In this document: piece after piece, positions 1 through 64,000 of the stretch
Position numbering within the stretch: position 1 is the stretch's first letter
Layout: each line of letters begins with the position of its first letter
Assembly (NCBI RefSeq): GCF_001908275.1
Contig: NZ_CP018620.1
Span: forward strand, 4,526,001 to 4,590,000
Direction: 5' to 3'
From: Paenibacillus xylanexedens
Lineage (GTDB): Bacteria > Bacillota > Bacilli > Paenibacillales > Paenibacillaceae
Length of the DNA: 64,000 nucleotides
Notes under the pieces: generated by a model
The model's input: only the letters and a program-made list of their open reading frames with translations
Told to the model about the DNA's origin: nothing
Databases searched by the model: none
Position numbers and translations under genes: made by a program

Positions 1-569
1 CTCCGGAGCAACTAGTTAAAATCGGCGCGATTATTGGTCCAGATTCAAAAGTGGAAATGACACCCTTTAAGCAACTCTACGTAGAAGTATCGATTGAACA
101 ACGAGATCAGATCAAAAATGAACTTGAGAATCACGGACTTGAAGTAAATCCTGCAGGATTTGTAACCAAAGGTCTGATCGCTTGCAACTTTTGTAGAGGT
201 GCAGAAGAAGCAGGCATGGAAACAGCCAAAAATTTAAATCAGGCCATTTCCGGTATCGATACGCCTGCACCACTCAAGATTGGATATGCTGGATGCGCCT
301 TAGGCACAAGTGAACCGTTGATTAAGGATATTGGGATCGTAAAGATGCGCGATAAGTTCGATGTTTATGTTGGTAGCGAGTCGAAGGGGCTTAAACCCTC
401 CTTCGCCAAGCTGCTACATTCCGGATTAACGGAGGATCAGCTTATTCCATTCGTTACCGCAATTATTGATTATTATAAGATGCATGCAAAAGGCAAAGAA
501 AAGTTCAGCAAATTCGTTAATCGAATGACACTGGAAAACTTGAAGTTTATGACGCTTGAAAGGGGGTGA
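1..569 (+). CDS. Nitrite/sulfite reductase-like protein (partial, 5' end outside window)
   Basis: The reading frame is open from the first bases of the window, so the GTG at 51 is probably internal and the gene starts upstream. The visible part reads PEQLVKIG...KVEMTPFKQLYVEVS, which resembles the ferredoxin-like half of siroheme nitrite/sulfite reductases, in a small stand-alone form known in Bacillota. Cysteines are seen in ACNFCRG and in GYAGCALGTSEP. The usual 4Fe-4S motif of the family has a second cysteine four residues after the GC, and here it is missing, so cluster binding is doubtful or altered. The next gene starts within a few bases of the stop, and a redox or metal role shared with the CopZ- and glutaredoxin-like neighbours is likely. 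The function is inferred from resemblance only. Confidence 0.7.
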   Translation, partial: PEQLVKIGAIIGPDSKVEMTPFKQLYVEVSIEQRDQIKNELENHGLEVNPAGFVTKGLIACNFCRGAEEAGMETAKNLNQAISGIDTPAPLKIGYAGCALGTSEPLIKDIGIVKMRDKFDVYVGSESKGLKPSFAKLLHSGLTEDQLIPFVTAIIDYYKMHAKGKEKFSKFVNRMTLENLKFMTLERG

Positions 570-574
570 AAACA

Positions 575-778
575 GTGAAAGAAGCAACTGTAAAAATTCA
601 AGGTATGTCTTGCCGTTCTTGTGTATCTAAAATTGAAGGTGCAATTAGCGCTCTTGGCGCTGAAGGCCACGTTAATTTTGAACAAGGAACAGTAGAACTT
701 CGATTTGACGAATCTAAAGTTCAAATCGCTGAAATTGAAGAAGCGATCCGTAAAAAAGGATATAACATCGGAGCGTAA
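575..778 (+). CDS. CopZ-like heavy-metal-associated (HMA) domain protein
   Basis: A 67-residue single HMA domain with the metal-binding motif GMSCRSC (MxCxxC) and the usual beta-alpha-beta-beta-alpha-beta length of copper chaperones. CopZ-type proteins carry Cu(I) in the cytosol to a P-type ATPase or a repressor. The start is set at GTG 575 because the AGGGGGTG at 561-568 is well spaced for it. GTG 566 lies inside that Shine-Dalgarno sequence. The gene follows the reductase-like gene almost without gap and precedes a glutaredoxin-like gene, with a CsoR-family gene 0.5 kb downstream, so copper or thiol homeostasis is the likely context. No copper ATPase is in the window. Metal identity is inferred from the family. 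Confidence 0.85.
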   Translation: MKEATVKIQGMSCRSCVSKIEGAISALGAEGHVNFEQGTVELRFDESKVQIAEIEEAIRKKGYNIGA

Positions 779-811
779 TATATATTGAAATACAAGGGAG
801 AGTAATTGGGC

Positions 812-1051
812 ATGACGGAATCCATTCAGATTTATTCAATCCCAACCTGCAGCGATTGCAATTATGCTAAACGTTACTTTAAAGAGCATGAGCTTCCCTA
901 TACGGATTACAATTGTGAAGAAGATGCCAAGTACGCTGAGGAAGTCTGGAAGTTGACTGGAAAACAGGTTGTTCCAACCATTGTCATTGGAGATAAGGTT
1001 TTTGTAGGCTTTGCCGAAAATCTCACTGAAATCAGTGAGTTAGTTAAGTAA
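812..1051 (+). CDS. Glutaredoxin family protein
   Basis: A 79-residue thioredoxin-fold protein with the dithiol site CSDC (in PTCSDCNYAKRYF) near the N-terminus and the cis-proline signature VVPTIVIGD. Both are typical of NrdH/glutaredoxin-like redoxins that reduce disulfides or glutathione/bacillithiol mixed disulfides in the cytosol. The start is placed at ATG 812. A TTG at 806 is also possible, since the AAGGGAG at 794-800 could serve either. The gene closes the small left-flank operon: a hairpin terminator begins nine bases after the stop. The precise reductant and client are unknown. Confidence 0.85.
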   Translation: MTESIQIYSIPTCSDCNYAKRYFKEHELPYTDYNCEEDAKYAEEVWKLTGKQVVPTIVIGDKVFVGFAENLTEISELVK

Positions 1052-1059
1052 CTGTTATG

Positions 1060-1092
1060 ACCCCGGTCAACTTCCGACTGGGGTTATTCTTA
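1060..1092 (+). terminator. Rho-independent terminator after the glutaredoxin-like gene
   Basis: The stem ACCCCGGTC (1060-1068) pairs with GACTGGGGT (1076-1084) with one G-T wobble and a 7-base loop, followed by a T-rich tail. It ends the reductase/CopZ/glutaredoxin operon. Confidence 0.75.
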
Positions 1093-1144
1093 ATAATAAA
1101 ATACCTTTGACTGATATATCGTTGCAGGAGGCAGGAGGGATAAT

Positions 1145-1213
1145 ATGTCTAATATACTGCATAGATAAAGATACTTGCATCGCTTGTGGGCATGTGGAGC
1201 AATGGCGCCTGAC
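1145..1213 (+). pseudogene. Decayed 4Fe-4S ferredoxin gene remnant
   Basis: A strong ribosome binding site (AGGAGG, 1133-1138) stands six bases before ATG 1145, yet the frame from that ATG stops after seven codons. A shift of frame gives YCIDKDTCIAC (1155-1187). A further one-base shift gives GACGAMAPD (1190-1213, sharing a base with the previous segment). Together these rebuild the N-terminal cluster-binding motif CIACGACGAxAPD of Bacillus-type ferredoxins. Two frameshifts and the loss of everything after APD mean it cannot make a working ferredoxin. The remainder of the gene is replaced by the csoR promoter region. Read directly from the sequence; the family name rests on the motif. Confidence 0.72.
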
Positions 1214-1254
1214 AAGCCGTTCTCTTAGCACGTACCATGATACTTCTTGCTCCC

Positions 1255-1284
1255 TTTACATAGGGTAGGGGGGGATGGTAATGT
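1255..1284 (+). promoter_or_regulatory. Possible CsoR operator / csoR promoter region
   Basis: An unusual G-rich tract (ACATAGGGTA, a run of seven G, then ATGGTAA) lies just before the csoR ribosome binding site. CsoR-type repressors bind G/C tracts flanked by TA-rich half sites and usually control their own gene. Position and composition fit, but I see no clear dyad, so this is a weak call. Confidence 0.35.
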
Positions 1285-1306
1285 GTTAATAAAGGAGTTG
1301 ATCTAC

Positions 1307-1636
1307 ATGGATGATACGATACTTGAGGCCGCCTCATGTGACCATACATCTTCAAACGAGCGGAAAAGCCATCATTCGGAGAGTACAAAGCGAAAATTAA
1401 TTAGCCGGTTGAATCGGATTGAAGGGCAAGTGCGTGGAGTAAAAGGAATGATTGAGAAGGATACGTATTGTGATGACGTGTTGCACCAAATTGCCTCCAT
1501 TCAATCCGCGTTGAATGGCGTAGGAAAGCAGCTTTTGGAACATCATATGAAAAGCTGTGTCATTGAACGCATTTCAGAAGGCGATCACAAAGTTTTGGAT
1601 GAACTGATGATCACTGTAAATAAGTTAATTAAGTAA
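1307..1636 (+). CDS. csoR: CsoR-family (DUF156) metal-sensing transcriptional repressor
   Basis: A 109-residue all-helical repressor of the CsoR/RcnR/CstR family. The N-terminal 23 residues are Cys/His-rich. The core begins near KRKLISRLNRIEGQVRGVKGMIE, followed by Cys55, His80 and Cys84. These match the Cys-His-Cys Cu(I) ligand set of copper sensors, where His and Cys lie four residues apart in HMKSC. The start is ATG 1307 with AAAGGAG nine bases upstream; the frame is open further upstream but lacks a ribosome binding site there. By family knowledge the apo-protein represses copper-export genes and Cu(I) releases it. The CopZ-like gene at 575 is a plausible target. CstR-type persulfide sensors lack the His ligand, so copper is favoured. 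Confidence 0.85.
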   Translation: MDDTILEAASCDHTSSNERKSHHSESTKRKLISRLNRIEGQVRGVKGMIEKDTYCDDVLHQIASIQSALNGVGKQLLEHHMKSCVIERISEGDHKVLDELMITVNKLIK

Positions 1637-1749
1637 GCTAGGATAGAGGAGATACCTCTTGTTTTATTCAGGTAAATGGACCATCAAGGTTAATTTTATT
1701 ACGGTTAGTGATGAAAAAAAATATCGAAAACAAGAACATGTTCCCGTTG

Positions 1750-1779
1750 AAGTCGCTATTATAGCGGCTTTTTTATTTT
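1750..1779 (+). terminator. Rho-independent terminator after csoR
   Basis: AAGTCGCT (1750-1757) pairs with AGCGGCTT (1763-1770) with one G-T wobble and a 5-base loop, followed by TTTTATTTT. It separates the left flank from the PKS operon. Confidence 0.8.
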
Positions 1780-2172
1780 ACTAAATAAAATGCGATGTGG
1801 TCAGATAAAAGCAACTGTTAATCTGACAATTATAGATCCGATGAAAAAGTTTAAAAAGTTCGTTAACATATGCAAAAACAGCGGAAGCTTTAATATAGCT
1901 TTCTTCAGTTAGACAAAGCATAAAAGTAACATCAATTGTCATTTATTTGATCGTTATTTATTTATTGAATCATTCCGATATTCTGATTTATGGAAAATAA
2001 ATAATATAAATCCATACCATTTTTCTATTTTTATATTTAAAATACGATGTTATTCATCATTTTACGATATGCAATGACTACATTTACAAAATCCATCATT
2101 TACAAAAATTACAAAATTGATTATAGTATATTCAACAAGCTTTTCAACTAATTCAATCGTTGTTTCGGCACG
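1780..2172. other. A+T-rich intergenic region upstream of the PKS operon, no gene seen
   Basis: About 400 bases with no credible ORF on either strand. It is strongly A+T-rich with many short A and T tracts, the kind of DNA favoured by global repressors such as AbrB in Bacillota (inference). The only clear internal structure is the direct repeat at 2081-2107. Confidence 0.6.
2081..2107. repeat. Perfect 11-bp direct repeat upstream of the PKS promoter
   Basis: CATTTACAAAA occurs at 2081-2091 and again at 2097-2107 (16-bp period). A degenerate third copy, ATTACAAAA, follows at 2108-2116. It lies about 80-110 bases before the candidate -10 element, a position suited to an activator or repressor binding site. 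Confidence 0.5.
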
Positions 2173-2199
2173 TTGAAGATAGGAAAATGCACATATAAT
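2173..2199 (+). promoter_or_regulatory. Candidate sigma-A promoter of the PKS operon
   Basis: TTGAAG (2173-2178) and a perfect TATAAT (2194-2199) are separated by 15 bases. The spacing is short of the optimal 17, so the -35 may be weak or activator-assisted. Transcription would start near 2206, giving a leader of roughly 90 bases. Confidence 0.5.
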
Positions 2200-2226
2200 G
2201 ATAGTTATGCGTTAAATTACAACCTT

Positions 2227-2249
2227 CTGTCCCTGATCAACGGGGATAG
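2227..2249 (+). promoter_or_regulatory. Leader RNA hairpin, candidate LoaP recognition element
   Basis: CTGTCCCT (2227-2234) pairs with GGGGATAG (2242-2249) over eight positions including two G-T wobbles, with a 7-base loop. No T run follows, so it is not a terminator. LoaP antiterminators are known to act through a hairpin in the 5' leader of their target operon, and a loaP gene lies at the other end of this operon. The link is inference. Confidence 0.4.
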
Positions 2250-2299
2250 CGGAGTTTATTTGATATGTCTATTGATGTGCTTGTAAGGAGGTGCTCAGA

Positions 2300-5200
2300 C
2301 TGAGCGATTCCGTTGTTTTTATGTTTTCTGGACAAGGATCGCAATATCCGCAGATGGGGAAGGATCTGTTTGAGCAGGATGCATTGTTCAGGGAAACGAT
2401 GCTTGCTCTGGATCAAACGGTGTTGGAATGCGGGGGCGAGTCAATCGTCCAGTATATGTACGGCGAATCGTCAACCGATGAGGACCGCTTCGAACGTACC
2501 ATTCTGTCGCATCCCGCCATCTATATGGTGGAATATGCACTTGCCCAATCGTTATTGACTCGTGGCGTGATCCCTGATTACGTCCTTGGCAGCAGTCTCG
2601 GGGAATTTGCCGCCGCTGCCATTGCGGGCGTATTCAGTGCAAAAGATGGCTTGCGCTGTGTTATGAAGCAGGCAATACGATTCGAGCAACATTGCCCTTC
2701 TGGCGCGATGTTAGCGATATTGGGAGATGCATCTCTATATCCGGAACTTCCGGAATTTGAATATTGTACCTTGGTGTCCGTCAATTATGACGGGCATTTT
2801 GTTATTTCCGGACCGGTGCATGCACTGACAAAAGCACAGGAGTGGCTCACATCGCATGCTGTGCTAAGTCAGATGCTCCCGGTTTCATTTGCCTATCATT
2901 CTCAATGGATTGATAGGGCAGAAGCAGCATACACGGCGGATTTGCAGGCATTTACATTTGCCGCCCCTCATATACCGTTAATCTCCTGTATGACTGGAGG
3001 GGAGGCTGCCCAAATTGCACAAAATCACTTCTGGCAGGTTGCGCGAAAACCAATTCTCTTTCGCGAAGCAATACAAAAGCTTGAATCTGCCGGACCGCAT
3101 CACTATATCGATATCAGTCCGGGCGGTACGCTTGCAGGTTTTGTGAAGCGGCTTGCAGACAAACAAGCTTCATCAGCGGCAGTCGTTTTGTTATCTCCCT
3201 TTTACAGGGATAAGGAACAATTGGAGAGCGTGGCCAGGCAATATCAACAGCCGTCCATGAACATTCAGAGGGGAGAGCAGAACATGAGGGCTTATGTATT
3301 TCCAGGGCAAGGCTCGCAGTTCAAGGGCATGGGGCACGACGTTTGGAATCTTTATCCGGACCTGGTCCGCACCGCAGATGAAATATTGGGATATTCCATA
3401 CGCGAGCTGTGTCTTGAAGACCCCGGAGACCGACTCAAACGTACGGAATACACCCAGCCGGCCCTGTACACCGTCAATGCCCTGATGTACTACAGGGAAC
3501 TTGAGCAACAGGGGAAGCCGGACTATGTAGCGGGACACAGTTTGGGTGAATTTAATGCGTTGCTGGCTGCAGGCGTGTTTGATTTTGCAACCGGACTACG
3601 TATCGTCCAGTTCCGCGGTGAATTAATGGGAAGGGCAGAGGGCGGTGGGATGGCAGCTGTGATCGGGCTGAATTCGGATGTTGTGGGTAAGATTCTTTCG
3701 CAGCATGGCCTTGACCACTTGGATATCGCTAATATGAACAGTCCCAGTCAGATCGTTATTTCGGGTCCGCAGGACTTGCTAGTCCAGGCGAAGTCTGTGT
3801 TTGAGCAGGAAGGTGCATCCAATTACGTCATCTTGAATGTGAGCGGCGCATTTCACTCCAGATATATGGAAGCAGCCAAGCAGCAATTTGCTGCATATCT
3901 CAAGCAAACTCAGTTTGCTGCCCCGACGCTATCCGTTATTTCCAATGTTGGGGCAAGACCCTATACAATCGATCATCTGCAACACAACATGGTGGAGCAG
4001 TTGACGTCCTCCGTGCAATGGACCGACACCATTCGATATCTGATGGGAAAAGGGGTTAACGACATTGTACAGATTGGACCCGGGACCGCTCTAAGCAAAC
4101 TCGTAAAGGCTATCCAGGCTCAGGCTCAGCCACTTTTTGTGGAGAAATTATCTGTTGAACCGCCTCCGGCTTCAACCGCAGTGATAAAGGACGTACCTAA
4201 GGATGTATCAATGGGAGTGTCTGAGACCGCTGCCCATCCGTTCAGCAGCTCGCAGCGTTTCCAATCTGAACGGATGGGCAGCGCAGAATTCAGGCAGGAT
4301 TATGGTGCCAGGCTGGCGTACGTTGCGGGAGGAATGTTTGGCGGCATTTCATCTGTGGCAATGATCACAACACTTGCAAAAGCGGGTATGGTCGGCTTTC
4401 TCGGAACAGGTGGACTGCGCGTTGAAGAAGTGGAAGAGGCGGTGATGTCCATCCGCCAAGAATTGCCTGTTCAACATTGCTGGGGATTAAATGTGCTTCA
4501 TGATCCTCTCCACCCTCAGCGCGAGGAAGAGATGATCAAGTTAATGCTTAGATTAGGCCTGAACAGGATGGAAGCAAAAGGATTTCTGGGCATGACTCCG
4601 GCACTTGTCCACTATCGGGTCAAAGGAATCTATCGCAGATCCGATGGTACTGTGGCTTCATCTCATCTTCTTCTCGCCAAATGCTCTCGTCCAGAGGTGG
4701 CAGAGCTGTTTATGAGTCCAGCTCCGCAACATATGTTGGACCAATTGCTGGTGGAAGGACGTATTTCCGCTGAACAGGCCCAATGGGCGCGGCAATTGCC
4801 GATGGCGGATGACATTTGTGCAGAAGCCGATTGTGCCGGATATACCGATGGTGCAGTATCCATGACCCTGCTGCCTGCCATGCTGTCCCTGCGCAATCAG
4901 ATGATGAAAAAGCATGGCTACGCCAAAACAATCCGGGTCGGTGCAGCTGGGGGTATTGGTACACCCCAGGCGGCTGCAGCAGTATTTGTCATGGGGGCAG
5001 ATTTTATTCTGACCGGCTCGATTAATCAATGTACGGTCGAAGCCAATACTAGCCAACTCGTAAAGGAACTGCTTCAGCAAATCAACGTTCAGGATACCGG
5101 ATATGCGCCCGCAGCAGGCATGTTTGAACTGGGAGGAAAAGTACAGGTGCTGAAGAAAGGCGTTTATTTTCCTGCGCGTGCTAACAAACTGCATGAGCTG

Positions 5201-5602
5201 TATCGCCAGTACGACAGCATTGACGAGATCGATGAGAAAACAAAAACAAGGCTTCAGGAGCAGTATTTCAAAAGGAGCTTTGACAGCATTTACGCGGAGA
5301 TGGAATCCGTTCTTACGACCCAGGAGAGAGCACTTGCCGAACGTAGTCCCAAGGCCAGAATGGCCGTTATTTTCAAATGGTATCTGGAGCACTCCGCCAA
5401 ACTGGCGCTTCAGGGGGATGAGAATCATCAGCACAGGGTGGACTTTCAGGTATATTGTGGTCCGGCACTCGGTGCTTTTAATCAGTGGGTACAAGGAACA
5501 ACGCTCGAATCCTGGACACAGCGCCATGTGCATCTGATCGGAGAGAAGTTAATGGAAGAAACAGCCCAGCTGCTTAACGAAAGCCTGCTTCAACTGGTAT
5601 AA
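2300..5602 (+). CDS. Trans-acting acylhydrolase-acyltransferase-enoylreductase (AH-AT-ER) of a trans-AT PKS
   Basis: A fusion of three free-standing PKS functions (about 1100 aa). AT-like domain 1 (residues ~5-300) has the nucleophile motif GSSLGE (Ser99), but the carboxylate-binding Arg of malonyl transferases is Gln124 (MKQAIRF against QFRGELM in domain 2). This is the pattern of PedC-type proofreading acyl hydrolases. Domain 2 (~330-620) has AGHSLGE (Ser414), the Arg, and GAFHS, as expected for the malonyl-CoA transferase that loads every ACP in trans. The C-terminal ~435 residues (LAYVAGGMFGGISS...GAAGGIGTP) are a PfaD/PksE-type FMN enoylreductase. The tandem layout resembles mupirocin MmpC. 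AAGGAGGTG (2285-2293) is followed after six bases by CTG 2300, which I take as the start. GTG 2291 is inside the Shine-Dalgarno sequence. First gene of the operon. Confidence 0.92.
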   Translation: MSDSVVFMFSGQGSQYPQMGKDLFEQDALFRETMLALDQTVLECGGESIVQYMYGESSTDEDRFERTILSHPAIYMVEYALAQSLLTRGVIPDYVLGSSLGEFAAAAIAGVFSAKDGLRCVMKQAIRFEQHCPSGAMLAILGDASLYPELPEFEYCTLVSVNYDGHFVISGPVHALTKAQEWLTSHAVLSQMLPVSFAYHSQWIDRAEAAYTADLQAFTFAAPHIPLISCMTGGEAAQIAQNHFWQVARKPILFREAIQKLESAGPHHYIDISPGGTLAGFVKRLADKQASSAAVVLLSPFYRDKEQLESVARQYQQPSMNIQRGEQNMRAYVFPGQGSQFKGMGHDVWNLYPDLVRTADEILGYSIRELCLEDPGDRLKRTEYTQPALYTVNALMYYRELEQQGKPDYVAGHSLGEFNALLAAGVFDFATGLRIVQFRGELMGRAEGGGMAAVIGLNSDVVGKILSQHGLDHLDIANMNSPSQIVISGPQDLLVQAKSVFEQEGASNYVILNVSGAFHSRYMEAAKQQFAAYLKQTQFAAPTLSVISNVGARPYTIDHLQHNMVEQLTSSVQWTDTIRYLMGKGVNDIVQIGPGTALSKLVKAIQAQAQPLFVEKLSVEPPPASTAVIKDVPKDVSMGVSETAAHPFSSSQRFQSERMGSAEFRQDYGARLAYVAGGMFGGISSVAMITTLAKAGMVGFLGTGGLRVEEVEEAVMSIRQELPVQHCWGLNVLHDPLHPQREEEMIKLMLRLGLNRMEAKGFLGMTPALVHYRVKGIYRRSDGTVASSHLLLAKCSRPEVAELFMSPAPQHMLDQLLVEGRISAEQAQWARQLPMADDICAEADCAGYTDGAVSMTLLPAMLSLRNQMMKKHGYAKTIRVGAAGGIGTPQAAAAVFVMGADFILTGSINQCTVEANTSQLVKELLQQINVQDTGYAPAAGMFELGGKVQVLKKGVYFPARANKLHELYRQYDSIDEIDEKTKTRLQEQYFKRSFDSIYAEMESVLTTQERALAERSPKARMAVIFKWYLEHSAKLALQGDENHQHRVDFQVYCGPALGAFNQWVQGTTLESWTQRHVHLIGEKLMEETAQLLNESLLQLV

Positions 5603-5656
5603 AACGGCCCAGCACAATTAGATGCGCAGTGAGACAAGCCAATAAGGAGGAATCGA

Positions 5657-6898
5657 ATGGATATTGAAAGTGAAGTGCTTATTGTGGGGGCGGGCATTGC
5701 AGGCGTGGCGCTGGCACTGGCCATGGGCAGAAAAGGTCGACAGGTGGTGTTGATTGAACGCTCAAAACAATTTCCTAACATTCCCAAAGGTGATTTTCTT
5801 CAGCCGGTAACGATTGATCTGCTGGACAAGCTTGGCGTTCTTCCTGAAGTAACCAAACACTGCGCTCATGTAGCACGGGTAAACTACGGCACGCTTGGGG
5901 GTGTCAACTGTTTTACGGGTAGCTATGAAGAAATGGACATACCTGTGCGTTATGCATTGAACGGGGACCATCACCACATTCATCAAAGCCTGTTTAATGC
6001 CATTGAGGAAATGCCCAACGTACGCTTCTACCCCGGCATGAACGCAGGCAAACTGTTGTTCACCGATCATTATGTGAGCGGAATCGAAGCAGGTTCGGAG
6101 GGCAAAACGGTACGCATCGGCAGCAAAATCCTTGTCGGGTCAGACGGCATCAAGTCCAAAATTCGTGATCAGCTGGGGCTTAAATATCACCTTTATCCTT
6201 ATGAGGAAAAGATGGCAAAAATGTTCGCTTTTACTTTTCACGATGTCACACATACCAGGGAAGAGGCCAGCTTTTTCTTTGGCGAAGGTGTAAGCTGCGG
6301 AGTCTTTCCTTTGCCCGGCCAAAGGCTAAGGATCTACCTAGCTTTGCGAAAGGATATATGGCAGCGCATCCGGGAGGACGGTATCGAATCGTTGCGCGGC
6401 ATGCTGCTGTCTCTCTGTCCGCACTTGCAGCAAGAAATAACGCAGATCGTGGATTTCAAACAGGTTCAATCCATTCCGGCCTATTATCTGCATACCGAAA
6501 AATGGGCAATTAACGGCGCCGTTCTGCTAGGAGATGCATGTCATGCTCTAAGTCCGGCACTGGGACAGGGTATGAATCTGGCGATTCAGGGTGCTGTCGA
6601 ACTGTCGAATACGTTGGAAGAAGCGCTCATTACCGATGACTGCTCAGAACGTCAGCTTCGCCTGTATGAGAAAAAAAGAAGGAAATATGTGCGTCTCATC
6701 CAGCGCAACAGCACAGCTCATACCTATTGCTGGTTTGTGAAGAACCGAGCCTTTGTGACACTTCGCAATGCTGCTTTTCGTCGAATTGGCAAGTGTCCCA
6801 ATCTGCTGAAGGAACAAATGCTGACTACGTCGGGATACAGTGACAAACCACCGTCATTCTCACACATGCTGCGCTTTGCAGGAATTATGAAGCCTTGA
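5657..6898 (+). CDS. FAD-dependent monooxygenase (class A flavoprotein, UbiH/PHBH-like)
   Basis: A 413-residue flavoprotein monooxygenase. The N-terminal Rossmann motif VGAGIAGVALALAMG binds the ADP part of FAD, LVGSDGIKSKIRD is the DG motif for FAD/NAD(P)H, and LLGDACHALSPALGQGMNLA is the GD motif binding the ribityl chain. No signal peptide is seen; the C-terminal ~60 residues are basic and may touch membrane or carrier. The start is ATG 5657 with AAGGAGG seven bases upstream. It sits between the trans-AT gene and the first PKS gene, so it is very likely a pathway enzyme that hydroxylates or epoxidises the polyketide. Fungal polyene-pyrone clusters (citreoviridin, aurovertin) use flavin monooxygenases for polyene epoxidation. 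A similar job here is inference, and halogenase or dehydrogenase roles seem less likely. Confidence 0.85.
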   Translation: MDIESEVLIVGAGIAGVALALAMGRKGRQVVLIERSKQFPNIPKGDFLQPVTIDLLDKLGVLPEVTKHCAHVARVNYGTLGGVNCFTGSYEEMDIPVRYALNGDHHHIHQSLFNAIEEMPNVRFYPGMNAGKLLFTDHYVSGIEAGSEGKTVRIGSKILVGSDGIKSKIRDQLGLKYHLYPYEEKMAKMFAFTFHDVTHTREEASFFFGEGVSCGVFPLPGQRLRIYLALRKDIWQRIREDGIESLRGMLLSLCPHLQQEITQIVDFKQVQSIPAYYLHTEKWAINGAVLLGDACHALSPALGQGMNLAIQGAVELSNTLEEALITDDCSERQLRLYEKKRRKYVRLIQRNSTAHTYCWFVKNRAFVTLRNAAFRRIGKCPNLLKEQMLTTSGYSDKPPSFSHMLRFAGIMKP

Positions 6899-6946
6899 TG
6901 AGATGAAAGGTCAGTATGCCGATACCAAAGGAGAGGAGACATTCAG

Positions 6947-9900
6947 ATGGGAAGCAAAAGGACGGAAATTGCCGTTGTGGGTATGGCCTGCCGTTTCCCG
7001 GGAGCCGGCGGATATGATTCATTTTGGGAAAACCTGATTCAAGGCCGCAATTCCATCTCCGAGATTCCCCCGGAACGCTGGGACTTGGAGAAGTTTTATT
7101 CGTCAAACTCGAATGACACAGGCAAAACCTCAAGCAAATGGTGCGGGTTGGTCGAAGGAGCATATGATTTTGACCACAGCTTTTTTAACATTTCCCCGCG
7201 CGAGGCTGCGAGCATGGACCCACAGCAGCGTTTGCTCCTCGAAGATACGTGGCATTGCATCGAGGATTCGGGCATTTCTCTGTCAGAGCTTCAGCAGAAG
7301 GTGACAGCTGTTTATACTGGCGTGATGACAGCGGGTTATTTGCAGCAAATGGAAGCCTCACAGGCGGACAGTTATGCCTGTCTTGGCAATTATGAGAGCT
7401 TGCTTGCGAACCGGATATCTTATGCGTTTAATTTGAGTGGCATGAGCCTGCCGATTAATGCGGCCTGCGCTTCCTCACTTGTGGCTATTCACGAGGCGAG
7501 ACGTGCCCTGATTCTGGAAGAATGTGATTATGCCTTGGCTTCTGCCGTGAATTTGAATCTCGACCCGCTCAAATATGTTTCCTTTTCCCAATCCAGAATG
7601 TTAAGCCCAACAGGGCAGTGCAAAACATTTGACCAGAGCGCGGACGGATACGTTCCGGGAGATGGGGTTGCTGTATTACTTCTACAACGATTGGAGGAAG
7701 CCATTGAGCAAGGAAATACGGTTTATGGCATCATTAAAGGCTCTGCTGTCAACCACACGGGGAAAAGTTTGTCCATTACGGCACCTCGCATGGAGGCACA
7801 ACGTGATGTCATTTTGGCTGCGTGGAAGGCTGCGGATATCGATCCTCGCACCATTACCTATGTCGAAGCACACGGGACTGGTACCTCGCTGGGAGACCCG
7901 ATTGAGGTCGAGGCGTTAACCCAGGCATTTCGGCACTATTCTCCGGATCGGTCATTCTGTAAGATCGGATCGGTTAAAACGAACATCGGTCATCTGGAGA
8001 GTGCGGCGGGCATAGCTGGTCTTATTAAAGTGATGATGATGATGAAACATCGGAAAATCCCGGCCTCTCTTCATGTGAAGACGCTGAATCCGATGATTCC
8101 TTTTTCGCGTACCCCGCTGGAGGTTGCACGAGAACAAGAGACTTGGCACAGTCGGGAGCAGGGACAACCTTTGCGCGCAGGGATCAGTTCATTCGGTTTC
8201 GGAGGTGTAAACGCCCACATTGTGGTCGAACACCACGAACCTGCTGCTAAACCCTCTGTTCCCTCCAAACTATCTGTTCAGCAGGATTCCAGAGAGCCCT
8301 CCCGATTATTTCTGCTGTCTGCCAAATCGGAAGCGAGCTTGCAGCAGCATGTCGCAGATTGGCAGCAGTGGTTCGACAGGCATTCTAATGCGGAAGATAC
8401 ACTACGGGCTATCAGCCTGTCGCTGCTTAAAGGCAGAGAGCATTTCAAATATCGGTTTGGCGGATGGGCTCATACCCGGGAAGAGCTCAGGACATTGCTG
8501 AATTCCGACTGTTACGGTAGCCCGCCAATTGGAGCATCCGCAAGGTATCTGAACATTCAGAGTCCCACGTGGGAGGGATACGCCCAATTGAAATGCTCTG
8601 GACATACGTCTCAGTTATTACTGCGTAAGGCAGAAAGGCAAATCGAGGCAGCATTAAAAGCAAACGGCATGAGGGAAGAATGGGAAGACTTGATGGCAGG
8701 ATACTATCAGGATACGTGGCATGAAGATCGGCGAGAGCTGTATTGTTTTATAGCCGGATATGTTCATGCTGCTTCCTTGATTCAACTGGGATTTGCCCCT
8801 CGGTGGATTCAGGGAACGGGGATTGGCATGCTGATTGCATGGGTCATTGGAGGTCACATTTCTGTTGAAGATATGATCTCCGTTCTGTTCAAACAGAAGC
8901 GTGCCGAAGACGTGGGACTGTGCAGCCCCATATGGCCTGTCATGCAAGAGGGAAGCTCATCCCCAATCATGCCCTTTGCTTTTGATGATTCCTATGTACA
9001 TGATTTGATTCAATCTGTACGGATCGTGGAGGAACAGGCTTACGACGGGTTCCGAGACGAATTGATGGATCGTGCGCATCGGTTATACACCCATCAGTAT
9101 ACGTTCAGGAACTACATAAATGAATGGAATGACGAATGGCAGGAGAGCACGGGAACAACCATGCCATGGCAGTTGCAACCAACGTCTGAAAGCAGCAGTA
9201 CAAGCGAATCTTTCCGTTCCACGTCGGCTGTGCTATGCATTGCAGTCATGGATGCACTGCGCAGGGTGAAACGAAAGTGGCAGCTTCAGGTATCTGAAGA
9301 GTCAGACATTCCGGCTGTACAGGAACTGCTTGATCTTCTGGCCGATCAGGTTATTACCCGGAGAGACATTATGGAGATGTTGTTAAACGAGACAGGGGAA
9401 CATCATGAACTTTCACGGATCACAGCGCAGTTAAACCAGAATTCCGGACTCATGCTGCCAGAACGCGCGTACACACTCATTCGTCAGCATCAACAGCGGA
9501 CAGGTGGGATGCACAACGCACTCCAATTTCTACATGACTTCCTTCAACCCGGTAGTGAAAATGAAAAGGATCGCAACCTACCTCTGCCTCATTCAGAAAA
9601 AGCCACAGACTGGATGAAGCAGGCCGGACAAGAAGCAGAGGAAGTGAGCTTGGAATTACCATTTCACGAAAATGTACTACGATTATGGCTGTCCGGCATG
9701 GAGCTCGATATGCGTCAACTTGCGGAAGAGGGGCCTTATCAGAAAATACGATTGCCACGTTATGCATTTCAAAGAAAAACATTCCGTTGGTCTGCCAACT
9801 TGGGTAGAAAAGCGAAGGATTCCTTCCAAGAAAAGAAAAGCAAAAAAGAATATGATCGGCTTCATCCAATGCTTCACCGCAATCTTTCGGCTAATCAGGA

Positions 9901-12214
9901 CACAAGATTCCGTTCGGACTTTACAGGGCATGAATTTTTTCTCAACGATCATCGAGTTCGGGGGCAACGGGTACTTCCAGGTGTGGCTTATCTGGAGATG
10001 GCCCGCATGGCTTTGCACAGTGTAAACGAATCGCCCTCTTCCTCCTTTGCAGCGTTCCAGATTAAGAATGCAGCCTGGACAAGTCCGATTTTCGTAGATG
10101 AACATCCGATTGAGGTATCTGTTCAACTACATTACGAAGACGCGGAACGGGGAATCCTGCGATATGAAATCAGTGAAGTAGGCAGCGAAGCCCCAGATCG
10201 TCTGAGCTGCGGCACAGGCCTCGTCGCCCTGAATTCGTTGGCCCCTGTTGATCGTCTTAATATTTCGTCTCTGATTGCGACAATGCGAGAGGAGAGTTTG
10301 TTGGATCATGAGACCATCTATGACCGCTTGCGAGAACAAGGGCTGGAGTATGGACCAGGTCATCAGCCGATTAAGCGAATGTACATCAGTTCGGGTCAGG
10401 CTCTGGCACATCTGAACATCCCTTCCCATATAGAGCATACATTGGGCGATTATGCGTTACATCCTAGCATGATGGATGGGGCCTTGCAGACAGCGATGTT
10501 ATTGCTTGACGATAACGCCGCCCCTCAGGATCAAGAGAAGGGAACGAAGCTTCCTTTTTATATGGAAGAAATGGATTGTTTATTACCGTGTACACCCGAG
10601 ATGTGGGTGCATGTGCGTTTCAGTGATGGTTGTCCAATCGGAGGGAACGTGGCGAAGCTGGACATGGATCTAATAGATGCCGGAGGAACCGTCTGTGTCC
10701 GGATTCGGAATTATATGTGCCGCAGCATACCGGGAGAGAAGAGGCAGCAGCACGTGATGCAGGATGCGGAGCGGGTAACGATCACCAGGGATTTGCACGA
10801 AGATTTTCCACCTGGTACAGAGTTGCTGGCTCCTGTGTGGAGTGTGCTTCCATCGGAGAAAGACAGCAGGATTTCTTTGGAGAGCCTCAGAACGGCCCTC
10901 ATTGTTGCAGAGACAGTAGAGATGAGCGGATACCTTGATGAGGTTAGACAACAATATCCGGGAGCTTCGCTGATATTGCTGAGGCCTGGCGAAACTGTGG
11001 AGCAAATGGCCCAAGAACTGGAAAACTGCGGACAGTTTGACCATCTGGTGTGGGTCTCGGGGTTGGGCGACGCAGAAGGGAAGGCTGCCAGCGCGATCAC
11101 TCAGAGCCAGGAAGAAGGCGTGATTATTGTATTCAGTTTGGTCAAAAGTCTATTGCAGCTAGGGTATGACAGAAGCCCTCTCCAATGGACCGTAGTTACT
11201 TTTAGTGCCATAGCCATTCATGCGCAGGATGAAGTGCATCCGCTCCATGCAAGCATACATGGCTTTCTCGGTTCTTTGGCCAAAGAATACAAAAACTGGA
11301 CGTTCCGGGTAGTTGATCTGGATTTTGCAGATCGAAGTCTGCCAGCGCTGAGTGATATGCCCACTGTGCCTGAGAACACTTGGAGCAATCTGACTGTCTA
11401 TCGGGCCAAACAGTGGCATCGCTGCGAATTGCTGCCTGTTAAGCTGCCTTCCATCCAGCAATCGGCTTATCGTCGCGGCGGCGTATATGTCGTTATAGGC
11501 GGTGCTGGCGGATTGGGTAAAGTATGGAGCGAGTATATGATTAGTCGTTACAACGCTCAGATCATTTGGATCGGACGAACACCGCTCAACCCCGAGATTA
11601 TAAAAGAGCAGGAGAGGCTTGCTCTGACAGGCCCGGCTCCAGAATATATATCAGCAGATGCAGGCAGTCCTGAGGCTTTGCATGAGGCTTACAGGTTAAT
11701 CAAACAACGCCATGGAACCATTCATGGTGTAATTCATGCTGCCATTGCACTCAGGGACAGCAGTGTAATGAAAATGGACTTGCCACAATTCAATGAAGGA
11801 TTATATGCAAAAGTCAACGTATGCGCGGGAATGATCGAGGTATTTGAGAAGGAATCGCTTGATTTTATGCTGTTCTTCTCCTCCATCAATGCGTTTGCCA
11901 CACCTGCCGGACAAAGCAATTATACGGCAGGGTGTACATTCAAGGACTCATTCGCCCAGTGGCTTCATCGTTATCTTCATTACCCTGTTAAAACCATGAA
12001 TTGGGGGTATTGGGGAAGCACCGGAACGGTGGCTTCTCCAGCTTATCGTGAGCGGATGACCAAACAGGGCATTGGCTCGATTGAGCCTCCCGAAGCGATG
12101 GCTGCGCTGGAACTGCTTCTGGCCAGTTCACTTCCTCAACTGGGATTGGTCAAAATCATTGGTGAGGCAAAGCCATACGCGATCAGCGAGCAAGAATTCA
12201 TGACAGTATATTAG
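6947..12214 (+). CDS. Trans-AT polyketide synthase, module 1: KS-(AT-like remnant)-DH-KR
   Basis: 1755 residues, the first extension protein. KS1 (~1-430) has catalytic Cys174 in the unusual context NAACASSL, with His309 (HGTGT) and His349 (NIGH). No ACP precedes it, so how the starter reaches it is unknown. Residues ~540-700 resemble an AT core, but the GHSxG nucleophile motif reads GTGIGM, so it cannot be a serine acyltransferase; the linker to the next domain is extra long. DH (~975-1250) has DHRVRGQRVLP (HxxxGxxxxP), YGPGH and HPSMMDGALQ. KR (~1330-1720) has VIGGAGGLG, FSS and the catalytic Tyr in NYTAGC, where the usual Asn four residues after Tyr is Cys. The protein ends right after the KR with MTVY, so module 1 is finished by the cMT-ACP that opens the next protein. 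The start is ATG 6947 after GGAGAGGAG. Confidence 0.92.
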   Translation: MGSKRTEIAVVGMACRFPGAGGYDSFWENLIQGRNSISEIPPERWDLEKFYSSNSNDTGKTSSKWCGLVEGAYDFDHSFFNISPREAASMDPQQRLLLEDTWHCIEDSGISLSELQQKVTAVYTGVMTAGYLQQMEASQADSYACLGNYESLLANRISYAFNLSGMSLPINAACASSLVAIHEARRALILEECDYALASAVNLNLDPLKYVSFSQSRMLSPTGQCKTFDQSADGYVPGDGVAVLLLQRLEEAIEQGNTVYGIIKGSAVNHTGKSLSITAPRMEAQRDVILAAWKAADIDPRTITYVEAHGTGTSLGDPIEVEALTQAFRHYSPDRSFCKIGSVKTNIGHLESAAGIAGLIKVMMMMKHRKIPASLHVKTLNPMIPFSRTPLEVAREQETWHSREQGQPLRAGISSFGFGGVNAHIVVEHHEPAAKPSVPSKLSVQQDSREPSRLFLLSAKSEASLQQHVADWQQWFDRHSNAEDTLRAISLSLLKGREHFKYRFGGWAHTREELRTLLNSDCYGSPPIGASARYLNIQSPTWEGYAQLKCSGHTSQLLLRKAERQIEAALKANGMREEWEDLMAGYYQDTWHEDRRELYCFIAGYVHAASLIQLGFAPRWIQGTGIGMLIAWVIGGHISVEDMISVLFKQKRAEDVGLCSPIWPVMQEGSSSPIMPFAFDDSYVHDLIQSVRIVEEQAYDGFRDELMDRAHRLYTHQYTFRNYINEWNDEWQESTGTTMPWQLQPTSESSSTSESFRSTSAVLCIAVMDALRRVKRKWQLQVSEESDIPAVQELLDLLADQVITRRDIMEMLLNETGEHHELSRITAQLNQNSGLMLPERAYTLIRQHQQRTGGMHNALQFLHDFLQPGSENEKDRNLPLPHSEKATDWMKQAGQEAEEVSLELPFHENVLRLWLSGMELDMRQLAEEGPYQKIRLPRYAFQRKTFRWSANLGRKAKDSFQEKKSKKEYDRLHPMLHRNLSANQDTRFRSDFTGHEFFLNDHRVRGQRVLPGVAYLEMARMALHSVNESPSSSFAAFQIKNAAWTSPIFVDEHPIEVSVQLHYEDAERGILRYEISEVGSEAPDRLSCGTGLVALNSLAPVDRLNISSLIATMREESLLDHETIYDRLREQGLEYGPGHQPIKRMYISSGQALAHLNIPSHIEHTLGDYALHPSMMDGALQTAMLLLDDNAAPQDQEKGTKLPFYMEEMDCLLPCTPEMWVHVRFSDGCPIGGNVAKLDMDLIDAGGTVCVRIRNYMCRSIPGEKRQQHVMQDAERVTITRDLHEDFPPGTELLAPVWSVLPSEKDSRISLESLRTALIVAETVEMSGYLDEVRQQYPGASLILLRPGETVEQMAQELENCGQFDHLVWVSGLGDAEGKAASAITQSQEEGVIIVFSLVKSLLQLGYDRSPLQWTVVTFSAIAIHAQDEVHPLHASIHGFLGSLAKEYKNWTFRVVDLDFADRSLPALSDMPTVPENTWSNLTVYRAKQWHRCELLPVKLPSIQQSAYRRGGVYVVIGGAGGLGKVWSEYMISRYNAQIIWIGRTPLNPEIIKEQERLALTGPAPEYISADAGSPEALHEAYRLIKQRHGTIHGVIHAAIALRDSSVMKMDLPQFNEGLYAKVNVCAGMIEVFEKESLDFMLFFSSINAFATPAGQSNYTAGCTFKDSFAQWLHRYLHYPVKTMNWGYWGSTGTVASPAYRERMTKQGIGSIEPPEAMAALELLLASSLPQLGLVKIIGEAKPYAISEQEFMTVY

Positions 12215-12249
12215 GCATGAAACGTGTAATCCAACAGGAGGGCGAAATC

Positions 12250-15200
12250 ATGCAAGATAACGAGCGGTTATCCTTACAGCACAAAATGTGGAATTCATTA
12301 AACCAGAAGCTGATGCATGTGTTGATTGTTCAGATGGAACAGCTTGTAGATGTTGGAACGATGGCAGGAGCTTCGCACTGCACTTCTTATCCTGGTGTGC
12401 TTCCTGCATACCAACGATGGATGGACCACACGCTTCGCATTCTTCAGCGTAACCCGGAACTCGTTGAATTCGAACGAAGCAACATTTGGTCTGATTGGGA
12501 AGAGCACGAGGAGCGCTGGATCACGCAGCCAGAAATGAGAGCAAGGGTGGAACTCGCTGACGTGATGATCCGGGCGCTGCCCGACATTGTTACAGGCAAA
12601 CAGTCCGCAACAGAGATCATGTTTCCGGGTGGCTCCATGTCAAGAGTGGAGGGAATATACAAGCAAAATTCAATTGCAGATTATTTCAATGCACTGCTTG
12701 CAGATGAGGCCGCCCAGCTGATCCGGGCGTTCTCCGAGCATGGCAACCGCAAGATCCGCATTCTTGAAATCGGCGCTGGAACTGGAGGAACAAGCTCCAT
12801 GCTGTTTCAAAAGTTCGAGCCCTACCGTGAACTTATTCAGGAATACTGTTACACGGACGTCTCCAAATCTTTTCTGCAACATGCAAGGAAACAATATGGG
12901 CCGTATTATCCCTACCTTACGTACAGCCTGCTCAATATTGAAGAGCCGTTGCATTCTCAGGGAATTGAAGCGGGACGATATGACCTGGTCGTGGCTACCA
13001 ATGTGCTGCACGCCACACGTCAGATCCGCCATACTTTGCGCAATGCCAAAGCGTTGTTGACCTTGAAAGGTAAACTGCTAATCAACGAAATTATTGAGGA
13101 TTCCCTGTTTAACCATATTACGTTTGGCTTACTGGCCGGATGGTGGCTGTTCGAAGACGAACAGGTGCGTATTCCCGGCACTCCGCTGCTGCATCCGAAT
13201 CAGTGGAAAGCGGCACTCGAACTGGAGGGTTACTTTGACATAGAATTTCCCGCATCCAACGCCGAAGGACTGGGCCAGCAAATTATAAGCGCAGCGAGTG
13301 ACGGAATAGTCCGGCAGAAACACACCTTTTCATCAGCGAATCAGATGCTGCCCGCGGCTGGAAAGGAAGAGCCTCCAAAGCCACAAGAGACTATTACAGT
13401 TCAAGAACTAGAACCAGCCTTAAACGCGTTAAGCCTGAAAGCCCCTGCTGTAGATGACAGGGAATTAAAACAAGCATGCAGGATGTATTTACAAAAGATG
13501 ATCGGTGCCATTCTGGATGTAGAACCAGAGCAGATCGATCCCGCAGAAGCTCTAGAAATGTATGGGCTGGATTCCATTCTCATCATTCAGTTGACTGAGC
13601 AGCTAAATAAGGAAATGGGGGAGCATGTGAGCAGCGTGCTCTTTTTTGAATATACAACCCTTGACGCACTGGTCAATCATTTTGTGGAAAAGCGCAAGTT
13701 TGAGCTGATCTCGATGCTTGGGTTAACGGAAATGCAAGAGGAATCGATAACAGAGCCTAAACTGAATATTGGTGGAATTTCGGCAGAAGCTGCCACTCAT
13801 CTAACTGAAAGTTACAAGCAGAAACGACCATCTGAGGCAACAGGTGAAGTAGCCATCATCGGGCTTGCCGGGCGTTACGCTCAGGCTGATGATATGGCAG
13901 AATTTTGGAATAATTTGATGCAGGGCAAAAATTGCATTACTGAAATACCTTCACAACGTTGGGATTGGAGAACCCACTATCATTCGGAGAAAGGACAAAA
14001 AGGAACGTCTTACAGCAGGTGGGGAGGATTTATTCGTGGTATCTATCACTTTGACCCGTTGTTCTTCCATATTTCTCCTAAAGAGGCTGAACAAATGGAC
14101 CCTCAGGAGCGGCAGTTCCTGCAAACTGTCTATGTTGCCATCGAAGATGCGGGTTATACCCCTCAGGCTCTTGCCGATTCGGGTACAGTCGGTGTGTACG
14201 CAGGTGTAATGAATGGCAACTATCCTACCGGAGCTTCCTTTTGGTCCATAGCCAATCGGGTATCCTACACGTTTAATTTCACGGGGCCAAGTCTGGCCGT
14301 GGATACGGCATGCTCTTCCTCCTTGACGGCCATTCACCTGGCAATGGAAAGTCTGCGCAACGGCACCTGTGACCTAGCCATCGCAGGGGGTGTGAATCTG
14401 ATCGTTGACCCGGTTCATTATGTCAGGTTATCCGAAAAAACCATGCTGACTCCAGACAACGAGTGCAGTCCTTTTGGAGAGGGAGCCAACGGTTTTGTGG
14501 ACGGGGAGGGTGTTGGTGCATTACTGCTCAAACCGCTTCATCTGGCGGAGGCCGACGGGGATTTTATTTACGGCATCGTTAAAGGAAGCATGATTAATGC
14601 AGCGGGTAGAACAAAAGGATACACCGCGCCCAATCCCGGCCAGCAGGCAAAGGTGATCAGCGAAGCTATCTCGCGATCTGGCGTAGATGCCCGGACCATA
14701 AGTTATATTGAGGCACATGGCACCGGTACAGCACTGGGTGACCCGATTGAAATCGAAGGCTTGCGCAGGGCATTTGAGAAACATACAGCGGATAGACAAT
14801 TTTGTGCAATCGGCTCGGTGAAGTCGAACATCGGCCATGCCGAGAGTGCGGCTGGCATCGCCGGGGTCAGCAAAATATTGCTGCAAATGCGTCACGGCTG
14901 CCTGGTGCCTTCACTGAATGCAGAGAGCAGCAACCCGAATATTCGGTTCAGTCAAACCCCATTTCACGTTCAGCAGCACATGACTCCATGGATTCGTCCC
15001 GTACTGGATACACCTGAAGGCATGCGCGAATATCCACGGATTGCGGGCATCTCCTCATTCGGAGCAGGCGGCGCCAATGCCCATGTCATCCTTGAAGAAT
15101 ACAGGATGGATAACAAGGTGAACCAGAAATCGGTGATAGCAGGAGATTCCAATGTACCGGTAATGATCGTCCTATCGGCAAAAACCGAAGATCGCCTCAG

Positions 15201-18144
15201 GATAAAGGTGAGACAACTTTCGCAAGCCGTTCAGGACAACGCTTATACGGATTTACATCTCGCTAGGATCGCCTACACGCTGCAAACCGGAAGAGAAGAG
15301 ATGGAATGCAGATGCGCTTTCACGGCGTATACCATCAAGGAGATGCTAGGCAAATTGCAGGCGTATCTCACCGGGGAAACAGCACATGAACAGATATTCA
15401 CCGGAGAGATCGATATTGAACGGAATGACAATCGACTTGTAGACGATGACGATATGCAGGAACTGGCAGCAAGCTGGATACGCAAAGGAAAAACGGTTCG
15501 GCTTCTGGAGCAATGGGTTCGGGGAATGAAGCTGGATTGGCAGCAGTGGTATGGAACGGTTAAACCACAGCGAATTAGTCTGCCGGGATACCCTTTTGCG
15601 GAAGAGCATTACATGATACCTTCTTTATCCTCCTCCTCATCAGGGAATGAAGGCTTTGAAACCACAAACGTCGTAGCGCCAAGCCAGACAGAATGGCTGC
15701 ATCCGCTGCTGCACAAAAACACCAGTTATTTGGGCAGTCAGCGGTTTAGCTCACGTTTTACCGGAAACGAATCATTTCTGCGTGATCATCAAGTAAGAGG
15801 GGTGAGCATATTACCCGGAGCGGCTCATCTGGAGATGGCTGCAGCAGCTCTACGTCATTCCCTGCCGCCCGAAGAACATAACAGAGAGTACAACGGAAAC
15901 GATCATATTCGTCTACATGATCTGGTATGGTTACATCCCGCATCTGTAGAGGATCAGCCGTTGTCTGTACATCTTGAATTGCAGGCCGAGCGACACCAAC
16001 AGGGGTACCGATTTGAAATTACAAGCAATGCGAAGGCTGAGGCTCCATCCATATTATGCAGTCAAGGATTCGTTTCCCTGATTCGCTCCACAAGGGACAC
16101 GCCTGTATTCCAACCTGCTGACTGGCATAAGTGTCATGGCAACAACATCGTTCCACCTGAGAGAGGTTATCAAATTTTTTCTCGAATAGGTCTGGTTTAT
16201 GGAAGCACTCACCGCTGCATCTCACATTTGTATACGGGTCAGCACAGCGTTATGGCACGACTAGCCATGCCATTGTCGGGTACAAAAAATCTGGAGGAAT
16301 ACGAACTCCACCCATCCATGCTAGATTCGGCATTTCAGGCCTGTCTGGCACTTGCTATGGATTTGAGCCAGGAAGAAGATCTTTCGTCTGAGCCCTGGCT
16401 GCCATATGCACTGCAACAAGCGGAGATTTACAGACCATGTTCTTCTGTGATGTGGGTAGAAGTCCGTTATACCGCGAGCAGTGGTCCTGGGCATTCCATG
16501 CCTCGTTATGATCTCACACTCTATAGTGATGATGGATTGCTTTGCGCAAATTTTGAAGGTTTGGCGTTACGGAAGTGGGCTGCCACGCCCCAATCCCAGC
16601 AGGATTGGACCGGAGAGGAAGCTGGCTTGACTAATCAGTTCGGGGATCATTTAAATAATCTGCATTCACTGGAGCCCTGGACACAAGATCTGACCATGCC
16701 GGAGGCAGCGGCAACAGCTGAAAATAATGCTAAACTGGCCGTTCTTACAACGGTGTGGGCTCCATTAGAGCAACAATCAGCAAATGAAGGCGTTCCCAGT
16801 ACTGAGGTGTTTTCGGCGGAAAAACTTCTAATTCTTTGCGAAAATGCCGCCATGAACATTCGGTTCCCGAGAGGGGATGCTTTTCGGCGGATTGTCTTTC
16901 CGAGACAGCCATCTGTGGCACAGATGGTGGATATGCTTGCGGCCGAGGGAGATTGCGATCATATGATCTGGCATTGTCACCCCGGTATGTCCGAGAATCG
17001 CATGACAGAAACAAACAGGGAAGAGAAGGAAAGCTTCGTACCCGAACTTACTCGTTTTTTCAGGTTTGTCAAAAGCCTTCTGCACCTGGGATACGGCTCC
17101 AGAAGTCTTCACCTCACGGTCGTTACAACGAATGCGCAAGCGCTCGCTTTCGATGATACCATCGACCCGGACCAGGCAGCCATTCATGGGTTGACGGGTT
17201 CACTTGCTAAGGAATATGCCCATTGGGCCATTCGCGTCATCGATCTGAATGGCGGCGAAATTCTCCCAATGGATGCTATTGCAGATATGACCCCGGACCC
17301 CCACGGAAATGCATATGTGTGGAGGGATCAGGAATGGTATCGCCAGGAATTAGTGCCTGTAGAATACGATTCCGTTCCACTAGCCGCTTATCGGCAGGGA
17401 GGGGTCTATTTGGTTATTGGCGGAGCCGGAGGAATTGGCGAAGTCTGGACACGTTATATGATTGCGACCTACAACGCCCAAGTGATCTGGCTAGGAAGAA
17501 GTCCCCTGAGTCCCGAGATTCGGCATAAAATCGAACAGTTGGGCCAGTTAGGGCCAGAGCCTCTTTATATCCAGGCAGACGCTTCGCTCCCCGGTCGTCT
17601 GGAACAGGCTTATGAGTCTGTCATAAGGCGGTTTGGACAGGTTAATGGAATAATCCACTCTGCACTAGTGTTGTCTGACAGAAGCCTGGCGCGTATGGAT
17701 GAGGAGATTTTCAATAACGTGCTGTCTGCCAAAGTTCAAATTAGTGAACAAGTGAATGCATTAATGAGTCAACTTCGGAAGCAACCCGATTTTGTCTTGT
17801 TTTTCTCTTCGCTGAACTCCTTTATGAAATTGCCAGGTCAGGGCAACTATGTAGCTGCCTGCTGTTATGCCGATGCCCTGGCCTTACAGATGAACAGGAA
17901 ATGGCCTGGACGGATCAAAGTGGTCAACTGGGGATATTGGGGCAGTGTTGGTTCGGTCGTATCTGAGCAGGTAAGGCAAAGCATGCATCAGAAAGGCATT
18001 GGTTCTATCGAAGCTGAGGAAGCCCATCCCATTCTGGAATGGCTGATGTCAGGTTCCCTGCAACAGGCCGTCATACTCAAGATCACCCGCAAACCCGAAA
18101 TGCTTGTACTAAATGAAAATCAAATGTTAACGGTATATCGTTAG
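12250..18144 (+). CDS. Trans-AT polyketide synthase: cMT-ACP (end of module 1), KS-DH-KR (module 2)
   Basis: 1964 residues. The C-methyltransferase (~40-360) has the SAM motif ILEIGAGTGGT and the catalytic-type His in NVLHAT, and puts an alpha-methyl on the module 1 unit. ACP1 carries phosphopantetheine Ser442 in YGLDSI. KS2 (~530-960) has Cys688 (DTACSSSL), HGTGT and NIGH. DH2 (from ~1150) has DHQVRGVSILP and HPSMLDSAFQ, though its YGPGH-type motif reads YGSTH. KR2 (~1500-1930) has VIGGAGGIG and Tyr in NYVAAC, again with Cys in place of the usual Asn. It ends at MLTVYR directly after the KR. The start is ATG 12250, with AGGAGG seven bases upstream; the in-frame ATG 12217 has no ribosome binding site. 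Both ends of this protein fall at KR/cMT junctions, so modules 1 and 2 are each split between polypeptides. Confidence 0.92.
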   Translation: MQDNERLSLQHKMWNSLNQKLMHVLIVQMEQLVDVGTMAGASHCTSYPGVLPAYQRWMDHTLRILQRNPELVEFERSNIWSDWEEHEERWITQPEMRARVELADVMIRALPDIVTGKQSATEIMFPGGSMSRVEGIYKQNSIADYFNALLADEAAQLIRAFSEHGNRKIRILEIGAGTGGTSSMLFQKFEPYRELIQEYCYTDVSKSFLQHARKQYGPYYPYLTYSLLNIEEPLHSQGIEAGRYDLVVATNVLHATRQIRHTLRNAKALLTLKGKLLINEIIEDSLFNHITFGLLAGWWLFEDEQVRIPGTPLLHPNQWKAALELEGYFDIEFPASNAEGLGQQIISAASDGIVRQKHTFSSANQMLPAAGKEEPPKPQETITVQELEPALNALSLKAPAVDDRELKQACRMYLQKMIGAILDVEPEQIDPAEALEMYGLDSILIIQLTEQLNKEMGEHVSSVLFFEYTTLDALVNHFVEKRKFELISMLGLTEMQEESITEPKLNIGGISAEAATHLTESYKQKRPSEATGEVAIIGLAGRYAQADDMAEFWNNLMQGKNCITEIPSQRWDWRTHYHSEKGQKGTSYSRWGGFIRGIYHFDPLFFHISPKEAEQMDPQERQFLQTVYVAIEDAGYTPQALADSGTVGVYAGVMNGNYPTGASFWSIANRVSYTFNFTGPSLAVDTACSSSLTAIHLAMESLRNGTCDLAIAGGVNLIVDPVHYVRLSEKTMLTPDNECSPFGEGANGFVDGEGVGALLLKPLHLAEADGDFIYGIVKGSMINAAGRTKGYTAPNPGQQAKVISEAISRSGVDARTISYIEAHGTGTALGDPIEIEGLRRAFEKHTADRQFCAIGSVKSNIGHAESAAGIAGVSKILLQMRHGCLVPSLNAESSNPNIRFSQTPFHVQQHMTPWIRPVLDTPEGMREYPRIAGISSFGAGGANAHVILEEYRMDNKVNQKSVIAGDSNVPVMIVLSAKTEDRLRIKVRQLSQAVQDNAYTDLHLARIAYTLQTGREEMECRCAFTAYTIKEMLGKLQAYLTGETAHEQIFTGEIDIERNDNRLVDDDDMQELAASWIRKGKTVRLLEQWVRGMKLDWQQWYGTVKPQRISLPGYPFAEEHYMIPSLSSSSSGNEGFETTNVVAPSQTEWLHPLLHKNTSYLGSQRFSSRFTGNESFLRDHQVRGVSILPGAAHLEMAAAALRHSLPPEEHNREYNGNDHIRLHDLVWLHPASVEDQPLSVHLELQAERHQQGYRFEITSNAKAEAPSILCSQGFVSLIRSTRDTPVFQPADWHKCHGNNIVPPERGYQIFSRIGLVYGSTHRCISHLYTGQHSVMARLAMPLSGTKNLEEYELHPSMLDSAFQACLALAMDLSQEEDLSSEPWLPYALQQAEIYRPCSSVMWVEVRYTASSGPGHSMPRYDLTLYSDDGLLCANFEGLALRKWAATPQSQQDWTGEEAGLTNQFGDHLNNLHSLEPWTQDLTMPEAAATAENNAKLAVLTTVWAPLEQQSANEGVPSTEVFSAEKLLILCENAAMNIRFPRGDAFRRIVFPRQPSVAQMVDMLAAEGDCDHMIWHCHPGMSENRMTETNREEKESFVPELTRFFRFVKSLLHLGYGSRSLHLTVVTTNAQALAFDDTIDPDQAAIHGLTGSLAKEYAHWAIRVIDLNGGEILPMDAIADMTPDPHGNAYVWRDQEWYRQELVPVEYDSVPLAAYRQGGVYLVIGGAGGIGEVWTRYMIATYNAQVIWLGRSPLSPEIRHKIEQLGQLGPEPLYIQADASLPGRLEQAYESVIRRFGQVNGIIHSALVLSDRSLARMDEEIFNNVLSAKVQISEQVNALMSQLRKQPDFVLFFSSLNSFMKLPGQGNYVAACCYADALALQMNRKWPGRIKVVNWGYWGSVGSVVSEQVRQSMHQKGIGSIEAEEAHPILEWLMSGSLQQAVILKITRKPEMLVLNENQMLTVYR

Positions 18145-18185
18145 ACCAAGTGCACATTGACCGATATGCAAAGGGAGTGTAGTAG

Positions 18186-21100
18186 ATGATCATTACAGAA
18201 CATATGGATTCGGTTCAGGAGCAGATGAGCAGCATCGAACGGCTTCTTATTCGGTTATTATGGGGGCAGCTGCACCATGCGGGATGTATGGACGAACATT
18301 TTGTGATTGAAAAAACGGTCCGTCCATTCTATCAGAAATGGCTGATCGAAAGTCGCCTGATGCTTGCCGAATATGCCCAGGAGTTGCCTGGTCCGGTTGA
18401 AAGCCTCCAATCAGAAGAGATTGCGGCCTGGACCCGGTTATCCTGGGAGGAATGGGAGAGCAGACTTCCTGACTGGATCTCACATCCCGATGTGCGCGCT
18501 TATGCAAGATTGGCCGATTCGATGATTCGTGCTCTTCCGGACATTCTCAGCGGACATAGGGCCGCTACCGAGGTGATGTTTCCCGACTCGTCGATGCATA
18601 TGGTTGAAGGTATTTATAAACATCATGCCATTGCCGATTATTTCAACGGAACTCTTGCGGAACAGGCGCTGAGCGTAATCAATGAATTGACGTCCGAGAT
18701 CACAGGACACAGGAAAGTAAACATTCTGGAAATCGGCGCCGGTACGGGAGGCACAAGCGAAGTTGTTTTTGAAAAGTTAAAACCCGTCGCACACAAAATA
18801 CAGGAATACTGTTATTCCGATATATCCCGTGCCTTTCTCATGCATGCTGAGCAACAGTATGGCCCCTCGGTGCCCTATTTGACATACAGAATTGCCGATT
18901 TGAAAATCCCTTTTGCCGAGCAAGGCATTGAACCGGGTAGGTATGATCTCATTATTGCGAGCAACGTACTGCATACCACTCCGGATATCCGAGACACACT
19001 TCGCATGATCAAGGCATCGCTCAAAAAGGATGGACAATTGCTGTTAAACGAGATTACGCGCAAAACCGTAATAAATCACCTGACCTTTGGACTGCTGGAG
19101 GGTTGGTGGCAGTACACGGATGAAAATGTCCGCATCCCGGGGTGTCCGGCCTTGTCGGCCGCAAACTGGAAAAAGATGCTTCAGCGGGAAGGCTATCATT
19201 CCGTTCATTACCCGTCAGCACAGGCAGACCGCTATGGACAGCACATCATTGCCGCCAAAAGTGACGGTATCGTCATTCGTGCTAACTGTTCTGCACCTGT
19301 TGTTAAAAACGTCTTTCAACCCAGTCGTCCTGCCGATATCGTACACCAGAACGTATCGTTCTATGAACAGGAGCAATCCGCTCCGGATCATGGGATCATC
19401 ACCACGGAGATGACTGAACAGTTTGTGAGAAAGGCGATCCGTGAAAGCATCGCGGAGGACCTCAAGATGGAGCAGTCCAGAATCCAGAACAATCGCAGCT
19501 TCTCGGACTATGGCGTCGATTCCATTATTGCCGTCCATCTGGTCAACGTGCTTAATCAGAAGTGCAAACTGACCTTGCAAACGACCGTGCTGTTCGACTA
19601 TAACAATGTGGATCGTCTGGCAGAACACATTTTGCAGGAATACGGAAAAACGATCGAATCGCTGCTCTTGCAGAGTCAGTCTTGGGAGCCAGAACCGGCA
19701 GCTGCAATGGCATCAGATACAGCAACAACCATTTTCCCGGGCACCTCGCTGCCTTCCGAATCTGTCAATTATACACCGGCTCCCTTTGTGGACAGCAGCA
19801 ACGCGAAAGCACCTAACACCCGAATCAATGACAAGACCTCCGGTTCTTATTTTTATCGGACACATATTGGCAGTCCCTCGGAGATCAACGATCTTCAGCT
19901 TCATCAGACCCTTGTGCAGGAATTGCGGCCTGACGAAGTGCGCATTTCGGTCAGAGCGTTTTCCCTGAATTTTGGGGATTTGCTCTGTATTCGGGGCCTG
20001 TATCCGACCATGCCGCCGTATCCTTTTACACCAGGCTTTGAGGCAGCCGGTATTGTAGTCGAAACAGGTTCCTCCGTTACAACGGTAAAAACCGGCGATG
20101 AGGTAGTGTTCTATGCAGATGCCTCTCTAGGAGCACATGCCACCGCCATTACGTGTAAAGCAGAGCAAGTGTTTGCCAAACCTGATCGGCTTACTCATGA
20201 GGAAGCTTGCTCGCTGCCCGTCGTAGCCATGACTGTCATTGCCGCCTTCCGCAAAGCCAATATTCAACCCGGCGAACGGGTTCTGATCCAAACGGCAACC
20301 GGAGGTGTCGGACTTGTAGCCATTCAGCTTGCCCGCCATTTTGGTGCAGAAATTTTCGCTACGGCCAGCATGCAGCACAAGCTGGATTATTTGCAGGAAA
20401 TGGGCGCCAGCTATGTAATCAACTATGCCACTACGGACTTTGAACAGGAAGTACAACGGCTCACGAACGGAGAAGGGGTACACGTCATTCTAAATACCCT
20501 GCCAGGCGAGGCGCTGCAAAAAGGATTAAACTGTCTTGCGCGGAACGGAAGATACATCGAGATCGCGATGACAGCTCTCAAAAGCGCCCATGCAGTCAAC
20601 CTGTCGGGACTCAATCACAACCAGAGCTTCTACAGTCTGGATCTGCGCAAGCTGGGTATGGAACAGCCTGAAATGCTCGCGGAATACAGGCAAGAGATGA
20701 TGCATTGGGTAGAAGAAGGGGTCATCCGTCCCCTGATCGGTCAGACATTCCCGATGGACAGATTGCAGGAAGCCTACCGCTGCATGGATCAACGAAAAAA
20801 TATCGGCAAAATTGTCATTAACGTACCGGAATATATGTACTATCAGCCTGCCGCTGCTGCTCTTCCAGCTAATTCTACCTGTGTCACCACTCAAGTCCGG
20901 ATTGAAAGTGACGGATTGGGAAACAAAAGCGAAGAGATGACAACGTATGAGCCGGTGGCGATCATTGGCATGAGCGGCCGATTTGCGGGTTCACGCGACG
21001 TAGCGGAATTGTGGTCGCATCTCGAAAAGGGAGATGACCTGATCCAACGTGAGCAGCGCTGGAATCTTGCCAAGCATTATGAAGCGGATGTTTCCTTTTG

Positions 21101-24100
21101 CGACCAGGGCAGCTTTTTGGATAATATTCATGCGTTTGATCCGCTCTTTTTTAACATTTCCGGGCAAGAAGCGGCCTACATGGACCCTCAGCAACGGATT
21201 TTTCTGGAGGAAGCCTGGAGAACATTCGAGGATGCCGGTTATGCCGGCGACTCGATGCAGGGCCGTAAATGCGGCGTATACGTTGGCTGTACGGAAATGG
21301 ATTATGGACAGCTGATGGGTGAACAGCCTCCAGCTCAGTCGTTCTGGGGGAAAGCTGGATCAATCATTCCGGCCAGGATCGCCTATTATCTCGATTTGAA
21401 AGGTCCTGCCATTGCGGTAGATACCGCCTGCTCCAGCTCGTTGGTGGCAATTCATCTGGCGTGTCAGTCGCTGTGGGCGAGGGAAACGGAAATGGCGCTT
21501 GCGGGTGGGGTGTTTATTCAATCGACTCCCCAGTTCTATATGGATGCCAACCGTGCCGGCATGCTCTCAACCACCGGGCGATGTCATACGTTTGATGAAC
21601 GGGCAGACGGTTTTGTGCCAGGAGAAGGAGCTGGAGCGGTTCTGCTGAAACGGCTCAGTGATGCTGTACGTGATGGAGATCACATACATGGCGTAATTCG
21701 CGGAACAGGAATCAATCAGGATGGTACGACCAACGGAATTACCGCACCAAGTGCCAAATCACAGACCGCTTTGGAGAAACAGGTCTATGATCGCTTCGGT
21801 ATCGATCCGTCCAGCATTCAGCTGGTAGAGGCACATGGAACCGGAACTCGGCTCGGGGACCCGATCGAGTTCCAGGCGCTCACTAACGCATTTTCGTCAT
21901 ATACGGATCAGAAGCAATACTGTGCGCTGGGCTCCATCAAAACCAATATCGGGCATCTGGCGACCGCTGCGGGCATTGCCGGATTGATCAAGGTTTTGCT
22001 TTCCTTGCGTCACAAGCGCATTCCAGCTTCGCTGCATATGGAAAAGGCCAATCCCAACATTACGTTCGGCGACAGCCCTTTTTATGTCAATACGGAGACC
22101 AAGCCATGGCACACCGAAAAAGGCCAGCGGAGAAGGGCTGCGATCAGTTCATTTGGATTCAGCGGAACCAATGCCCATATGGTCATTGAAGAGGCCCCCC
22201 CGCGTCCGGCTGCCAGCTCCGACCTGCGGCCTGGATATCTGATTGCACTGTCAGCGCGTACTGCGGACCAACTACGTCAGCAAGCTGAGCAGCTTGTGTC
22301 CTATGCAAAAGAAAACTCTGCGGTGGAAAGTCTGCACATGAGTTATACCTTACTTACAGGCAGACCTCATTTGGCCCATCGGATGATCTGTATTGCCCGC
22401 AACGGGGAACAGCTAGCTGATCAGTTGAGTGAGTGGCTTGCAAAAGGGGAGAGCAATTCAGTAACCAGCGGATTCGTTAATCGAAACGAACAACGCGGCA
22501 ACGCCTCGTTGAAGCGATACGCCGCCGAATGTATAAGGCAATGCCGGGAAACGGAGGATTCCTCTGTTTATCTGGAGCATTTGTCAGCCCTCTGCGAAAT
22601 GTATGTACAGGGCTACGATCTTTCTTTCGACAAGCTGTTTCCAATCTCTGCACAGCGTATCCCGCTCCCGACTTACCCCTTTGCAGGGGACGACTATTGG
22701 GTGCCGGCACGTGAAGATACTCAGCGGGTTAAACATCCGTCGAGTGCCGAATATGCTTTTGGAACAGTGCTGCATCTACTGGTTCACAGAAACACTTCCA
22801 GCGTAAAGCAATTGCAATATTCGTCCACTTTCAGCGGTCAGGAATTCTTTTTCAAGGATCACTTGGTGAAGGGGATGAAGGTGCTTCCGGGTGTAGCTCA
22901 TTTGGAATGGGTATGCTTTGCAGCAGATACGGCATGGGGTGAGTTCTCGGATTCGAGGATGATTCGCTTGAGAAACGTGATCTGGTCTGCCCCGTTAATT
23001 CTGAATGAAACATCAGCGTCCTTTGCCATCCGTTTTCGTCCTGTCGAGCAGACAGAGGGAGACGAAACGATGCACTTTGAAATTGTTCAGGAGCAGGGAA
23101 AGGAAAACGATCAACATAAACAGCTATACAGTCAGGGCCAAGTCATACTTGCCAAGCTTCCGGTCCAAGTGGAGCGGGATATTCAAACCGAACTTGCAGC
23201 TTGCAAACCCAGCCCGGTTCATGCCGAAGCATTCTACGCTGCCTCCGCTCAAACGGGCATTGTCCTTGGGCCGGGCTTACGCGGGATACAGTCCGTACAT
23301 GTTGGTCAGGATCGTGTCATAGCACACTTGTCACTCCCGCAATCCCTGACCTCTTCGGGTGAAGAATATATTCTTCATCCCAGCTTGATGGACTCGGCGC
23401 TTCAGGTCTCCATCGGATATCTGCTCGGCATTGTGACGGACCAAGCTGCCTCAGGCAGACCTGCGCTGCCGTTTGCGCTGGAGCAGTTGGATATTCTGGG
23501 CCCCTGCACAGCGGAGATGTGGGTGGTTGCCGCGTACAGTTCAGGAAACAACCGGGACAGTAAAATTCACAAGCTGGATGTAGATCTGTGCGACATGCAC
23601 GGAGTGGTACGTATACGCATGACCGGATTTACGCCGCGTGTTCTGGAGAAGGATTTCGATACACCGGAGGAAGAAAACGTGAGGCCGATTCTAATGGCGC
23701 CGGAATGGAAGCCGCTTGAGATCTCTTCCGACCAATCAGCCGCTAAGTACAACAATCATCTGATCTTAATTTCGGATCATTTTACAGGGCAGCTATCTTC
23801 ATTGCGTCAATCGTTTCCTCACGCCCGCTGCGTACGACTGGCATCGGATACCTTTGCATCCGAAGAGCGATTTGAGCTAGACAATGCATTGCCGCACCCG
23901 CTTGCAAGCTTTTTTACTGAATCAGCTGCACACCTGCTCGAAGAAATTAAGCAAATGGTGAACACCGAAACCGGAAGTACACTTATTCAGCTTGTTATTC
24001 CTTTCGAGGAAGAGGGGCAGGGCGGACTGCTCAACGGTCTTGCCGGGATGTTGTTGACGGCTTCAAGAGAGCATCGACAGTTAACATGCCAGCTCATTCA

Positions 24101-27100
24101 GCTGCACTTCTCCATACAAACAGGTGAACTGATTGATAAAGTGGCTTCAGAGAGCCGTCATTCAGAAAATGTAATTGCCCGCTATCCGGCTTCCGGCATC
24201 AGGCAGACAAGAGTCTGGCATGCGCTGTCTGCTCACTCCGCTGGCAATTCATCGTCCTGGAAAGACGGTGGGGTATATCTGATAACCGGAGGCATCGGCG
24301 GAATCGGATTAGCCTTAACACGGACGCTTGTCAGTCAGATCAGGAACGCCACGATTCTGTTAAACGGCCGCTCGACTCCAAACGCCGAGCAGCAGGCCCA
24401 GCTTCAACAGCTTCAATTGAACGGAAATCACGTGCTATACAGGAAAGGGGACATCACTTCCCGTGAAGCAGTTCAGAGACTGGTACAGGAAATTCAGTCT
24501 GATTACGGTGAGCTGAACGGCATTATTCATGCGGCAGGTGTCGTGAAAGATCGTGGCTTACGGCACAAAGATCTAGAAGAACTGCGATCCGTCTTGGCTC
24601 CCAAAGTGGACGGCACGATATGGATCGATGAATCGACCGCCCACATGGCGCTCGATTTTTTTGTCCTGTTCTCTTCGCTCGCTGCTGTGACAGGCAATCC
24701 GGGTCAAGCGGATTACGCCTGTGCGAATGCTTTTATGGATGCCTACACCACATACCGAAATGGGCTGGTTCGGAACGGACAGCGTAACGGGACAACGCTC
24801 GCAATCAACTGGCCGCTCTGGAGAGAAGGAAGCATGCACCCAGGGGCAGCAGCGGAACAGAAAATTCGCCGCCAATGGGGAATGTACCCGATGGACACCT
24901 CTATCGGAATCAAACTGCTGCATATGGCCATGAACAGCGGTTCATCCCAAGTGCTGGCTTTTTACGGTGAACCGGACGTATTTCTGTCAGGTGTAATGTC
25001 TGATTCCGCAGGTTCGGTGGATCAGCCATCGATATCGAACGTGTCAACAGCTCCTTCACAATCCATGACGTCTGTTGCCGTCCCAAGCGACGTCCCCGAG
25101 TCGCAAAAACGAACATGGTCAACAGAGGATGAGCGAAAACGGCTGCTCGTTTCCAGAGTCCAAGACGTTTTAACGGATCATATGTCTGAGTTGTTGCAGG
25201 TAAACCGGACCGACATCTTTCCAGATGTGGAATTTGGCGAATATGGATTCGATTCCATTTCGTTTACCGATTTCGCCGGTATTCTTAATGAGCACTATGC
25301 GCTTAAACTTACACCTACTGTTTTCTTTGAGCACTCCACCTTAAGGTCTTTAACAGGACATCTTGTCGGAGCCTATCCGAAACAGTGGGATACACTTTTG
25401 CCTGAGAAGCACATGGACACCGAGGGACTGCATACTGATGACTCATCACAGGAGAAGGAAACAGAAGGTGTTTCCTCTAATCTGCTCGGACAGGTGGAAC
25501 AGGCTGGTTCGTTTTCGATCCGTAACCCATATACATTTCCAAAGGAAACGGAAGATTCCTCTGAGCAGAAAGGACAAATGGGAGGTTCAATAACATCCTC
25601 CGAACGCCATCGAGAATCCAGCCTGCCTGAATCCGATCATCAAAATCATAAGGCGCCGGAACCCATCGCCATTATTGGCATGAGCGGCCGTTTTCCGATG
25701 GCGAAGGACATTGATGCCTTATGGAATAACCTGCTTCAGGGACGGGATTGCATCTCGGAAATTCCACCGGATCGGTGGGACTGGAGAGCCTATTACGGAG
25801 ACCCCGATCAGGCTCACAACAAAACCAATATCAAATGGGGCGGATTTATGGAGGGTGTCGCCGAATTTGATCCTGGTTTCTTTGGCATTTCCCCACGTGA
25901 AGCGGAGTTGATGGACCCGCAGCAGCGGCTTTTGATGATGTATGCCTGGAAAGCAATTGAAGATGCGGGCTATGCACCACCGAGCTTGTCCGGTTCAAAA
26001 ATGGGTATCTTTGTTGGCACTGCGAGCAGCGGGTATCATCGTCTGTTAACACAGGCGGACACCGTAATTGAAGGATATACTTCCACAGGCCATGTGGCTT
26101 CCGTAGGTCCTAACCGAATGAGCTTTTTCCTGAATGTACACGGTCCAAGTGAACCCGTGGAGACGGCATGCTCCAGTTCACTGGTGGCACTTCACAGGGC
26201 TGTTCAGGCGATACGAAATGGAGACTGTGATACTGCTATAGTGGGTGGAGTTAATACCATTCTGGACCCGGATTATCATATCAGTTTTAATAAAGCGGGT
26301 ATGCTGAGTCCAGATGGACGTTGTAAAACGTTCTCCGATGAGGTTAACGGATATGTACGCGGAGAAGGCGTTGGCATGATATTTTTGAAAGGGTTACGGG
26401 CCGCTGAGCAAGCAGGTGACCACATATATGGCCTGATTCGTGCTACGGATGAAAATCATGGTGGACGGGCCGCATCGCTCACCGCACCGAATCCGCGAGC
26501 ACAGGCCGACTTGATTAAATCTGTATATTCAAAGGCTGGTGTGCACCCTTCTACCATAGGATACATTGAGGCTCACGGAACAGGCACACCACTTGGTGAT
26601 CCCATTGAAATTAATGGCTTGAAGATCGCGTTTCAGGAGACTCCTGCAACTGCAGAACTCAATCTGACAACCTCAGCATCTTGCGGACTGGGCTCCATCA
26701 AAACCAACATTGGGCATCTGGAGCTTGCCGCGGGCATTGCCGGGGTCATTAAGGTACTGCTGCAAATGAAATACAAAACGCTTGTGAAGACAGTTCATTA
26801 TGAGAGACCTAACCCTTACATTCAATTGGAAGGAAGTCCTTTTTACATCGTTGATGAAAATAAAGCATGGGAAGCGCTCCATGACTCTGCCGGAAGAACG
26901 CTGCCAAGACGTGCAGGAGTGAGTTCCTTCGGATTCGGAGGCGTAAACGCACATGTGTTGCTTGAAGAGTATATTCCAGCTGAATCGGTAGCCAATTCGG
27001 ATAGGACCCTTCATCCAGCTCATGGGGACTCAATGAACAAAGCTACTTCGGTATGCGTCGTACTGTCAGCCAAAACCGAACAAACACTCCAGGAGCAGGC

Positions 27101-30100
27101 TCGGCAATTGCTGGCGGCGTTGCAATCGGGACGCTATGAGGATTGTCATCTGCCTCAGCTCGCGTACACACTTCAGACAGGGCGTGCGGCGATGGAAGAG
27201 CGACTGGCTTTGGTGGCAACTTCCATTGCTGAAATAGAAGACCGGCTGGACGCTTATATTCATGATCCGGAGAAAGCCGAAAACATCTATCGAGGCAAAA
27301 TAAAGTCCCACAGAGCCTCCATCGCTGCACTGGCAGAGGATGCAGATATGCAGGAAACGGTAAAAAGCTGGGTCCGCAAACGCAAGTATGGACAGCTGCT
27401 GGATCTTTGGGTGAAGGGTCTGGATGTTCCGTGGTCTGAAGGTTACACGGGAAGGACGCCCCAGCGAATCAGCCTGCCCACTTATCCGTTTGCCACAGAA
27501 CGTTATTGGGTGCCTGAACAGAAGGAGCGAAAATCGGGACAACCTGTACCAACATCTTATCTTCACCCGCTACTCCAGCGAAATACATCGGATCTGCAAG
27601 GGATTCGTTTCAGTTCAGAGTGGAGCGGAAAGGAATTTTTTCTAAATGATCATGTCATTCACAATCGTAAAATCATGCCAGGGGCCGCCTGTCTCGAAAT
27701 GGCCAGGGCAGCTGTGGAACAGGTTATTCCCACAGAAACATCCCAGCAGGACAGGGTTATAGTTTTTCGCGACATCTACTGGACTGTGCCGTTGGGGATG
27801 GAACTGCATTCAGTCACACCGGGCAGACTCCAGGCGGAATTGAGTTTAACTCTGCTGGATACGGGGGAGATCCGTTATGAAATAACCAGCGGGAAAAACG
27901 ATCCGAGATCCGTGAGATCCGAACCATCCAAACGGAATGTACATCATATTGGAACGATTTCGACGTCCACTCGTCAAGCATCATCCTATCCAACGATCGA
28001 TCTGGAATCCTTGCTGTTGCAATGCGGAAAACAAACGATGACGGCTGCTGAATGTTACCGTTCCTTTGAGCAGTCCGGCCTATATTATGGACCGGGTCAT
28101 CAGGGGATTCAGCGTCTTCATATTGGAGAGGGGCAAGTCATCGCACAATTGAAACTGCCGCCATCTCTTGCATCCACGGCTGAGGAGTACGGTCTGCATC
28201 CGGCTCTGGTGGATTCAGCTATACAGGCATGCATCGGATTGCCGCAATTCAAGGAAGGGGGAGTTACCCCATTTTCCTTGGATCAGGCTGTAATCTATCG
28301 AGACTGCCCGGATTCCGTCTGGGCATGGGTGCGTCTTTTGCCGGAACAGGATTCTTCCGGAAAGGCTAGCAAAGTGCAGATCGATCTATGTGACGACCAG
28401 GGAAAAATAGTCCTGCAATTCATAGGGCTGACGATTTTGCACAGACCGCACCCTGGGGAACCATCCGGCGTTATTCAGGAAGAGTCCAATACATTTGCAA
28501 AGCCACTACCGGATGAAACAATAGCTTACGCCACCTCGGAGAAGCAGACTCTGACACCAATTCCACTCTCGGGAGCGATGACTTATGCGCCAAGTTGGAG
28601 AGAAGTATCAGCCAGTCCCGATGTAACCCAACCTAAGTCCATGTCTTTCGGCGGTTCCGGGATTATCGTAGGCGGGACGTCGAGGCAGCAGGACGTTATT
28701 CAGCAATGGCATCCCGACCTGCAATCTGTTGCGGTTGAAGGGGATGCACCAGAAACAAAACTAGAAATCGAGTTAAAGCGCCATGGCGTAATCAGCCGTC
28801 TAGTCTGGATTGTGCCGCCCTCTAGCATCGTTCACGGACCGGAGCATGCTATGGAAGTGATAAATGAGCAGAACCAGGGATTGTTTCAGACATTTCTCCT
28901 CATTAAAGTCTTGATAAATCTGGGCTACGACGCACGCAGACTCGATCTGACCATCATAACGGAGAAGGCCTGCAACGTATTGGCTGGAGAAACGATCTAT
29001 CCTGCGCACGCCGGAATTAGCGGACTGGCAGGTTCCCTCGCCAAAGAAATGCCGGATTGGAGGGTCTGCCATCTGGATGTGGATGATGTCCATGACATCG
29101 GAGCGCATCCCGAACGCCATTTTCCAGGGATATGGGATGGGAATACTCGCGCCTGGCGGAATGGAAAAGGGTATGAAAGTGTACTGGTGAACGTCTGCTC
29201 TACAGGTGACACGCATGAAGCATTCAGAAAAAATGGCGTCTACGTCGTTATTGGCGGTGCGGGCGGCATTGGGGAAGCATGGAGTGAATATATGATTCGG
29301 CGCTATCAGGCGCGGCTTATCTGGATTGGCCGAAGAGCGGTCGATGCACGGATCGGAGAGCTATGCAGACGCCTTGGCGACTTGGGAACCGAACCGCTGT
29401 ATATTTTTGCGGATGCATCCGACAAACACAGCTTGCAGGAGGCATACCGCCAGATCAGATCATTGGCGCCAGCCATTCACGGGGTTGTCCATGCTGCAGT
29501 AGGCCTGATGGATCAAAGTCTGTCTCAGATGACTCCAGATTATTTCCGCAATGTATTGTTATCCAAGCTGGATGCCAGTGTGAACATGATGAACATTTTT
29601 GGACAGGAGCCTCTGGATTTCATGCTGTTTTTCTCCTCCATGAGTTCGTTCACCACACCAGCTGGACAAGCCGGATATGCCGCCGGATGTGCCTTTATCG
29701 ATGGCATGAGCGCTGCAGCACAATCCTGGAAATTCCCTGTAAAAGTAATGAATTGGGGTTACTGGGCTGAGACCGGCATCGCCAGTCAGGTGCCTGCCAC
29801 TTTCAAGCAAACACTGAATCAGTCGGGAATTGGCTCCATACACCCTGAGGATGCCATGCGGGCGCTGGAACTGCTGATGGCAGGAGGCAAGCATCAACTG
29901 GCGTTCATTCAGACGGACAAACCAGGGGCAGTGGAAGGCACAGCGTCTGATCGTATGTTTATGGTTGCGCCTGAAGCGAAGCAAGTAGGACGCCATCAGC
30001 TCATGAATCGAATTTCTGGGCAAGAACTCAACCTGAAGCCGATTCAACAAAAGTGGGCCGCCTTTAACGATGAATTCGAGTCCATGCTGGCCGGACTGCT

Positions 30101-33100
30101 GTCAATTCAGTTGCAGCAGATAATCTCAGCTCATTCGGCAAACCGTCCTGTTGCCATCTATGATCGCTGGATGAAGGAAAGCAGAAAGCGTATAGAGCAG
30201 TATACCTTGTCGCAACAGTCTCTTGCTTCTGACTCGATGTGGTCGGCATGGGAGCAGCGTATGAAGCACTGGCTGCTGGACCCGGATTTTGCGCCACAGG
30301 TTAAGTTAGTCGACCAGATGATACGCAGCCTGCCGGAGATTGTCAGAGGAGAGCTGGCTGCCACCCATATCATGTTCCCCGACGGAGCGATGGATATGGT
30401 GCAGAATATTTACAAGCATAATTCAGCAGCAGACTATTTCAATGAAATACTGGCCGATACCGTCGCAGCGTACCTTGCCGAGCGACTTGAATCCAATCCG
30501 CAGGCCAGCTTGCGTATTCTTGAAATCGGTGCCGGGACAGGAGGAACGACGGAAAAGGTGCTTGAGCGGATAAAACCCTTTGCCGCCTCTATTGCGGAGT
30601 ATGCATACACCGACATCTCGAGAGCATTCCTGCTGCATGGAGAAAAGACTTATGGGGAGAATCACCCTTATCTGAACTGCACCATGCTGGATATCGAAAA
30701 ACCTCCTGCCGAACAATCCTATGATCTGGGCAGTTATGATCTGGTCATCGCAGCCAACGTTCTTCATGCTACCCGGAACATCAGACGCACCATGGGTCAC
30801 GTACACTATCTATTAAAACAAAACGGCCTGCTTCTGCTGAACGAATTGACTCACAGTTCACTGTTTAGCCACCTGACATTTGGTTTGCTGGAAGGCTGGT
30901 GGCTGTATGAAGATGATGATATCCGTATCGGGGGCTCCCCTGTTCTTGGCAAGCAACAGTGGCAGAAGACGCTACAAGAGACTGGGTTTGGACAGGCAAT
31001 GCTGCCAGCCGAACCAGGTGAGAGTCTGGGGCAGCAGATCATCACCGCCTTCAGCGACGGATATATATCCATGGCCATACCTCCTGCGGAGGCCAGATCC
31101 AATCATGAGCCTATTTCTTCTGAAAACTCATCGGTCATGAACATGGACAAAGTGCAGACAGAACAACTGTCAGAGTCAGAACTGGATTCCGATCAGATGT
31201 GGCAGGCCAGCCTGACATTTTTCAAACGTCTGGTCGGTGAGGTTATTCGGATGTCACCTGAACATATCGATGAGTCCGAACTGATGGAGGCTTACGGCAT
31301 CGATTCCATCCTGATTGTTCAACTGACGAACCAGTTGCGCAAGCATTTTGACGGCGTGAACACCACGCTGTTTTTTGAGCACAAAACACTTGCATCATTA
31401 ATTCATTATTTTATGAAACAGCACAGACAGGAGCTATTGGTGGCGGTTTTACCGAATCTGCCTGAAAAAGAGCCGGAACAAACGCACGAATCCCTTATTC
31501 AGTCAACTGTTTCGGCAGTGGAAAGGACGATGGAGGAGCCTGTTTTCGATCCGGTAAAGCCTGTACCCATCACGGCATCTCTCAACTTAGCTGCCAATGA
31601 ACCGATTGCCATTATTGGCATCAGCGGCAAATATCCGCAGGCAGATAATCTGGAACAATTCTGGGACAACCTGATTGCAGGCAAGGACTGCATCACGGAG
31701 ATTCCGGAAGAACGCTGGTCACTTGAAGGATTCTATGAACCGGATCGCAAGGAAGCCGCGCGCAAAGGCAAGAGCTACAGCAAATGGGGCGGCTTCATTG
31801 AAGGATACGCTGATTTTGATCCGTTGTTCTTCCAGCTCTCTCCCAGAGAGGTCATAAACATGGACCCGCAGGAAAGGCTCTTTTTGCAAACCGTATGGGA
31901 AGCACTTGAAGACTCCGGCTATACAAGGGAACAGATGGATCGACAGTACAATGGCAAAGTGGGGGTATTTGCGGGTATTACCAAAAGTGGCTTCAACCTC
32001 TACGGCCCGCCGCTATGGAATGAAGGCAGTGAATGGTTCCCGCAGACCTCGTTCAGTTCGGTTGCAAACCGGGTTTCCTATTTGCTAAACCTCCATGGTC
32101 CCAGCATGCCGGTGGATACGATGTGCTCCTCTTCACTCACGGCTATCCATGAAGCATGTGAAAGCATTCGCCGCGGCGAATGTGAGGCAGCGATTGCAGG
32201 CGGGGTGAACCTGTATCTGCATCCTTCAAGCTATGTTGCCTTATGTGCCCAGCAGATGCTGGCAGCGGACGGTAAATGCAAAAGCTTCGCTCAGGAAGCA
32301 GACGGTTTTGTACCCGGGGAAGGCGTCGGAGTGGTTATCCTGAAACAACTGTCCAAAGCGGTTGAAGATAGCGATCAGATCCATGCGGTCATCCGCGGAA
32401 CCCACATTAACCACGGCGGCAAGACGAATGGGTATATGGTTCCCAATCCTGCAGCCCAGGGAGACCTGATTCGGGAGACGATGAATAAGGTAGGCATTGA
32501 TGCCCGCTGGATCAGCTATATCGAGGCACATGGAACCGGGACAAGCCTGGGGGATCCGATTGAAATGGCCGGACTTGCCCGAGCGTTCCGCCAGGATACG
32601 CAGGATAAAGGATACTGTTCCATTGGGTCACTGAAAAGCAACGTTGGACATATGGAATCGGCTGCCGGAATTGGCGGACTTACCAAGATCATTCTTCAGT
32701 TGAAACATGGTCAGATTGCACCCAGCCTGCATGCCGGAGAACTGAACAGGGAAATTGACTTCAAAAACACGCCGTTTATCGTACAGCAGAAGGCGAGTGA
32801 TTGGTCAAGACCGATGGTTGAGGTGGACGGACTGATGCGGGAAATACCGCGCATTGCTGGTGTATCCTCATTTGGCGCTGGGGGCGCTAATGCTCATGTT
32901 ATCGTTGAAGAATACATTCCTGCTCCTGCTCACCCTTCTTTTCCGGTGACAGAAAGCTCTTCTGGCATGACAGAACGTAAGTCGGAGCAACCGGTAATGA
33001 TCGTTTTGTCTGCCCGAAATGAAGAAAGGCTGGTTGCTTTGGCGGAGAAACTTCTACTATATATTAGCCGCCGAACATTGGATGATCAGGTGTTAGACAA

Positions 33101-35864
33101 GCTGGCCTATACACTTCAAACCGGCAGAGAGGCAATGGAAGAACGTTTGGCTTTTACAGCAAGCACGATACGTGAACTGATCGCTAGACTGGTTACCATT
33201 CAAACCGGAAAGTTAAAACAAGCCATTCCCGGGATATACAGAGGACGGGTTAATCGAACCTCGTATACTCCTTTAGACACCGAGCAAGAAGCGAACAAAC
33301 CTGCTTCTGAGGATGTCAGGCAGGCCATGATACAAGTTAACGTGGATCGATTGCTCGAATTATGGGTGAATGGCGCGAAGCTGGACTGGAAGCAAATGTA
33401 TGGTGCAATAACGCCAGACAAAATGAGTCTGCCCACCTATCCGTTTGAGCGGGAAAAATATTGGCTGCCTGACGCTAAGGGAATGCTGCATGTTGCTAAT
33501 ACCACCGAGGCAGATTCCCGCAATCCCATTGTGCTTCATCCGATGCTTCACCATAATACATCCCTGTTATCGGAGCAGCGCTTCACCTCACGGTTTAGCG
33601 GTGATGAATTTTTCCTGTCAGATCATCAGGTCGGAACCTACCGGGTACTTCCGGGAGTGGCATATTTGGAAATGGCTCGCGAGGCTGTGAAACGCTCTGT
33701 AGAACATGCTGATTCCGTGCCTGAGGTGATTGTGCTGGAAAATATCATCTGGGGCAGACCCGTGGTAATTGCCGCTCAGGCCACCGACGTTCATGTGCGC
33801 TTGTATACGGAAGAGCAGGGAGATATCCACTATGAAGTATACACCCAAGATGCGTCAGGCGAGTTGCTGCACAGTCAGGGTTTGGCTTTGCTGAAAACTG
33901 AATCTCAAGACTTAAGGCTGAATTTGGCAGACATACGCAACAGATGCATAAAGCCGTGGACAGCGGATGAATGCTATCAGGCTTTTGAACAGATGGGACT
34001 ACACTATGGCACAGCCATGCGAGGGATCGAAACGGTCTACACGGGAGAAAACGCGGTGCTGGCCAAGCTCGCTCTGCCTGCCCGGGTGAGGGACTCTACT
34101 CGTGACTTCGTCCTCCATCCGTCCATGGCAGATGCGGCTTTGCAGTCTGCCATTGGATTGCTGCTTGCAAGTTCGATGCCTGATGATCACAGACTGCAAA
34201 CAAGTCCAAGTCCGCTGCTTCCTTTTGCACTGGAGCGGGTCGTTTTCCACCGTCCTTGTACAGCCTACATGTGGGCTTATATTCGTTACAGTAAGGGACA
34301 TAAACCATCTTATTCGCTGCAAAAGCTGGACATCGACTTGTGTGATGAAGATGGAAATGTATGTGTGCAATTCGAGGGCTTCACCAGCAAACCATTGAAG
34401 GGAGAGATTCACATGGGGAAAACATTATCTCCAACCGAATCACAAACACTGTTGTTTGCAAAAGAGTGGAAGGAGCAGGAAGCAGTAGTTGTACCTGAGG
34501 TGGTATACAGTCGTCATATCGTCATGTTATCTGGCCCTTGGATAGAGCAGGAACACGTCTTGGCTGCCAAACTTCCGAATGTACAGTATGTATCCCTTGG
34601 TCCAGACCCATCGGATCGGGTTGGTCATTCCGACTTGATGGATGAGCAATACTTGTTTGCTGTTAAGAAGGCCTATCGTTATGTGCAACAGTTGCTTAAA
34701 GCTAGACCGGAAGGTGCTGTACTCATTCAACTGCTGGTTGCCAAGCGGGCACAATACAAATTATTCGGAGGATTATCTGCCTTGCTGAAAACGGCTGAAT
34801 TGGAAAATCCGAAAATCATCATTCAAATCATTGAAGCAGATGATCTTCAGAGTACCGAACGAGTGGTGCAGATCCTAACGGAAAGCAGTCAAAGCGCTGG
34901 CGACACACATATTCGCTATCAGAACGATAAAAGATATACATCATTGTGGAAAGAGGTCGGTACTTCACATTCCTCCTTGGTCGAGCTGCCTTGGAAAGAT
35001 CGAGGCGTGTATCTGATTACAGGTGGTCTGGGAGCAATCGGATCTATCATAGCGGAGCATATCGCCAAGCAGGCAGAACATCCCGTACTCATCCTTACAG
35101 GGCGCTCTGAACCGGATGAATCAGATCACCAGCGAGTGGCGTTGCTGGAACAGATGGGGGCAGAGGTCATCTATCGGCGTTCGGATGTCTCGAAGAGGGA
35201 AGCTGTAGATGAACTGATGCTGGAAATCAGCCAAAACCACGGCGAATTGCATGGAATCATTCATAATGCAGGCCTAATTCGCGACAGCTATATGATCCGA
35301 AAGGAGCTTGATGACATCGAAGAGGTGCTGGCTCCAAAAGTCGCTGGAACGGTTCATTTGGATGAAGCAAGCCAGTATTTTAAGCTGGACTTTTTTGTAT
35401 TGTTTTCCTCGCTAGCCGGGGTACATGGCAATGTGGGTCAAGCCGATTATGCGGCAGCGAATGCGTTTATGGACGAATATTCCGAATACCGCAATGAACG
35501 TGTTCAGCAGGGAGAACGTCACGGGTTTACACTCGCCATTAATTGGCCCTTGTGGGAAGAGGGCGGTATGCATATGAATGATCATGCGAGACAGAACATG
35601 GAACAAATATCAGGAACGGTTCCACTGGAGCGTGCAAATGCGATGCGATCTCTCCAGCAGACACTGCAAGAGAGAAGGTCACCTGTAGTCGTCATTCAAG
35701 GGGAGGCTGATCAAATGCGAAGCTTCATGGGTATTTCCGGGACTGCACCGATTATGAATACGGATGAAGCATACAGCCGTTCCGATGACGAGAATTACCT
35801 CCACCTTGTAGAGAAAATTCGCAGCGGTGAATGTACCCTTGATCAATTAATGCATCTCAAGTAG
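18186..35864 (+). CDS. Giant trans-AT polyketide synthase: cMT-ACP-ER (module 2), modules 3, 4 and KS-DH-KR of module 5
   Basis: 5892 residues (17.7 kb). Order with rough positions: cMT (40-370, LEIGAGTGGT); ACP2 (Ser~446, YGVDSI); MDR-type enoylreductase (553-890, ATGGVGLVAIQLA) after the ACP; KS3 (920-1335, Cys1082); DH3 (1525-1830, His1559, HxxxGxxxxP intact); KR3 (1840-2240, YACAN); ACP3 (Ser~2357, YGFDSI); KS4 (2490-2920, Cys2662); DH4 (3125-3420, DHVIHNRKIMP, Gly replaced by Asn); KR4 (3460-3900, YAAGC); cMT (3960-4300); ACP4 (Ser~4374); KS5 (4470-4910, Cys4647); DH5 (5115-5410, DHQVGTYRVLP, Gly replaced by Thr); KR5 (5415-5850, YAAAN). It ends without an ACP. The tail YLHLVEKIRSGECTLDQL looks like a helical docking element for the next protein. 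Predicted output: saturated alpha-methyl unit (2), enoyl (3), alpha-methyl enoyl (4), enoyl (5). Confidence 0.93.
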   Translation: MIITEHMDSVQEQMSSIERLLIRLLWGQLHHAGCMDEHFVIEKTVRPFYQKWLIESRLMLAEYAQELPGPVESLQSEEIAAWTRLSWEEWESRLPDWISHPDVRAYARLADSMIRALPDILSGHRAATEVMFPDSSMHMVEGIYKHHAIADYFNGTLAEQALSVINELTSEITGHRKVNILEIGAGTGGTSEVVFEKLKPVAHKIQEYCYSDISRAFLMHAEQQYGPSVPYLTYRIADLKIPFAEQGIEPGRYDLIIASNVLHTTPDIRDTLRMIKASLKKDGQLLLNEITRKTVINHLTFGLLEGWWQYTDENVRIPGCPALSAANWKKMLQREGYHSVHYPSAQADRYGQHIIAAKSDGIVIRANCSAPVVKNVFQPSRPADIVHQNVSFYEQEQSAPDHGIITTEMTEQFVRKAIRESIAEDLKMEQSRIQNNRSFSDYGVDSIIAVHLVNVLNQKCKLTLQTTVLFDYNNVDRLAEHILQEYGKTIESLLLQSQSWEPEPAAAMASDTATTIFPGTSLPSESVNYTPAPFVDSSNAKAPNTRINDKTSGSYFYRTHIGSPSEINDLQLHQTLVQELRPDEVRISVRAFSLNFGDLLCIRGLYPTMPPYPFTPGFEAAGIVVETGSSVTTVKTGDEVVFYADASLGAHATAITCKAEQVFAKPDRLTHEEACSLPVVAMTVIAAFRKANIQPGERVLIQTATGGVGLVAIQLARHFGAEIFATASMQHKLDYLQEMGASYVINYATTDFEQEVQRLTNGEGVHVILNTLPGEALQKGLNCLARNGRYIEIAMTALKSAHAVNLSGLNHNQSFYSLDLRKLGMEQPEMLAEYRQEMMHWVEEGVIRPLIGQTFPMDRLQEAYRCMDQRKNIGKIVINVPEYMYYQPAAAALPANSTCVTTQVRIESDGLGNKSEEMTTYEPVAIIGMSGRFAGSRDVAELWSHLEKGDDLIQREQRWNLAKHYEADVSFCDQGSFLDNIHAFDPLFFNISGQEAAYMDPQQRIFLEEAWRTFEDAGYAGDSMQGRKCGVYVGCTEMDYGQLMGEQPPAQSFWGKAGSIIPARIAYYLDLKGPAIAVDTACSSSLVAIHLACQSLWARETEMALAGGVFIQSTPQFYMDANRAGMLSTTGRCHTFDERADGFVPGEGAGAVLLKRLSDAVRDGDHIHGVIRGTGINQDGTTNGITAPSAKSQTALEKQVYDRFGIDPSSIQLVEAHGTGTRLGDPIEFQALTNAFSSYTDQKQYCALGSIKTNIGHLATAAGIAGLIKVLLSLRHKRIPASLHMEKANPNITFGDSPFYVNTETKPWHTEKGQRRRAAISSFGFSGTNAHMVIEEAPPRPAASSDLRPGYLIALSARTADQLRQQAEQLVSYAKENSAVESLHMSYTLLTGRPHLAHRMICIARNGEQLADQLSEWLAKGESNSVTSGFVNRNEQRGNASLKRYAAECIRQCRETEDSSVYLEHLSALCEMYVQGYDLSFDKLFPISAQRIPLPTYPFAGDDYWVPAREDTQRVKHPSSAEYAFGTVLHLLVHRNTSSVKQLQYSSTFSGQEFFFKDHLVKGMKVLPGVAHLEWVCFAADTAWGEFSDSRMIRLRNVIWSAPLILNETSASFAIRFRPVEQTEGDETMHFEIVQEQGKENDQHKQLYSQGQVILAKLPVQVERDIQTELAACKPSPVHAEAFYAASAQTGIVLGPGLRGIQSVHVGQDRVIAHLSLPQSLTSSGEEYILHPSLMDSALQVSIGYLLGIVTDQAASGRPALPFALEQLDILGPCTAEMWVVAAYSSGNNRDSKIHKLDVDLCDMHGVVRIRMTGFTPRVLEKDFDTPEEENVRPILMAPEWKPLEISSDQSAAKYNNHLILISDHFTGQLSSLRQSFPHARCVRLASDTFASEERFELDNALPHPLASFFTESAAHLLEEIKQMVNTETGSTLIQLVIPFEEEGQGGLLNGLAGMLLTASREHRQLTCQLIQLHFSIQTGELIDKVASESRHSENVIARYPASGIRQTRVWHALSAHSAGNSSSWKDGGVYLITGGIGGIGLALTRTLVSQIRNATILLNGRSTPNAEQQAQLQQLQLNGNHVLYRKGDITSREAVQRLVQEIQSDYGELNGIIHAAGVVKDRGLRHKDLEELRSVLAPKVDGTIWIDESTAHMALDFFVLFSSLAAVTGNPGQADYACANAFMDAYTTYRNGLVRNGQRNGTTLAINWPLWREGSMHPGAAAEQKIRRQWGMYPMDTSIGIKLLHMAMNSGSSQVLAFYGEPDVFLSGVMSDSAGSVDQPSISNVSTAPSQSMTSVAVPSDVPESQKRTWSTEDERKRLLVSRVQDVLTDHMSELLQVNRTDIFPDVEFGEYGFDSISFTDFAGILNEHYALKLTPTVFFEHSTLRSLTGHLVGAYPKQWDTLLPEKHMDTEGLHTDDSSQEKETEGVSSNLLGQVEQAGSFSIRNPYTFPKETEDSSEQKGQMGGSITSSERHRESSLPESDHQNHKAPEPIAIIGMSGRFPMAKDIDALWNNLLQGRDCISEIPPDRWDWRAYYGDPDQAHNKTNIKWGGFMEGVAEFDPGFFGISPREAELMDPQQRLLMMYAWKAIEDAGYAPPSLSGSKMGIFVGTASSGYHRLLTQADTVIEGYTSTGHVASVGPNRMSFFLNVHGPSEPVETACSSSLVALHRAVQAIRNGDCDTAIVGGVNTILDPDYHISFNKAGMLSPDGRCKTFSDEVNGYVRGEGVGMIFLKGLRAAEQAGDHIYGLIRATDENHGGRAASLTAPNPRAQADLIKSVYSKAGVHPSTIGYIEAHGTGTPLGDPIEINGLKIAFQETPATAELNLTTSASCGLGSIKTNIGHLELAAGIAGVIKVLLQMKYKTLVKTVHYERPNPYIQLEGSPFYIVDENKAWEALHDSAGRTLPRRAGVSSFGFGGVNAHVLLEEYIPAESVANSDRTLHPAHGDSMNKATSVCVVLSAKTEQTLQEQARQLLAALQSGRYEDCHLPQLAYTLQTGRAAMEERLALVATSIAEIEDRLDAYIHDPEKAENIYRGKIKSHRASIAALAEDADMQETVKSWVRKRKYGQLLDLWVKGLDVPWSEGYTGRTPQRISLPTYPFATERYWVPEQKERKSGQPVPTSYLHPLLQRNTSDLQGIRFSSEWSGKEFFLNDHVIHNRKIMPGAACLEMARAAVEQVIPTETSQQDRVIVFRDIYWTVPLGMELHSVTPGRLQAELSLTLLDTGEIRYEITSGKNDPRSVRSEPSKRNVHHIGTISTSTRQASSYPTIDLESLLLQCGKQTMTAAECYRSFEQSGLYYGPGHQGIQRLHIGEGQVIAQLKLPPSLASTAEEYGLHPALVDSAIQACIGLPQFKEGGVTPFSLDQAVIYRDCPDSVWAWVRLLPEQDSSGKASKVQIDLCDDQGKIVLQFIGLTILHRPHPGEPSGVIQEESNTFAKPLPDETIAYATSEKQTLTPIPLSGAMTYAPSWREVSASPDVTQPKSMSFGGSGIIVGGTSRQQDVIQQWHPDLQSVAVEGDAPETKLEIELKRHGVISRLVWIVPPSSIVHGPEHAMEVINEQNQGLFQTFLLIKVLINLGYDARRLDLTIITEKACNVLAGETIYPAHAGISGLAGSLAKEMPDWRVCHLDVDDVHDIGAHPERHFPGIWDGNTRAWRNGKGYESVLVNVCSTGDTHEAFRKNGVYVVIGGAGGIGEAWSEYMIRRYQARLIWIGRRAVDARIGELCRRLGDLGTEPLYIFADASDKHSLQEAYRQIRSLAPAIHGVVHAAVGLMDQSLSQMTPDYFRNVLLSKLDASVNMMNIFGQEPLDFMLFFSSMSSFTTPAGQAGYAAGCAFIDGMSAAAQSWKFPVKVMNWGYWAETGIASQVPATFKQTLNQSGIGSIHPEDAMRALELLMAGGKHQLAFIQTDKPGAVEGTASDRMFMVAPEAKQVGRHQLMNRISGQELNLKPIQQKWAAFNDEFESMLAGLLSIQLQQIISAHSANRPVAIYDRWMKESRKRIEQYTLSQQSLASDSMWSAWEQRMKHWLLDPDFAPQVKLVDQMIRSLPEIVRGELAATHIMFPDGAMDMVQNIYKHNSAADYFNEILADTVAAYLAERLESNPQASLRILEIGAGTGGTTEKVLERIKPFAASIAEYAYTDISRAFLLHGEKTYGENHPYLNCTMLDIEKPPAEQSYDLGSYDLVIAANVLHATRNIRRTMGHVHYLLKQNGLLLLNELTHSSLFSHLTFGLLEGWWLYEDDDIRIGGSPVLGKQQWQKTLQETGFGQAMLPAEPGESLGQQIITAFSDGYISMAIPPAEARSNHEPISSENSSVMNMDKVQTEQLSESELDSDQMWQASLTFFKRLVGEVIRMSPEHIDESELMEAYGIDSILIVQLTNQLRKHFDGVNTTLFFEHKTLASLIHYFMKQHRQELLVAVLPNLPEKEPEQTHESLIQSTVSAVERTMEEPVFDPVKPVPITASLNLAANEPIAIIGISGKYPQADNLEQFWDNLIAGKDCITEIPEERWSLEGFYEPDRKEAARKGKSYSKWGGFIEGYADFDPLFFQLSPREVINMDPQERLFLQTVWEALEDSGYTREQMDRQYNGKVGVFAGITKSGFNLYGPPLWNEGSEWFPQTSFSSVANRVSYLLNLHGPSMPVDTMCSSSLTAIHEACESIRRGECEAAIAGGVNLYLHPSSYVALCAQQMLAADGKCKSFAQEADGFVPGEGVGVVILKQLSKAVEDSDQIHAVIRGTHINHGGKTNGYMVPNPAAQGDLIRETMNKVGIDARWISYIEAHGTGTSLGDPIEMAGLARAFRQDTQDKGYCSIGSLKSNVGHMESAAGIGGLTKIILQLKHGQIAPSLHAGELNREIDFKNTPFIVQQKASDWSRPMVEVDGLMREIPRIAGVSSFGAGGANAHVIVEEYIPAPAHPSFPVTESSSGMTERKSEQPVMIVLSARNEERLVALAEKLLLYISRRTLDDQVLDKLAYTLQTGREAMEERLAFTASTIRELIARLVTIQTGKLKQAIPGIYRGRVNRTSYTPLDTEQEANKPASEDVRQAMIQVNVDRLLELWVNGAKLDWKQMYGAITPDKMSLPTYPFEREKYWLPDAKGMLHVANTTEADSRNPIVLHPMLHHNTSLLSEQRFTSRFSGDEFFLSDHQVGTYRVLPGVAYLEMAREAVKRSVEHADSVPEVIVLENIIWGRPVVIAAQATDVHVRLYTEEQGDIHYEVYTQDASGELLHSQGLALLKTESQDLRLNLADIRNRCIKPWTADECYQAFEQMGLHYGTAMRGIETVYTGENAVLAKLALPARVRDSTRDFVLHPSMADAALQSAIGLLLASSMPDDHRLQTSPSPLLPFALERVVFHRPCTAYMWAYIRYSKGHKPSYSLQKLDIDLCDEDGNVCVQFEGFTSKPLKGEIHMGKTLSPTESQTLLFAKEWKEQEAVVVPEVVYSRHIVMLSGPWIEQEHVLAAKLPNVQYVSLGPDPSDRVGHSDLMDEQYLFAVKKAYRYVQQLLKARPEGAVLIQLLVAKRAQYKLFGGLSALLKTAELENPKIIIQIIEADDLQSTERVVQILTESSQSAGDTHIRYQNDKRYTSLWKEVGTSHSSLVELPWKDRGVYLITGGLGAIGSIIAEHIAKQAEHPVLILTGRSEPDESDHQRVALLEQMGAEVIYRRSDVSKREAVDELMLEISQNHGELHGIIHNAGLIRDSYMIRKELDDIEEVLAPKVAGTVHLDEASQYFKLDFFVLFSSLAGVHGNVGQADYAAANAFMDEYSEYRNERVQQGERHGFTLAINWPLWEEGGMHMNDHARQNMEQISGTVPLERANAMRSLQQTLQERRSPVVVIQGEADQMRSFMGISGTAPIMNTDEAYSRSDDENYLHLVEKIRSGECTLDQLMHLK

Positions 35865-35975
35865 TTGTACTTGCTTTGCTTGCTTCTAAGCCGGTTTTTA
35901 AGACTTACGCGAAATGCGCTTGATTTTTTCAACAATTCTATCGATTGACGTTTTTCTTTTAAGGAGGTGATCGCT

Positions 35976-38900
35976 TTGGAAGACCAACTGTCCACATTGT
36001 ATCGAAAGATTCAGCAAGGAAAGCTCAGCGATCAACAGGCAGCGGAGCAGCTGCAAAGGCTGTTGTCCGAATCTGGAGAACAGGAGTCGAGCTTGAGAGA
36101 GACGCTCCATGAAGAGAAAGAGGACGACACCAGCGAAAAAGCCATTCGTTATGTCAAAAAAATACTGTCCTCCAGCCTTATGCTGCCGGAACGACAGATC
36201 GATGCACATGCGCCTCTGGAGAACTATGGCATTGATTCCGTGATGGTGATGAAATTGACGGATCAATTGGAACAGCAATTTGGTCCGCTGTCCAAGACAT
36301 TGTTCTATGAATACCAAAATATAGCGGAGCTTGCCGGGTATTTCATGAGCCATCACCGGGAACGACTAGAGCAGCTCACAGGGGTGCAGGCGAAAAGCAA
36401 TTCAGACGTACAACTCCGTAACTCAGAGCTTGAGTCCAGCACAATACGGAAATCTGAAAGCCCAAATTCGTTCAATAAGCGGCAGCCGTCTGCTGGCTCA
36501 CGGAGAAAAATTCCAGCAGCGACTAGCGCAGGCGGAGAATCGATCAGCGAAGAACATGTGCACAGCAAATCTCTGGACATCGCCATCATTGGCATGTCTG
36601 GACGATATCCGAAGTCTAGTAATCTGGCGCAGTTCTGGGAGAATTTGAAACACGGGAAGGACTGCATCACCGAAATACCGGAAGATCGCTGGGATTACCG
36701 GATTCATACCGAGATGAATGGCAGCAAAGGAAAACATTCTGGAAAATGGGGCGGATTTTTGGATGGAGTGGATCGTTTTGATCCACTCTTTTTTCAGATT
36801 TCTCCGAAGGAAGCTGAACGAATTGATCCACAGGAGCGACTGTTTCTGGAATGTGTTTACGAGACACTTCAGGATGCGGGATATACCCGCGAACAGGCCG
36901 CAGGTCCAGATGCACCCCCGGATCAGATCGGGAATGTCGGTGTGTTCGCAGGAGTTATGTATCAGGAGTATCAGTTGTATGGCGCTGAAGCCAGGATTGC
37001 GGGTAAAGAGCCCTTTGCATTAAACGGTAACCCGGCTTCCATTGCCAATCGTGTCTCGTACTTTTGTAATTTTCATGGGCCCAGCATGGTGATAGATACC
37101 ATGTGTTCCTCGTCACTCACGGCTATTCATCTGGCCTGTCAGAGTCTGAGTAAAAAAGAATGCCAAACCGCAATCGCCGGAGGTGTCAATGTATCTGTTC
37201 ACCCCAATAAATATGTGATGTTAACACAGGGGCAATTCCTCTCTTCGAAAGGTCGCTGCGAAAGCTTTGGTGAAGGCGGTGACGGTTACGTCCCCGGAGA
37301 AGGTGTAGGGGCAGTGATGCTCAAACCTTTAGGCCGTGCGATAGCTGACGGTGATCATATCTATGGCGTCATTAAAGGAACTGCTGTTAACCACGGCGGC
37401 AAAACGAACGGTTATACGGTTCCCAATCCCGCCAGACAGGCGGAGGTTATTGAAACAGCTGTCGCGGAGGCAGGAATCGACATTGCGGACATCAGCTATA
37501 TCGAAGCTCACGGGACAGGCACCTCGCTGGGAGATCCCATCGAAATTACAGGGTTAACCCAGGCATTTAGGAAAGGTAATGCAGCGGACAACAAATGTGC
37601 CATTGGCTCAGCCAAATCGAATATTGGTCATTGCGAAAGTGCAGCAGGCATTGCAGGCCTGACCAAGGTCCTTTTGCAGATGCAGCATCGGCAGCTGGTT
37701 CCTTCCATTCATGCGGACCCGCCTAATCCACACATTCAGTTCGACAAGACACCTTTTACAGTGCAGAAGCAATTAAGTGACTGGGACAGAATAACGATTG
37801 ATTCGGGAGACTCTACACGGGAAGTCCCGCGGATTGCGGGAATCTCCTCATTTGGTGCCGGAGGTTCCAATGCCCATATCATTGTGCAGGAGTATTGTCC
37901 CGAACAGTCAGATATGTTGCTGGCTGAGCAGGATAAACCAGCTAAACAGCAGGCTCTTATCGTTTTGTCAGCCCGGAATGAAGAGCAGCTTCGTGAATTG
38001 TGTGAACGCATGTTAACGGCTCTGCGATCCAATCGATATCAAGAGGAACAATTGGCGAGCATCGCTTATACGCTGCAAACCGGACGTGAGATGATGAACA
38101 TGCGCCTTGGCATCGTGACGGGTTCGCTACAGGAACTGAGCTCGAAACTGGAAAGCTACTGTTCGGGAGATCAGGATATGGACGACATGTATGTGGGATA
38201 TGCAGGTGATGCACAACAGCCGCTATCCATACTCTCAACCGATGCAGACATGAGCCATACCCTAATGAACTGGATTACCAAACGCAAGTTCGGAAAATTG
38301 CTGGAGTTTTGGGTGAAAGGCCTGAATGTGGACTGGAACTTGCTCCATAACGGATTCAGGCACTGCAAGATCAGTCTGCCTACGTATCCATTTGCCAAAG
38401 AACGGCATTGGATACCTGGTGAACCTTCTGTGGAGTTCCAGATGAAGGGAAAGTCTTCCCATAACGGATACTCCGGTCATATTCCTTTTATTCATCCACT
38501 GCTTCATGAGAATAAGTCCAACTTGTCGGAGCAAAAATACGTGACGGTTCTGACCGGCCAGGAATTTTACCTGAATGATCATCGGATCGGACAAGAGCGG
38601 ATTCTACCCGGTGCGGCCTACCTTGAAATGGCGCACGCTGCAGTCAGCGATGCTCTAGGCGAGCAGCAAGGAGAGAATGTTGCAGTTTTCTTGAAAAACC
38701 ATGTTTGGATGCGTCCTCTTGTTGTCAGGGAGACTCCGGTGTCTCTGCATATTCGATTACAAGCTTCATTAGAGGAGCAGCCTATTCAATATGAATTGTA
38801 CAGTGAGATGTCTGCGGATGGATCGAGCGAAAATAGGGTGCACAGCAGCGGTTATGCCAGCATCGTTTCACTGGAACCCGAGCTTGTAGCAGCAATGGCG

Positions 38901-41900
38901 ATTGATCCGGACGAGATAAAAGCACGTTGCAACACCAAACGATTAACTGCGGATCAATGCTACAAAATTTACGAACAAGGTGGTCTCAACTATGGACTCG
39001 CCCATCGGTTGTTGGTTGAGTTAAACGTGGGAGAAGACGAGGTGTTAGGACAGCTTCGCCTGCCTTCTATACTAAAACATGAAATGCAATCCTATGTACT
39101 GCATCCGGCCATCCTGGACGGGGCATTACAATCCGCGATCGGGCTGTGGATGGAGGACAAGGAGGGAAGAGAAGGAAAAGAGCTGGAAAACGCAAATGCT
39201 ATGCTGCCCATTCCCTACGCCATGGATGAAATTCAGGTTCTGGGCCCCTGCACTGAAGAAATGTGGGCTCATGTGCGTTACAGTTCTGATTCCGTTTCAT
39301 CCGCTGCGGATACCATGCCTAAGCTGAATATTGATTTGTTCTCCAGTACCGGGGTTCCATGTGTTCTTATTCAGGGACTTAGTTGCAGAGCATTGAAGAA
39401 CGGTACAGTCCCGGGGGATGTCTCGGGGGATGAGCTGCATGGGCGGGAAACGGCCATGTTGGTACCTCGTTGGGAAGAAACCGCCGCTGTCCTTAAGAAT
39501 TGGAACCACCCTTATGACAGGCATATCGTAATGCTGGCTGAACCTTGGGCCGAACTGGCGGAGGAAATAAAGGAAAGACCGAAGCGAGAGCAAATACCAA
39601 CCGAGATCGTAGCGCTTGGAACCGAAAAGGTTGCTGACATTCACAACGTTGGTGCAAGCTCCAAACGTTTTGCATCTGCTTCTACCCAAGTACTCCACGT
39701 ACTTCAACAACTGGTGAGCAGTCCATCCAACGCTGAGAATGTGCTTATTCAGCTGCTGTACAGCCGTGAAGATCATTTTCAGCTGTATAGCGGATTAACA
39801 GGATTGCTGCGAACGGCGGCACTGGAAAATCCCCGAATTCATGTTCAGTTCATTGAAGATAGGGAAGAGGGAGAGGGATATTCAGAATCGAAGAGCCGGC
39901 CTCGAGAACCGCGTAACGCCAAGCGTGCTGCCGAACTCATAAAGGCCAACCGGGAGTCTGAGGATGTATATATCGGCTACGACGGCCCACAACGACAAGT
40001 GCTTCACTGGAAAGCCCTTCATCTGCCTGCTGAGACGGATGCCATGCCTTGGAAGAATGGCGGGGTGTACCTTATTACAGGAGGGGCTGGTGGCCTTGGC
40101 CATATTTTTGCCCGTGAGATTGCCTCTAAGGTTGTCAACGCAACGCTGATTTTGACAGGCAGATCGGACATATCAGCGAATCAGGAGCAAGCGTGGGAAC
40201 CCCTGAAAACAAATGGTACCACGATCATCTATCGCCAAGGGGATATATCCCGGGAAAAAGATACATCGGAGCTTGTTGCTTATATTCAGCATAGCTTCGG
40301 CCGTCTGGATGGAATCATCCATAGCGCAGGTTTAACGGAAGATCAGTACATTTTGAACAAAACAAAAGCCGAAATGGAGAAGGTGCTGGCTCCGAAAGTT
40401 GCTGGCACCTTTCATTTGGATGAAGCAACCCGGGCGATGAAGCTGGACTTTTTTATCCTGTTCTCTTCCATGTCGGGTGTATATGGAAATCCGGGCCAAT
40501 GCGATTACGCTGCGGCCAACGGATATATGGGCAGCTATGCACAGTATCGTCATCAGTTAATGCATGCCGGTAAACGGCAAGGAAGGACCCTGGCCATCCA
40601 CTGGCCGTTATGGAAAGATGGCGGCATGCATTTAAGCCCTGCTGAAGAGAAGGGATTATGGGAAAGTACGGGAATGCGTCCACTGGATCTTGAAGCAGGT
40701 ATTACGCTGCTGTACAGAGCTTTTCAGTCCACAGAATGTGAAATCGTTGGAGTACAAGGGGACATTCCGAAGCTGATTTCCAGCCTGGAGGCACGTTGGA
40801 ATATGAACCGTACAACGCGGGATACCCCATTCGTATCAGAAGCAGATGCCATGTCTGTGCTGCAAAAATTGGCTGCGGAACTGCTTGGTGTGGGACCAGA
40901 TGAGATTAGCCGCGAAGCGGATTGGCTTGAATGCGGGCTGGACCAGCCTCAATTAACGCTCTTGGCCCAAAGGTTGAACGAGCAATGTGGGCTGGATCTG
41001 AGTCATGTTTTATTTGTGGAATATCCAACGCTGCAATCGGCTTCGGCATTTCTGAGCCAGCGATATCCAAACGCTTTCCCGTCAGCGCCGTTAGCTCCCG
41101 AGAGTGAATCATTACCGCGTACAAGTCAAACCAGCCTGCCAACGGATCGTTTGACGAAGCAAGCGCAGACCACAGCAGCAGATAATATACTGGCGGAAGC
41201 ATTGGATACTTTTCTGAAAAAGGCCTTGTCATCGGTACTCAAAGTGCCTGCAGATCAGATTGTAAGCTACGCCCGACTGGAAGAGTATGGTATAGACTCG
41301 ATTAGCATTACCCAATTGACGGATCAGCTCGAGGGTACTTTCGGGCCATTGTCCAAAACACTGCTTTTTGAATATCAGACCCTCAAAGATTTGAGTGGAT
41401 ATCTGATCAAGACCCACCGCAATATCGTCAATCGCCTGATTTCGGTTCCTGCGCAGCCACATGAAGAACGTAAGGAACGTTCGGAGAAGTCTAAGACTGC
41501 CCGATCCGGCCTGCAACACCCTTCATTTCGTGCATTCCAGCGTCCAGCTCAGCGCCCCTCGGCGCCAGCAGATGCTCAAGTGCGCTCACTTGCCAAGGAT
41601 ATCGCCATTATTGGCCTGTCCGGACGTTATCCCCAGGCGGACGATCTGGAACAATTTTGGGAGAACTTGATGCAAGGCAGGGACAGTGTCACTGAAATTC
41701 CGTTGGATCGCTGGGATTACAGGCTACATATGCACCATGCGGACCCTAATTCACCGAAGCCTGGCAGCAAGTGGGGAGGCTTCCTCCAGGGCGTGGATCG
41801 TTTTGATCCCTTGTTTTTCCATATCTCGCCCAGAGAAGCACAGATGATGGACCCGCAGGAGCGGCTGTTCCTGGAAACGGCGTATGAAGCGATTGAAGAT

Positions 41901-44900
41901 GCAGGGTATACACCGGAGGGGCTCGCTTCTGCAACCGGAGATACTTGGGGAAACAGGGTTGGTGTGTACGTTGGAGTCATGTACGAGGAATACCAGCTGT
42001 ACGCCGCCCAGGCTCAGGCCAAAGGAGATTCCTCCATTGCTTTAAGTGGCAATCCGGCATCCATCGCCAACCGAATATCGTATTATTGCAATTTCAATGG
42101 GCCAAGCATGGCTGTTGAAACGATGTGTTCCTCTTCCTTGACCGCGATTCATCTGGCCTGTCAGAGTCTTGTATTGAAGGAATGCGAAGTGGCGGTGGCG
42201 GGTGGTGTCAACGTATCGATTCATCCAAATAAGTATATTTTACTGAACCAAGGTGGCTTCCTTTCAAGTGAAGGCCGATGCAAAAGCTTTGGTGCACAAG
42301 GGGACGGCTATGTTCCTGGTGAGGGTGTCGGAGCAGTCATTCTCAAGCCGCTCAACAAGGCAATGGAAGACGGAGATCATATCTACGGGGTTATTAAAGG
42401 CAGCGCACTGAATCACGGTGGAAAAACGAATGGATATACCGTACCCAATCCGGCAGCACAGTCATGTGTCATAGGGAGAGCCATTGCTGAGGCGGACATC
42501 TCCGCCGATACCATTACCTATGTGGAGGCTCACGGGACAGGTACATCGCTTGGTGATCCGATTGAGGTTGCCGGTCTGAGCAAAGCGTTTGCAGAGTCCA
42601 CGGACCAGCAGCAGTTTTGCGCTCTCGGGTCGGTAAAATCCAATATCGGCCACGCCGAAAGTGCGGCGGGTATTGCCGGACTGACCAAAATTTTGCTTCA
42701 GCTGAAACATGGGCAACTGGTGCCCTCTCTGCATTCAGACCCGGCCAATCCGCATATCAACTTTGCGCAGACCCCGTTTCGTGTACAGCGGGATGCTGAA
42801 GCATGGAAGCCGTTGCAGCGGATGGAAAACGGCAAACGTGTCCAGATTCCCCGCAGGGCGGGCTTGTCTTCATTTGGTGCGGGTGGTTCCAATGCCCACC
42901 TGATCATTGAAGAGGCAGATTACCATCCATATGAGGGGGTAACGTTCAACGAAGCAATAAGAGGAGGAGCTGTCATCATTGTGCTCTCGGCGCGAACCCG
43001 ATCCGCTCTCAGGGAACGAGCCAGACGTTTGCTCACTGCTGTGGATGAGAAGCATCTCACCGGAGGAGCAGAGGAAGAACCGGAACGTTTGCTGGAGCGC
43101 TTGGCATTTACGCTTCAAACCGGAAGACAGGAGATGGAAGAGCGCCTCGGATTCGTAGTGCGATCCGTTCAGGAGTTGAAGGAACGTCTTCAACTTTTCC
43201 TGGGAAATGAGAACACGAACGAGCCGGTAGACGGAATAGACGGAATGTACCTCGGAAATGTCAAATCCTATCAGGCTGTGCAGGCAGCAATTGCCATGGA
43301 TGAGCATTTTGGCGAAGTCGTGAGCCGTTGGTTAAATGAAGGCCTTTACGGCAAAGTGCTGGATCTGTGGGTGAAAGGCATCAAAGCGGATTGGAGTGTT
43401 CTATACTCCACAGGACAGCCTCGTCGAATTAGTCTGCCTGGCTATCCGTTTGAGCGCGAGCGCTGCTGGTTTGAATTGCCTGAGGAAGCGGTTATCCGTG
43501 AACATGTGGATGGTCTCAACTCTCCCGTATCTGCTGGAATTCAGAAAGCAGCACCGGAGCGCCAAATGACTGCTTATCACAAAGACTGGCAGTTTGCGGA
43601 CATTGCACCCATCTCCGAGGAAAGCGATACTGTTGGAATGATTCTGATCCTTGCCAATCGGGATTCAGCGGCCCTTGCTGCGAGATTGACAAAATATTTT
43701 AAACATACGGTGGTTTTGAATGAAGAACAATTGGATGATCCGGGACGCCATTGGCTCCAAGATGAGGAACGGTTGGAGCATGGACTGACAGGTTTGATTG
43801 ATCTGACAGCATGCATGAGGCAAACCACTGTTGATGATGCTTACGAAGAACAGATCGGGCCGGGATGGTTGCAGCTTGTGCAGGACGTCATTGAAATCCA
43901 TGGTCATGAGGGGATGTTGCTGTTATTGGTGACTTGTGGCTTGGAGTCGTTCCGTAATTCGAAAGTGAATCTGGCCCACGCCTCTCGTGCGGGTCTGTTC
44001 CGCATGCTGCAATCCGAATACCGAAGCATCCAATCCAGACATCTGGATGTCGATCCGTCGGCCTCGGAAGAGGCTAAGATTGATTGCATTACAACAGAGT
44101 TCCGGCAAACAGATCGGGAACCGGAGATATGCTACCGTGATGGCAAACGCTGGCGTTCCTATATGCGTGAGTTGCCTTATGGGACGGGTATGAACAAAGA
44201 TGTTATGGAATCTTGGATCGATCCGGAACGACCTTTCCTGGAAGCAAATCAGGTGTTGTGGATTACCGGGGGTACCCGCGGCCTTGGAATGGCATGTGCC
44301 CGCCATTTCGTGAAGCATCACAACGTGAAGCGGCTGTTGCTGACTGGACGGGAAGCCATACCACAGCGGGAGGAATGGGACGCATATGCAAGCCATGACA
44401 CTGCGACGGGCGCCAAAATCAGATCCCTGTTGGAACTCGAACAACTGGGGGCCGAGGTGCTTGTTACAGATATCCCACTTACAAACGAGAACGCCATTCA
44501 GGCAGAACTGGCCAGAGTTAAGCGCTCAATGGGTCCTATTGGAGGGGTTATTCATTGTGCTGGCAACGTGGATACTGCCAATCCGGCTTTTATTCGCAAG
44601 GAGGCAGATGCCATGCAGCGGGTGCTTGATCCAAAAACAGGCGGGGTGCATACGTTGTTTCATGCGTTCAGGCATGAGCCACTGCGCTTTTTTGTGCTGT
44701 TTTCCTCCGTGTCCTCAGCGATGCCTTCACTGGGAGCAGGGCAGAGCGATTATGTGATGGCTAACGCGTATATGGACTATTTTGCCGAAGCCGCATCCCG
44801 GGGAAGTGCCATCTCTCCATTCCCGGTCATCAGTATCCAGTGGCCAAGCTGGCAGGAATCCGGTTTTGGTGCGGTCACTAGCGAAGTATATCGCCAGAGC

Positions 44901-47027
44901 GGTCTTCTCAGCATCACCGATGCGGAAGGAATGTTATGGCTGGATCGGATTATTCGGGAAAACAGGGGACCAGTAATTCTGCCGGCTGTAGTTGCATCGC
45001 AGACTGTACACAAGGGAGGGCAACAAACGGAGCATCAGGCAGAGGCATCGTTAGGTGAATCACAGCAGGTATCCATTCCGTTAATTCCACGCCCGGTGGA
45101 GCGGATGACCGCAAGCTTCACGGAGGAGCTGGAGTACAGGACACTGGCGTGGCTTAAGGCTTTGATGGCAAAAGAACTAAGATTGGATGAATCCCGGCTG
45201 GATGAAGATACCCCTTTTCAGCATTACGGAATGGATTCGATCCTGCTTGTCCAGATTCTGACGGTGATGGACCGAGAGCTGCAGCATGTTGCAACAGACC
45301 CTTCGCTGCTGCTTGAACACCCAACACTGCGCCAATTAGCAAAACATCTGGTTCGGATCTATCCCGAATCTTTGACTGACCTGTTGATGGAACCCAACTC
45401 TAAGTTGGCGGAAAATTCGACTGGAAAACCTTCCGATGTTCGTTCAATGACTTCCACTCCTCCTGTGCAACATGCTGAACCAGGTATGGATGGTCACATC
45501 GGACTGATCCAACCGAATGATGCTGCGGATGAAGCACAAGAAAAACCAGCGAAGCTGGAACAATCCAAGAAGCGGGATAAAATCGCAATTGTTGGCGTCG
45601 CCTGTCATTTTCCTGATGCCGAGAATCCGGCGCAATTCTGGTCCAATCTGCAAAAGGGCAAAGATAGCATGACCGAGATCCCGGCGGAACGCTTGAGGTT
45701 GACAGGCAGCAGCACCAATAGGACTTCCGCTTCCAGCAAGCGCATTGGGGCGTTCATTCGGGACATTGAACAGTTTGATCCGGCATTTTTCCGAATTACA
45801 GATACGCTGGCAGAACAGCTCGATCCGCTCCAGCGCCAACTGCTGGAAGTGAGCGTGGAGGCCGCCGCAGACGCAGGATACAGCCGGGAACGTTTATGGA
45901 ATTCGCAGACCGGCGTATTTGTTGGCTCCAGAGCGAGCAACTTTTCATCCAAGCTGGGAGGCAACACCAAAGATACAATCGTTGGCATCGGCCAAAACTT
46001 TATCGCTGCACATCTGTCCCATTTTTATAATCTGAAAGGTCCCAACATGGTGGTGGATACCGCTTGTTCCAGTTCACTTACCGCAGTTCATCTTGCTGTA
46101 CGAAGTCTGCTGGATGGGGAATGCGATCTCGCTTTTGCGGGCGGTGTGGACATTCTGCTTGATGATGCACCCTACGAGATGCTTGGAGCTGCCAGCGTAT
46201 TATCTCCGGATTCTCGTTGCAAAACGTTCAGTGCGGACGCAAACGGCATCGGACTGGGTGAAGGTTGCGGCGTTGTATTGCTTAAACCGTTATCGCAAGC
46301 CATCGCCGATCAGGACACGATCTATGGGGTCATCGATGGCACCTCCATCAATAACGATGGTCAAACGATGGGCATTACCACACCTAACCCGGAAGCCCAG
46401 CAGGAATTGCTGGAAAAAGCGATTTTAAATGCAGGCATTCATCCTTCCACCATCAGCTATATTGAGACACATGGAACAGGGACACTAATTGGTGATCCCA
46501 TCGAGCTTAAGGCTTTGACAGGTGTTTTTGCAAAATATACAAATCAACGCCAGTTTTGCGGCGTAGGCAGTGTCAAAAGTAATATCGGGCATCTGCTGAG
46601 CGCATCGGGCATTGCCAGCCTGATCAAGGTGTTGCTCTCGCTTGCTCACCGCGAGCTTCCGCCGACGATTCACTGCGACCAGCCCAATCCGCGATTCCAG
46701 TTCGGGGAATCTCCTTTTTATATCGTACAGCAGCACCAGCCGTGGGGAAGTGGTCCAAGCGACATACTGCGAGCAGGCATTAGTGCATTCGGACTTGGAG
46801 GCAACAACGCACACGTTATTGTAAGCAATGAAGGTATTCCTTCCGAACGCATGGTGAGCCTGCCGCTTCGTTTCCCTGATTCACCTTTTCAACGCAAGTA
46901 TTGCTGGCCACCCGTCAAGGCAACGGAATCGGTGGAGGCATCGTCCAATGTTTCAGCTGCGTCGTCGATGCAACAGCTACCGGAGCATTCGGAGCAATCG
47001 AGCTTTTTTGATTTCATCAAGCTATGA
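35976..47027 (+). CDS. Trans-AT polyketide synthase: ACP (module 5), modules 6 and 7, KS of module 8
   Basis: About 3683 residues. It opens with a docking-like segment (LYRKIQQGKLSDQQAAEQL), then ACP5 (Ser88); KS6 (200-630, Cys377); DH6 (838-1140, DHRIGQERILP, Gly replaced by Gln); KR6 (1150-1600, YAAAN); a dead ACP (GLDQ, Gln1657 where the phosphopantetheine Ser should be); working ACP6 (Ser1775, YGIDSI); KS7 (1875-2310, Cys2051); KR7 (2530-3000, TGGTRGLG, YVMAN) with no DH; ACP7 (Ser3088); and KS8 (3200-3625, Cys3364), a divergent KS ending the protein at FFDFIKL. KR7 lacks the Asp of the B-type LDD motif that the other KRs retain, so its alcohol should have the opposite configuration. AAGGAGGTG (35961-35969) precedes TTG 35976 by six bases. 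GTG 35967 lies inside the Shine-Dalgarno sequence, so TTG is preferred as start. Confidence 0.92.
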   Translation: MEDQLSTLYRKIQQGKLSDQQAAEQLQRLLSESGEQESSLRETLHEEKEDDTSEKAIRYVKKILSSSLMLPERQIDAHAPLENYGIDSVMVMKLTDQLEQQFGPLSKTLFYEYQNIAELAGYFMSHHRERLEQLTGVQAKSNSDVQLRNSELESSTIRKSESPNSFNKRQPSAGSRRKIPAATSAGGESISEEHVHSKSLDIAIIGMSGRYPKSSNLAQFWENLKHGKDCITEIPEDRWDYRIHTEMNGSKGKHSGKWGGFLDGVDRFDPLFFQISPKEAERIDPQERLFLECVYETLQDAGYTREQAAGPDAPPDQIGNVGVFAGVMYQEYQLYGAEARIAGKEPFALNGNPASIANRVSYFCNFHGPSMVIDTMCSSSLTAIHLACQSLSKKECQTAIAGGVNVSVHPNKYVMLTQGQFLSSKGRCESFGEGGDGYVPGEGVGAVMLKPLGRAIADGDHIYGVIKGTAVNHGGKTNGYTVPNPARQAEVIETAVAEAGIDIADISYIEAHGTGTSLGDPIEITGLTQAFRKGNAADNKCAIGSAKSNIGHCESAAGIAGLTKVLLQMQHRQLVPSIHADPPNPHIQFDKTPFTVQKQLSDWDRITIDSGDSTREVPRIAGISSFGAGGSNAHIIVQEYCPEQSDMLLAEQDKPAKQQALIVLSARNEEQLRELCERMLTALRSNRYQEEQLASIAYTLQTGREMMNMRLGIVTGSLQELSSKLESYCSGDQDMDDMYVGYAGDAQQPLSILSTDADMSHTLMNWITKRKFGKLLEFWVKGLNVDWNLLHNGFRHCKISLPTYPFAKERHWIPGEPSVEFQMKGKSSHNGYSGHIPFIHPLLHENKSNLSEQKYVTVLTGQEFYLNDHRIGQERILPGAAYLEMAHAAVSDALGEQQGENVAVFLKNHVWMRPLVVRETPVSLHIRLQASLEEQPIQYELYSEMSADGSSENRVHSSGYASIVSLEPELVAAMAIDPDEIKARCNTKRLTADQCYKIYEQGGLNYGLAHRLLVELNVGEDEVLGQLRLPSILKHEMQSYVLHPAILDGALQSAIGLWMEDKEGREGKELENANAMLPIPYAMDEIQVLGPCTEEMWAHVRYSSDSVSSAADTMPKLNIDLFSSTGVPCVLIQGLSCRALKNGTVPGDVSGDELHGRETAMLVPRWEETAAVLKNWNHPYDRHIVMLAEPWAELAEEIKERPKREQIPTEIVALGTEKVADIHNVGASSKRFASASTQVLHVLQQLVSSPSNAENVLIQLLYSREDHFQLYSGLTGLLRTAALENPRIHVQFIEDREEGEGYSESKSRPREPRNAKRAAELIKANRESEDVYIGYDGPQRQVLHWKALHLPAETDAMPWKNGGVYLITGGAGGLGHIFAREIASKVVNATLILTGRSDISANQEQAWEPLKTNGTTIIYRQGDISREKDTSELVAYIQHSFGRLDGIIHSAGLTEDQYILNKTKAEMEKVLAPKVAGTFHLDEATRAMKLDFFILFSSMSGVYGNPGQCDYAAANGYMGSYAQYRHQLMHAGKRQGRTLAIHWPLWKDGGMHLSPAEEKGLWESTGMRPLDLEAGITLLYRAFQSTECEIVGVQGDIPKLISSLEARWNMNRTTRDTPFVSEADAMSVLQKLAAELLGVGPDEISREADWLECGLDQPQLTLLAQRLNEQCGLDLSHVLFVEYPTLQSASAFLSQRYPNAFPSAPLAPESESLPRTSQTSLPTDRLTKQAQTTAADNILAEALDTFLKKALSSVLKVPADQIVSYARLEEYGIDSISITQLTDQLEGTFGPLSKTLLFEYQTLKDLSGYLIKTHRNIVNRLISVPAQPHEERKERSEKSKTARSGLQHPSFRAFQRPAQRPSAPADAQVRSLAKDIAIIGLSGRYPQADDLEQFWENLMQGRDSVTEIPLDRWDYRLHMHHADPNSPKPGSKWGGFLQGVDRFDPLFFHISPREAQMMDPQERLFLETAYEAIEDAGYTPEGLASATGDTWGNRVGVYVGVMYEEYQLYAAQAQAKGDSSIALSGNPASIANRISYYCNFNGPSMAVETMCSSSLTAIHLACQSLVLKECEVAVAGGVNVSIHPNKYILLNQGGFLSSEGRCKSFGAQGDGYVPGEGVGAVILKPLNKAMEDGDHIYGVIKGSALNHGGKTNGYTVPNPAAQSCVIGRAIAEADISADTITYVEAHGTGTSLGDPIEVAGLSKAFAESTDQQQFCALGSVKSNIGHAESAAGIAGLTKILLQLKHGQLVPSLHSDPANPHINFAQTPFRVQRDAEAWKPLQRMENGKRVQIPRRAGLSSFGAGGSNAHLIIEEADYHPYEGVTFNEAIRGGAVIIVLSARTRSALRERARRLLTAVDEKHLTGGAEEEPERLLERLAFTLQTGRQEMEERLGFVVRSVQELKERLQLFLGNENTNEPVDGIDGMYLGNVKSYQAVQAAIAMDEHFGEVVSRWLNEGLYGKVLDLWVKGIKADWSVLYSTGQPRRISLPGYPFERERCWFELPEEAVIREHVDGLNSPVSAGIQKAAPERQMTAYHKDWQFADIAPISEESDTVGMILILANRDSAALAARLTKYFKHTVVLNEEQLDDPGRHWLQDEERLEHGLTGLIDLTACMRQTTVDDAYEEQIGPGWLQLVQDVIEIHGHEGMLLLLVTCGLESFRNSKVNLAHASRAGLFRMLQSEYRSIQSRHLDVDPSASEEAKIDCITTEFRQTDREPEICYRDGKRWRSYMRELPYGTGMNKDVMESWIDPERPFLEANQVLWITGGTRGLGMACARHFVKHHNVKRLLLTGREAIPQREEWDAYASHDTATGAKIRSLLELEQLGAEVLVTDIPLTNENAIQAELARVKRSMGPIGGVIHCAGNVDTANPAFIRKEADAMQRVLDPKTGGVHTLFHAFRHEPLRFFVLFSSVSSAMPSLGAGQSDYVMANAYMDYFAEAASRGSAISPFPVISIQWPSWQESGFGAVTSEVYRQSGLLSITDAEGMLWLDRIIRENRGPVILPAVVASQTVHKGGQQTEHQAEASLGESQQVSIPLIPRPVERMTASFTEELEYRTLAWLKALMAKELRLDESRLDEDTPFQHYGMDSILLVQILTVMDRELQHVATDPSLLLEHPTLRQLAKHLVRIYPESLTDLLMEPNSKLAENSTGKPSDVRSMTSTPPVQHAEPGMDGHIGLIQPNDAADEAQEKPAKLEQSKKRDKIAIVGVACHFPDAENPAQFWSNLQKGKDSMTEIPAERLRLTGSSTNRTSASSKRIGAFIRDIEQFDPAFFRITDTLAEQLDPLQRQLLEVSVEAAADAGYSRERLWNSQTGVFVGSRASNFSSKLGGNTKDTIVGIGQNFIAAHLSHFYNLKGPNMVVDTACSSSLTAVHLAVRSLLDGECDLAFAGGVDILLDDAPYEMLGAASVLSPDSRCKTFSADANGIGLGEGCGVVLLKPLSQAIADQDTIYGVIDGTSINNDGQTMGITTPNPEAQQELLEKAILNAGIHPSTISYIETHGTGTLIGDPIELKALTGVFAKYTNQRQFCGVGSVKSNIGHLLSASGIASLIKVLLSLAHRELPPTIHCDQPNPRFQFGESPFYIVQQHQPWGSGPSDILRAGISAFGLGGNNAHVIVSNEGIPSERMVSLPLRFPDSPFQRKYCWPPVKATESVEASSNVSAASSMQQLPEHSEQSSFFDFIKL

Positions 47028-47046
47028 GAAGGGAGTGACGCGGATC

Positions 47047-50000
47047 ATGACATTGCCTGCAACCGAATCATTTTTACAGCGATTGCGCCACAGCGACTAT
47101 TTCGTGAGAGATCATCGTGTTCACGGCGTCTGCACCCTTCCAGGTGTGGTGCTGCTGGATATGGTGTACCGACTGAGCGGCAGCCATCTGCGTACAACCT
47201 CCATTGAACTTCGGGATATCGTGTTTATACAGCCGATTGTCACTTCGACCGATTTTGATGTGGATATCATGCTGACGTTGTCCATGAAGATGGATGAGGG
47301 TCAGGTCACCATCCATAGCCGCAAAGTACCTAAAGACGGTGAGCCGCCTTCATCTGATGTGCTGAATATGGAATGCAAGCTGTATTTGCTCAACGGGAAG
47401 GGAGCTGTACAACCTGTACAAGCTTTAAAGCCTACACACCTGTTACCTTCCAAAGACACAGACGGGCTTCAGACGTGGGATATGGATCAGATCTATCAAC
47501 TCGCCCGACAGGCGGATATACAGCATTTTTCTTTTATGAAAAACAACGGAGATGTCTACAGACAAGACCAAATGGAGTGGATGGATATCCGGCTTAGCAG
47601 CCTGGCCGAGCAGTATCTGGACAAGTTCCACGCTCATGTGGCCCTGTTGGACGGGGCGACCTTTGCCGGGTCGTCCTTCCGCCTGGGAAAGGTCGGCGGT
47701 CTGGATGAAGAAGTTCCGCCATACATTCCGTTCATGATTGAACGATTTGTTATATACGACCGTTTTCCAGCTGAGATTCGTACGTTTACTGAACAAACAC
47801 CAAGTGATCTTTCCGGTGGGGATATCATCTCCCGCAGCATTGCTGTTACAGATCGAGAGGGCAGATTGCTTGCGGAGTTTGTACATTTGAAGGCAAAAAG
47901 AGTTCGCCATGCCGCATCCATTACCGGGCTGACAAACACGATGACAACTGGACGCAACGACAAACCAACTTCTGAACCGGCAATAGCTGAAAGTTCCGAA
48001 TGGGCAAAGACAACTGCAATGTCTGCGGGCTCCCAAGACCAGATCCGAACCATGATTTCGAGTTATGTGAAAGCTGAAATCGCACGCATGCTGCACATTT
48101 TACCTGAGGCAGTGGATGAGCGGACAGGCTTCTATGAGCAGGGACTAGATTCCATGCACCTGCTTGAGCTGGTGAAACGGCTGGAAAACCGGGTGAACAT
48201 GGAACTTTATCCAACGCTGCTGTTTGAGCACTCTTCCGTGCAGGCGTTGACCGAATACCTGCACACCCATTGTTCCGACGCCTGGAATGAGGCAGCAGCG
48301 GTGTCGGAACGTGTGAACTTGAATACGGCTCCGTCCCAAAGCAGTCATTCGACTGATGAACAACCTGCAACGCATTCGGAAATACCAGCAACAGCCAGAG
48401 AAATCGAGGGAAATGGAGAACCTGTGTGTTATGAACCTAAATGGATTGAAACACAGGATATCTATGAGGCTGAATCTGCCCGACACACGATAGCAGATGG
48501 AAAAATGCCTCAGTCCGATCTCACCCCGTACCGGATCGTTGTTCTCTATGGCAACTATCCGGCTTTTGCTGCCAAGATGGAGCTTCAGTCTGACGTATAC
48601 GAGGTTCATCAATTGCCTGATCATTTGTCCATGGACGCTGATCTGTACCGCCAGAAGGTAACCGCGTTATACGGAATGATCCAGGCAAAAGCAATTCACC
48701 CAAATGCGGGCAGACGAATCGTTCTTCAAGTGCTGTCGGATTCCCGTGACACGGGAGGATACATTCACGGATTTGAAGGTCTGGTAAAAACAGCCGCGAT
48801 GGAGCTTCCAGCCTTTGGGGCTCAATTAATCAGAATGGATCTGCATGAAAGCTCCATGAATGAGACCTTGATTCGTCAGCTTCGGCTCGAAGCCGAAAAC
48901 ATCTCATCAGGGTCCGCTTTCTGCATATGGTACAAAGGAGACTCCCTTCAGCGGCATGTTCGCAAGCTGGTGGAGATACCTGTTCCGGGGCCCGCATTGG
49001 AAAAAACCTATAAGCCTGACGGAATCTATCTTATTACCGGCGGCATGGGCGGTCTGGGGTATGCGCTGGCCATGCATCTTTCCCGTAAATGCAGATGCAA
49101 GCTGGTTCTTATCGGACGTTCTCCGCTGAGTGAGAACATTCAGCGCAAACTGAATCCGCTGCGCATCAACGGTGCAGAAGCCATGTATATTCAGGCCGAT
49201 ACAACCGTTCTAGCCGAGATGAAGCAGGCTATCCTGCAGATTCGGGATCAGTATGGCGAAATCACGGGGGTATTTCACTGTGCTGGAACTGCCAAAGATC
49301 AGTTGATGCTGCAAAAGCCTTTGTCCGACCTGGAGCAGGTGTTAAAGCCCAAAATAGATGGACTCTGGAATCTGGAGCAGGCCTTAAATGATCTAAGGCC
49401 GGAGTTCACGGTTGCGTTTTCCTCCCTGTCAGCCATTGTAGGCAACAAAGGGCAGGCTGATTACGCTGTGGCCAACAGCTGTATGGACAGACTTTTGGTG
49501 AATCATCAGGAGAGAGGTGGAACAGAAGGAGCAATTCCACGCCAGGTTACGATTAACTGGCCGTTATGGGCAGATGGCGGCATGCAAGTGAATGATCATA
49601 TTCGGAGCAGCATGTATACGTCCTCAGGTTCAATGCCGCTACCACTGGCTGAGGGCATAGCGCTTATTGACCGGATTATTGCACAGGATGTTTCGCAGGT
49701 TGTACTTGTATACGGGAATAAATCCCGCATTCAGTCCGTTATGGGAGACGACATGGCCATTCATTTGCCGCCGCCATCTGATCCGGAAGATATTGCTGTC
49801 ATTGGCATGGCGGGAAGGTATCCCTCGGCAAACAACATGGACGAATTGGCCCGGATATTGAAGGAGGGACGAGATTGTATCACGCCCATGCCGGATGAAC
49901 GCTGGGCGGGGCTGCATCTTACGTATTCCGCTTCTGAATATTACCCGGCTGGCGGATTTCTGGACATGATCGATGACTTTGACCCGGCCTTCTTCCAAAT

Positions 50001-53000
50001 CTCGCCGCTTCAAGCCGAAAGGATGGACCCACAGGCACGTTTGTTTTTGCAAGCGGCCTGGACAGCCTGTGAGGATGCAGGCTTTGCTATTGAACGTGAC
50101 AAGCATCATGATGCATCAGCAGCCAAGCGGAATGTCGGTGTATTTGCTGGCGTGTTCTGGAACCATTATGAACTGCTTGGCGCAGCCATGACGCAGCAAG
50201 GCATTCCTACAGCCATGGGTAGCAATGCTTCAGCCATCGCCAATCTGGTTTCTTACCACCTGAATTTCCATGGTCCATCCATCGCTGTAGACAGTATGTG
50301 TTCATCCTCCCTGACAGCAATACATTTGGCCTGCGAGAGCATTCGACATGGACAGAGCCATTATGCCATAGCAGGGGGTGTGAATCTGGTCACCCATCCC
50401 CATAAGTATGTATTTCTGAAACAGGCCAAGTTTTTGTCATCGGACGGAAAATGTCGCAGCTTTGGCAAGGATGGGGACGGCTATGTGCCAAGTGAAGGGG
50501 TAGGCGCTGTCCTGCTCACAACGGTGGCTGAAGCCCGCAAGCAAGGTTATCCGGTCTATGGCGTCATTAAGGGTTCGGCTCTGAATCATGCTGGCAAAAC
50601 ATCCGGAACGACGGTGCCAGATCCAGTGGCCCAATCGGAAGTCATTACAGATGCACTCGCGGCAGCAGACGTTGAGCCAGGAACCATCGGATATATCGAA
50701 GCCCACGGAACCGGAACGTCACTGGGTGACCCTATTGAAATTCAGGGGCTGGAGCGAGCCTTTCGAAACAGCCGCAATCCGGGCCAAAACTGTGCTGTCG
50801 GTTCCCTAAAGTCCAACATTGGACATCTAGAGGCAGCGGCAGGCGTCGCCGGGCTAAGCAAGCTTATCCTGCAAATAAAGCACAGGGAGCTGTTTCCTTC
50901 GCTGCATGCTGAGGAGCTGAACCCGCTGATTCCGTTTGAGAATACCTGCTTCCACGTGCAGCGGACAAGCGAGCGTTGGGAGCGCCGTCATGGAAAACAG
51001 AATGGGCGCTATGCGGAGTGGCCTGTTCGTGCCGGGTTGAGTTCTTTTGGCGCAAGCGGAAGCAATGCACATCTGATCGTAGAGGAATATATTCCAACTG
51101 CCGTCTCATGGACAGATCGTTCTCCATTAGATGCGTATTCCGATGAAGCGGAATCTTCAGGGAATGGTGAAGTGGTTCTTCCGATCTCGGCCAGAACACA
51201 GGAAAGATTGATCGAATACGCTCGCCAAGTTCGTTTTTATTTGGAGAACAGGGGTCTGTCTGAGCGCCTAATAGATATCGCCTACACGTTTCAGCTTGGA
51301 AGAACGGACATGAAATACAGGGTTGCTTGGACGGGCAGCAGCCACAGTGAACTGGTGGAACAGATCGATCAGTTCCTGAAAGGCCAGTCATCATTACAAC
51401 AACATTACAGTGAAACACCTTATGAAATGCCTTCAATGAAAGATCATTCTTCACTCGAGAGGCTTCATCAATGGGCTACATTGTGGGAGCAGGGACAGAC
51501 AGTGGACTGGACAGCTTTGTATGATGATCTTCAGAAGAAGCCAACTATTGTTCGTGTACCCACGTATCCTTTTGCCAGAAATCGTTACTGGATTCAGGCT
51601 GAAGATCAATCACTTGGAGAAACAACGAGGGAAAAGGGATCGCAATTGAACCGTGCGGAAACATCCTCTTCCGAAGTTGAAGGCGCGGGCATCGTTCAGC
51701 ATATGAATGAAAAATCCAACCCTGTTACGGGATCTGCAATGACGCCTTCGTCTCAGGGAAATCAGGGGAAAGAACAGGTTCTATCCTTATTATCCCAAAC
51801 GGTGTCTTCCCTGTTAAAAGTCAGTATCTACGATTTGGACAGTGATACGGAATGGGCAGAATACGGTTTTGATTCCATTCTGTTCACAGAGCTCGCGGAT
51901 CGGTTGAATCGCGACCATGGATTGGGTTTGACACCCGCCATCTTTTTTGAGCATGGCACTATTCGCGAGTTGGCAGCTCATCTGCTGCAAGGTCATCCCA
52001 CTAAGTGGAAACAGCCTTCTGGCGGCAGAACGGCACCTCAACCCGAATCGCTGAATGATATGTCTCATTCTGTGCCAGGAGCATCCGAAAGGGGAGAACC
52101 GCTGCAAACTTCATTGCGGTCAACGGCTTTAGAAGAGGAGAAACACACATCTGCCGGTTCCCATACAGGTACAGCCAGCCAGCTTAATTCGGGTTCAGAC
52201 CAGCTGTCTTCTCCCGAGCCAATAGCCATTGTGGGTATTAGCGCCAAGTTTCCGATGGCCGATAACGTGGAGCAATTTTGGCATAATCTGCTTGATGGCA
52301 AAGACTGCATTTCGGAGATTCCAGAGGAACGCTGGCGCTGGCAGGATTATATGGGTGATCCGCTTAGAGAGAAAGGCAAAACCAACGTAAAACATGCGGG
52401 ATTTATAAGCGGAATCAGTGAGTTCGATCCATTGTTTTTTGGCATTTCTCCCAAGGAAGCCCTGCACATGGACCCGCAACAGCGCTTGCTGATGATGCAT
52501 GTGTGGAAAGTGATTGAAGATGCAGGTTATGCACCCTCAGACCTGTCAGGGTCCGCCATGGGACTGTTCATTGGCACAGGCAGCAGCGGATATAATGTCA
52601 TGCTGGCCCAGTCGAATGAAGCAGTCGAGGCATACTCCGTCACAGCCACCGTTCCTTCGGTCGGCCCTAATCGGATGAGCTACACACTGAACATACACGG
52701 TCCTAGCCAGCCTGTCGAAACGTCCTGCTCCAGCTCCCTGGTTGCCATTCATCGGGCCGTTCAAGCCATTCGAAATGGGGATTGCGAGACGGCTGTAGCC
52801 GGTGGTGTAAATACGATCCTGTCCGTGGATGCTCATATCAGTCTGACCAAAGCGGGCATGCTTAGCGCGGACGGGCGTAGCAAAACCTTTTCAAGCGAGG
52901 CAAACGGTTACGGCCGTGGAGAAGGGGTTGGAATGATTTTTCTGAAGAAATTGAGTGATGCTCAGCGCGACTATGACCACATTTACGGCTTGATCCGTGG

Positions 53001-54498
53001 TAGCGGTGAAAATCACGGCGGAAAGGCAGGCTCACTTACTGCTCCCAACCCTAAGGCACAAACAGCGCTGCTGAAATCCGTGTATGCTCGGGCGGGAATT
53101 GATCCTTCCACTATAAATTATATTGAAGCACATGGCACAGGCACACCACTTGGTGATCCAATTGAGATCAATGCGCTCAAGACAGTATTTCAGGAAACGA
53201 GGGCAGGCTTATCACCCACAGGGCAGACTTCCACTTCAGGACAGTCAACCCCATACTGTGGCGTCGGCTCTGTCAAAACAAATATCGGTCATCTGGAGCT
53301 TGCTTCCGGCATTGCTGGAATAATTAAGGTATTGTTGCAGATGAAACACCGCAAGCTTGTCCCCAACCTGCATGCAGAGCAGCTCAGTCCGTATGTCCAG
53401 CTTGAGCACAGCCCGTTCTATGTTGTCAGACAGAAGCAGGAATGGGAGAGAATCAAAGACAGCAATGGCAACGAAATGCCCCGTAGGGCAGGAGTGAGCT
53501 CTTTTGGTTTTGGGGGTTCCAATGCCCACGTTATTCTGGAGGAATATATACCACCACGACAGCATGATGAGGTGACCAGTTCTGAATCCGAGTTGGCTCC
53601 TGTTGCAATCGTGCTATCGGCCAAAAGCAAGGAGCGGCTCAGGGAACAAATGATCCAGTTGTCGGCTGTCCTGCTTCGCAATGAGGAGGAGGAGGGTACT
53701 TCTCAACAGCTTCGCCGCATTGCCTGTACACTTCAGACAGGAAGACAAGCGATGGAATACCGTGCAGGCTTCATAGCCGCATCAATTACAGAGCTAAAAT
53801 CCTTGCTGGACGGTTACGTTCAGGACACGCACCTGTGGACCGATTCGGATGAATCCGTGCATGCGCAGCGTTCATCGGAATCTGCGAAAGGTCACAAGCT
53901 CCATCTCGGCTCCATTGCTGCTCACAAACGGACAGCAGCACTGTTCAGAGAGGATGAAGAACTCGGCGAAGCGCTGCAAAAATGGATTATACGTCGCAAA
54001 TACAATAAATTGCTTGAACTGTGGGTGCAGGGTGTAGAGATCCAGTGGGAGCTGTTATATACAGAGGATCGTCCAGAGCGGATATCCCTTCCAACCTATC
54101 CGTTCACACCCGAGAAATACTGGGTTGGAATGAAGAGTACTGTGACGGAGGATTCATTTGAAGCAAGTAACGAAGAGATGGAAACCGTACCCGTTGCCAA
54201 AGCTGAAGTTATCGGATCAACAGCCCCGAATCCTTCGGTTGAAAGTGATGTCAGAAGCATTATTGCAGCTCTGCTGGGGATCCCACCAGACGACATGGAC
54301 GAGCATCGTTTGCTGGAAGATTACGGAATGGACTCTGTGCTGGCGCTTCAGCTTCTTCATCATCTCCAGGCCCGGATTTCCTCTGAAATTGGTATGGAGG
54401 ATCTGAATAAATGCCATACCTTGCAGGACGTCATCAGCGTTTCCCTGAACCCAATCCATCCAGAACACCAGAGGAAACTGGTACCGGACACACCCTGA
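47047..54498 (+). CDS. Trans-AT polyketide synthase: DH-ACP-KR (module 8), KS-ACP (module 9), KS-ACP (module 10)
   Basis: 2483 residues, the last PKS protein. It starts directly with DH8 (1-290, His23 in DHRVHGVCTLP); its second motif is HVALLDGATF, so the Asp remains but the usual Gln is lost. Then ACP8 (Ser369, QGLDSM) and KR8 (470-900, TGGMGGLG, YAVAN), so the ACP lies before the KR, an order found in some trans-AT dehydrating modules. KS9 (915-1350, Cys1085), ACP9 (Ser1610), KS10 (1724-2160, Cys1894) and ACP10 (Ser2430) follow with no processing domains. Both KSs keep HGTGT and NIGH, so both should elongate and leave beta-keto groups. There is no thioesterase, condensation or reductase domain for release. 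The start is ATG 47047 with AAGGGAG at 47029-47035. KS8 of this module is on the preceding protein. Confidence 0.92.
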   Translation: MTLPATESFLQRLRHSDYFVRDHRVHGVCTLPGVVLLDMVYRLSGSHLRTTSIELRDIVFIQPIVTSTDFDVDIMLTLSMKMDEGQVTIHSRKVPKDGEPPSSDVLNMECKLYLLNGKGAVQPVQALKPTHLLPSKDTDGLQTWDMDQIYQLARQADIQHFSFMKNNGDVYRQDQMEWMDIRLSSLAEQYLDKFHAHVALLDGATFAGSSFRLGKVGGLDEEVPPYIPFMIERFVIYDRFPAEIRTFTEQTPSDLSGGDIISRSIAVTDREGRLLAEFVHLKAKRVRHAASITGLTNTMTTGRNDKPTSEPAIAESSEWAKTTAMSAGSQDQIRTMISSYVKAEIARMLHILPEAVDERTGFYEQGLDSMHLLELVKRLENRVNMELYPTLLFEHSSVQALTEYLHTHCSDAWNEAAAVSERVNLNTAPSQSSHSTDEQPATHSEIPATAREIEGNGEPVCYEPKWIETQDIYEAESARHTIADGKMPQSDLTPYRIVVLYGNYPAFAAKMELQSDVYEVHQLPDHLSMDADLYRQKVTALYGMIQAKAIHPNAGRRIVLQVLSDSRDTGGYIHGFEGLVKTAAMELPAFGAQLIRMDLHESSMNETLIRQLRLEAENISSGSAFCIWYKGDSLQRHVRKLVEIPVPGPALEKTYKPDGIYLITGGMGGLGYALAMHLSRKCRCKLVLIGRSPLSENIQRKLNPLRINGAEAMYIQADTTVLAEMKQAILQIRDQYGEITGVFHCAGTAKDQLMLQKPLSDLEQVLKPKIDGLWNLEQALNDLRPEFTVAFSSLSAIVGNKGQADYAVANSCMDRLLVNHQERGGTEGAIPRQVTINWPLWADGGMQVNDHIRSSMYTSSGSMPLPLAEGIALIDRIIAQDVSQVVLVYGNKSRIQSVMGDDMAIHLPPPSDPEDIAVIGMAGRYPSANNMDELARILKEGRDCITPMPDERWAGLHLTYSASEYYPAGGFLDMIDDFDPAFFQISPLQAERMDPQARLFLQAAWTACEDAGFAIERDKHHDASAAKRNVGVFAGVFWNHYELLGAAMTQQGIPTAMGSNASAIANLVSYHLNFHGPSIAVDSMCSSSLTAIHLACESIRHGQSHYAIAGGVNLVTHPHKYVFLKQAKFLSSDGKCRSFGKDGDGYVPSEGVGAVLLTTVAEARKQGYPVYGVIKGSALNHAGKTSGTTVPDPVAQSEVITDALAAADVEPGTIGYIEAHGTGTSLGDPIEIQGLERAFRNSRNPGQNCAVGSLKSNIGHLEAAAGVAGLSKLILQIKHRELFPSLHAEELNPLIPFENTCFHVQRTSERWERRHGKQNGRYAEWPVRAGLSSFGASGSNAHLIVEEYIPTAVSWTDRSPLDAYSDEAESSGNGEVVLPISARTQERLIEYARQVRFYLENRGLSERLIDIAYTFQLGRTDMKYRVAWTGSSHSELVEQIDQFLKGQSSLQQHYSETPYEMPSMKDHSSLERLHQWATLWEQGQTVDWTALYDDLQKKPTIVRVPTYPFARNRYWIQAEDQSLGETTREKGSQLNRAETSSSEVEGAGIVQHMNEKSNPVTGSAMTPSSQGNQGKEQVLSLLSQTVSSLLKVSIYDLDSDTEWAEYGFDSILFTELADRLNRDHGLGLTPAIFFEHGTIRELAAHLLQGHPTKWKQPSGGRTAPQPESLNDMSHSVPGASERGEPLQTSLRSTALEEEKHTSAGSHTGTASQLNSGSDQLSSPEPIAIVGISAKFPMADNVEQFWHNLLDGKDCISEIPEERWRWQDYMGDPLREKGKTNVKHAGFISGISEFDPLFFGISPKEALHMDPQQRLLMMHVWKVIEDAGYAPSDLSGSAMGLFIGTGSSGYNVMLAQSNEAVEAYSVTATVPSVGPNRMSYTLNIHGPSQPVETSCSSSLVAIHRAVQAIRNGDCETAVAGGVNTILSVDAHISLTKAGMLSADGRSKTFSSEANGYGRGEGVGMIFLKKLSDAQRDYDHIYGLIRGSGENHGGKAGSLTAPNPKAQTALLKSVYARAGIDPSTINYIEAHGTGTPLGDPIEINALKTVFQETRAGLSPTGQTSTSGQSTPYCGVGSVKTNIGHLELASGIAGIIKVLLQMKHRKLVPNLHAEQLSPYVQLEHSPFYVVRQKQEWERIKDSNGNEMPRRAGVSSFGFGGSNAHVILEEYIPPRQHDEVTSSESELAPVAIVLSAKSKERLREQMIQLSAVLLRNEEEEGTSQQLRRIACTLQTGRQAMEYRAGFIAASITELKSLLDGYVQDTHLWTDSDESVHAQRSSESAKGHKLHLGSIAAHKRTAALFREDEELGEALQKWIIRRKYNKLLELWVQGVEIQWELLYTEDRPERISLPTYPFTPEKYWVGMKSTVTEDSFEASNEEMETVPVAKAEVIGSTAPNPSVESDVRSIIAALLGIPPDDMDEHRLLEDYGMDSVLALQLLHHLQARISSEIGMEDLNKCHTLQDVISVSLNPIHPEHQRKLVPDTP

Positions 54499-54601
54499 TT
54501 AGTACCAAGTTGAATAAAGTTCCAGCGAGAAAGTCTCGGCGAGGAAATGCATGTAATCCATACTTACCAATATAAAAAGCGAGAAGAAGGAGCGGATCAC
54601 C

Positions 54602-55117
54602 ATGTGGATTGGATTTTTGTTAATTATCATCTCACTCATTCGTATACCATCGGTTGTTATTGCCATGCGTAACGAGAAAAAGATCGTTGCAGGAGGCGGC
54701 ACCGAGTACGGCAACCTGAACAGCAAAGTGTTATTTGTGCTGCAAAACCTGATTTATCTGAGCTGCATTGTATACGCCTTTATTTACGATGTGCAGTTTA
54801 ATGTGTTGACCGTAATTGGTCTTGTCGTGTATGTGTTTGCCCTTTGCTGTCTTATCTATGTTATTCGCAAACTCAGCCCTTTTTGGACATACAAGCTATA
54901 CATTGCCAGAGACCACAAACTGGTGCAAAGCTCGCTATTCCGGCTGGTGCGCCATCCCAATTATTACCTGAACATTATTCCCGAGCTTATCGGTTTTGCG
55001 CTGATTTCTCAAGCCTGGCCTGTATTTGTGCCTTTGTTTATCCTTCATCTCATTACACTGTTCAACCGGATTAATCTGGAGGAAAAAGTGATGAAACAAA
55101 CGTTCACTCAGTACTAG
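54602..55117 (+). CDS. ICMT-family membrane methyltransferase (isoprenylcysteine methyltransferase/YpbQ-like)
   Basis: A 171-residue integral membrane protein with about four or five hydrophobic helices and the family signature RHPNYYLNIIPELIGFAL, which binds SAM at the membrane face, plus a C-terminal Glu (INLEEK). Relatives include isoprenylcysteine carboxyl methyltransferases and the Bacillus BpsB/YpbQ enzyme, which O-methylates type III PKS alkylpyrones (family knowledge). Position immediately after a PKS that ends in two unreduced KS-ACP modules and has no thioesterase suggests it methylates a 4-hydroxy-2-pyrone, or alternatively a free carboxylate, of the product (inference). Start ATG 54602, AAGGAG upstream. 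The gene is about 100 bases after the PKS stop with no terminator between, so it is in the same operon. Confidence 0.8.
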   Translation: MWIGFLLIIISLIRIPSVVIAMRNEKKIVAGGGTEYGNLNSKVLFVLQNLIYLSCIVYAFIYDVQFNVLTVIGLVVYVFALCCLIYVIRKLSPFWTYKLYIARDHKLVQSSLFRLVRHPNYYLNIIPELIGFALISQAWPVFVPLFILHLITLFNRINLEEKVMKQTFTQY

Positions 55118-55170
55118 GCAAACGGGCTGCATCCCCTCTGCACATATGGATATAAAGGAGAGCGATTGGC

Positions 55171-56370
55171 ATGAATATCAAGGAAAGAAGCAGTTTTCCC
55201 GATTTGAACTTGGTTACAGGTTTTAAGACCAACGCGGAGAAATATGAGCCATTTGCATGGTACAAAAAAATGCGGCAGGAAGATCCGGTTCATTATAACA
55301 AAGCCGAGGATGTCTGGAGTGTATTCAAATACGAGGATGTCAAACGGGTTGCTGAGGATAAGGAATACTTCTCCAACAAGGTGCTCGCTCCACCGATTAT
55401 TCAGGATACGATCATTTTTCAGGATCAACCCAAGCATACCATCGGCCGCGCGCTGTTAGCCAGAGCATTCACACCAAAAGCGATGTCCTCCTGGGCGTCC
55501 AGAATTGATACGATTGTCCAGGAGCTGATGGAATCGATCGAAGGACGCATCGAAATAGATATGGTGCAGGATTTTGCCTCCCCGCTGCCGATGATTGTTA
55601 TTTCCGAGTTGCTCGGAGTTCCTACAAGCGACCGCGAGCAATTCCGGGACTGGGCAAACACACTGACGCTGGCTCCCCAGGAGAATACGCCCGAAGAATA
55701 TATGCGCATTTATCAGCTCCAGGCACAGGCGAGTACACAGCTTGTGGCCTATTTTCAGGACATCATTGAACTGAAACGCCGTAATCCAGCAGATGATATC
55801 ATATCTGACCTGACACAGGCGGAGGAAGATGGGGAAAAGCTGTCTCCCGAGTCGCTGATTGCAAGCTGTGTCATGCTGCTTATCGCAGGAAATGAAACCA
55901 CCACCAGTCTCATCACCAACTCCATCTATACATTCAATGATTATAAGCTGGTTAAGGAACTGGCGCAGCATCCGCAAATGATCCCATCCGCTGTCGAGGA
56001 GATGTTGCGTTACCGCTCACCTTTGCAGCGCGCGATTCGCAAAGTGCTCAAACGCACAGAGATTGGTGGCAAAGTACTGGAGCCCGGCGACTATGTTGTT
56101 AATTGGATCGGTTCGGCGAACCGGGATGAGAACATATTTGAAGAGGGCGATAAGTTCATTCTTGGCAGAAAGAATAACCCCCATTTGGCTCTGGGTAAAG
56201 GCATCCATTTTTGCATGGGCTCCCACCTAGCCAGAATGGAAGCCAAAGCGGCGCTGACAGCGATGCTGACTACCTATCCGGGGCTTCAAGTGCATCCCGA
56301 ATATGAAGTCGACGTCAACCCCAGCAATGTATACGGGCTGAAAAATTTATCCATTCAGCTTCAAGACTGA
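55171..56370 (+). CDS. Cytochrome P450 (soluble bacterial class)
   Basis: A 399-residue P450 with the I-helix oxygen-binding motif AGNETTT, the K-helix ExxR in EEMLRY, and the haem-binding loop LALGKGIHFCMGSHLAR, in which Cys is the axial ligand. The loop begins LxLG rather than the usual FxxG. No membrane anchor is seen. It resembles CYP107/CYP109-type enzymes that oxidise polyketides and fatty acids. As the last operon gene before the terminator, it is expected to hydroxylate or epoxidise the finished or carrier-bound polyketide. Start ATG 55171 with AAAGGAGAG upstream. No dedicated ferredoxin or reductase is encoded nearby; the only ferredoxin trace, at 1145, is decayed. Confidence 0.92.
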   Translation: MNIKERSSFPDLNLVTGFKTNAEKYEPFAWYKKMRQEDPVHYNKAEDVWSVFKYEDVKRVAEDKEYFSNKVLAPPIIQDTIIFQDQPKHTIGRALLARAFTPKAMSSWASRIDTIVQELMESIEGRIEIDMVQDFASPLPMIVISELLGVPTSDREQFRDWANTLTLAPQENTPEEYMRIYQLQAQASTQLVAYFQDIIELKRRNPADDIISDLTQAEEDGEKLSPESLIASCVMLLIAGNETTTSLITNSIYTFNDYKLVKELAQHPQMIPSAVEEMLRYRSPLQRAIRKVLKRTEIGGKVLEPGDYVVNWIGSANRDENIFEEGDKFILGRKNNPHLALGKGIHFCMGSHLARMEAKAALTAMLTTYPGLQVHPEYEVDVNPSNVYGLKNLSIQLQD

Positions 56371-56394
56371 TCAATCTGTTAGGTGAAAAGACGT

Positions 56395-56440
56395 AAAAAG
56401 TGCCTGGGGTGAACCGTGACCCTAGGCACTTTTTATTTAC
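56395..56440. terminator. Strong terminator of the PKS operon (possibly bidirectional)
   Basis: A 16-bp stem, AAAAAGTGCCTGGGGT (56395-56410) against 56419-56434, with a single G-T wobble and an 8-base loop. It has A residues on the left arm and T residues on the right, so it can work in both directions. It lies 24 bases after the P450 stop and separates loaP from the operon. Confidence 0.92.
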
Positions 56441-56455
56441 TTAAATGTAATTTAT

Positions 56456-56461
56456 TATAAT
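56456..56461 (+). promoter_or_regulatory. Candidate -10 element of loaP
   Basis: A perfect TATAAT lies 22 bases after the terminator and 54 bases before the loaP start. No good -35 is visible at 17 bases; the upstream sequence is T-rich. It suggests loaP has its own promoter. Confidence 0.45.
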
Positions 56462-56515
56462 AGTACATAATGAATGGGTTTTGATTTGTCCATAAAAAAG
56501 ATCATGGGAGGATCT

Positions 56516-57043
56516 ATGAACTGGTACAGCTTTTTTGTACAGAGTGGGAAAGAAGAAGAAATTAAACTTTTTATGGATCGATTTTATGCGCTACAGCACT
56601 TGAGTTGTCTAGTACCCAAACGAATGATTCCGGAACGAAAGCAGGGAAAGACTCGTCATTGCACCAAAGTATTGTTTCCAGGCTATATTTTTATCCAAAC
56701 CGGACAGATTCAAGATTTATATTACAACATCAAAAAAACGCCATATATTTTGTATATGGTCAATGGCGGCATTCACAAGCATGATCAGGCTGCCAATTTT
56801 TTCACTCCGATTCCCAAAGAACAGATGGACTGGCTCATCCAGCTATGCGGTGTCAACGGAACAATGGGATACTCGGATATCATTCTCGGCGGGAACCAAA
56901 TCAAAGTAACGTCCGGACCACTCCTCGGCAAAGAAGCGATGATACGGAAAATTGATAAACGCAAGTCAAGGGCCAAAATTGAGGTGCAGTTGCTGAACGA
57001 GGTCAAATTGATCGATGTTGGCATCAATGTCTTACTTGCTTGA
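56516..57043 (+). CDS. loaP: LoaP-type NusG paralogue, processive antiterminator of long biosynthetic operons
   Basis: 175 residues. The NGN domain occupies the first ~110 residues (MNWYSFFVQSGKEEE, LVPKRMIPERKQGK, LFPGYIFIQT), followed by a C-terminal KOW domain (IKVTSGPLLGKEAMIRKIDKRKSRAKIEV). Length and the VPKR/ERK region fit LoaP rather than the housekeeping NusG or RfaH. By published work on Bacillus velezensis, LoaP lets RNA polymerase read through terminators in the difficidin and macrolactin operons and depends on a leader hairpin. Here the obvious target is the 54-kb operon just upstream. Start ATG 56516 with GGGAGG four bases upstream; ATG 56474 and ATG 56504 are less likely. The gene lies outside the operon between two terminators, apparently with its own promoter. 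Confidence 0.85.
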   Translation: MNWYSFFVQSGKEEEIKLFMDRFYALQHLSCLVPKRMIPERKQGKTRHCTKVLFPGYIFIQTGQIQDLYYNIKKTPYILYMVNGGIHKHDQAANFFTPIPKEQMDWLIQLCGVNGTMGYSDIILGGNQIKVTSGPLLGKEAMIRKIDKRKSRAKIEVQLLNEVKLIDVGINVLLA

Positions 57044-57149
57044 GTTAACTGGATGAGCATTGGTAGGAGATTGCAGGGAAGAGGAGTAAGGAAATCGGTG
57101 TCCCTCAATGGAATGCTAAACAGTTGAGGCATAATAAAGTATATTTTTG

Positions 57150-57187
57150 AAACCGTTGATCTGATACATGATCAACGGTTTTTTTGA
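57150..57187 (+). terminator. Rho-independent terminator after loaP
   Basis: AACCGTTGATC (57151-57161) pairs perfectly with 57170-57180, with an 8-base loop and a TTTTTTT tail. Confidence 0.9.
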
Positions 57188-57195
57188 TTTATTGA

Positions 57196-57265
57196 CAAGA
57201 ATATGGTATGTGAAATGTCAGGGGGACAAGAACATGTACAGATTGCCGGAATGGGCAAGAACATG
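57196..57265. repeat. Three spaced copies of CAAGAAYATG between loaP and uvrX
   Basis: CAAGAATATG at 57196, CAAGAACATG at 57227 and CAAGAACATG at 57256, about 30 bases apart (near three helical turns). One more exact copy of the ten-base word occurs at 1731-1740, near the left end of the cluster. The function is unknown; it could be a protein binding array or chance in A-rich DNA. Confidence 0.4.
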
Positions 57266-57331
57266 GTTTTATTGTCGATTTGATAAATGTATATCGTAGA
57301 GAAGTAGTAGCCTAATATAAATATTTACCTC

Positions 57332-57378
57332 TTGCATAAAGAACATACGTTCGGTTTATAATATACAAACATACGTTC
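57332..57378 (+). promoter_or_regulatory. SOS promoter with LexA (DinR) boxes before uvrX
   Basis: GAACATACGTTC (57341-57352) matches the Bacillus LexA consensus GAAC-N4-GTTC. A second near-match, AAACATACGTTC, lies at 57367-57378. TTGCAT (57332) and TATAAT (57357-57362) form a promoter with a 19-base spacer. The two boxes bracket the -10, so LexA binding would block transcription until DNA damage. Confidence 0.85.
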
Positions 57379-57401
57379 TTAAATGTACAGGAGTGATTTC
57401 A

Positions 57402-58643
57402 GTGTTGACTAAGCAACGAACCATTATGCTCATTGATATGCAGAGCTTTTATGCTTCAGTTGAAAAGGTAAAAATGCCTCAATACAAAAATAGACCATTA
57501 GCTGTCGCTGGAGACCCCGCAAGACGTTCTGGAATTATTCTTGCCGCTTGTCCACTAGCCAAAGCGAAGGGTGTATCTACCGCGGAACCACTTTGGCAGT
57601 CTCTTCAGAAGTGCCCTGAACTGATCATTGTGAGACCACACATGCAAGAATACATCGAAGTATCCACTCAAATCATGTCCATTATTGAGGAGTTCACCGA
57701 TCTGGTCGAACCGTACAGTATAGACGAATTATTCGCTGATTTTACAGGGTCTATGCATCTATTCGGTAATGATCCAGTCGATTTGGCCAAGCAAATTCAA
57801 GACAAAATCTATAATGAAACAGGCGTTTACGCGAGAGCTGGCATTGGTGAAAACAAAATCATCAGTAAATTATGCTGCGATATGATCGCTAAAAAAGCAG
57901 AGGGGGGCATTTTCCACTTAAAAAAAGAGGAGTTACACCTCCACATTGGAGATAAGCCCATCCGCGATATGTGGGGGATAGGCTCCAGAATGGAAAAACA
58001 TCTGTGGAAGATGGGCATCCGAACCATTAGAGACTTAGCAAATACACCTCTTTCTAAACTAAGAAATAAGTGGGGGGTTAATGGAGAAGTCATCTGGCGA
58101 GTCGCAAATGGAATCGACAATTCGCCAGTAACCGTCAACACGCACAGTACACAAAAAGATATCGGAAACGGAATGACCCTGCCTAGAGATTTCACAGAGG
58201 CTTGGGAGATCGAAATGGTTGTTCTCGATATCTGCACTGAAGTATGCAGAAGAGCCCGTAAAAAGGGACTGATGGGTAGTGTCATATCCGTAAGTGTGTC
58301 TGGAGCGGATTTTGACCACCCCACTGGTTTTCACAGGCAGGTTAAACTGTCTGATCCTACAAACATAACCGTTGATGTATGCAAGATAGCCAAACGCATA
58401 TTTCATCAATACTGGGATGGGCAACCTGTGCGCCGTGTAGGCGTATCCCTGTCTCAATTATCCAACGCGGATACATATCAACTATCTTTTTTTGATGATC
58501 AAGAGCAGAAACGAGCCATTGATCAGGTGATGGACGACATTAAGGATCGATTTGGCGACATTGCCATTCTACGAGCGAGCTCCATTACGGCTGCCGGTCA
58601 AGCGATAGATAGGGCATCTAAAATCGGGGGGCATTATAAATGA
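57402..58643 (+). CDS. uvrX: Y-family translesion DNA polymerase (UvrX/YqjW-like)
   Basis: 413 residues, the usual UvrX length. The palm carries DMQSFYAS near the N-terminus (first metal-binding Asp) and YSIDELFADFTG (the catalytic Asp-Glu pair). The thumb has a helix-hairpin-helix region (WGIGSRMEKHLWKMGIRTIRDLAN), followed by a little-finger domain. Such enzymes copy past damaged bases with low fidelity. Start GTG 57402, with AGGAGTG at 57389-57395; the in-frame GTG 57393 overlaps that Shine-Dalgarno sequence. LexA boxes upstream and the overlapping yolD gene give the classical SOS uvrX-yolD arrangement, often found on prophages or mobile regions as well as in chromosomes. The role is well supported by motifs and context. 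Confidence 0.92.
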   Translation: MLTKQRTIMLIDMQSFYASVEKVKMPQYKNRPLAVAGDPARRSGIILAACPLAKAKGVSTAEPLWQSLQKCPELIIVRPHMQEYIEVSTQIMSIIEEFTDLVEPYSIDELFADFTGSMHLFGNDPVDLAKQIQDKIYNETGVYARAGIGENKIISKLCCDMIAKKAEGGIFHLKKEELHLHIGDKPIRDMWGIGSRMEKHLWKMGIRTIRDLANTPLSKLRNKWGVNGEVIWRVANGIDNSPVTVNTHSTQKDIGNGMTLPRDFTEAWEIEMVVLDICTEVCRRARKKGLMGSVISVSVSGADFDHPTGFHRQVKLSDPTNITVDVCKIAKRIFHQYWDGQPVRRVGVSLSQLSNADTYQLSFFDDQEQKRAIDQVMDDIKDRFGDIAILRASSITAAGQAIDRASKIGGHYK

Positions 58644-58987
58644 GCAAAAAACTGGAGGCCAATGGATTATGGGAATCGAGCCGCATGATGCTTCCACAAC
58701 ATAAAGAACGAATTATACAGCATCGTACTCAAATTCATTATCAAGCGAAACCGCTGATCCATGAAGATGAGTGGGAGATTATTGCTCAACATATAGACAT
58801 GTCGCTCAATTATACGTTGCAAGCCACCTTTGAAGTGTTTCATGAGTGGGGCAATCGGTATATACACGGGATCGTCACTTCAGTCAGTACCTTCGGAAAG
58901 AAAATCAAAATTGAATTGGAGAATGGATTTGAATGGGTCGATTTTGATCAATTGGTCGCTGTAAAATTGGAAGAAGGAGGCGTGTAA
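58640..58987 (+). CDS. yolD: YolD-like family protein
   Basis: A 115-residue YolD-like protein (SRMMLPQHKERI, then a beta-rich half ending VDFDQLVAVKLEEGG). Its ATG overlaps the uvrX stop codon by four bases, so translation is coupled. YolD-like proteins accompany UvrX/UmuC-type polymerases in Bacillota and are thought to act as UmuD-like accessory factors. This is family knowledge; the mechanism is poorly known. Co-regulated by the LexA boxes at 57341 and 57367. Confidence 0.88.
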   Translation: MSKKLEANGLWESSRMMLPQHKERIIQHRTQIHYQAKPLIHEDEWEIIAQHIDMSLNYTLQATFEVFHEWGNRYIHGIVTSVSTFGKKIKIELENGFEWVDFDQLVAVKLEEGGV

Positions 58988-58988
58988 A

Positions 58989-59357
58989 GTGCGACAGACT
59001 TTCGAGGAAATTTCACTCGTGAAGAGAGTGGTAGAGCTCCCTTATCTTTTAGGTGCTCTGGAGGTAGATAAGCATAAAATATACGCTTCAAACTTCAAAA
59101 TGAAATCTGTGTATGTTGACTACTTGGACGGTACCCAAAAGAAAATTGCTTTAGAAATGTACAAATCGAAACAATGGCTAAAGGAACATCATATTAAAAT
59201 CATAGATGAAGTGAGATCTGAGCTGAGTTTAACGGTAGATTATTCGGTGAGAGGTTACATTCATAAAATGACATTATTATGGAGCAAAGTGAAAGTGGAT
59301 GTAACCTTAATGCTTACCGAACATATGAACGTTGATATCACAGAATTGTCCACATGA
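58989..59357 (+). CDS. Hypothetical protein, third gene of the SOS operon
   Basis: 122 residues, GTG start with GGAGG about seven bases upstream and only a single base after the yolD stop codon. I do not recognise a family. It looks like a small soluble alpha/beta protein, with no membrane segment, signal peptide or cysteine cluster. The order uvrX-yolD-this gene with no terminator indicates SOS co-expression, so an accessory role in translesion synthesis is possible but unproven. Nothing in the sequence indicates a catalytic function. Confidence 0.7.
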   Translation: MRQTFEEISLVKRVVELPYLLGALEVDKHKIYASNFKMKSVYVDYLDGTQKKIALEMYKSKQWLKEHHIKIIDEVRSELSLTVDYSVRGYIHKMTLLWSKVKVDVTLMLTEHMNVDITELST

Positions 59358-59405
59358 ACATAGAAAATAAGAGTCTAACTCATGGATGCGGCAAACCTAT
59401 CTAAT

Positions 59406-59432
59406 AAAAAGGTGCCTACTTTTCAAGTAGCA
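59406..59432 (+). promoter_or_regulatory. HxlR-type operator candidate before the radical SAM gene
   Basis: AAAAAGGTGCCTACTT (59406-59421) is identical to 60794-60809 upstream of the SnoaL-like gene. Here it overlaps an inverted repeat, CTACTT-TTC-AAGTAG. Both copies lie 70-80 bases before their gene, and the second copy is beside a broken HxlR gene. Regulator identity is inference. Confidence 0.6.
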
Positions 59433-59500
59433 TGAGAAATTTTAAGATAAAACGCAAGAGGAGAAGTCGGCATAAAAGTAATTGAGGAGATGGTAGCGTC

Positions 59501-60334
59501 ATGCCAATTGAAATCAAAGACATTGTGTCTAAGAAAATATTAAGTGAAGTAAAAGGTTATCTAGATATTGGTTTTACTCATTCACTAAATCCCTATACGG
59601 GTTGTGCATTTGCTTGCGAATACTGTTACGTCAGAGAAATGCCTATTCAAAAGTTTAAGGATATTCCTTGGGGATCGTGGGTGGATGTCAAGAATAATGC
59701 AGCAGAAAACTATCTAAGGGAAGTCTCTCTTCTAAGACGTAAAAATAAACCCATAAGTATATTCATGTCATCAGCTACAGATCCTTATCAACCTGTAGAG
59801 CAGAAGGCAAACATTACAAGAAGCCTATTGGAAGCAATGGATAAAAACCCACCGGATTCACTTCAAATTCAAACTAGAAGCCTGCTGGTTGCCAGAGACC
59901 TTGATATACTGCTGAAATTAAAGGAAAAATGTCGAATTCTGGTTTCAATGACAATCGAGACAGATCGCGAAGACGTGAAACGAATTTTTTCGCCCTATGC
60001 TCCTGGAATAGATTTAAGAGTTAAAGCCTTAAAAAAGATAAATGATGCAGGGATACACACACAAGTATCTATCTCCCCTGTGCTACCTTTTTCACCTAAT
60101 TTCGCTAACATGTTACAAGGCATAACTGATCGAATTTGGATTGATACGCTACTGATTGGTGATGGTCAAATGGGGATGAGATCTGAGCGGTTAGGGATGC
60201 CACAATTATTTGATGTGAACGGCTGGGACAGATGGTATGAGAAAAGCATTCATCTTAAAGTGGAAAAATATTTTAAGGCAAGGTTTCCATCTGAAATAAT
60301 TCATGTATCTAAAAACAGCGCATATCCATTTTAA
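59501..60334 (+). CDS. Radical SAM protein of the spore photoproduct lyase (SplB)-like family
   Basis: 277 residues with the radical SAM cluster motif CAFACEYC (CxxxCxxC) near residue 40, preceded by HSLNPYTGC and followed by the SPL-family-like MSSATDPYQPVE and TRSLLVARDLDIL. These proteins bind a 4Fe-4S cluster and cleave SAM to a radical. The family is distinct from the true spore photoproduct lyase, which is longer, and its substrate is not established. Start ATG 59501 after GAGGAG. The gene stands alone, with a long gap on its right, and has a putative HxlR-type operator in its promoter. DNA-repair relation to the SOS operon next door is possible but only suggested by proximity. Confidence 0.8.
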   Translation: MPIEIKDIVSKKILSEVKGYLDIGFTHSLNPYTGCAFACEYCYVREMPIQKFKDIPWGSWVDVKNNAAENYLREVSLLRRKNKPISIFMSSATDPYQPVEQKANITRSLLEAMDKNPPDSLQIQTRSLLVARDLDILLKLKEKCRILVSMTIETDREDVKRIFSPYAPGIDLRVKALKKINDAGIHTQVSISPVLPFSPNFANMLQGITDRIWIDTLLIGDGQMGMRSERLGMPQLFDVNGWDRWYEKSIHLKVEKYFKARFPSEIIHVSKNSAYPF

Positions 60335-60465
60335 TTTTAACTAGCCATTCATTTTATGAGGATCTTGTCCGTTTTTTCTTCCTGCAATAGAAATATTGCA
60401 AAATAGTGTTGGAAGATCAACTTTCCCTTACGACTCAATGGAGGCCGCATGAGTCCTCCATTGAC

Positions 60466-60755
60466 TTAAGAGAATATAATTGGCTTCAGTGAATTTCCTA
60501 AATCACTTAAGTTGTATTCGACTCTCGGAGGGACTTCTGCAAAAACAGTACGAATGACAATTCCATCCACTTCCATTGAACGTAAATTTTCATTGTGAAC
60601 CTTTTGACTGATCTCGGGATACTTTTACGAAGTTCTCCGAATCGTTGAGTTCCCTCAAAAGATCCCTCATAACCAATAACTTTCACTTTTTACCTATAAA
60701 TCCAAATATTATTGCGACGGGACAAAACGGCAACTCTTTTTTGAAATCACTACAT
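60466..60755 (-). pseudogene. Broken HxlR-family transcriptional regulator
   Basis: On the minus strand a ribosome binding site (GGAGG) precedes ATG 60755. Allowing four lesions, the sequence reads like an HxlR winged-helix protein: SDFKKELPFCPVAIIF, IGKK-stop-K (TGA where the family has the Trp of GGKWK), LLVMRDLF, EGTQRFGELRKSIP, then EISQKV and VDGIVIRTVFAEVPPRVEY up to a stop at 60466. The lesions are an extra base after the start codon, one nonsense codon and two one-base deletions. The C-terminal tail is also short. HxlR proteins are redox- or metabolite-sensing repressors, usually next to the gene they control, here the SnoaL-like gene across the divergent promoter. Reconstruction is by eye. 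Confidence 0.78.
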
Positions 60756-60793
60756 TATCGCCTCCAATAGTTACTATTAGGTTCCTATATAAC

Positions 60794-60827
60794 AAAAAGG
60801 TGCCTACTTACCAATTATCTAAAGTAG
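60794..60827. promoter_or_regulatory. HxlR-type operator candidate in the divergent SnoaL-like/hxlR promoter region
   Basis: A second copy of AAAAAGGTGCCTACTT (60794-60809), with CTACTT facing AAGTAG across an 11-12-base gap. It lies between the dead hxlR start (60755) and the SnoaL-like gene (60881), the usual site of autoregulation. Confidence 0.6.
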
Positions 60828-60880
60828 AGATAAAATTTAAGTGAAGGCATATGCTCACGAAAATAGAAAGGGGTTTAAAT

Positions 60881-61300
60881 ATGACGATTACAGAAAACAA
60901 ACAATTGATGTATCGTTTCACGAACTTCATTAATACGGCAAGCAAGGAACTTGCTGAAGAATTGATTTCTCCAGATGCTGTTTTTTATGTACCTATGCAA
61001 AAAGAACCAATGAATGGTCCAAGTGGTTATCTCTCCATAATTCATATGATGAGATCTGGTTTTTCCGATATACAATGGACTGTTAAGGAGCTGGTAGCAG
61101 AAGAGGATCTAATAGCAGCTCATTTTGTCATGAAGGGCACACAAGACGGAGAGTTTCTCGGGTTTCCACCAACGAGCAAAAAAATCGAAGTAAATGCAAT
61201 GAATTTTTATCGGATCTCCAATGGCCAAATTATTGAAGAGTATGGTCAACCCGATATGCTCGGCTTGCTTCAACAAATAGGGGCAATTCCAAAAGCATAA
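60881..61300 (+). CDS. SnoaL-like / ester cyclase family protein (NTF2 fold)
   Basis: 139 residues with the cone-shaped NTF2-like pattern: a helical start (NKQLMYRFTNFINTASKELAEELISPDAVFYVP), the central stretch GPSGYLSIIHMMRSGFSDIQWTVKELVAEEDLIAAHFVMKGT, and the end GFPPTSKKIEVNAMNFYRISNGQIIEEYGQPD. It resembles the SnoaL-like polyketide cyclase/ester cyclase superfamily, most members of which have unknown small-molecule substrates. Start ATG 60881, with GAAAGGGG seven bases upstream; ATG 60851 is less likely. It is 4 kb from the PKS cluster under a different promoter and paired with a broken HxlR regulator, so it is probably a detoxification or housekeeping gene and not part of the pathway. 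Confidence 0.8.
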   Translation: MTITENKQLMYRFTNFINTASKELAEELISPDAVFYVPMQKEPMNGPSGYLSIIHMMRSGFSDIQWTVKELVAEEDLIAAHFVMKGTQDGEFLGFPPTSKKIEVNAMNFYRISNGQIIEEYGQPDMLGLLQQIGAIPKA

Positions 61301-61363
61301 TTACATCTCCTCGATCTGGGCATCGTTCCAAAAAATTAAGAGTTGGATAAATAGATTAAAGTC

Positions 61364-61396
61364 GAAGAGGGACTGCATTTTGCAATCCCTCTTCTT
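61364..61396 (+). terminator. Terminator-like hairpin after the SnoaL-like gene
   Basis: GAAGAGGGACTGCA (61364-61377) pairs with 61381-61394 apart from one C-A mismatch; the loop is three T. The T tail is poor, so efficiency is uncertain. Confidence 0.6.
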
Positions 61397-61772
61397 AGTG
61401 ATTTACAATTAGGAATATATAATCTACCGTCCCTACAAGAATATCCCCGGCACGGTGAAGATTCATCACATTCTAAGCTACAACATGGAGTTTGGATATG
61501 AGACATACAAAATTCAAACGTATAAAATCAGTTGATTTACATGCCAAATGGTGCATTTGCATTCAGCTGAAGATTTAAAGATGCGAGTATATTTTGCAAG
61601 TCAGGTATAATTATAAAATGAATATTATTGATGTGTAGACTTGAATAAGTTACATAGCTTGGTCCAAGAGTGCTCTAAATATGTAAGGGAAATAATAGGG
61701 TGAAGATAGTTGACGCTTAATAGAGTAAATACTGCATCGTTTGAAAATCTTTCTATTGAAGGCGGTATATTA
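61397..61772. other. Intergenic region, possible short gene remnant
   Basis: No intact gene. One open stretch (about 61409-61534) contains YRPYKNIPGTVKIHHILSYN and ends in a stop without a start or ribosome binding site. It has the look of the end of a decayed gene, but I do not recognise it. The remainder is A+T-rich leader of the GNAT gene. Confidence 0.35.
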
Positions 61773-62219
61773 ATGAACAAACTTGAAATTAAAGTATCTA
61801 ACTATAATCCCAAGTATGCTGAACATACAGTGAAAATGTGGAGAGATAGTAAGGAACGGGCAATTGGTCAGGCTGAAACCCATAGCTTCGAAAACCATCT
61901 ATATTTTTTAAATCATATACTATCTAAACAGTATCAAATTGATTTAGCGTTAATTGATGAAAAAGTAGTTGGAATGATTGCCTATAGTGAAACTGAGATA
62001 AGCCAACTTTATATTCATATTGATTATCAAGGGAATGGAATAGGGCGAACCTTGCTTAATAAAGCAAAAGCACAAGCAAATGGAAACTTAACTCTATATA
62101 CATTCGAAGTTAATAAAAATGCCCAAAGATTTTATGAGAATAATGGATTTGAAATTACTGGTAGAGGACAAGAAAATGAAGAGAATTTACCTGATATACG
62201 ATATGAATTGAAGTTGTAA
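61773..62219 (+). CDS. GNAT family N-acetyltransferase
   Basis: 148 residues with the GNAT core: an N-terminal strand-helix, VVGMIAYSETEISQLYIHIDYQGNGIGRTLLNKAKAQ (motif A, acetyl-CoA pyrophosphate loop QGNGIG) and NKNAQRFYENNGFEITGR (motif B). It transfers an acetyl group from acetyl-CoA to an unknown amine. Start ATG 61773 has a modest AAGGCGG site. TTG 61710 would add 21 residues without family support. Codon use is A+T-rich like the other right-flank genes and unlike the PKS genes. It stands alone in its transcription unit. Confidence 0.88.
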   Translation: MNKLEIKVSNYNPKYAEHTVKMWRDSKERAIGQAETHSFENHLYFLNHILSKQYQIDLALIDEKVVGMIAYSETEISQLYIHIDYQGNGIGRTLLNKAKAQANGNLTLYTFEVNKNAQRFYENNGFEITGRGQENEENLPDIRYELKL

Positions 62220-62326
62220 AAATCGAATTTAAAGTCACATTCAAAAAAAAGTGAACAGTCTGCAGGTTAGCTGGATGCTTGACCACCCAACCATATTCAC
62301 TGGAACTGTAATCTCATGTATTTATC

Positions 62327-62356
62327 TTGACAGTAATTGGGTCTGACTCGTAATAT
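62327..62356 (+). promoter_or_regulatory. Sigma-A promoter with perfect -35
   Basis: TTGACA (62327-62332), 18-base spacer, TAATAT (62351-62356). Transcription should begin near 62363, well ahead of any ORF with a ribosome binding site. Confidence 0.65.
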
Positions 62357-62362
62357 TTGAAG

Positions 62363-62555
62363 TGGAGATGTAGGAAAGGGGACTCGCCGGACAATGTGGA
62401 CTTCCTTGTAATGGTTATCTAAACTGGATCGCTCGACTTGGTGTTGTGGTTATAACCACATGCCTCGTTTGTGATGCCGATCTGCAATCATTCAAGGGAC
62501 GCGAGGAACCGTTTGAATCAAACCCGGGCGCGGATACTTGATGTATCCGCTTTTT
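62363..62555 (+). ncRNA. Candidate structured leader or small RNA upstream of the SDR gene
   Basis: About 190 bases run from a good promoter to a perfect terminator without an ORF that has a ribosome binding site. The segment is richer in G+C than its surroundings and holds several pairings: AGGAA/TTCCT (about 62371-62406), the palindrome GTGGTTATAACCAC (62446-62459), TTCAA/TTGAA around 62491-62517, and the terminator stem. It ends 72 bases before the SDR start codon, so it may be a terminating riboswitch or attenuator, or a free small RNA. I could not match it to T-box, SAM, TPP, purine, ykkC, tmRNA or RNase P signatures. Confidence 0.45.
62530..62555 (+). terminator. Perfect Rho-independent terminator within the SDR leader
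   Basis: GCGGATAC (62530-62537), loop TTGAT, GTATCCGC (62543-62550), then TTTTT. It lies between promoter 62327 and the SDR gene. Confidence 0.85.
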
Positions 62556-62627
62556 GTTATACCTAGGATAATTCCATCTCCAATGAAAAATGGTTTTCTC
62601 CCTCCCTTATTAAACGGAGGTAATAAA

Positions 62628-63419
62628 ATGACCAAACTATACGGAAAAACCGCTATTGTGACAGGCACAAGCCGCCCCGGAGGTATTGGAACCGCTGTCT
62701 GCCGCACGTTGGCACAAGAAGGCGCTAATGTGTTCTATACCCATCTGTACGATTACGATAAAACAGAGAATCCGGGAGATGCCGACAAGAACTGGCCGGA
62801 TCTCTTCGCCGAAGAACTTCGCTCCTATGGCATTAAGGCAGCGCATATGGAGGTCGATCTTACCGATCCCACTTCCCCAGCGCGGCTGCTTGATGCATGC
62901 CGATCGGCTCTCGGGCTGCCGACCATTCTCGTCAACAACGCTACCTACAGCGTAGCAGCTGATTTCCGTCAATTGAGTGCATCACTGATCGATGCGCACT
63001 GCGCCATGAACATTCGAGGTACGTTCATGCTATCGGCCGAATTTGCACGTATGCTGGAGGTTGAACTGGCGGGCAGTCAGGTCCTTTGCGGCGGCCGGAT
63101 CATTAACCTCACGTCTGGTCAAGGTAAGGGGCCGATGCCTGGCAATCTCGCTTATGCCGCAACAAAAGGCGCTGTCTCCACCTTTACCGAATGTCTATCT
63201 GCTGAACTGGCTCCTCTTCACATTACTGTGAATGCGGTTGATCCCGGTCCTACCGATACGGGTTGGATGTCAGAAGAAGTGAAAAAAGCATTGCTACCGG
63301 GATTTCCGATGGGCAGGATCGGTCTTCCTGAAGATGTATCCCGTCTGATTGCTTTTCTGGCGAGCGATGATTCCCAATGGATTACCGGACAAATCATTCA
63401 TTCTAGAGGTGGTTTCTAA
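62628..63419 (+). CDS. SDR-family oxidoreductase (3-oxoacyl-ACP reductase-like)
   Basis: 263 residues, classical short-chain dehydrogenase. Cofactor motif TGTSRPGGIG near the N-terminus, NNATYS in the NNAG position, catalytic Ser in NLTSGQG, Tyr-Lys in YAATK, and the tail DPGPTDTGWM and ITGQIIHSRGGF. It resembles FabG-type reductases and other NAD(P)H-dependent SDRs with an insert after beta-2 (YDYDKTENPGDADKNW). Start ATG 62628, with ACGGAGG seven bases before; upstream in-frame ATGs lie in the leader after the terminator. It is 6 kb beyond the PKS operon with its own promoter and terminator, so a link to the polyketide is unlikely. The substrate is unknown. Confidence 0.88.
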   Translation: MTKLYGKTAIVTGTSRPGGIGTAVCRTLAQEGANVFYTHLYDYDKTENPGDADKNWPDLFAEELRSYGIKAAHMEVDLTDPTSPARLLDACRSALGLPTILVNNATYSVAADFRQLSASLIDAHCAMNIRGTFMLSAEFARMLEVELAGSQVLCGGRIINLTSGQGKGPMPGNLAYAATKGAVSTFTECLSAELAPLHITVNAVDPGPTDTGWMSEEVKKALLPGFPMGRIGLPEDVSRLIAFLASDDSQWITGQIIHSRGGF

Positions 63420-63437
63420 TTTCCATAAAACCAAAGG

Positions 63438-63470
63438 AAGCCGCCGATCAACAAGATCGGCGGCTTTATT
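63438..63470. terminator. Terminator after the SDR gene
   Basis: AAGCCGCCGATC (63438-63449) pairs perfectly with 63455-63466 across the loop AACAA, followed by TATT. The stem is strong although the T tail is short. Confidence 0.85.
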
Positions 63471-63485
63471 CGACTACGGGATACA

Positions 63486-63578
63486 ATGCTTTGTGAAGAA
63501 GATTATGCAACGGTGGCGAAAGAAGCTTTACGTCACTACCCAATCAATTGGGAAAAACTTGTCGTCTTCGCCTGTTAA
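63486..63578 (+). pseudogene. Fragment of a phosphotransferase (APH-like) gene
   Basis: A 30-codon open stretch, EEDYATVAKEALRHYPINWEKLVVFA, resembles the N-terminus of aminoglycoside/homoserine-kinase-type phosphotransferases common in Bacillota. It then stops, and the rest of the gene is absent because the convergent GlsB-like gene begins there. No ribosome binding site is seen. It is read as a truncated remnant; family assignment is tentative. Confidence 0.45.
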
Positions 63579-63832
63579 CGTCTTCGGAACGCTCCACCGC
63601 GCGCCAGAGCATAGAAAATCAAGAGAGCAATGATCGACCCGACGATCGCGGGTATGATATGAAATCCACCCACAACCGGCCCCCTCGGTCCCAACAGTTC
63701 ATACCCTAACCATGATCCAACAAAGCCAGCAATGATATTTCCGAGTACGCCTCCTGGCACGTCCCGTCCAATCAGATTTCCACTTAACCAGCCAATTAGC
63801 CCACCGACAATAAGTATCCAGATTAAATACAC
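63575..63832 (-). CDS. GlsB/YeaQ/YmgE family stress-response membrane protein
   Basis: An 85-residue, three-helix, glycine-rich membrane protein: IWILIVGGLIGWLSGNLIG, then GGVLGNIIAGFVGSWLGYELLG, then IIPAIVGSIIALLIFYALARGG with a basic tail (FRRR). This is the pattern of the transglycosylase-associated GlsB/YeaQ family, small inner-membrane proteins induced by general stress in many bacteria, with unknown biochemical role. The only minus-strand intact gene in the window. Start GTG 63832, with GGAAGGGAG eight bases upstream on the minus strand. No confident sigma-B promoter was found in the 170 bases before it. Confidence 0.87.
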   Translation of the reverse strand: MYLIWILIVGGLIGWLSGNLIGRDVPGGVLGNIIAGFVGSWLGYELLGPRGPVVGGFHIIPAIVGSIIALLIFYALARGGAFRRR

Positions 63833-63975
63833 GAATTGGTCTCCCTTCCATTGATTTATTACAAGTTATGTTTCGTTAGGGGGAATGTTGCGGATCCTCT
63901 GCAAATCGACCACTGAGAATCGATTACTAAACCATTTCCATTTTAATCCAAGGGTAGTAAAATCGGTTGTACCAC

Positions 63976-63995
63976 CACTAGTCTGAATGCTAGTG
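63976..63995. repeat. Short inverted repeat at the window edge
   Basis: CACTAG and CTAGTG separated by eight bases. It may be an operator or part of a longer hairpin that continues outside the window. Confidence 0.3.
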
Positions 63996-64000
63996 CAGAT

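Follow-up and report, generated by a model that had tools for sequence, protein, structure and literature searches.

Two bare KS-ACP modules beside an ICMT-type methyltransferase end a trans-AT polyketide synthase of Paenibacillus and may release a 4-methoxy-2-pyrone

We analysed 64,000 nt of Paenibacillus xylanexedens NZ_CP018620.1 (GCF_001908275.1; positions 4,526,001-4,590,000), referred to as the window; all coordinates are window positions, and all genes described lie on the + strand. The cluster includes a trans-acting AT-AT-ER protein for malonyl supply and enoyl reduction (2291-5602; Acyl_transf_1 twice, NMO and FabD_helical_ins), and a FAD-dependent monooxygenase (5657-6898; FAD_binding_3 and a squalene epoxidase model), a candidate polyene epoxidase with 70-99% identical copies in all eight related genomes searched. 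Five polyketide synthase (PKS) genes follow: pksA (KS1-DH-KR, 6947-12214), pksB (cMT-ACP-KS2-DH-KR, 12217-18144), pksC (cMT-ACP-ER-KS3-DH-KR-ACP-KS4-DH-KR-cMT-ACP-KS5-DH-KR, 18186-35864), pksD [ACP-KS6-DH-KR-ACP(Ser to Gln)-ACP-KS7-KR-ACP-KS8, 35967-47027] and pksE (DH8-ACP8-KR8-KS9-ACP9-KS10-ACP10, 47047-54498). Downstream are genes for an ICMT-type membrane methyltransferase (54602-55117), a cytochrome P450 (55171-56370; PF00067) and a LoaP antiterminator (56474-57043; NF033641, 189.2 bits against a cut-off of 125). Acyl_transf_1 is confined to 2291-5602 and pksA-E contain no in-line AT, so that this is a modular trans-AT PKS. As expected of elongating KSs in such lines, KS1-KS10 all keep the C/H/H catalytic residues (C, HGTGT, N-x-GH). 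KS8 was considered as a non-elongating KS0 of a dehydrating bimodule, but this is ruled out because its catalytic residues are intact (ETHGTGTLIGD and NIGH are retained) and the same KS type is present in a presumed macrolactin line.

The pksE reading frame spans 46948-54498, although orthologue N-termini suggest that the true start is probably the ATG at 47047. KS9 with its C-terminal linker occupies 49786-51594 (an earlier estimate placed its start at 49791), and its catalytic Cys lies in DSMCSSS at 50293-50313, with the histidines in EAHGTGT and NIGH. ACP9 (51763-52002) follows directly, leaving module 9 with neither DH nor KR, and is followed by KS10 plus linker (52216-54126; Cys in ETSCSSS at 52720-52740, and again EAHGTGT and NIGH) and by the terminal carrier ACP10 (54223-54447). 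The phosphopantetheine Ser is kept in both ACPs, and the original observation of a KS9-ACP9-KS10-ACP10 terminus with intact KS residues holds. Its further statement that the terminus has no KR, DH or thioesterase (TE) is likewise confirmed, with two qualifications. Pfam finds one DH and one KR in pksE and no TE, the protein stops about 17 residues past ACP10, and nothing of the kind lies within KS9-ACP10; KR8, however, starts at 49027 with an intact YxxxN site and directly precedes KS9, so the bare stretch does have a KR at its border, and two orthologous clusters carry a TE.

The methyltransferase gene begins 103 bp downstream of pksE. As had been observed, its product is of the RHPNY type: it contains the motif RHPNYY and belongs to the ICMT superfamily (PF04140, E 1.7e-20, 73.7 bits against a cut-off of 24). 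It also matches PEMT (phospholipid methyltransferase), and scores far below the cut-off for protein-S-isoprenylcysteine O-methyltransferase (NF040696, 50.9 against 160). An AlphaFold2 model (pLDDT 88) is mostly helical, and its top fold match in the PDB is ICMT, although the match is weak (E 0.52). The enzyme had been described as a YpbQ/BpsB relative, and in the specific sense this does not stand. Identity to BpsB-type enzymes is 23-32%, from an alignment covering 24 of 30 Bacilli PF04140 loci (at the other six the gene may have been missed when ORFs were picked). In a quick tree, 21 BpsB-like rows (E under 1e-9) are split from 57 others by a branch with SH-aLRT 100, and the window enzyme falls outside the BpsB side. 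A type III PKS neighbour (Chal_sti_synt, Pfam) was confirmed at all four BpsB-type loci scanned, whereas the window enzyme adjoins a type I PKS. Orthology to the BpsB-type methyltransferases of type III PKS systems is thus rejected.

The same terminus, methyltransferase and P450 are present in nine distinct Paenibacillus genomes; ten rows were recovered, but two of them, polymyxa_L028 and G107_L177, represent a single contig of 193054 bases and are therefore counted once. The bare terminus is seen in all seven orthologous loci that the KS tree includes and in two further genomes (G114 and G383), and the methyltransferase adjoins it in 9/9 clusters. Three clusters were read from end to end, and, TE aside, the domain order of the whole line is identical in them. 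We also examined 66 ICMT-encoding loci drawn from a collection of 84,980 species. In six of them KS-ACP-KS-ACP lies immediately upstream and a P450 gene immediately downstream, the P450 position being shared by G114 and G383, while the other 60 show neither feature in the available flanking DNA (eight of them with less than 5 kb of upstream sequence), indicating that the pairing is beyond chance. A crude, weak motif scan found no type III PKS near any of the 66.

With two end modules lacking KR and DH and with no TE, a 3,5-diketo thioester on ACP10 is the likely end point of the line. The mechanism that we favour, with confidence falling just short of an even balance, is release as a 4-methoxy-2-pyrone. 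Modules 1-8 would build a C-methylated polyene, modules 9 and 10 would leave the diketo thioester, and the enol of the C5 oxygen would attack the C1 thioester to release a 4-hydroxy-6-polyenyl-2-pyrone without a TE. The neighbouring ICMT-type enzyme is predicted to methylate the 4-OH, and the FAD monooxygenase and the P450 would oxidise the polyene. The unreduced terminal modules, the lack of a release domain and the methyltransferase in all nine clusters sustain this lactonisation-then-methylation scheme as originally put forward, whereas BpsB kinship in the specific sense lacks support and the KS tree points away from a beta-keto clade.

The second of these concerns KS10, which had been expected to group with KSs that follow bare modules and accept beta-keto substrates. 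KS10 instead sits in an olefin-type clade: 24 of its 25 nearest non-orthologous KSs follow DH-KR-ACP, and one follows a module in which only an ACP was detected (labels assigned by phmmer, with domains of the window as queries, so that diverged DH or KR domains elsewhere may be missed). KS9 groups with KSs of three Paenibacillaceae relatives (G277, G269 and G256; SH-aLRT 100, quick tree) that follow DH-ACP-KR. Like the window, the trans-AT lines of these relatives have KS8-DH-ACP-KR and then homologues of KS9, ACP9 and KS10 in order; unlike the window, their module 9 retains DH-KR, and they continue into a beta-branching cassette of a KS, an HMG-CoA-synthase-type gene and two ECH genes (confirmed by Pfam in G277). 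ACP9 matches their module-9 ACPs, which come after DH-KR, with 52-57 bits, compared with 14-24 bits for the other ACPs shown. No ICMT was matched in any of the three, even at E 10, although the same query matches in 17 of 394 genomes of the family; loss of DH-KR therefore goes together with presence of the methyltransferase. On these sequence comparisons the bare state of module 9 is most readily explained by a secondary deletion, which the olefin clade of KS10 fits: an ancestral KS9-DH-KR-ACP9 would have lost its DH-KR pair, so that a step that once formed an olefin would now leave a ketone, giving a pyrone-competent end.

The position of KS10 is also compatible with reduction of module 9 in trans, in which case no pyrone could form. 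Since KS10 is nested among KSs that follow DH-KR-ACP, it may still expect an olefin, with KR8 and DH8 serving ACP9, and KR8, active-site motif intact, is immediately adjacent. Module 10 alone would then leave a ketone, and the beta-keto-gamma,delta-enoyl thioester would be hydrolysed, after which either the ICMT-type enzyme would methylate the enol, giving an end that resembles a beta-methoxyacrylate, or the beta-keto acid would decarboxylate. The TE of P. nuruki and G383 would suit such a hydrolysis; no hydrolase, however, was found in the window cluster, and KS10 has Ser immediately before its Cys in 7/7 TE-less clusters as against Ala in 23/23 clade relatives (picked by hand), a change that hints at adaptation of KS10. 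We regard this explanation as unlikely.

Returning to the pyrone, a TE follows ACP10 in two of the nine distinct clusters (P. nuruki and G383) and is lacking in seven, and its variability while the rest of the line is constant fits release independent of an in-line TE; where present, it may assist or substitute for cyclisation. Because P. nuruki and G383 are closely related, their shared combination of a TE and an Ala preceding the KS10 Cys amounts in effect to a single event. For the DH8-KS9 block, a rooted tree built on trimmed sequences, with P. nuruki remaining a long branch, gives no firm branching order for P. nuruki and the groups of the window and of P. ehimensis (support 75/70; alternative topologies, AU p 0.24 and 0.19), and gain and loss of the TE are therefore not distinguished. 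The idea that the genome lacks any stand-alone TE elsewhere is overturned: there are seven PF00975 matches, none inside the window, and two of them are in stand-alone-sized frames (254 and 247 residues) more than 1 Mb from the cluster, one of which matches the P. nuruki TE at E 0.036.

These genes bear on another possibility, that the chain leaves as a carboxylic acid, cleaved off by the in-line TE of P. nuruki and G383 and, in the window line, by a stand-alone TE encoded at an unlinked site, and that the ICMT-type enzyme then forms a methyl ester. ICMT proper methylates a carboxylate, and membership of PF04140 and the weak fold match both agree with the chemistry behind the family name. The P. 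nuruki TE is, among the loci compared, nearest (34.6%) to that of a B. velezensis line that we take from its gene order to be the bacillaene synthase, and the bacillaene line releases an acid. Against this, neither an esterase nor a TE was found in the window cluster, and 3,5-diketo acids are expected to lactonise or decarboxylate. We regard acid release as improbable, slightly more so than reduction in trans. Least probable of the three alternatives, by a small margin, is that the methyltransferase has nothing to do with release. Its substrate would then be a hydroxyl installed by either oxygenase of the cluster (P450 or FAD monooxygenase), or a membrane lipid, methylated in self-protection. 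The PEMT match, the P450 gene directly 3' and the closest non-PKS relatives (58-61%) might suggest this; these relatives are beside CTP_transf_1-type genes, and in P. timonensis, P. mellifer and P. barengoltzii they follow members of a single gene family, CdsA-like in P. timonensis. The pairing of the methyltransferase with the bare terminus throughout the nine clusters and its absence from the three relatives that retain DH-KR speak against this.

If release as a 4-methoxy-2-pyrone is correct, deletion of one domain pair would have rewired chain release in a modular PKS, a natural case of altered release chemistry, which is a known bottleneck in PKS engineering. The evolutionary step would be visible in living relatives, with the starting condition (G277, G269 and G256) and two derived conditions, one without a TE (seven clusters) and one with it (P. 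nuruki and G383), open to direct comparison. The O-methyltransferases that act on modular polyketides would come to include ICMT-type membrane enzymes, and the line would point to a family of polyene alpha-pyrones from bacteria. We know of no earlier TE-optional trans-AT PKS line to a 4-methoxy-2-pyrone polyene, and among the literature matches listed, no title or abstract opening reports a KS-ACP-KS-ACP/ICMT terminus.

Several known systems share parts of this arrangement. The B. velezensis pDMB05-1 line, which from its gene order we presume to be the macrolactin synthase (its 11 KSs equal the 11 elongations of the C24 lactone), contains two KSs of the KS8 type with DH-ACP-KR after them, but unlike the window its last gene is annotated as an alpha/beta fold hydrolase; the macrolactin product is a macrolactone. 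BpsA/BpsB of Bacillus, which make alkylpyrones, likewise place a PF04140 methyltransferase beside a polyketide synthase, but the partner is a type III PKS and the methyltransferase belongs to the divergent clade described above. A start by a malonyl-ACP O-methyltransferase, as in aurantinin, was set aside, as Art28 is BioC-like and not ICMT-like in the available part of PMC8302727. Also set aside was a polyketide of P. polymyxa E681, described in the accessible portion of PMC8193733 as unstable, with UV values of 299/312/327 nm. According to the sections of PMC12312803 at hand, the fungal aurovertin, citreoviridin and asteltoxin PKSs (KS-AT-DH-cMT-KR-ACP) make alpha-pyrone polyenes, on which an O-methyltransferase and a flavin monooxygenase then act (CtvA-D, AurA-D, AstA-D). 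As in the window line, a TE-less PKS is thus combined with an O-methyltransferase, there for the pyrone hydroxyl, and a flavin monooxygenase, there for the polyene. The fungal pathways further include an epoxide hydrolase (CtvD, AurD or AstD). The fungal enzymes are one KS-AT-DH-cMT-KR-ACP set, whereas the window encodes a ten-module bacterial trans-AT line, not a synthase of that type, with an ICMT-type methyltransferase and a P450. It is possible, though we hold this more tentatively than pyrone release itself, that bacteria evolved the citreoviridin/aurovertin logic independently, through DH-KR deletion, a self-releasing 3,5-diketo thioester, an optional TE and recruitment of an ICMT-type enzyme as pyrone O-methyltransferase. 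The window line would then resemble the fungal systems in logic only, by convergence and not by membership.

The window is chromosomal, from a 7.1 Mb Paenibacillus genome, and contains a single operon-like run of genes encoding an AT-AT-ER protein, an FAD monooxygenase, five polyketide synthases (pksA to pksE), an ICMT-type methyltransferase (54602-55117), a P450 and a LoaP antiterminator (56474-57043). A domain search of the window finds no AT domain in the PKS genes, which therefore form a trans-AT line; it has ten KS domains, and C/H/H is kept in all ten. The domain orders are KS1-DH-KR for pksA (6947-12214), cMT-ACP-KS2-DH-KR for pksB, cMT-ACP-ER-KS3-DH-KR-ACP-KS4-DH-KR-cMT-ACP-KS5-DH-KR for pksC, ACP-KS6-DH-KR-ACP-ACP-KS7-KR-ACP-KS8 for pksD, and DH-ACP-KR-KS9-ACP9-KS10-ACP10 for pksE. 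KS1, which has CASS in place of CSSS, lies directly at the start of pksA; neither a loading module nor a starter ACP was detected within the window. The first ACP of the pksD tandem (40848-41069) has glutamine in place of the phosphopantetheine serine (GLDQ); its counterparts of P. nuruki and P. ehimensis read GFDQ, so that a dead carrier domain adjoining a live one is conserved. The pksE open reading frame spans 46948-54498 but probably starts at 47047, as orthologues begin at the matching methionine. Domain and residue checks bear out the observed KS9-ACP9-KS10-ACP10 terminus, with intact residues and without a thioesterase (TE).

A query with the methyltransferase against 5.8 billion proteins returned 105 matches, six with at least 61% identity and the remainder with at most 52%; there are matches in 17 of 394 genomes of the family, and a collection covering 84,980 species yields 66 loci. 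Six of these 66 have KS-ACP-KS-ACP directly upstream and a P450 directly downstream (P. xylanexedens, whose enzyme is 99% identical to that of the window, P. ehimensis, P. oleatilyticus, P. nuruki, P. tyrfis and P. polymyxa ISL-58). The arrangement was not found at the other 60, eight of which have less than 5 kb of upstream DNA; at two Lentisphaerota loci the KS matches are weak (24%) and about 7 kb distant. Together with the window and two further genomes (G114 and G383), there are nine distinct clusters with this terminus. The FAD monooxygenase is present in all eight related genomes searched (70-99% identity), and the full P. nuruki and P. ehimensis clusters match the window domain for domain, with the sole exception of a TE. 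LoaP is at the cluster end in the window and P. nuruki, and at the front in P. ehimensis (L173).

ACP10 is followed directly by a TE domain in the pksE orthologues of P. nuruki (PF00975, 107.8 bits) and G383, and the other seven clusters have no in-line TE. Whether the TE was gained or lost, its absence from seven clusters that share the terminus would be expected if the chain can release itself, but it is not proof, because PF00975 matches seven times in the same genome beyond the window. Two of these matches are in thioesterase genes of stand-alone size (G000:C1:6028348-6029031, in a frame of 254 residues, and G000:C1:5753960-5754622, in one of 247 residues), which could serve in trans for release or editing; two more fall in longer frames, of 1341 and 1117 residues. 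In the TE-bearing P. nuruki cluster a LipP1-family esterase gene follows LoaP (L024:12675-13625), with a similar gene in G383; no such gene was observed beyond LoaP in the window.

If modules 9 and 10 both leave their units unreduced, the chain would end as a 3,5-diketo thioester, the known pyrone precursor, which speaks for a pyrone. The ancestry of these modules was examined in a quick tree of 134 KS domains, each labelled according to the domain content of the module before it. The seven KS9 orthologues fall into a single clade (SH-aLRT 100) together with KSs of Paenibacillaceae lines G277, G269 and G256, which likewise come after DH-ACP-KR. The module that comes next in these three lines is KS-DH-KR-ACP, with a KS10-type KS after it. 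The window ACP9 best matches the ACP that this DH-KR precedes (52-57 bits, versus 14-24 for other ACPs printed). The original prediction had looked to a beta-keto type for KS10; the tree places it among KSs that come after DH-KR-ACP, as do all seven other rows of the 14-row clade holding the KS10 orthologues (SH-aLRT 97), and 24 of the 25 nearest non-orthologous KSs, chosen by similarity to KS10 independently of upstream domains. Loss of DH-KR from module 9 would explain this most simply. None of the three relatives has a match to the methyltransferase; in its place they have a beta-branching cassette, made up of a stand-alone KS, an HMG-CoA-synthase-type gene and two ECH genes (Pfam confirmation in G277). 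Three related trans-AT lines (L117, L119 and L120) have the KS8-KS9-KS10 block in common but run on into an HMGS/ECH cassette, an example of pathways exchanging a block.

Counting against a pyrone, the ancestry of KS10 is olefinic and KR8 adjoins KS9, so that module 9 may be reduced in trans. The residue before the KS10 cysteine is serine in all seven TE-less clusters, and alanine in both TE-bearing clusters (one lineage) and in 23 of 23 chosen relatives, a small hint that KS10 may have adapted.

Pyrone release followed by O-methylation would also involve the ICMT-type enzyme, the sole PF04140 match of its genome. Genes of the ICMT family occur widely in Bacilli (202 of 299 genomes). The predicted model of the window enzyme is mostly helical (pLDDT 88), with ICMT as the best, weak, fold match (E 0.52). 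The proposed relationship to BpsB does not hold as orthology: BpsB-type enzymes share 23-32% identity with it (24 of 30 aligned) and lie in another clade, and a type III PKS adjoins all four BpsB-type loci scanned. The nearest non-PKS kin (58-61% identity) adjoin a CTP_transf_1-type gene. At L026, L027 and L041 (about 9000-10500; P. timonensis, P. mellifer and P. barengoltzii) close relatives follow a gene of 309-369 aa that belongs to one cluster and in P. timonensis is CTP_transf_1, the two making an uncharacterised membrane pair. For the window enzyme, the methyl acceptor is accordingly inferred from linkage alone.

With elongation by every one of the ten KSs, the chain would have 22 carbons plus three C-methyls. 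It would probably begin tiglyl-like, contain a single reduced alpha-methyl unit and a long conjugated polyene, and finish in the diketo end. KS8 probably elongates, as 11 KSs, two of them of KS8 type, are present in a line that we take to be the macrolactin synthase, whose product is C24. The FAD monooxygenase, which has a squalene-epoxidase signal, and the P450 would oxidise the polyene.

A literature search, with subscription journals and supplementary files outside its scope, brought up no description of this kind of terminus in trans-AT clusters among the matches listed. The citreoviridin, aurovertin and asteltoxin pathways of fungi are described with a KS-AT-DH-cMT-KR-ACP synthase, a flavin monooxygenase and an O-methyltransferase that acts on the hydroxyl of the pyrone (PMC12312803). 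The parts list is like that of the window cluster but the synthase is different in kind, and the likeness claimed is thus one of logic and not of membership.
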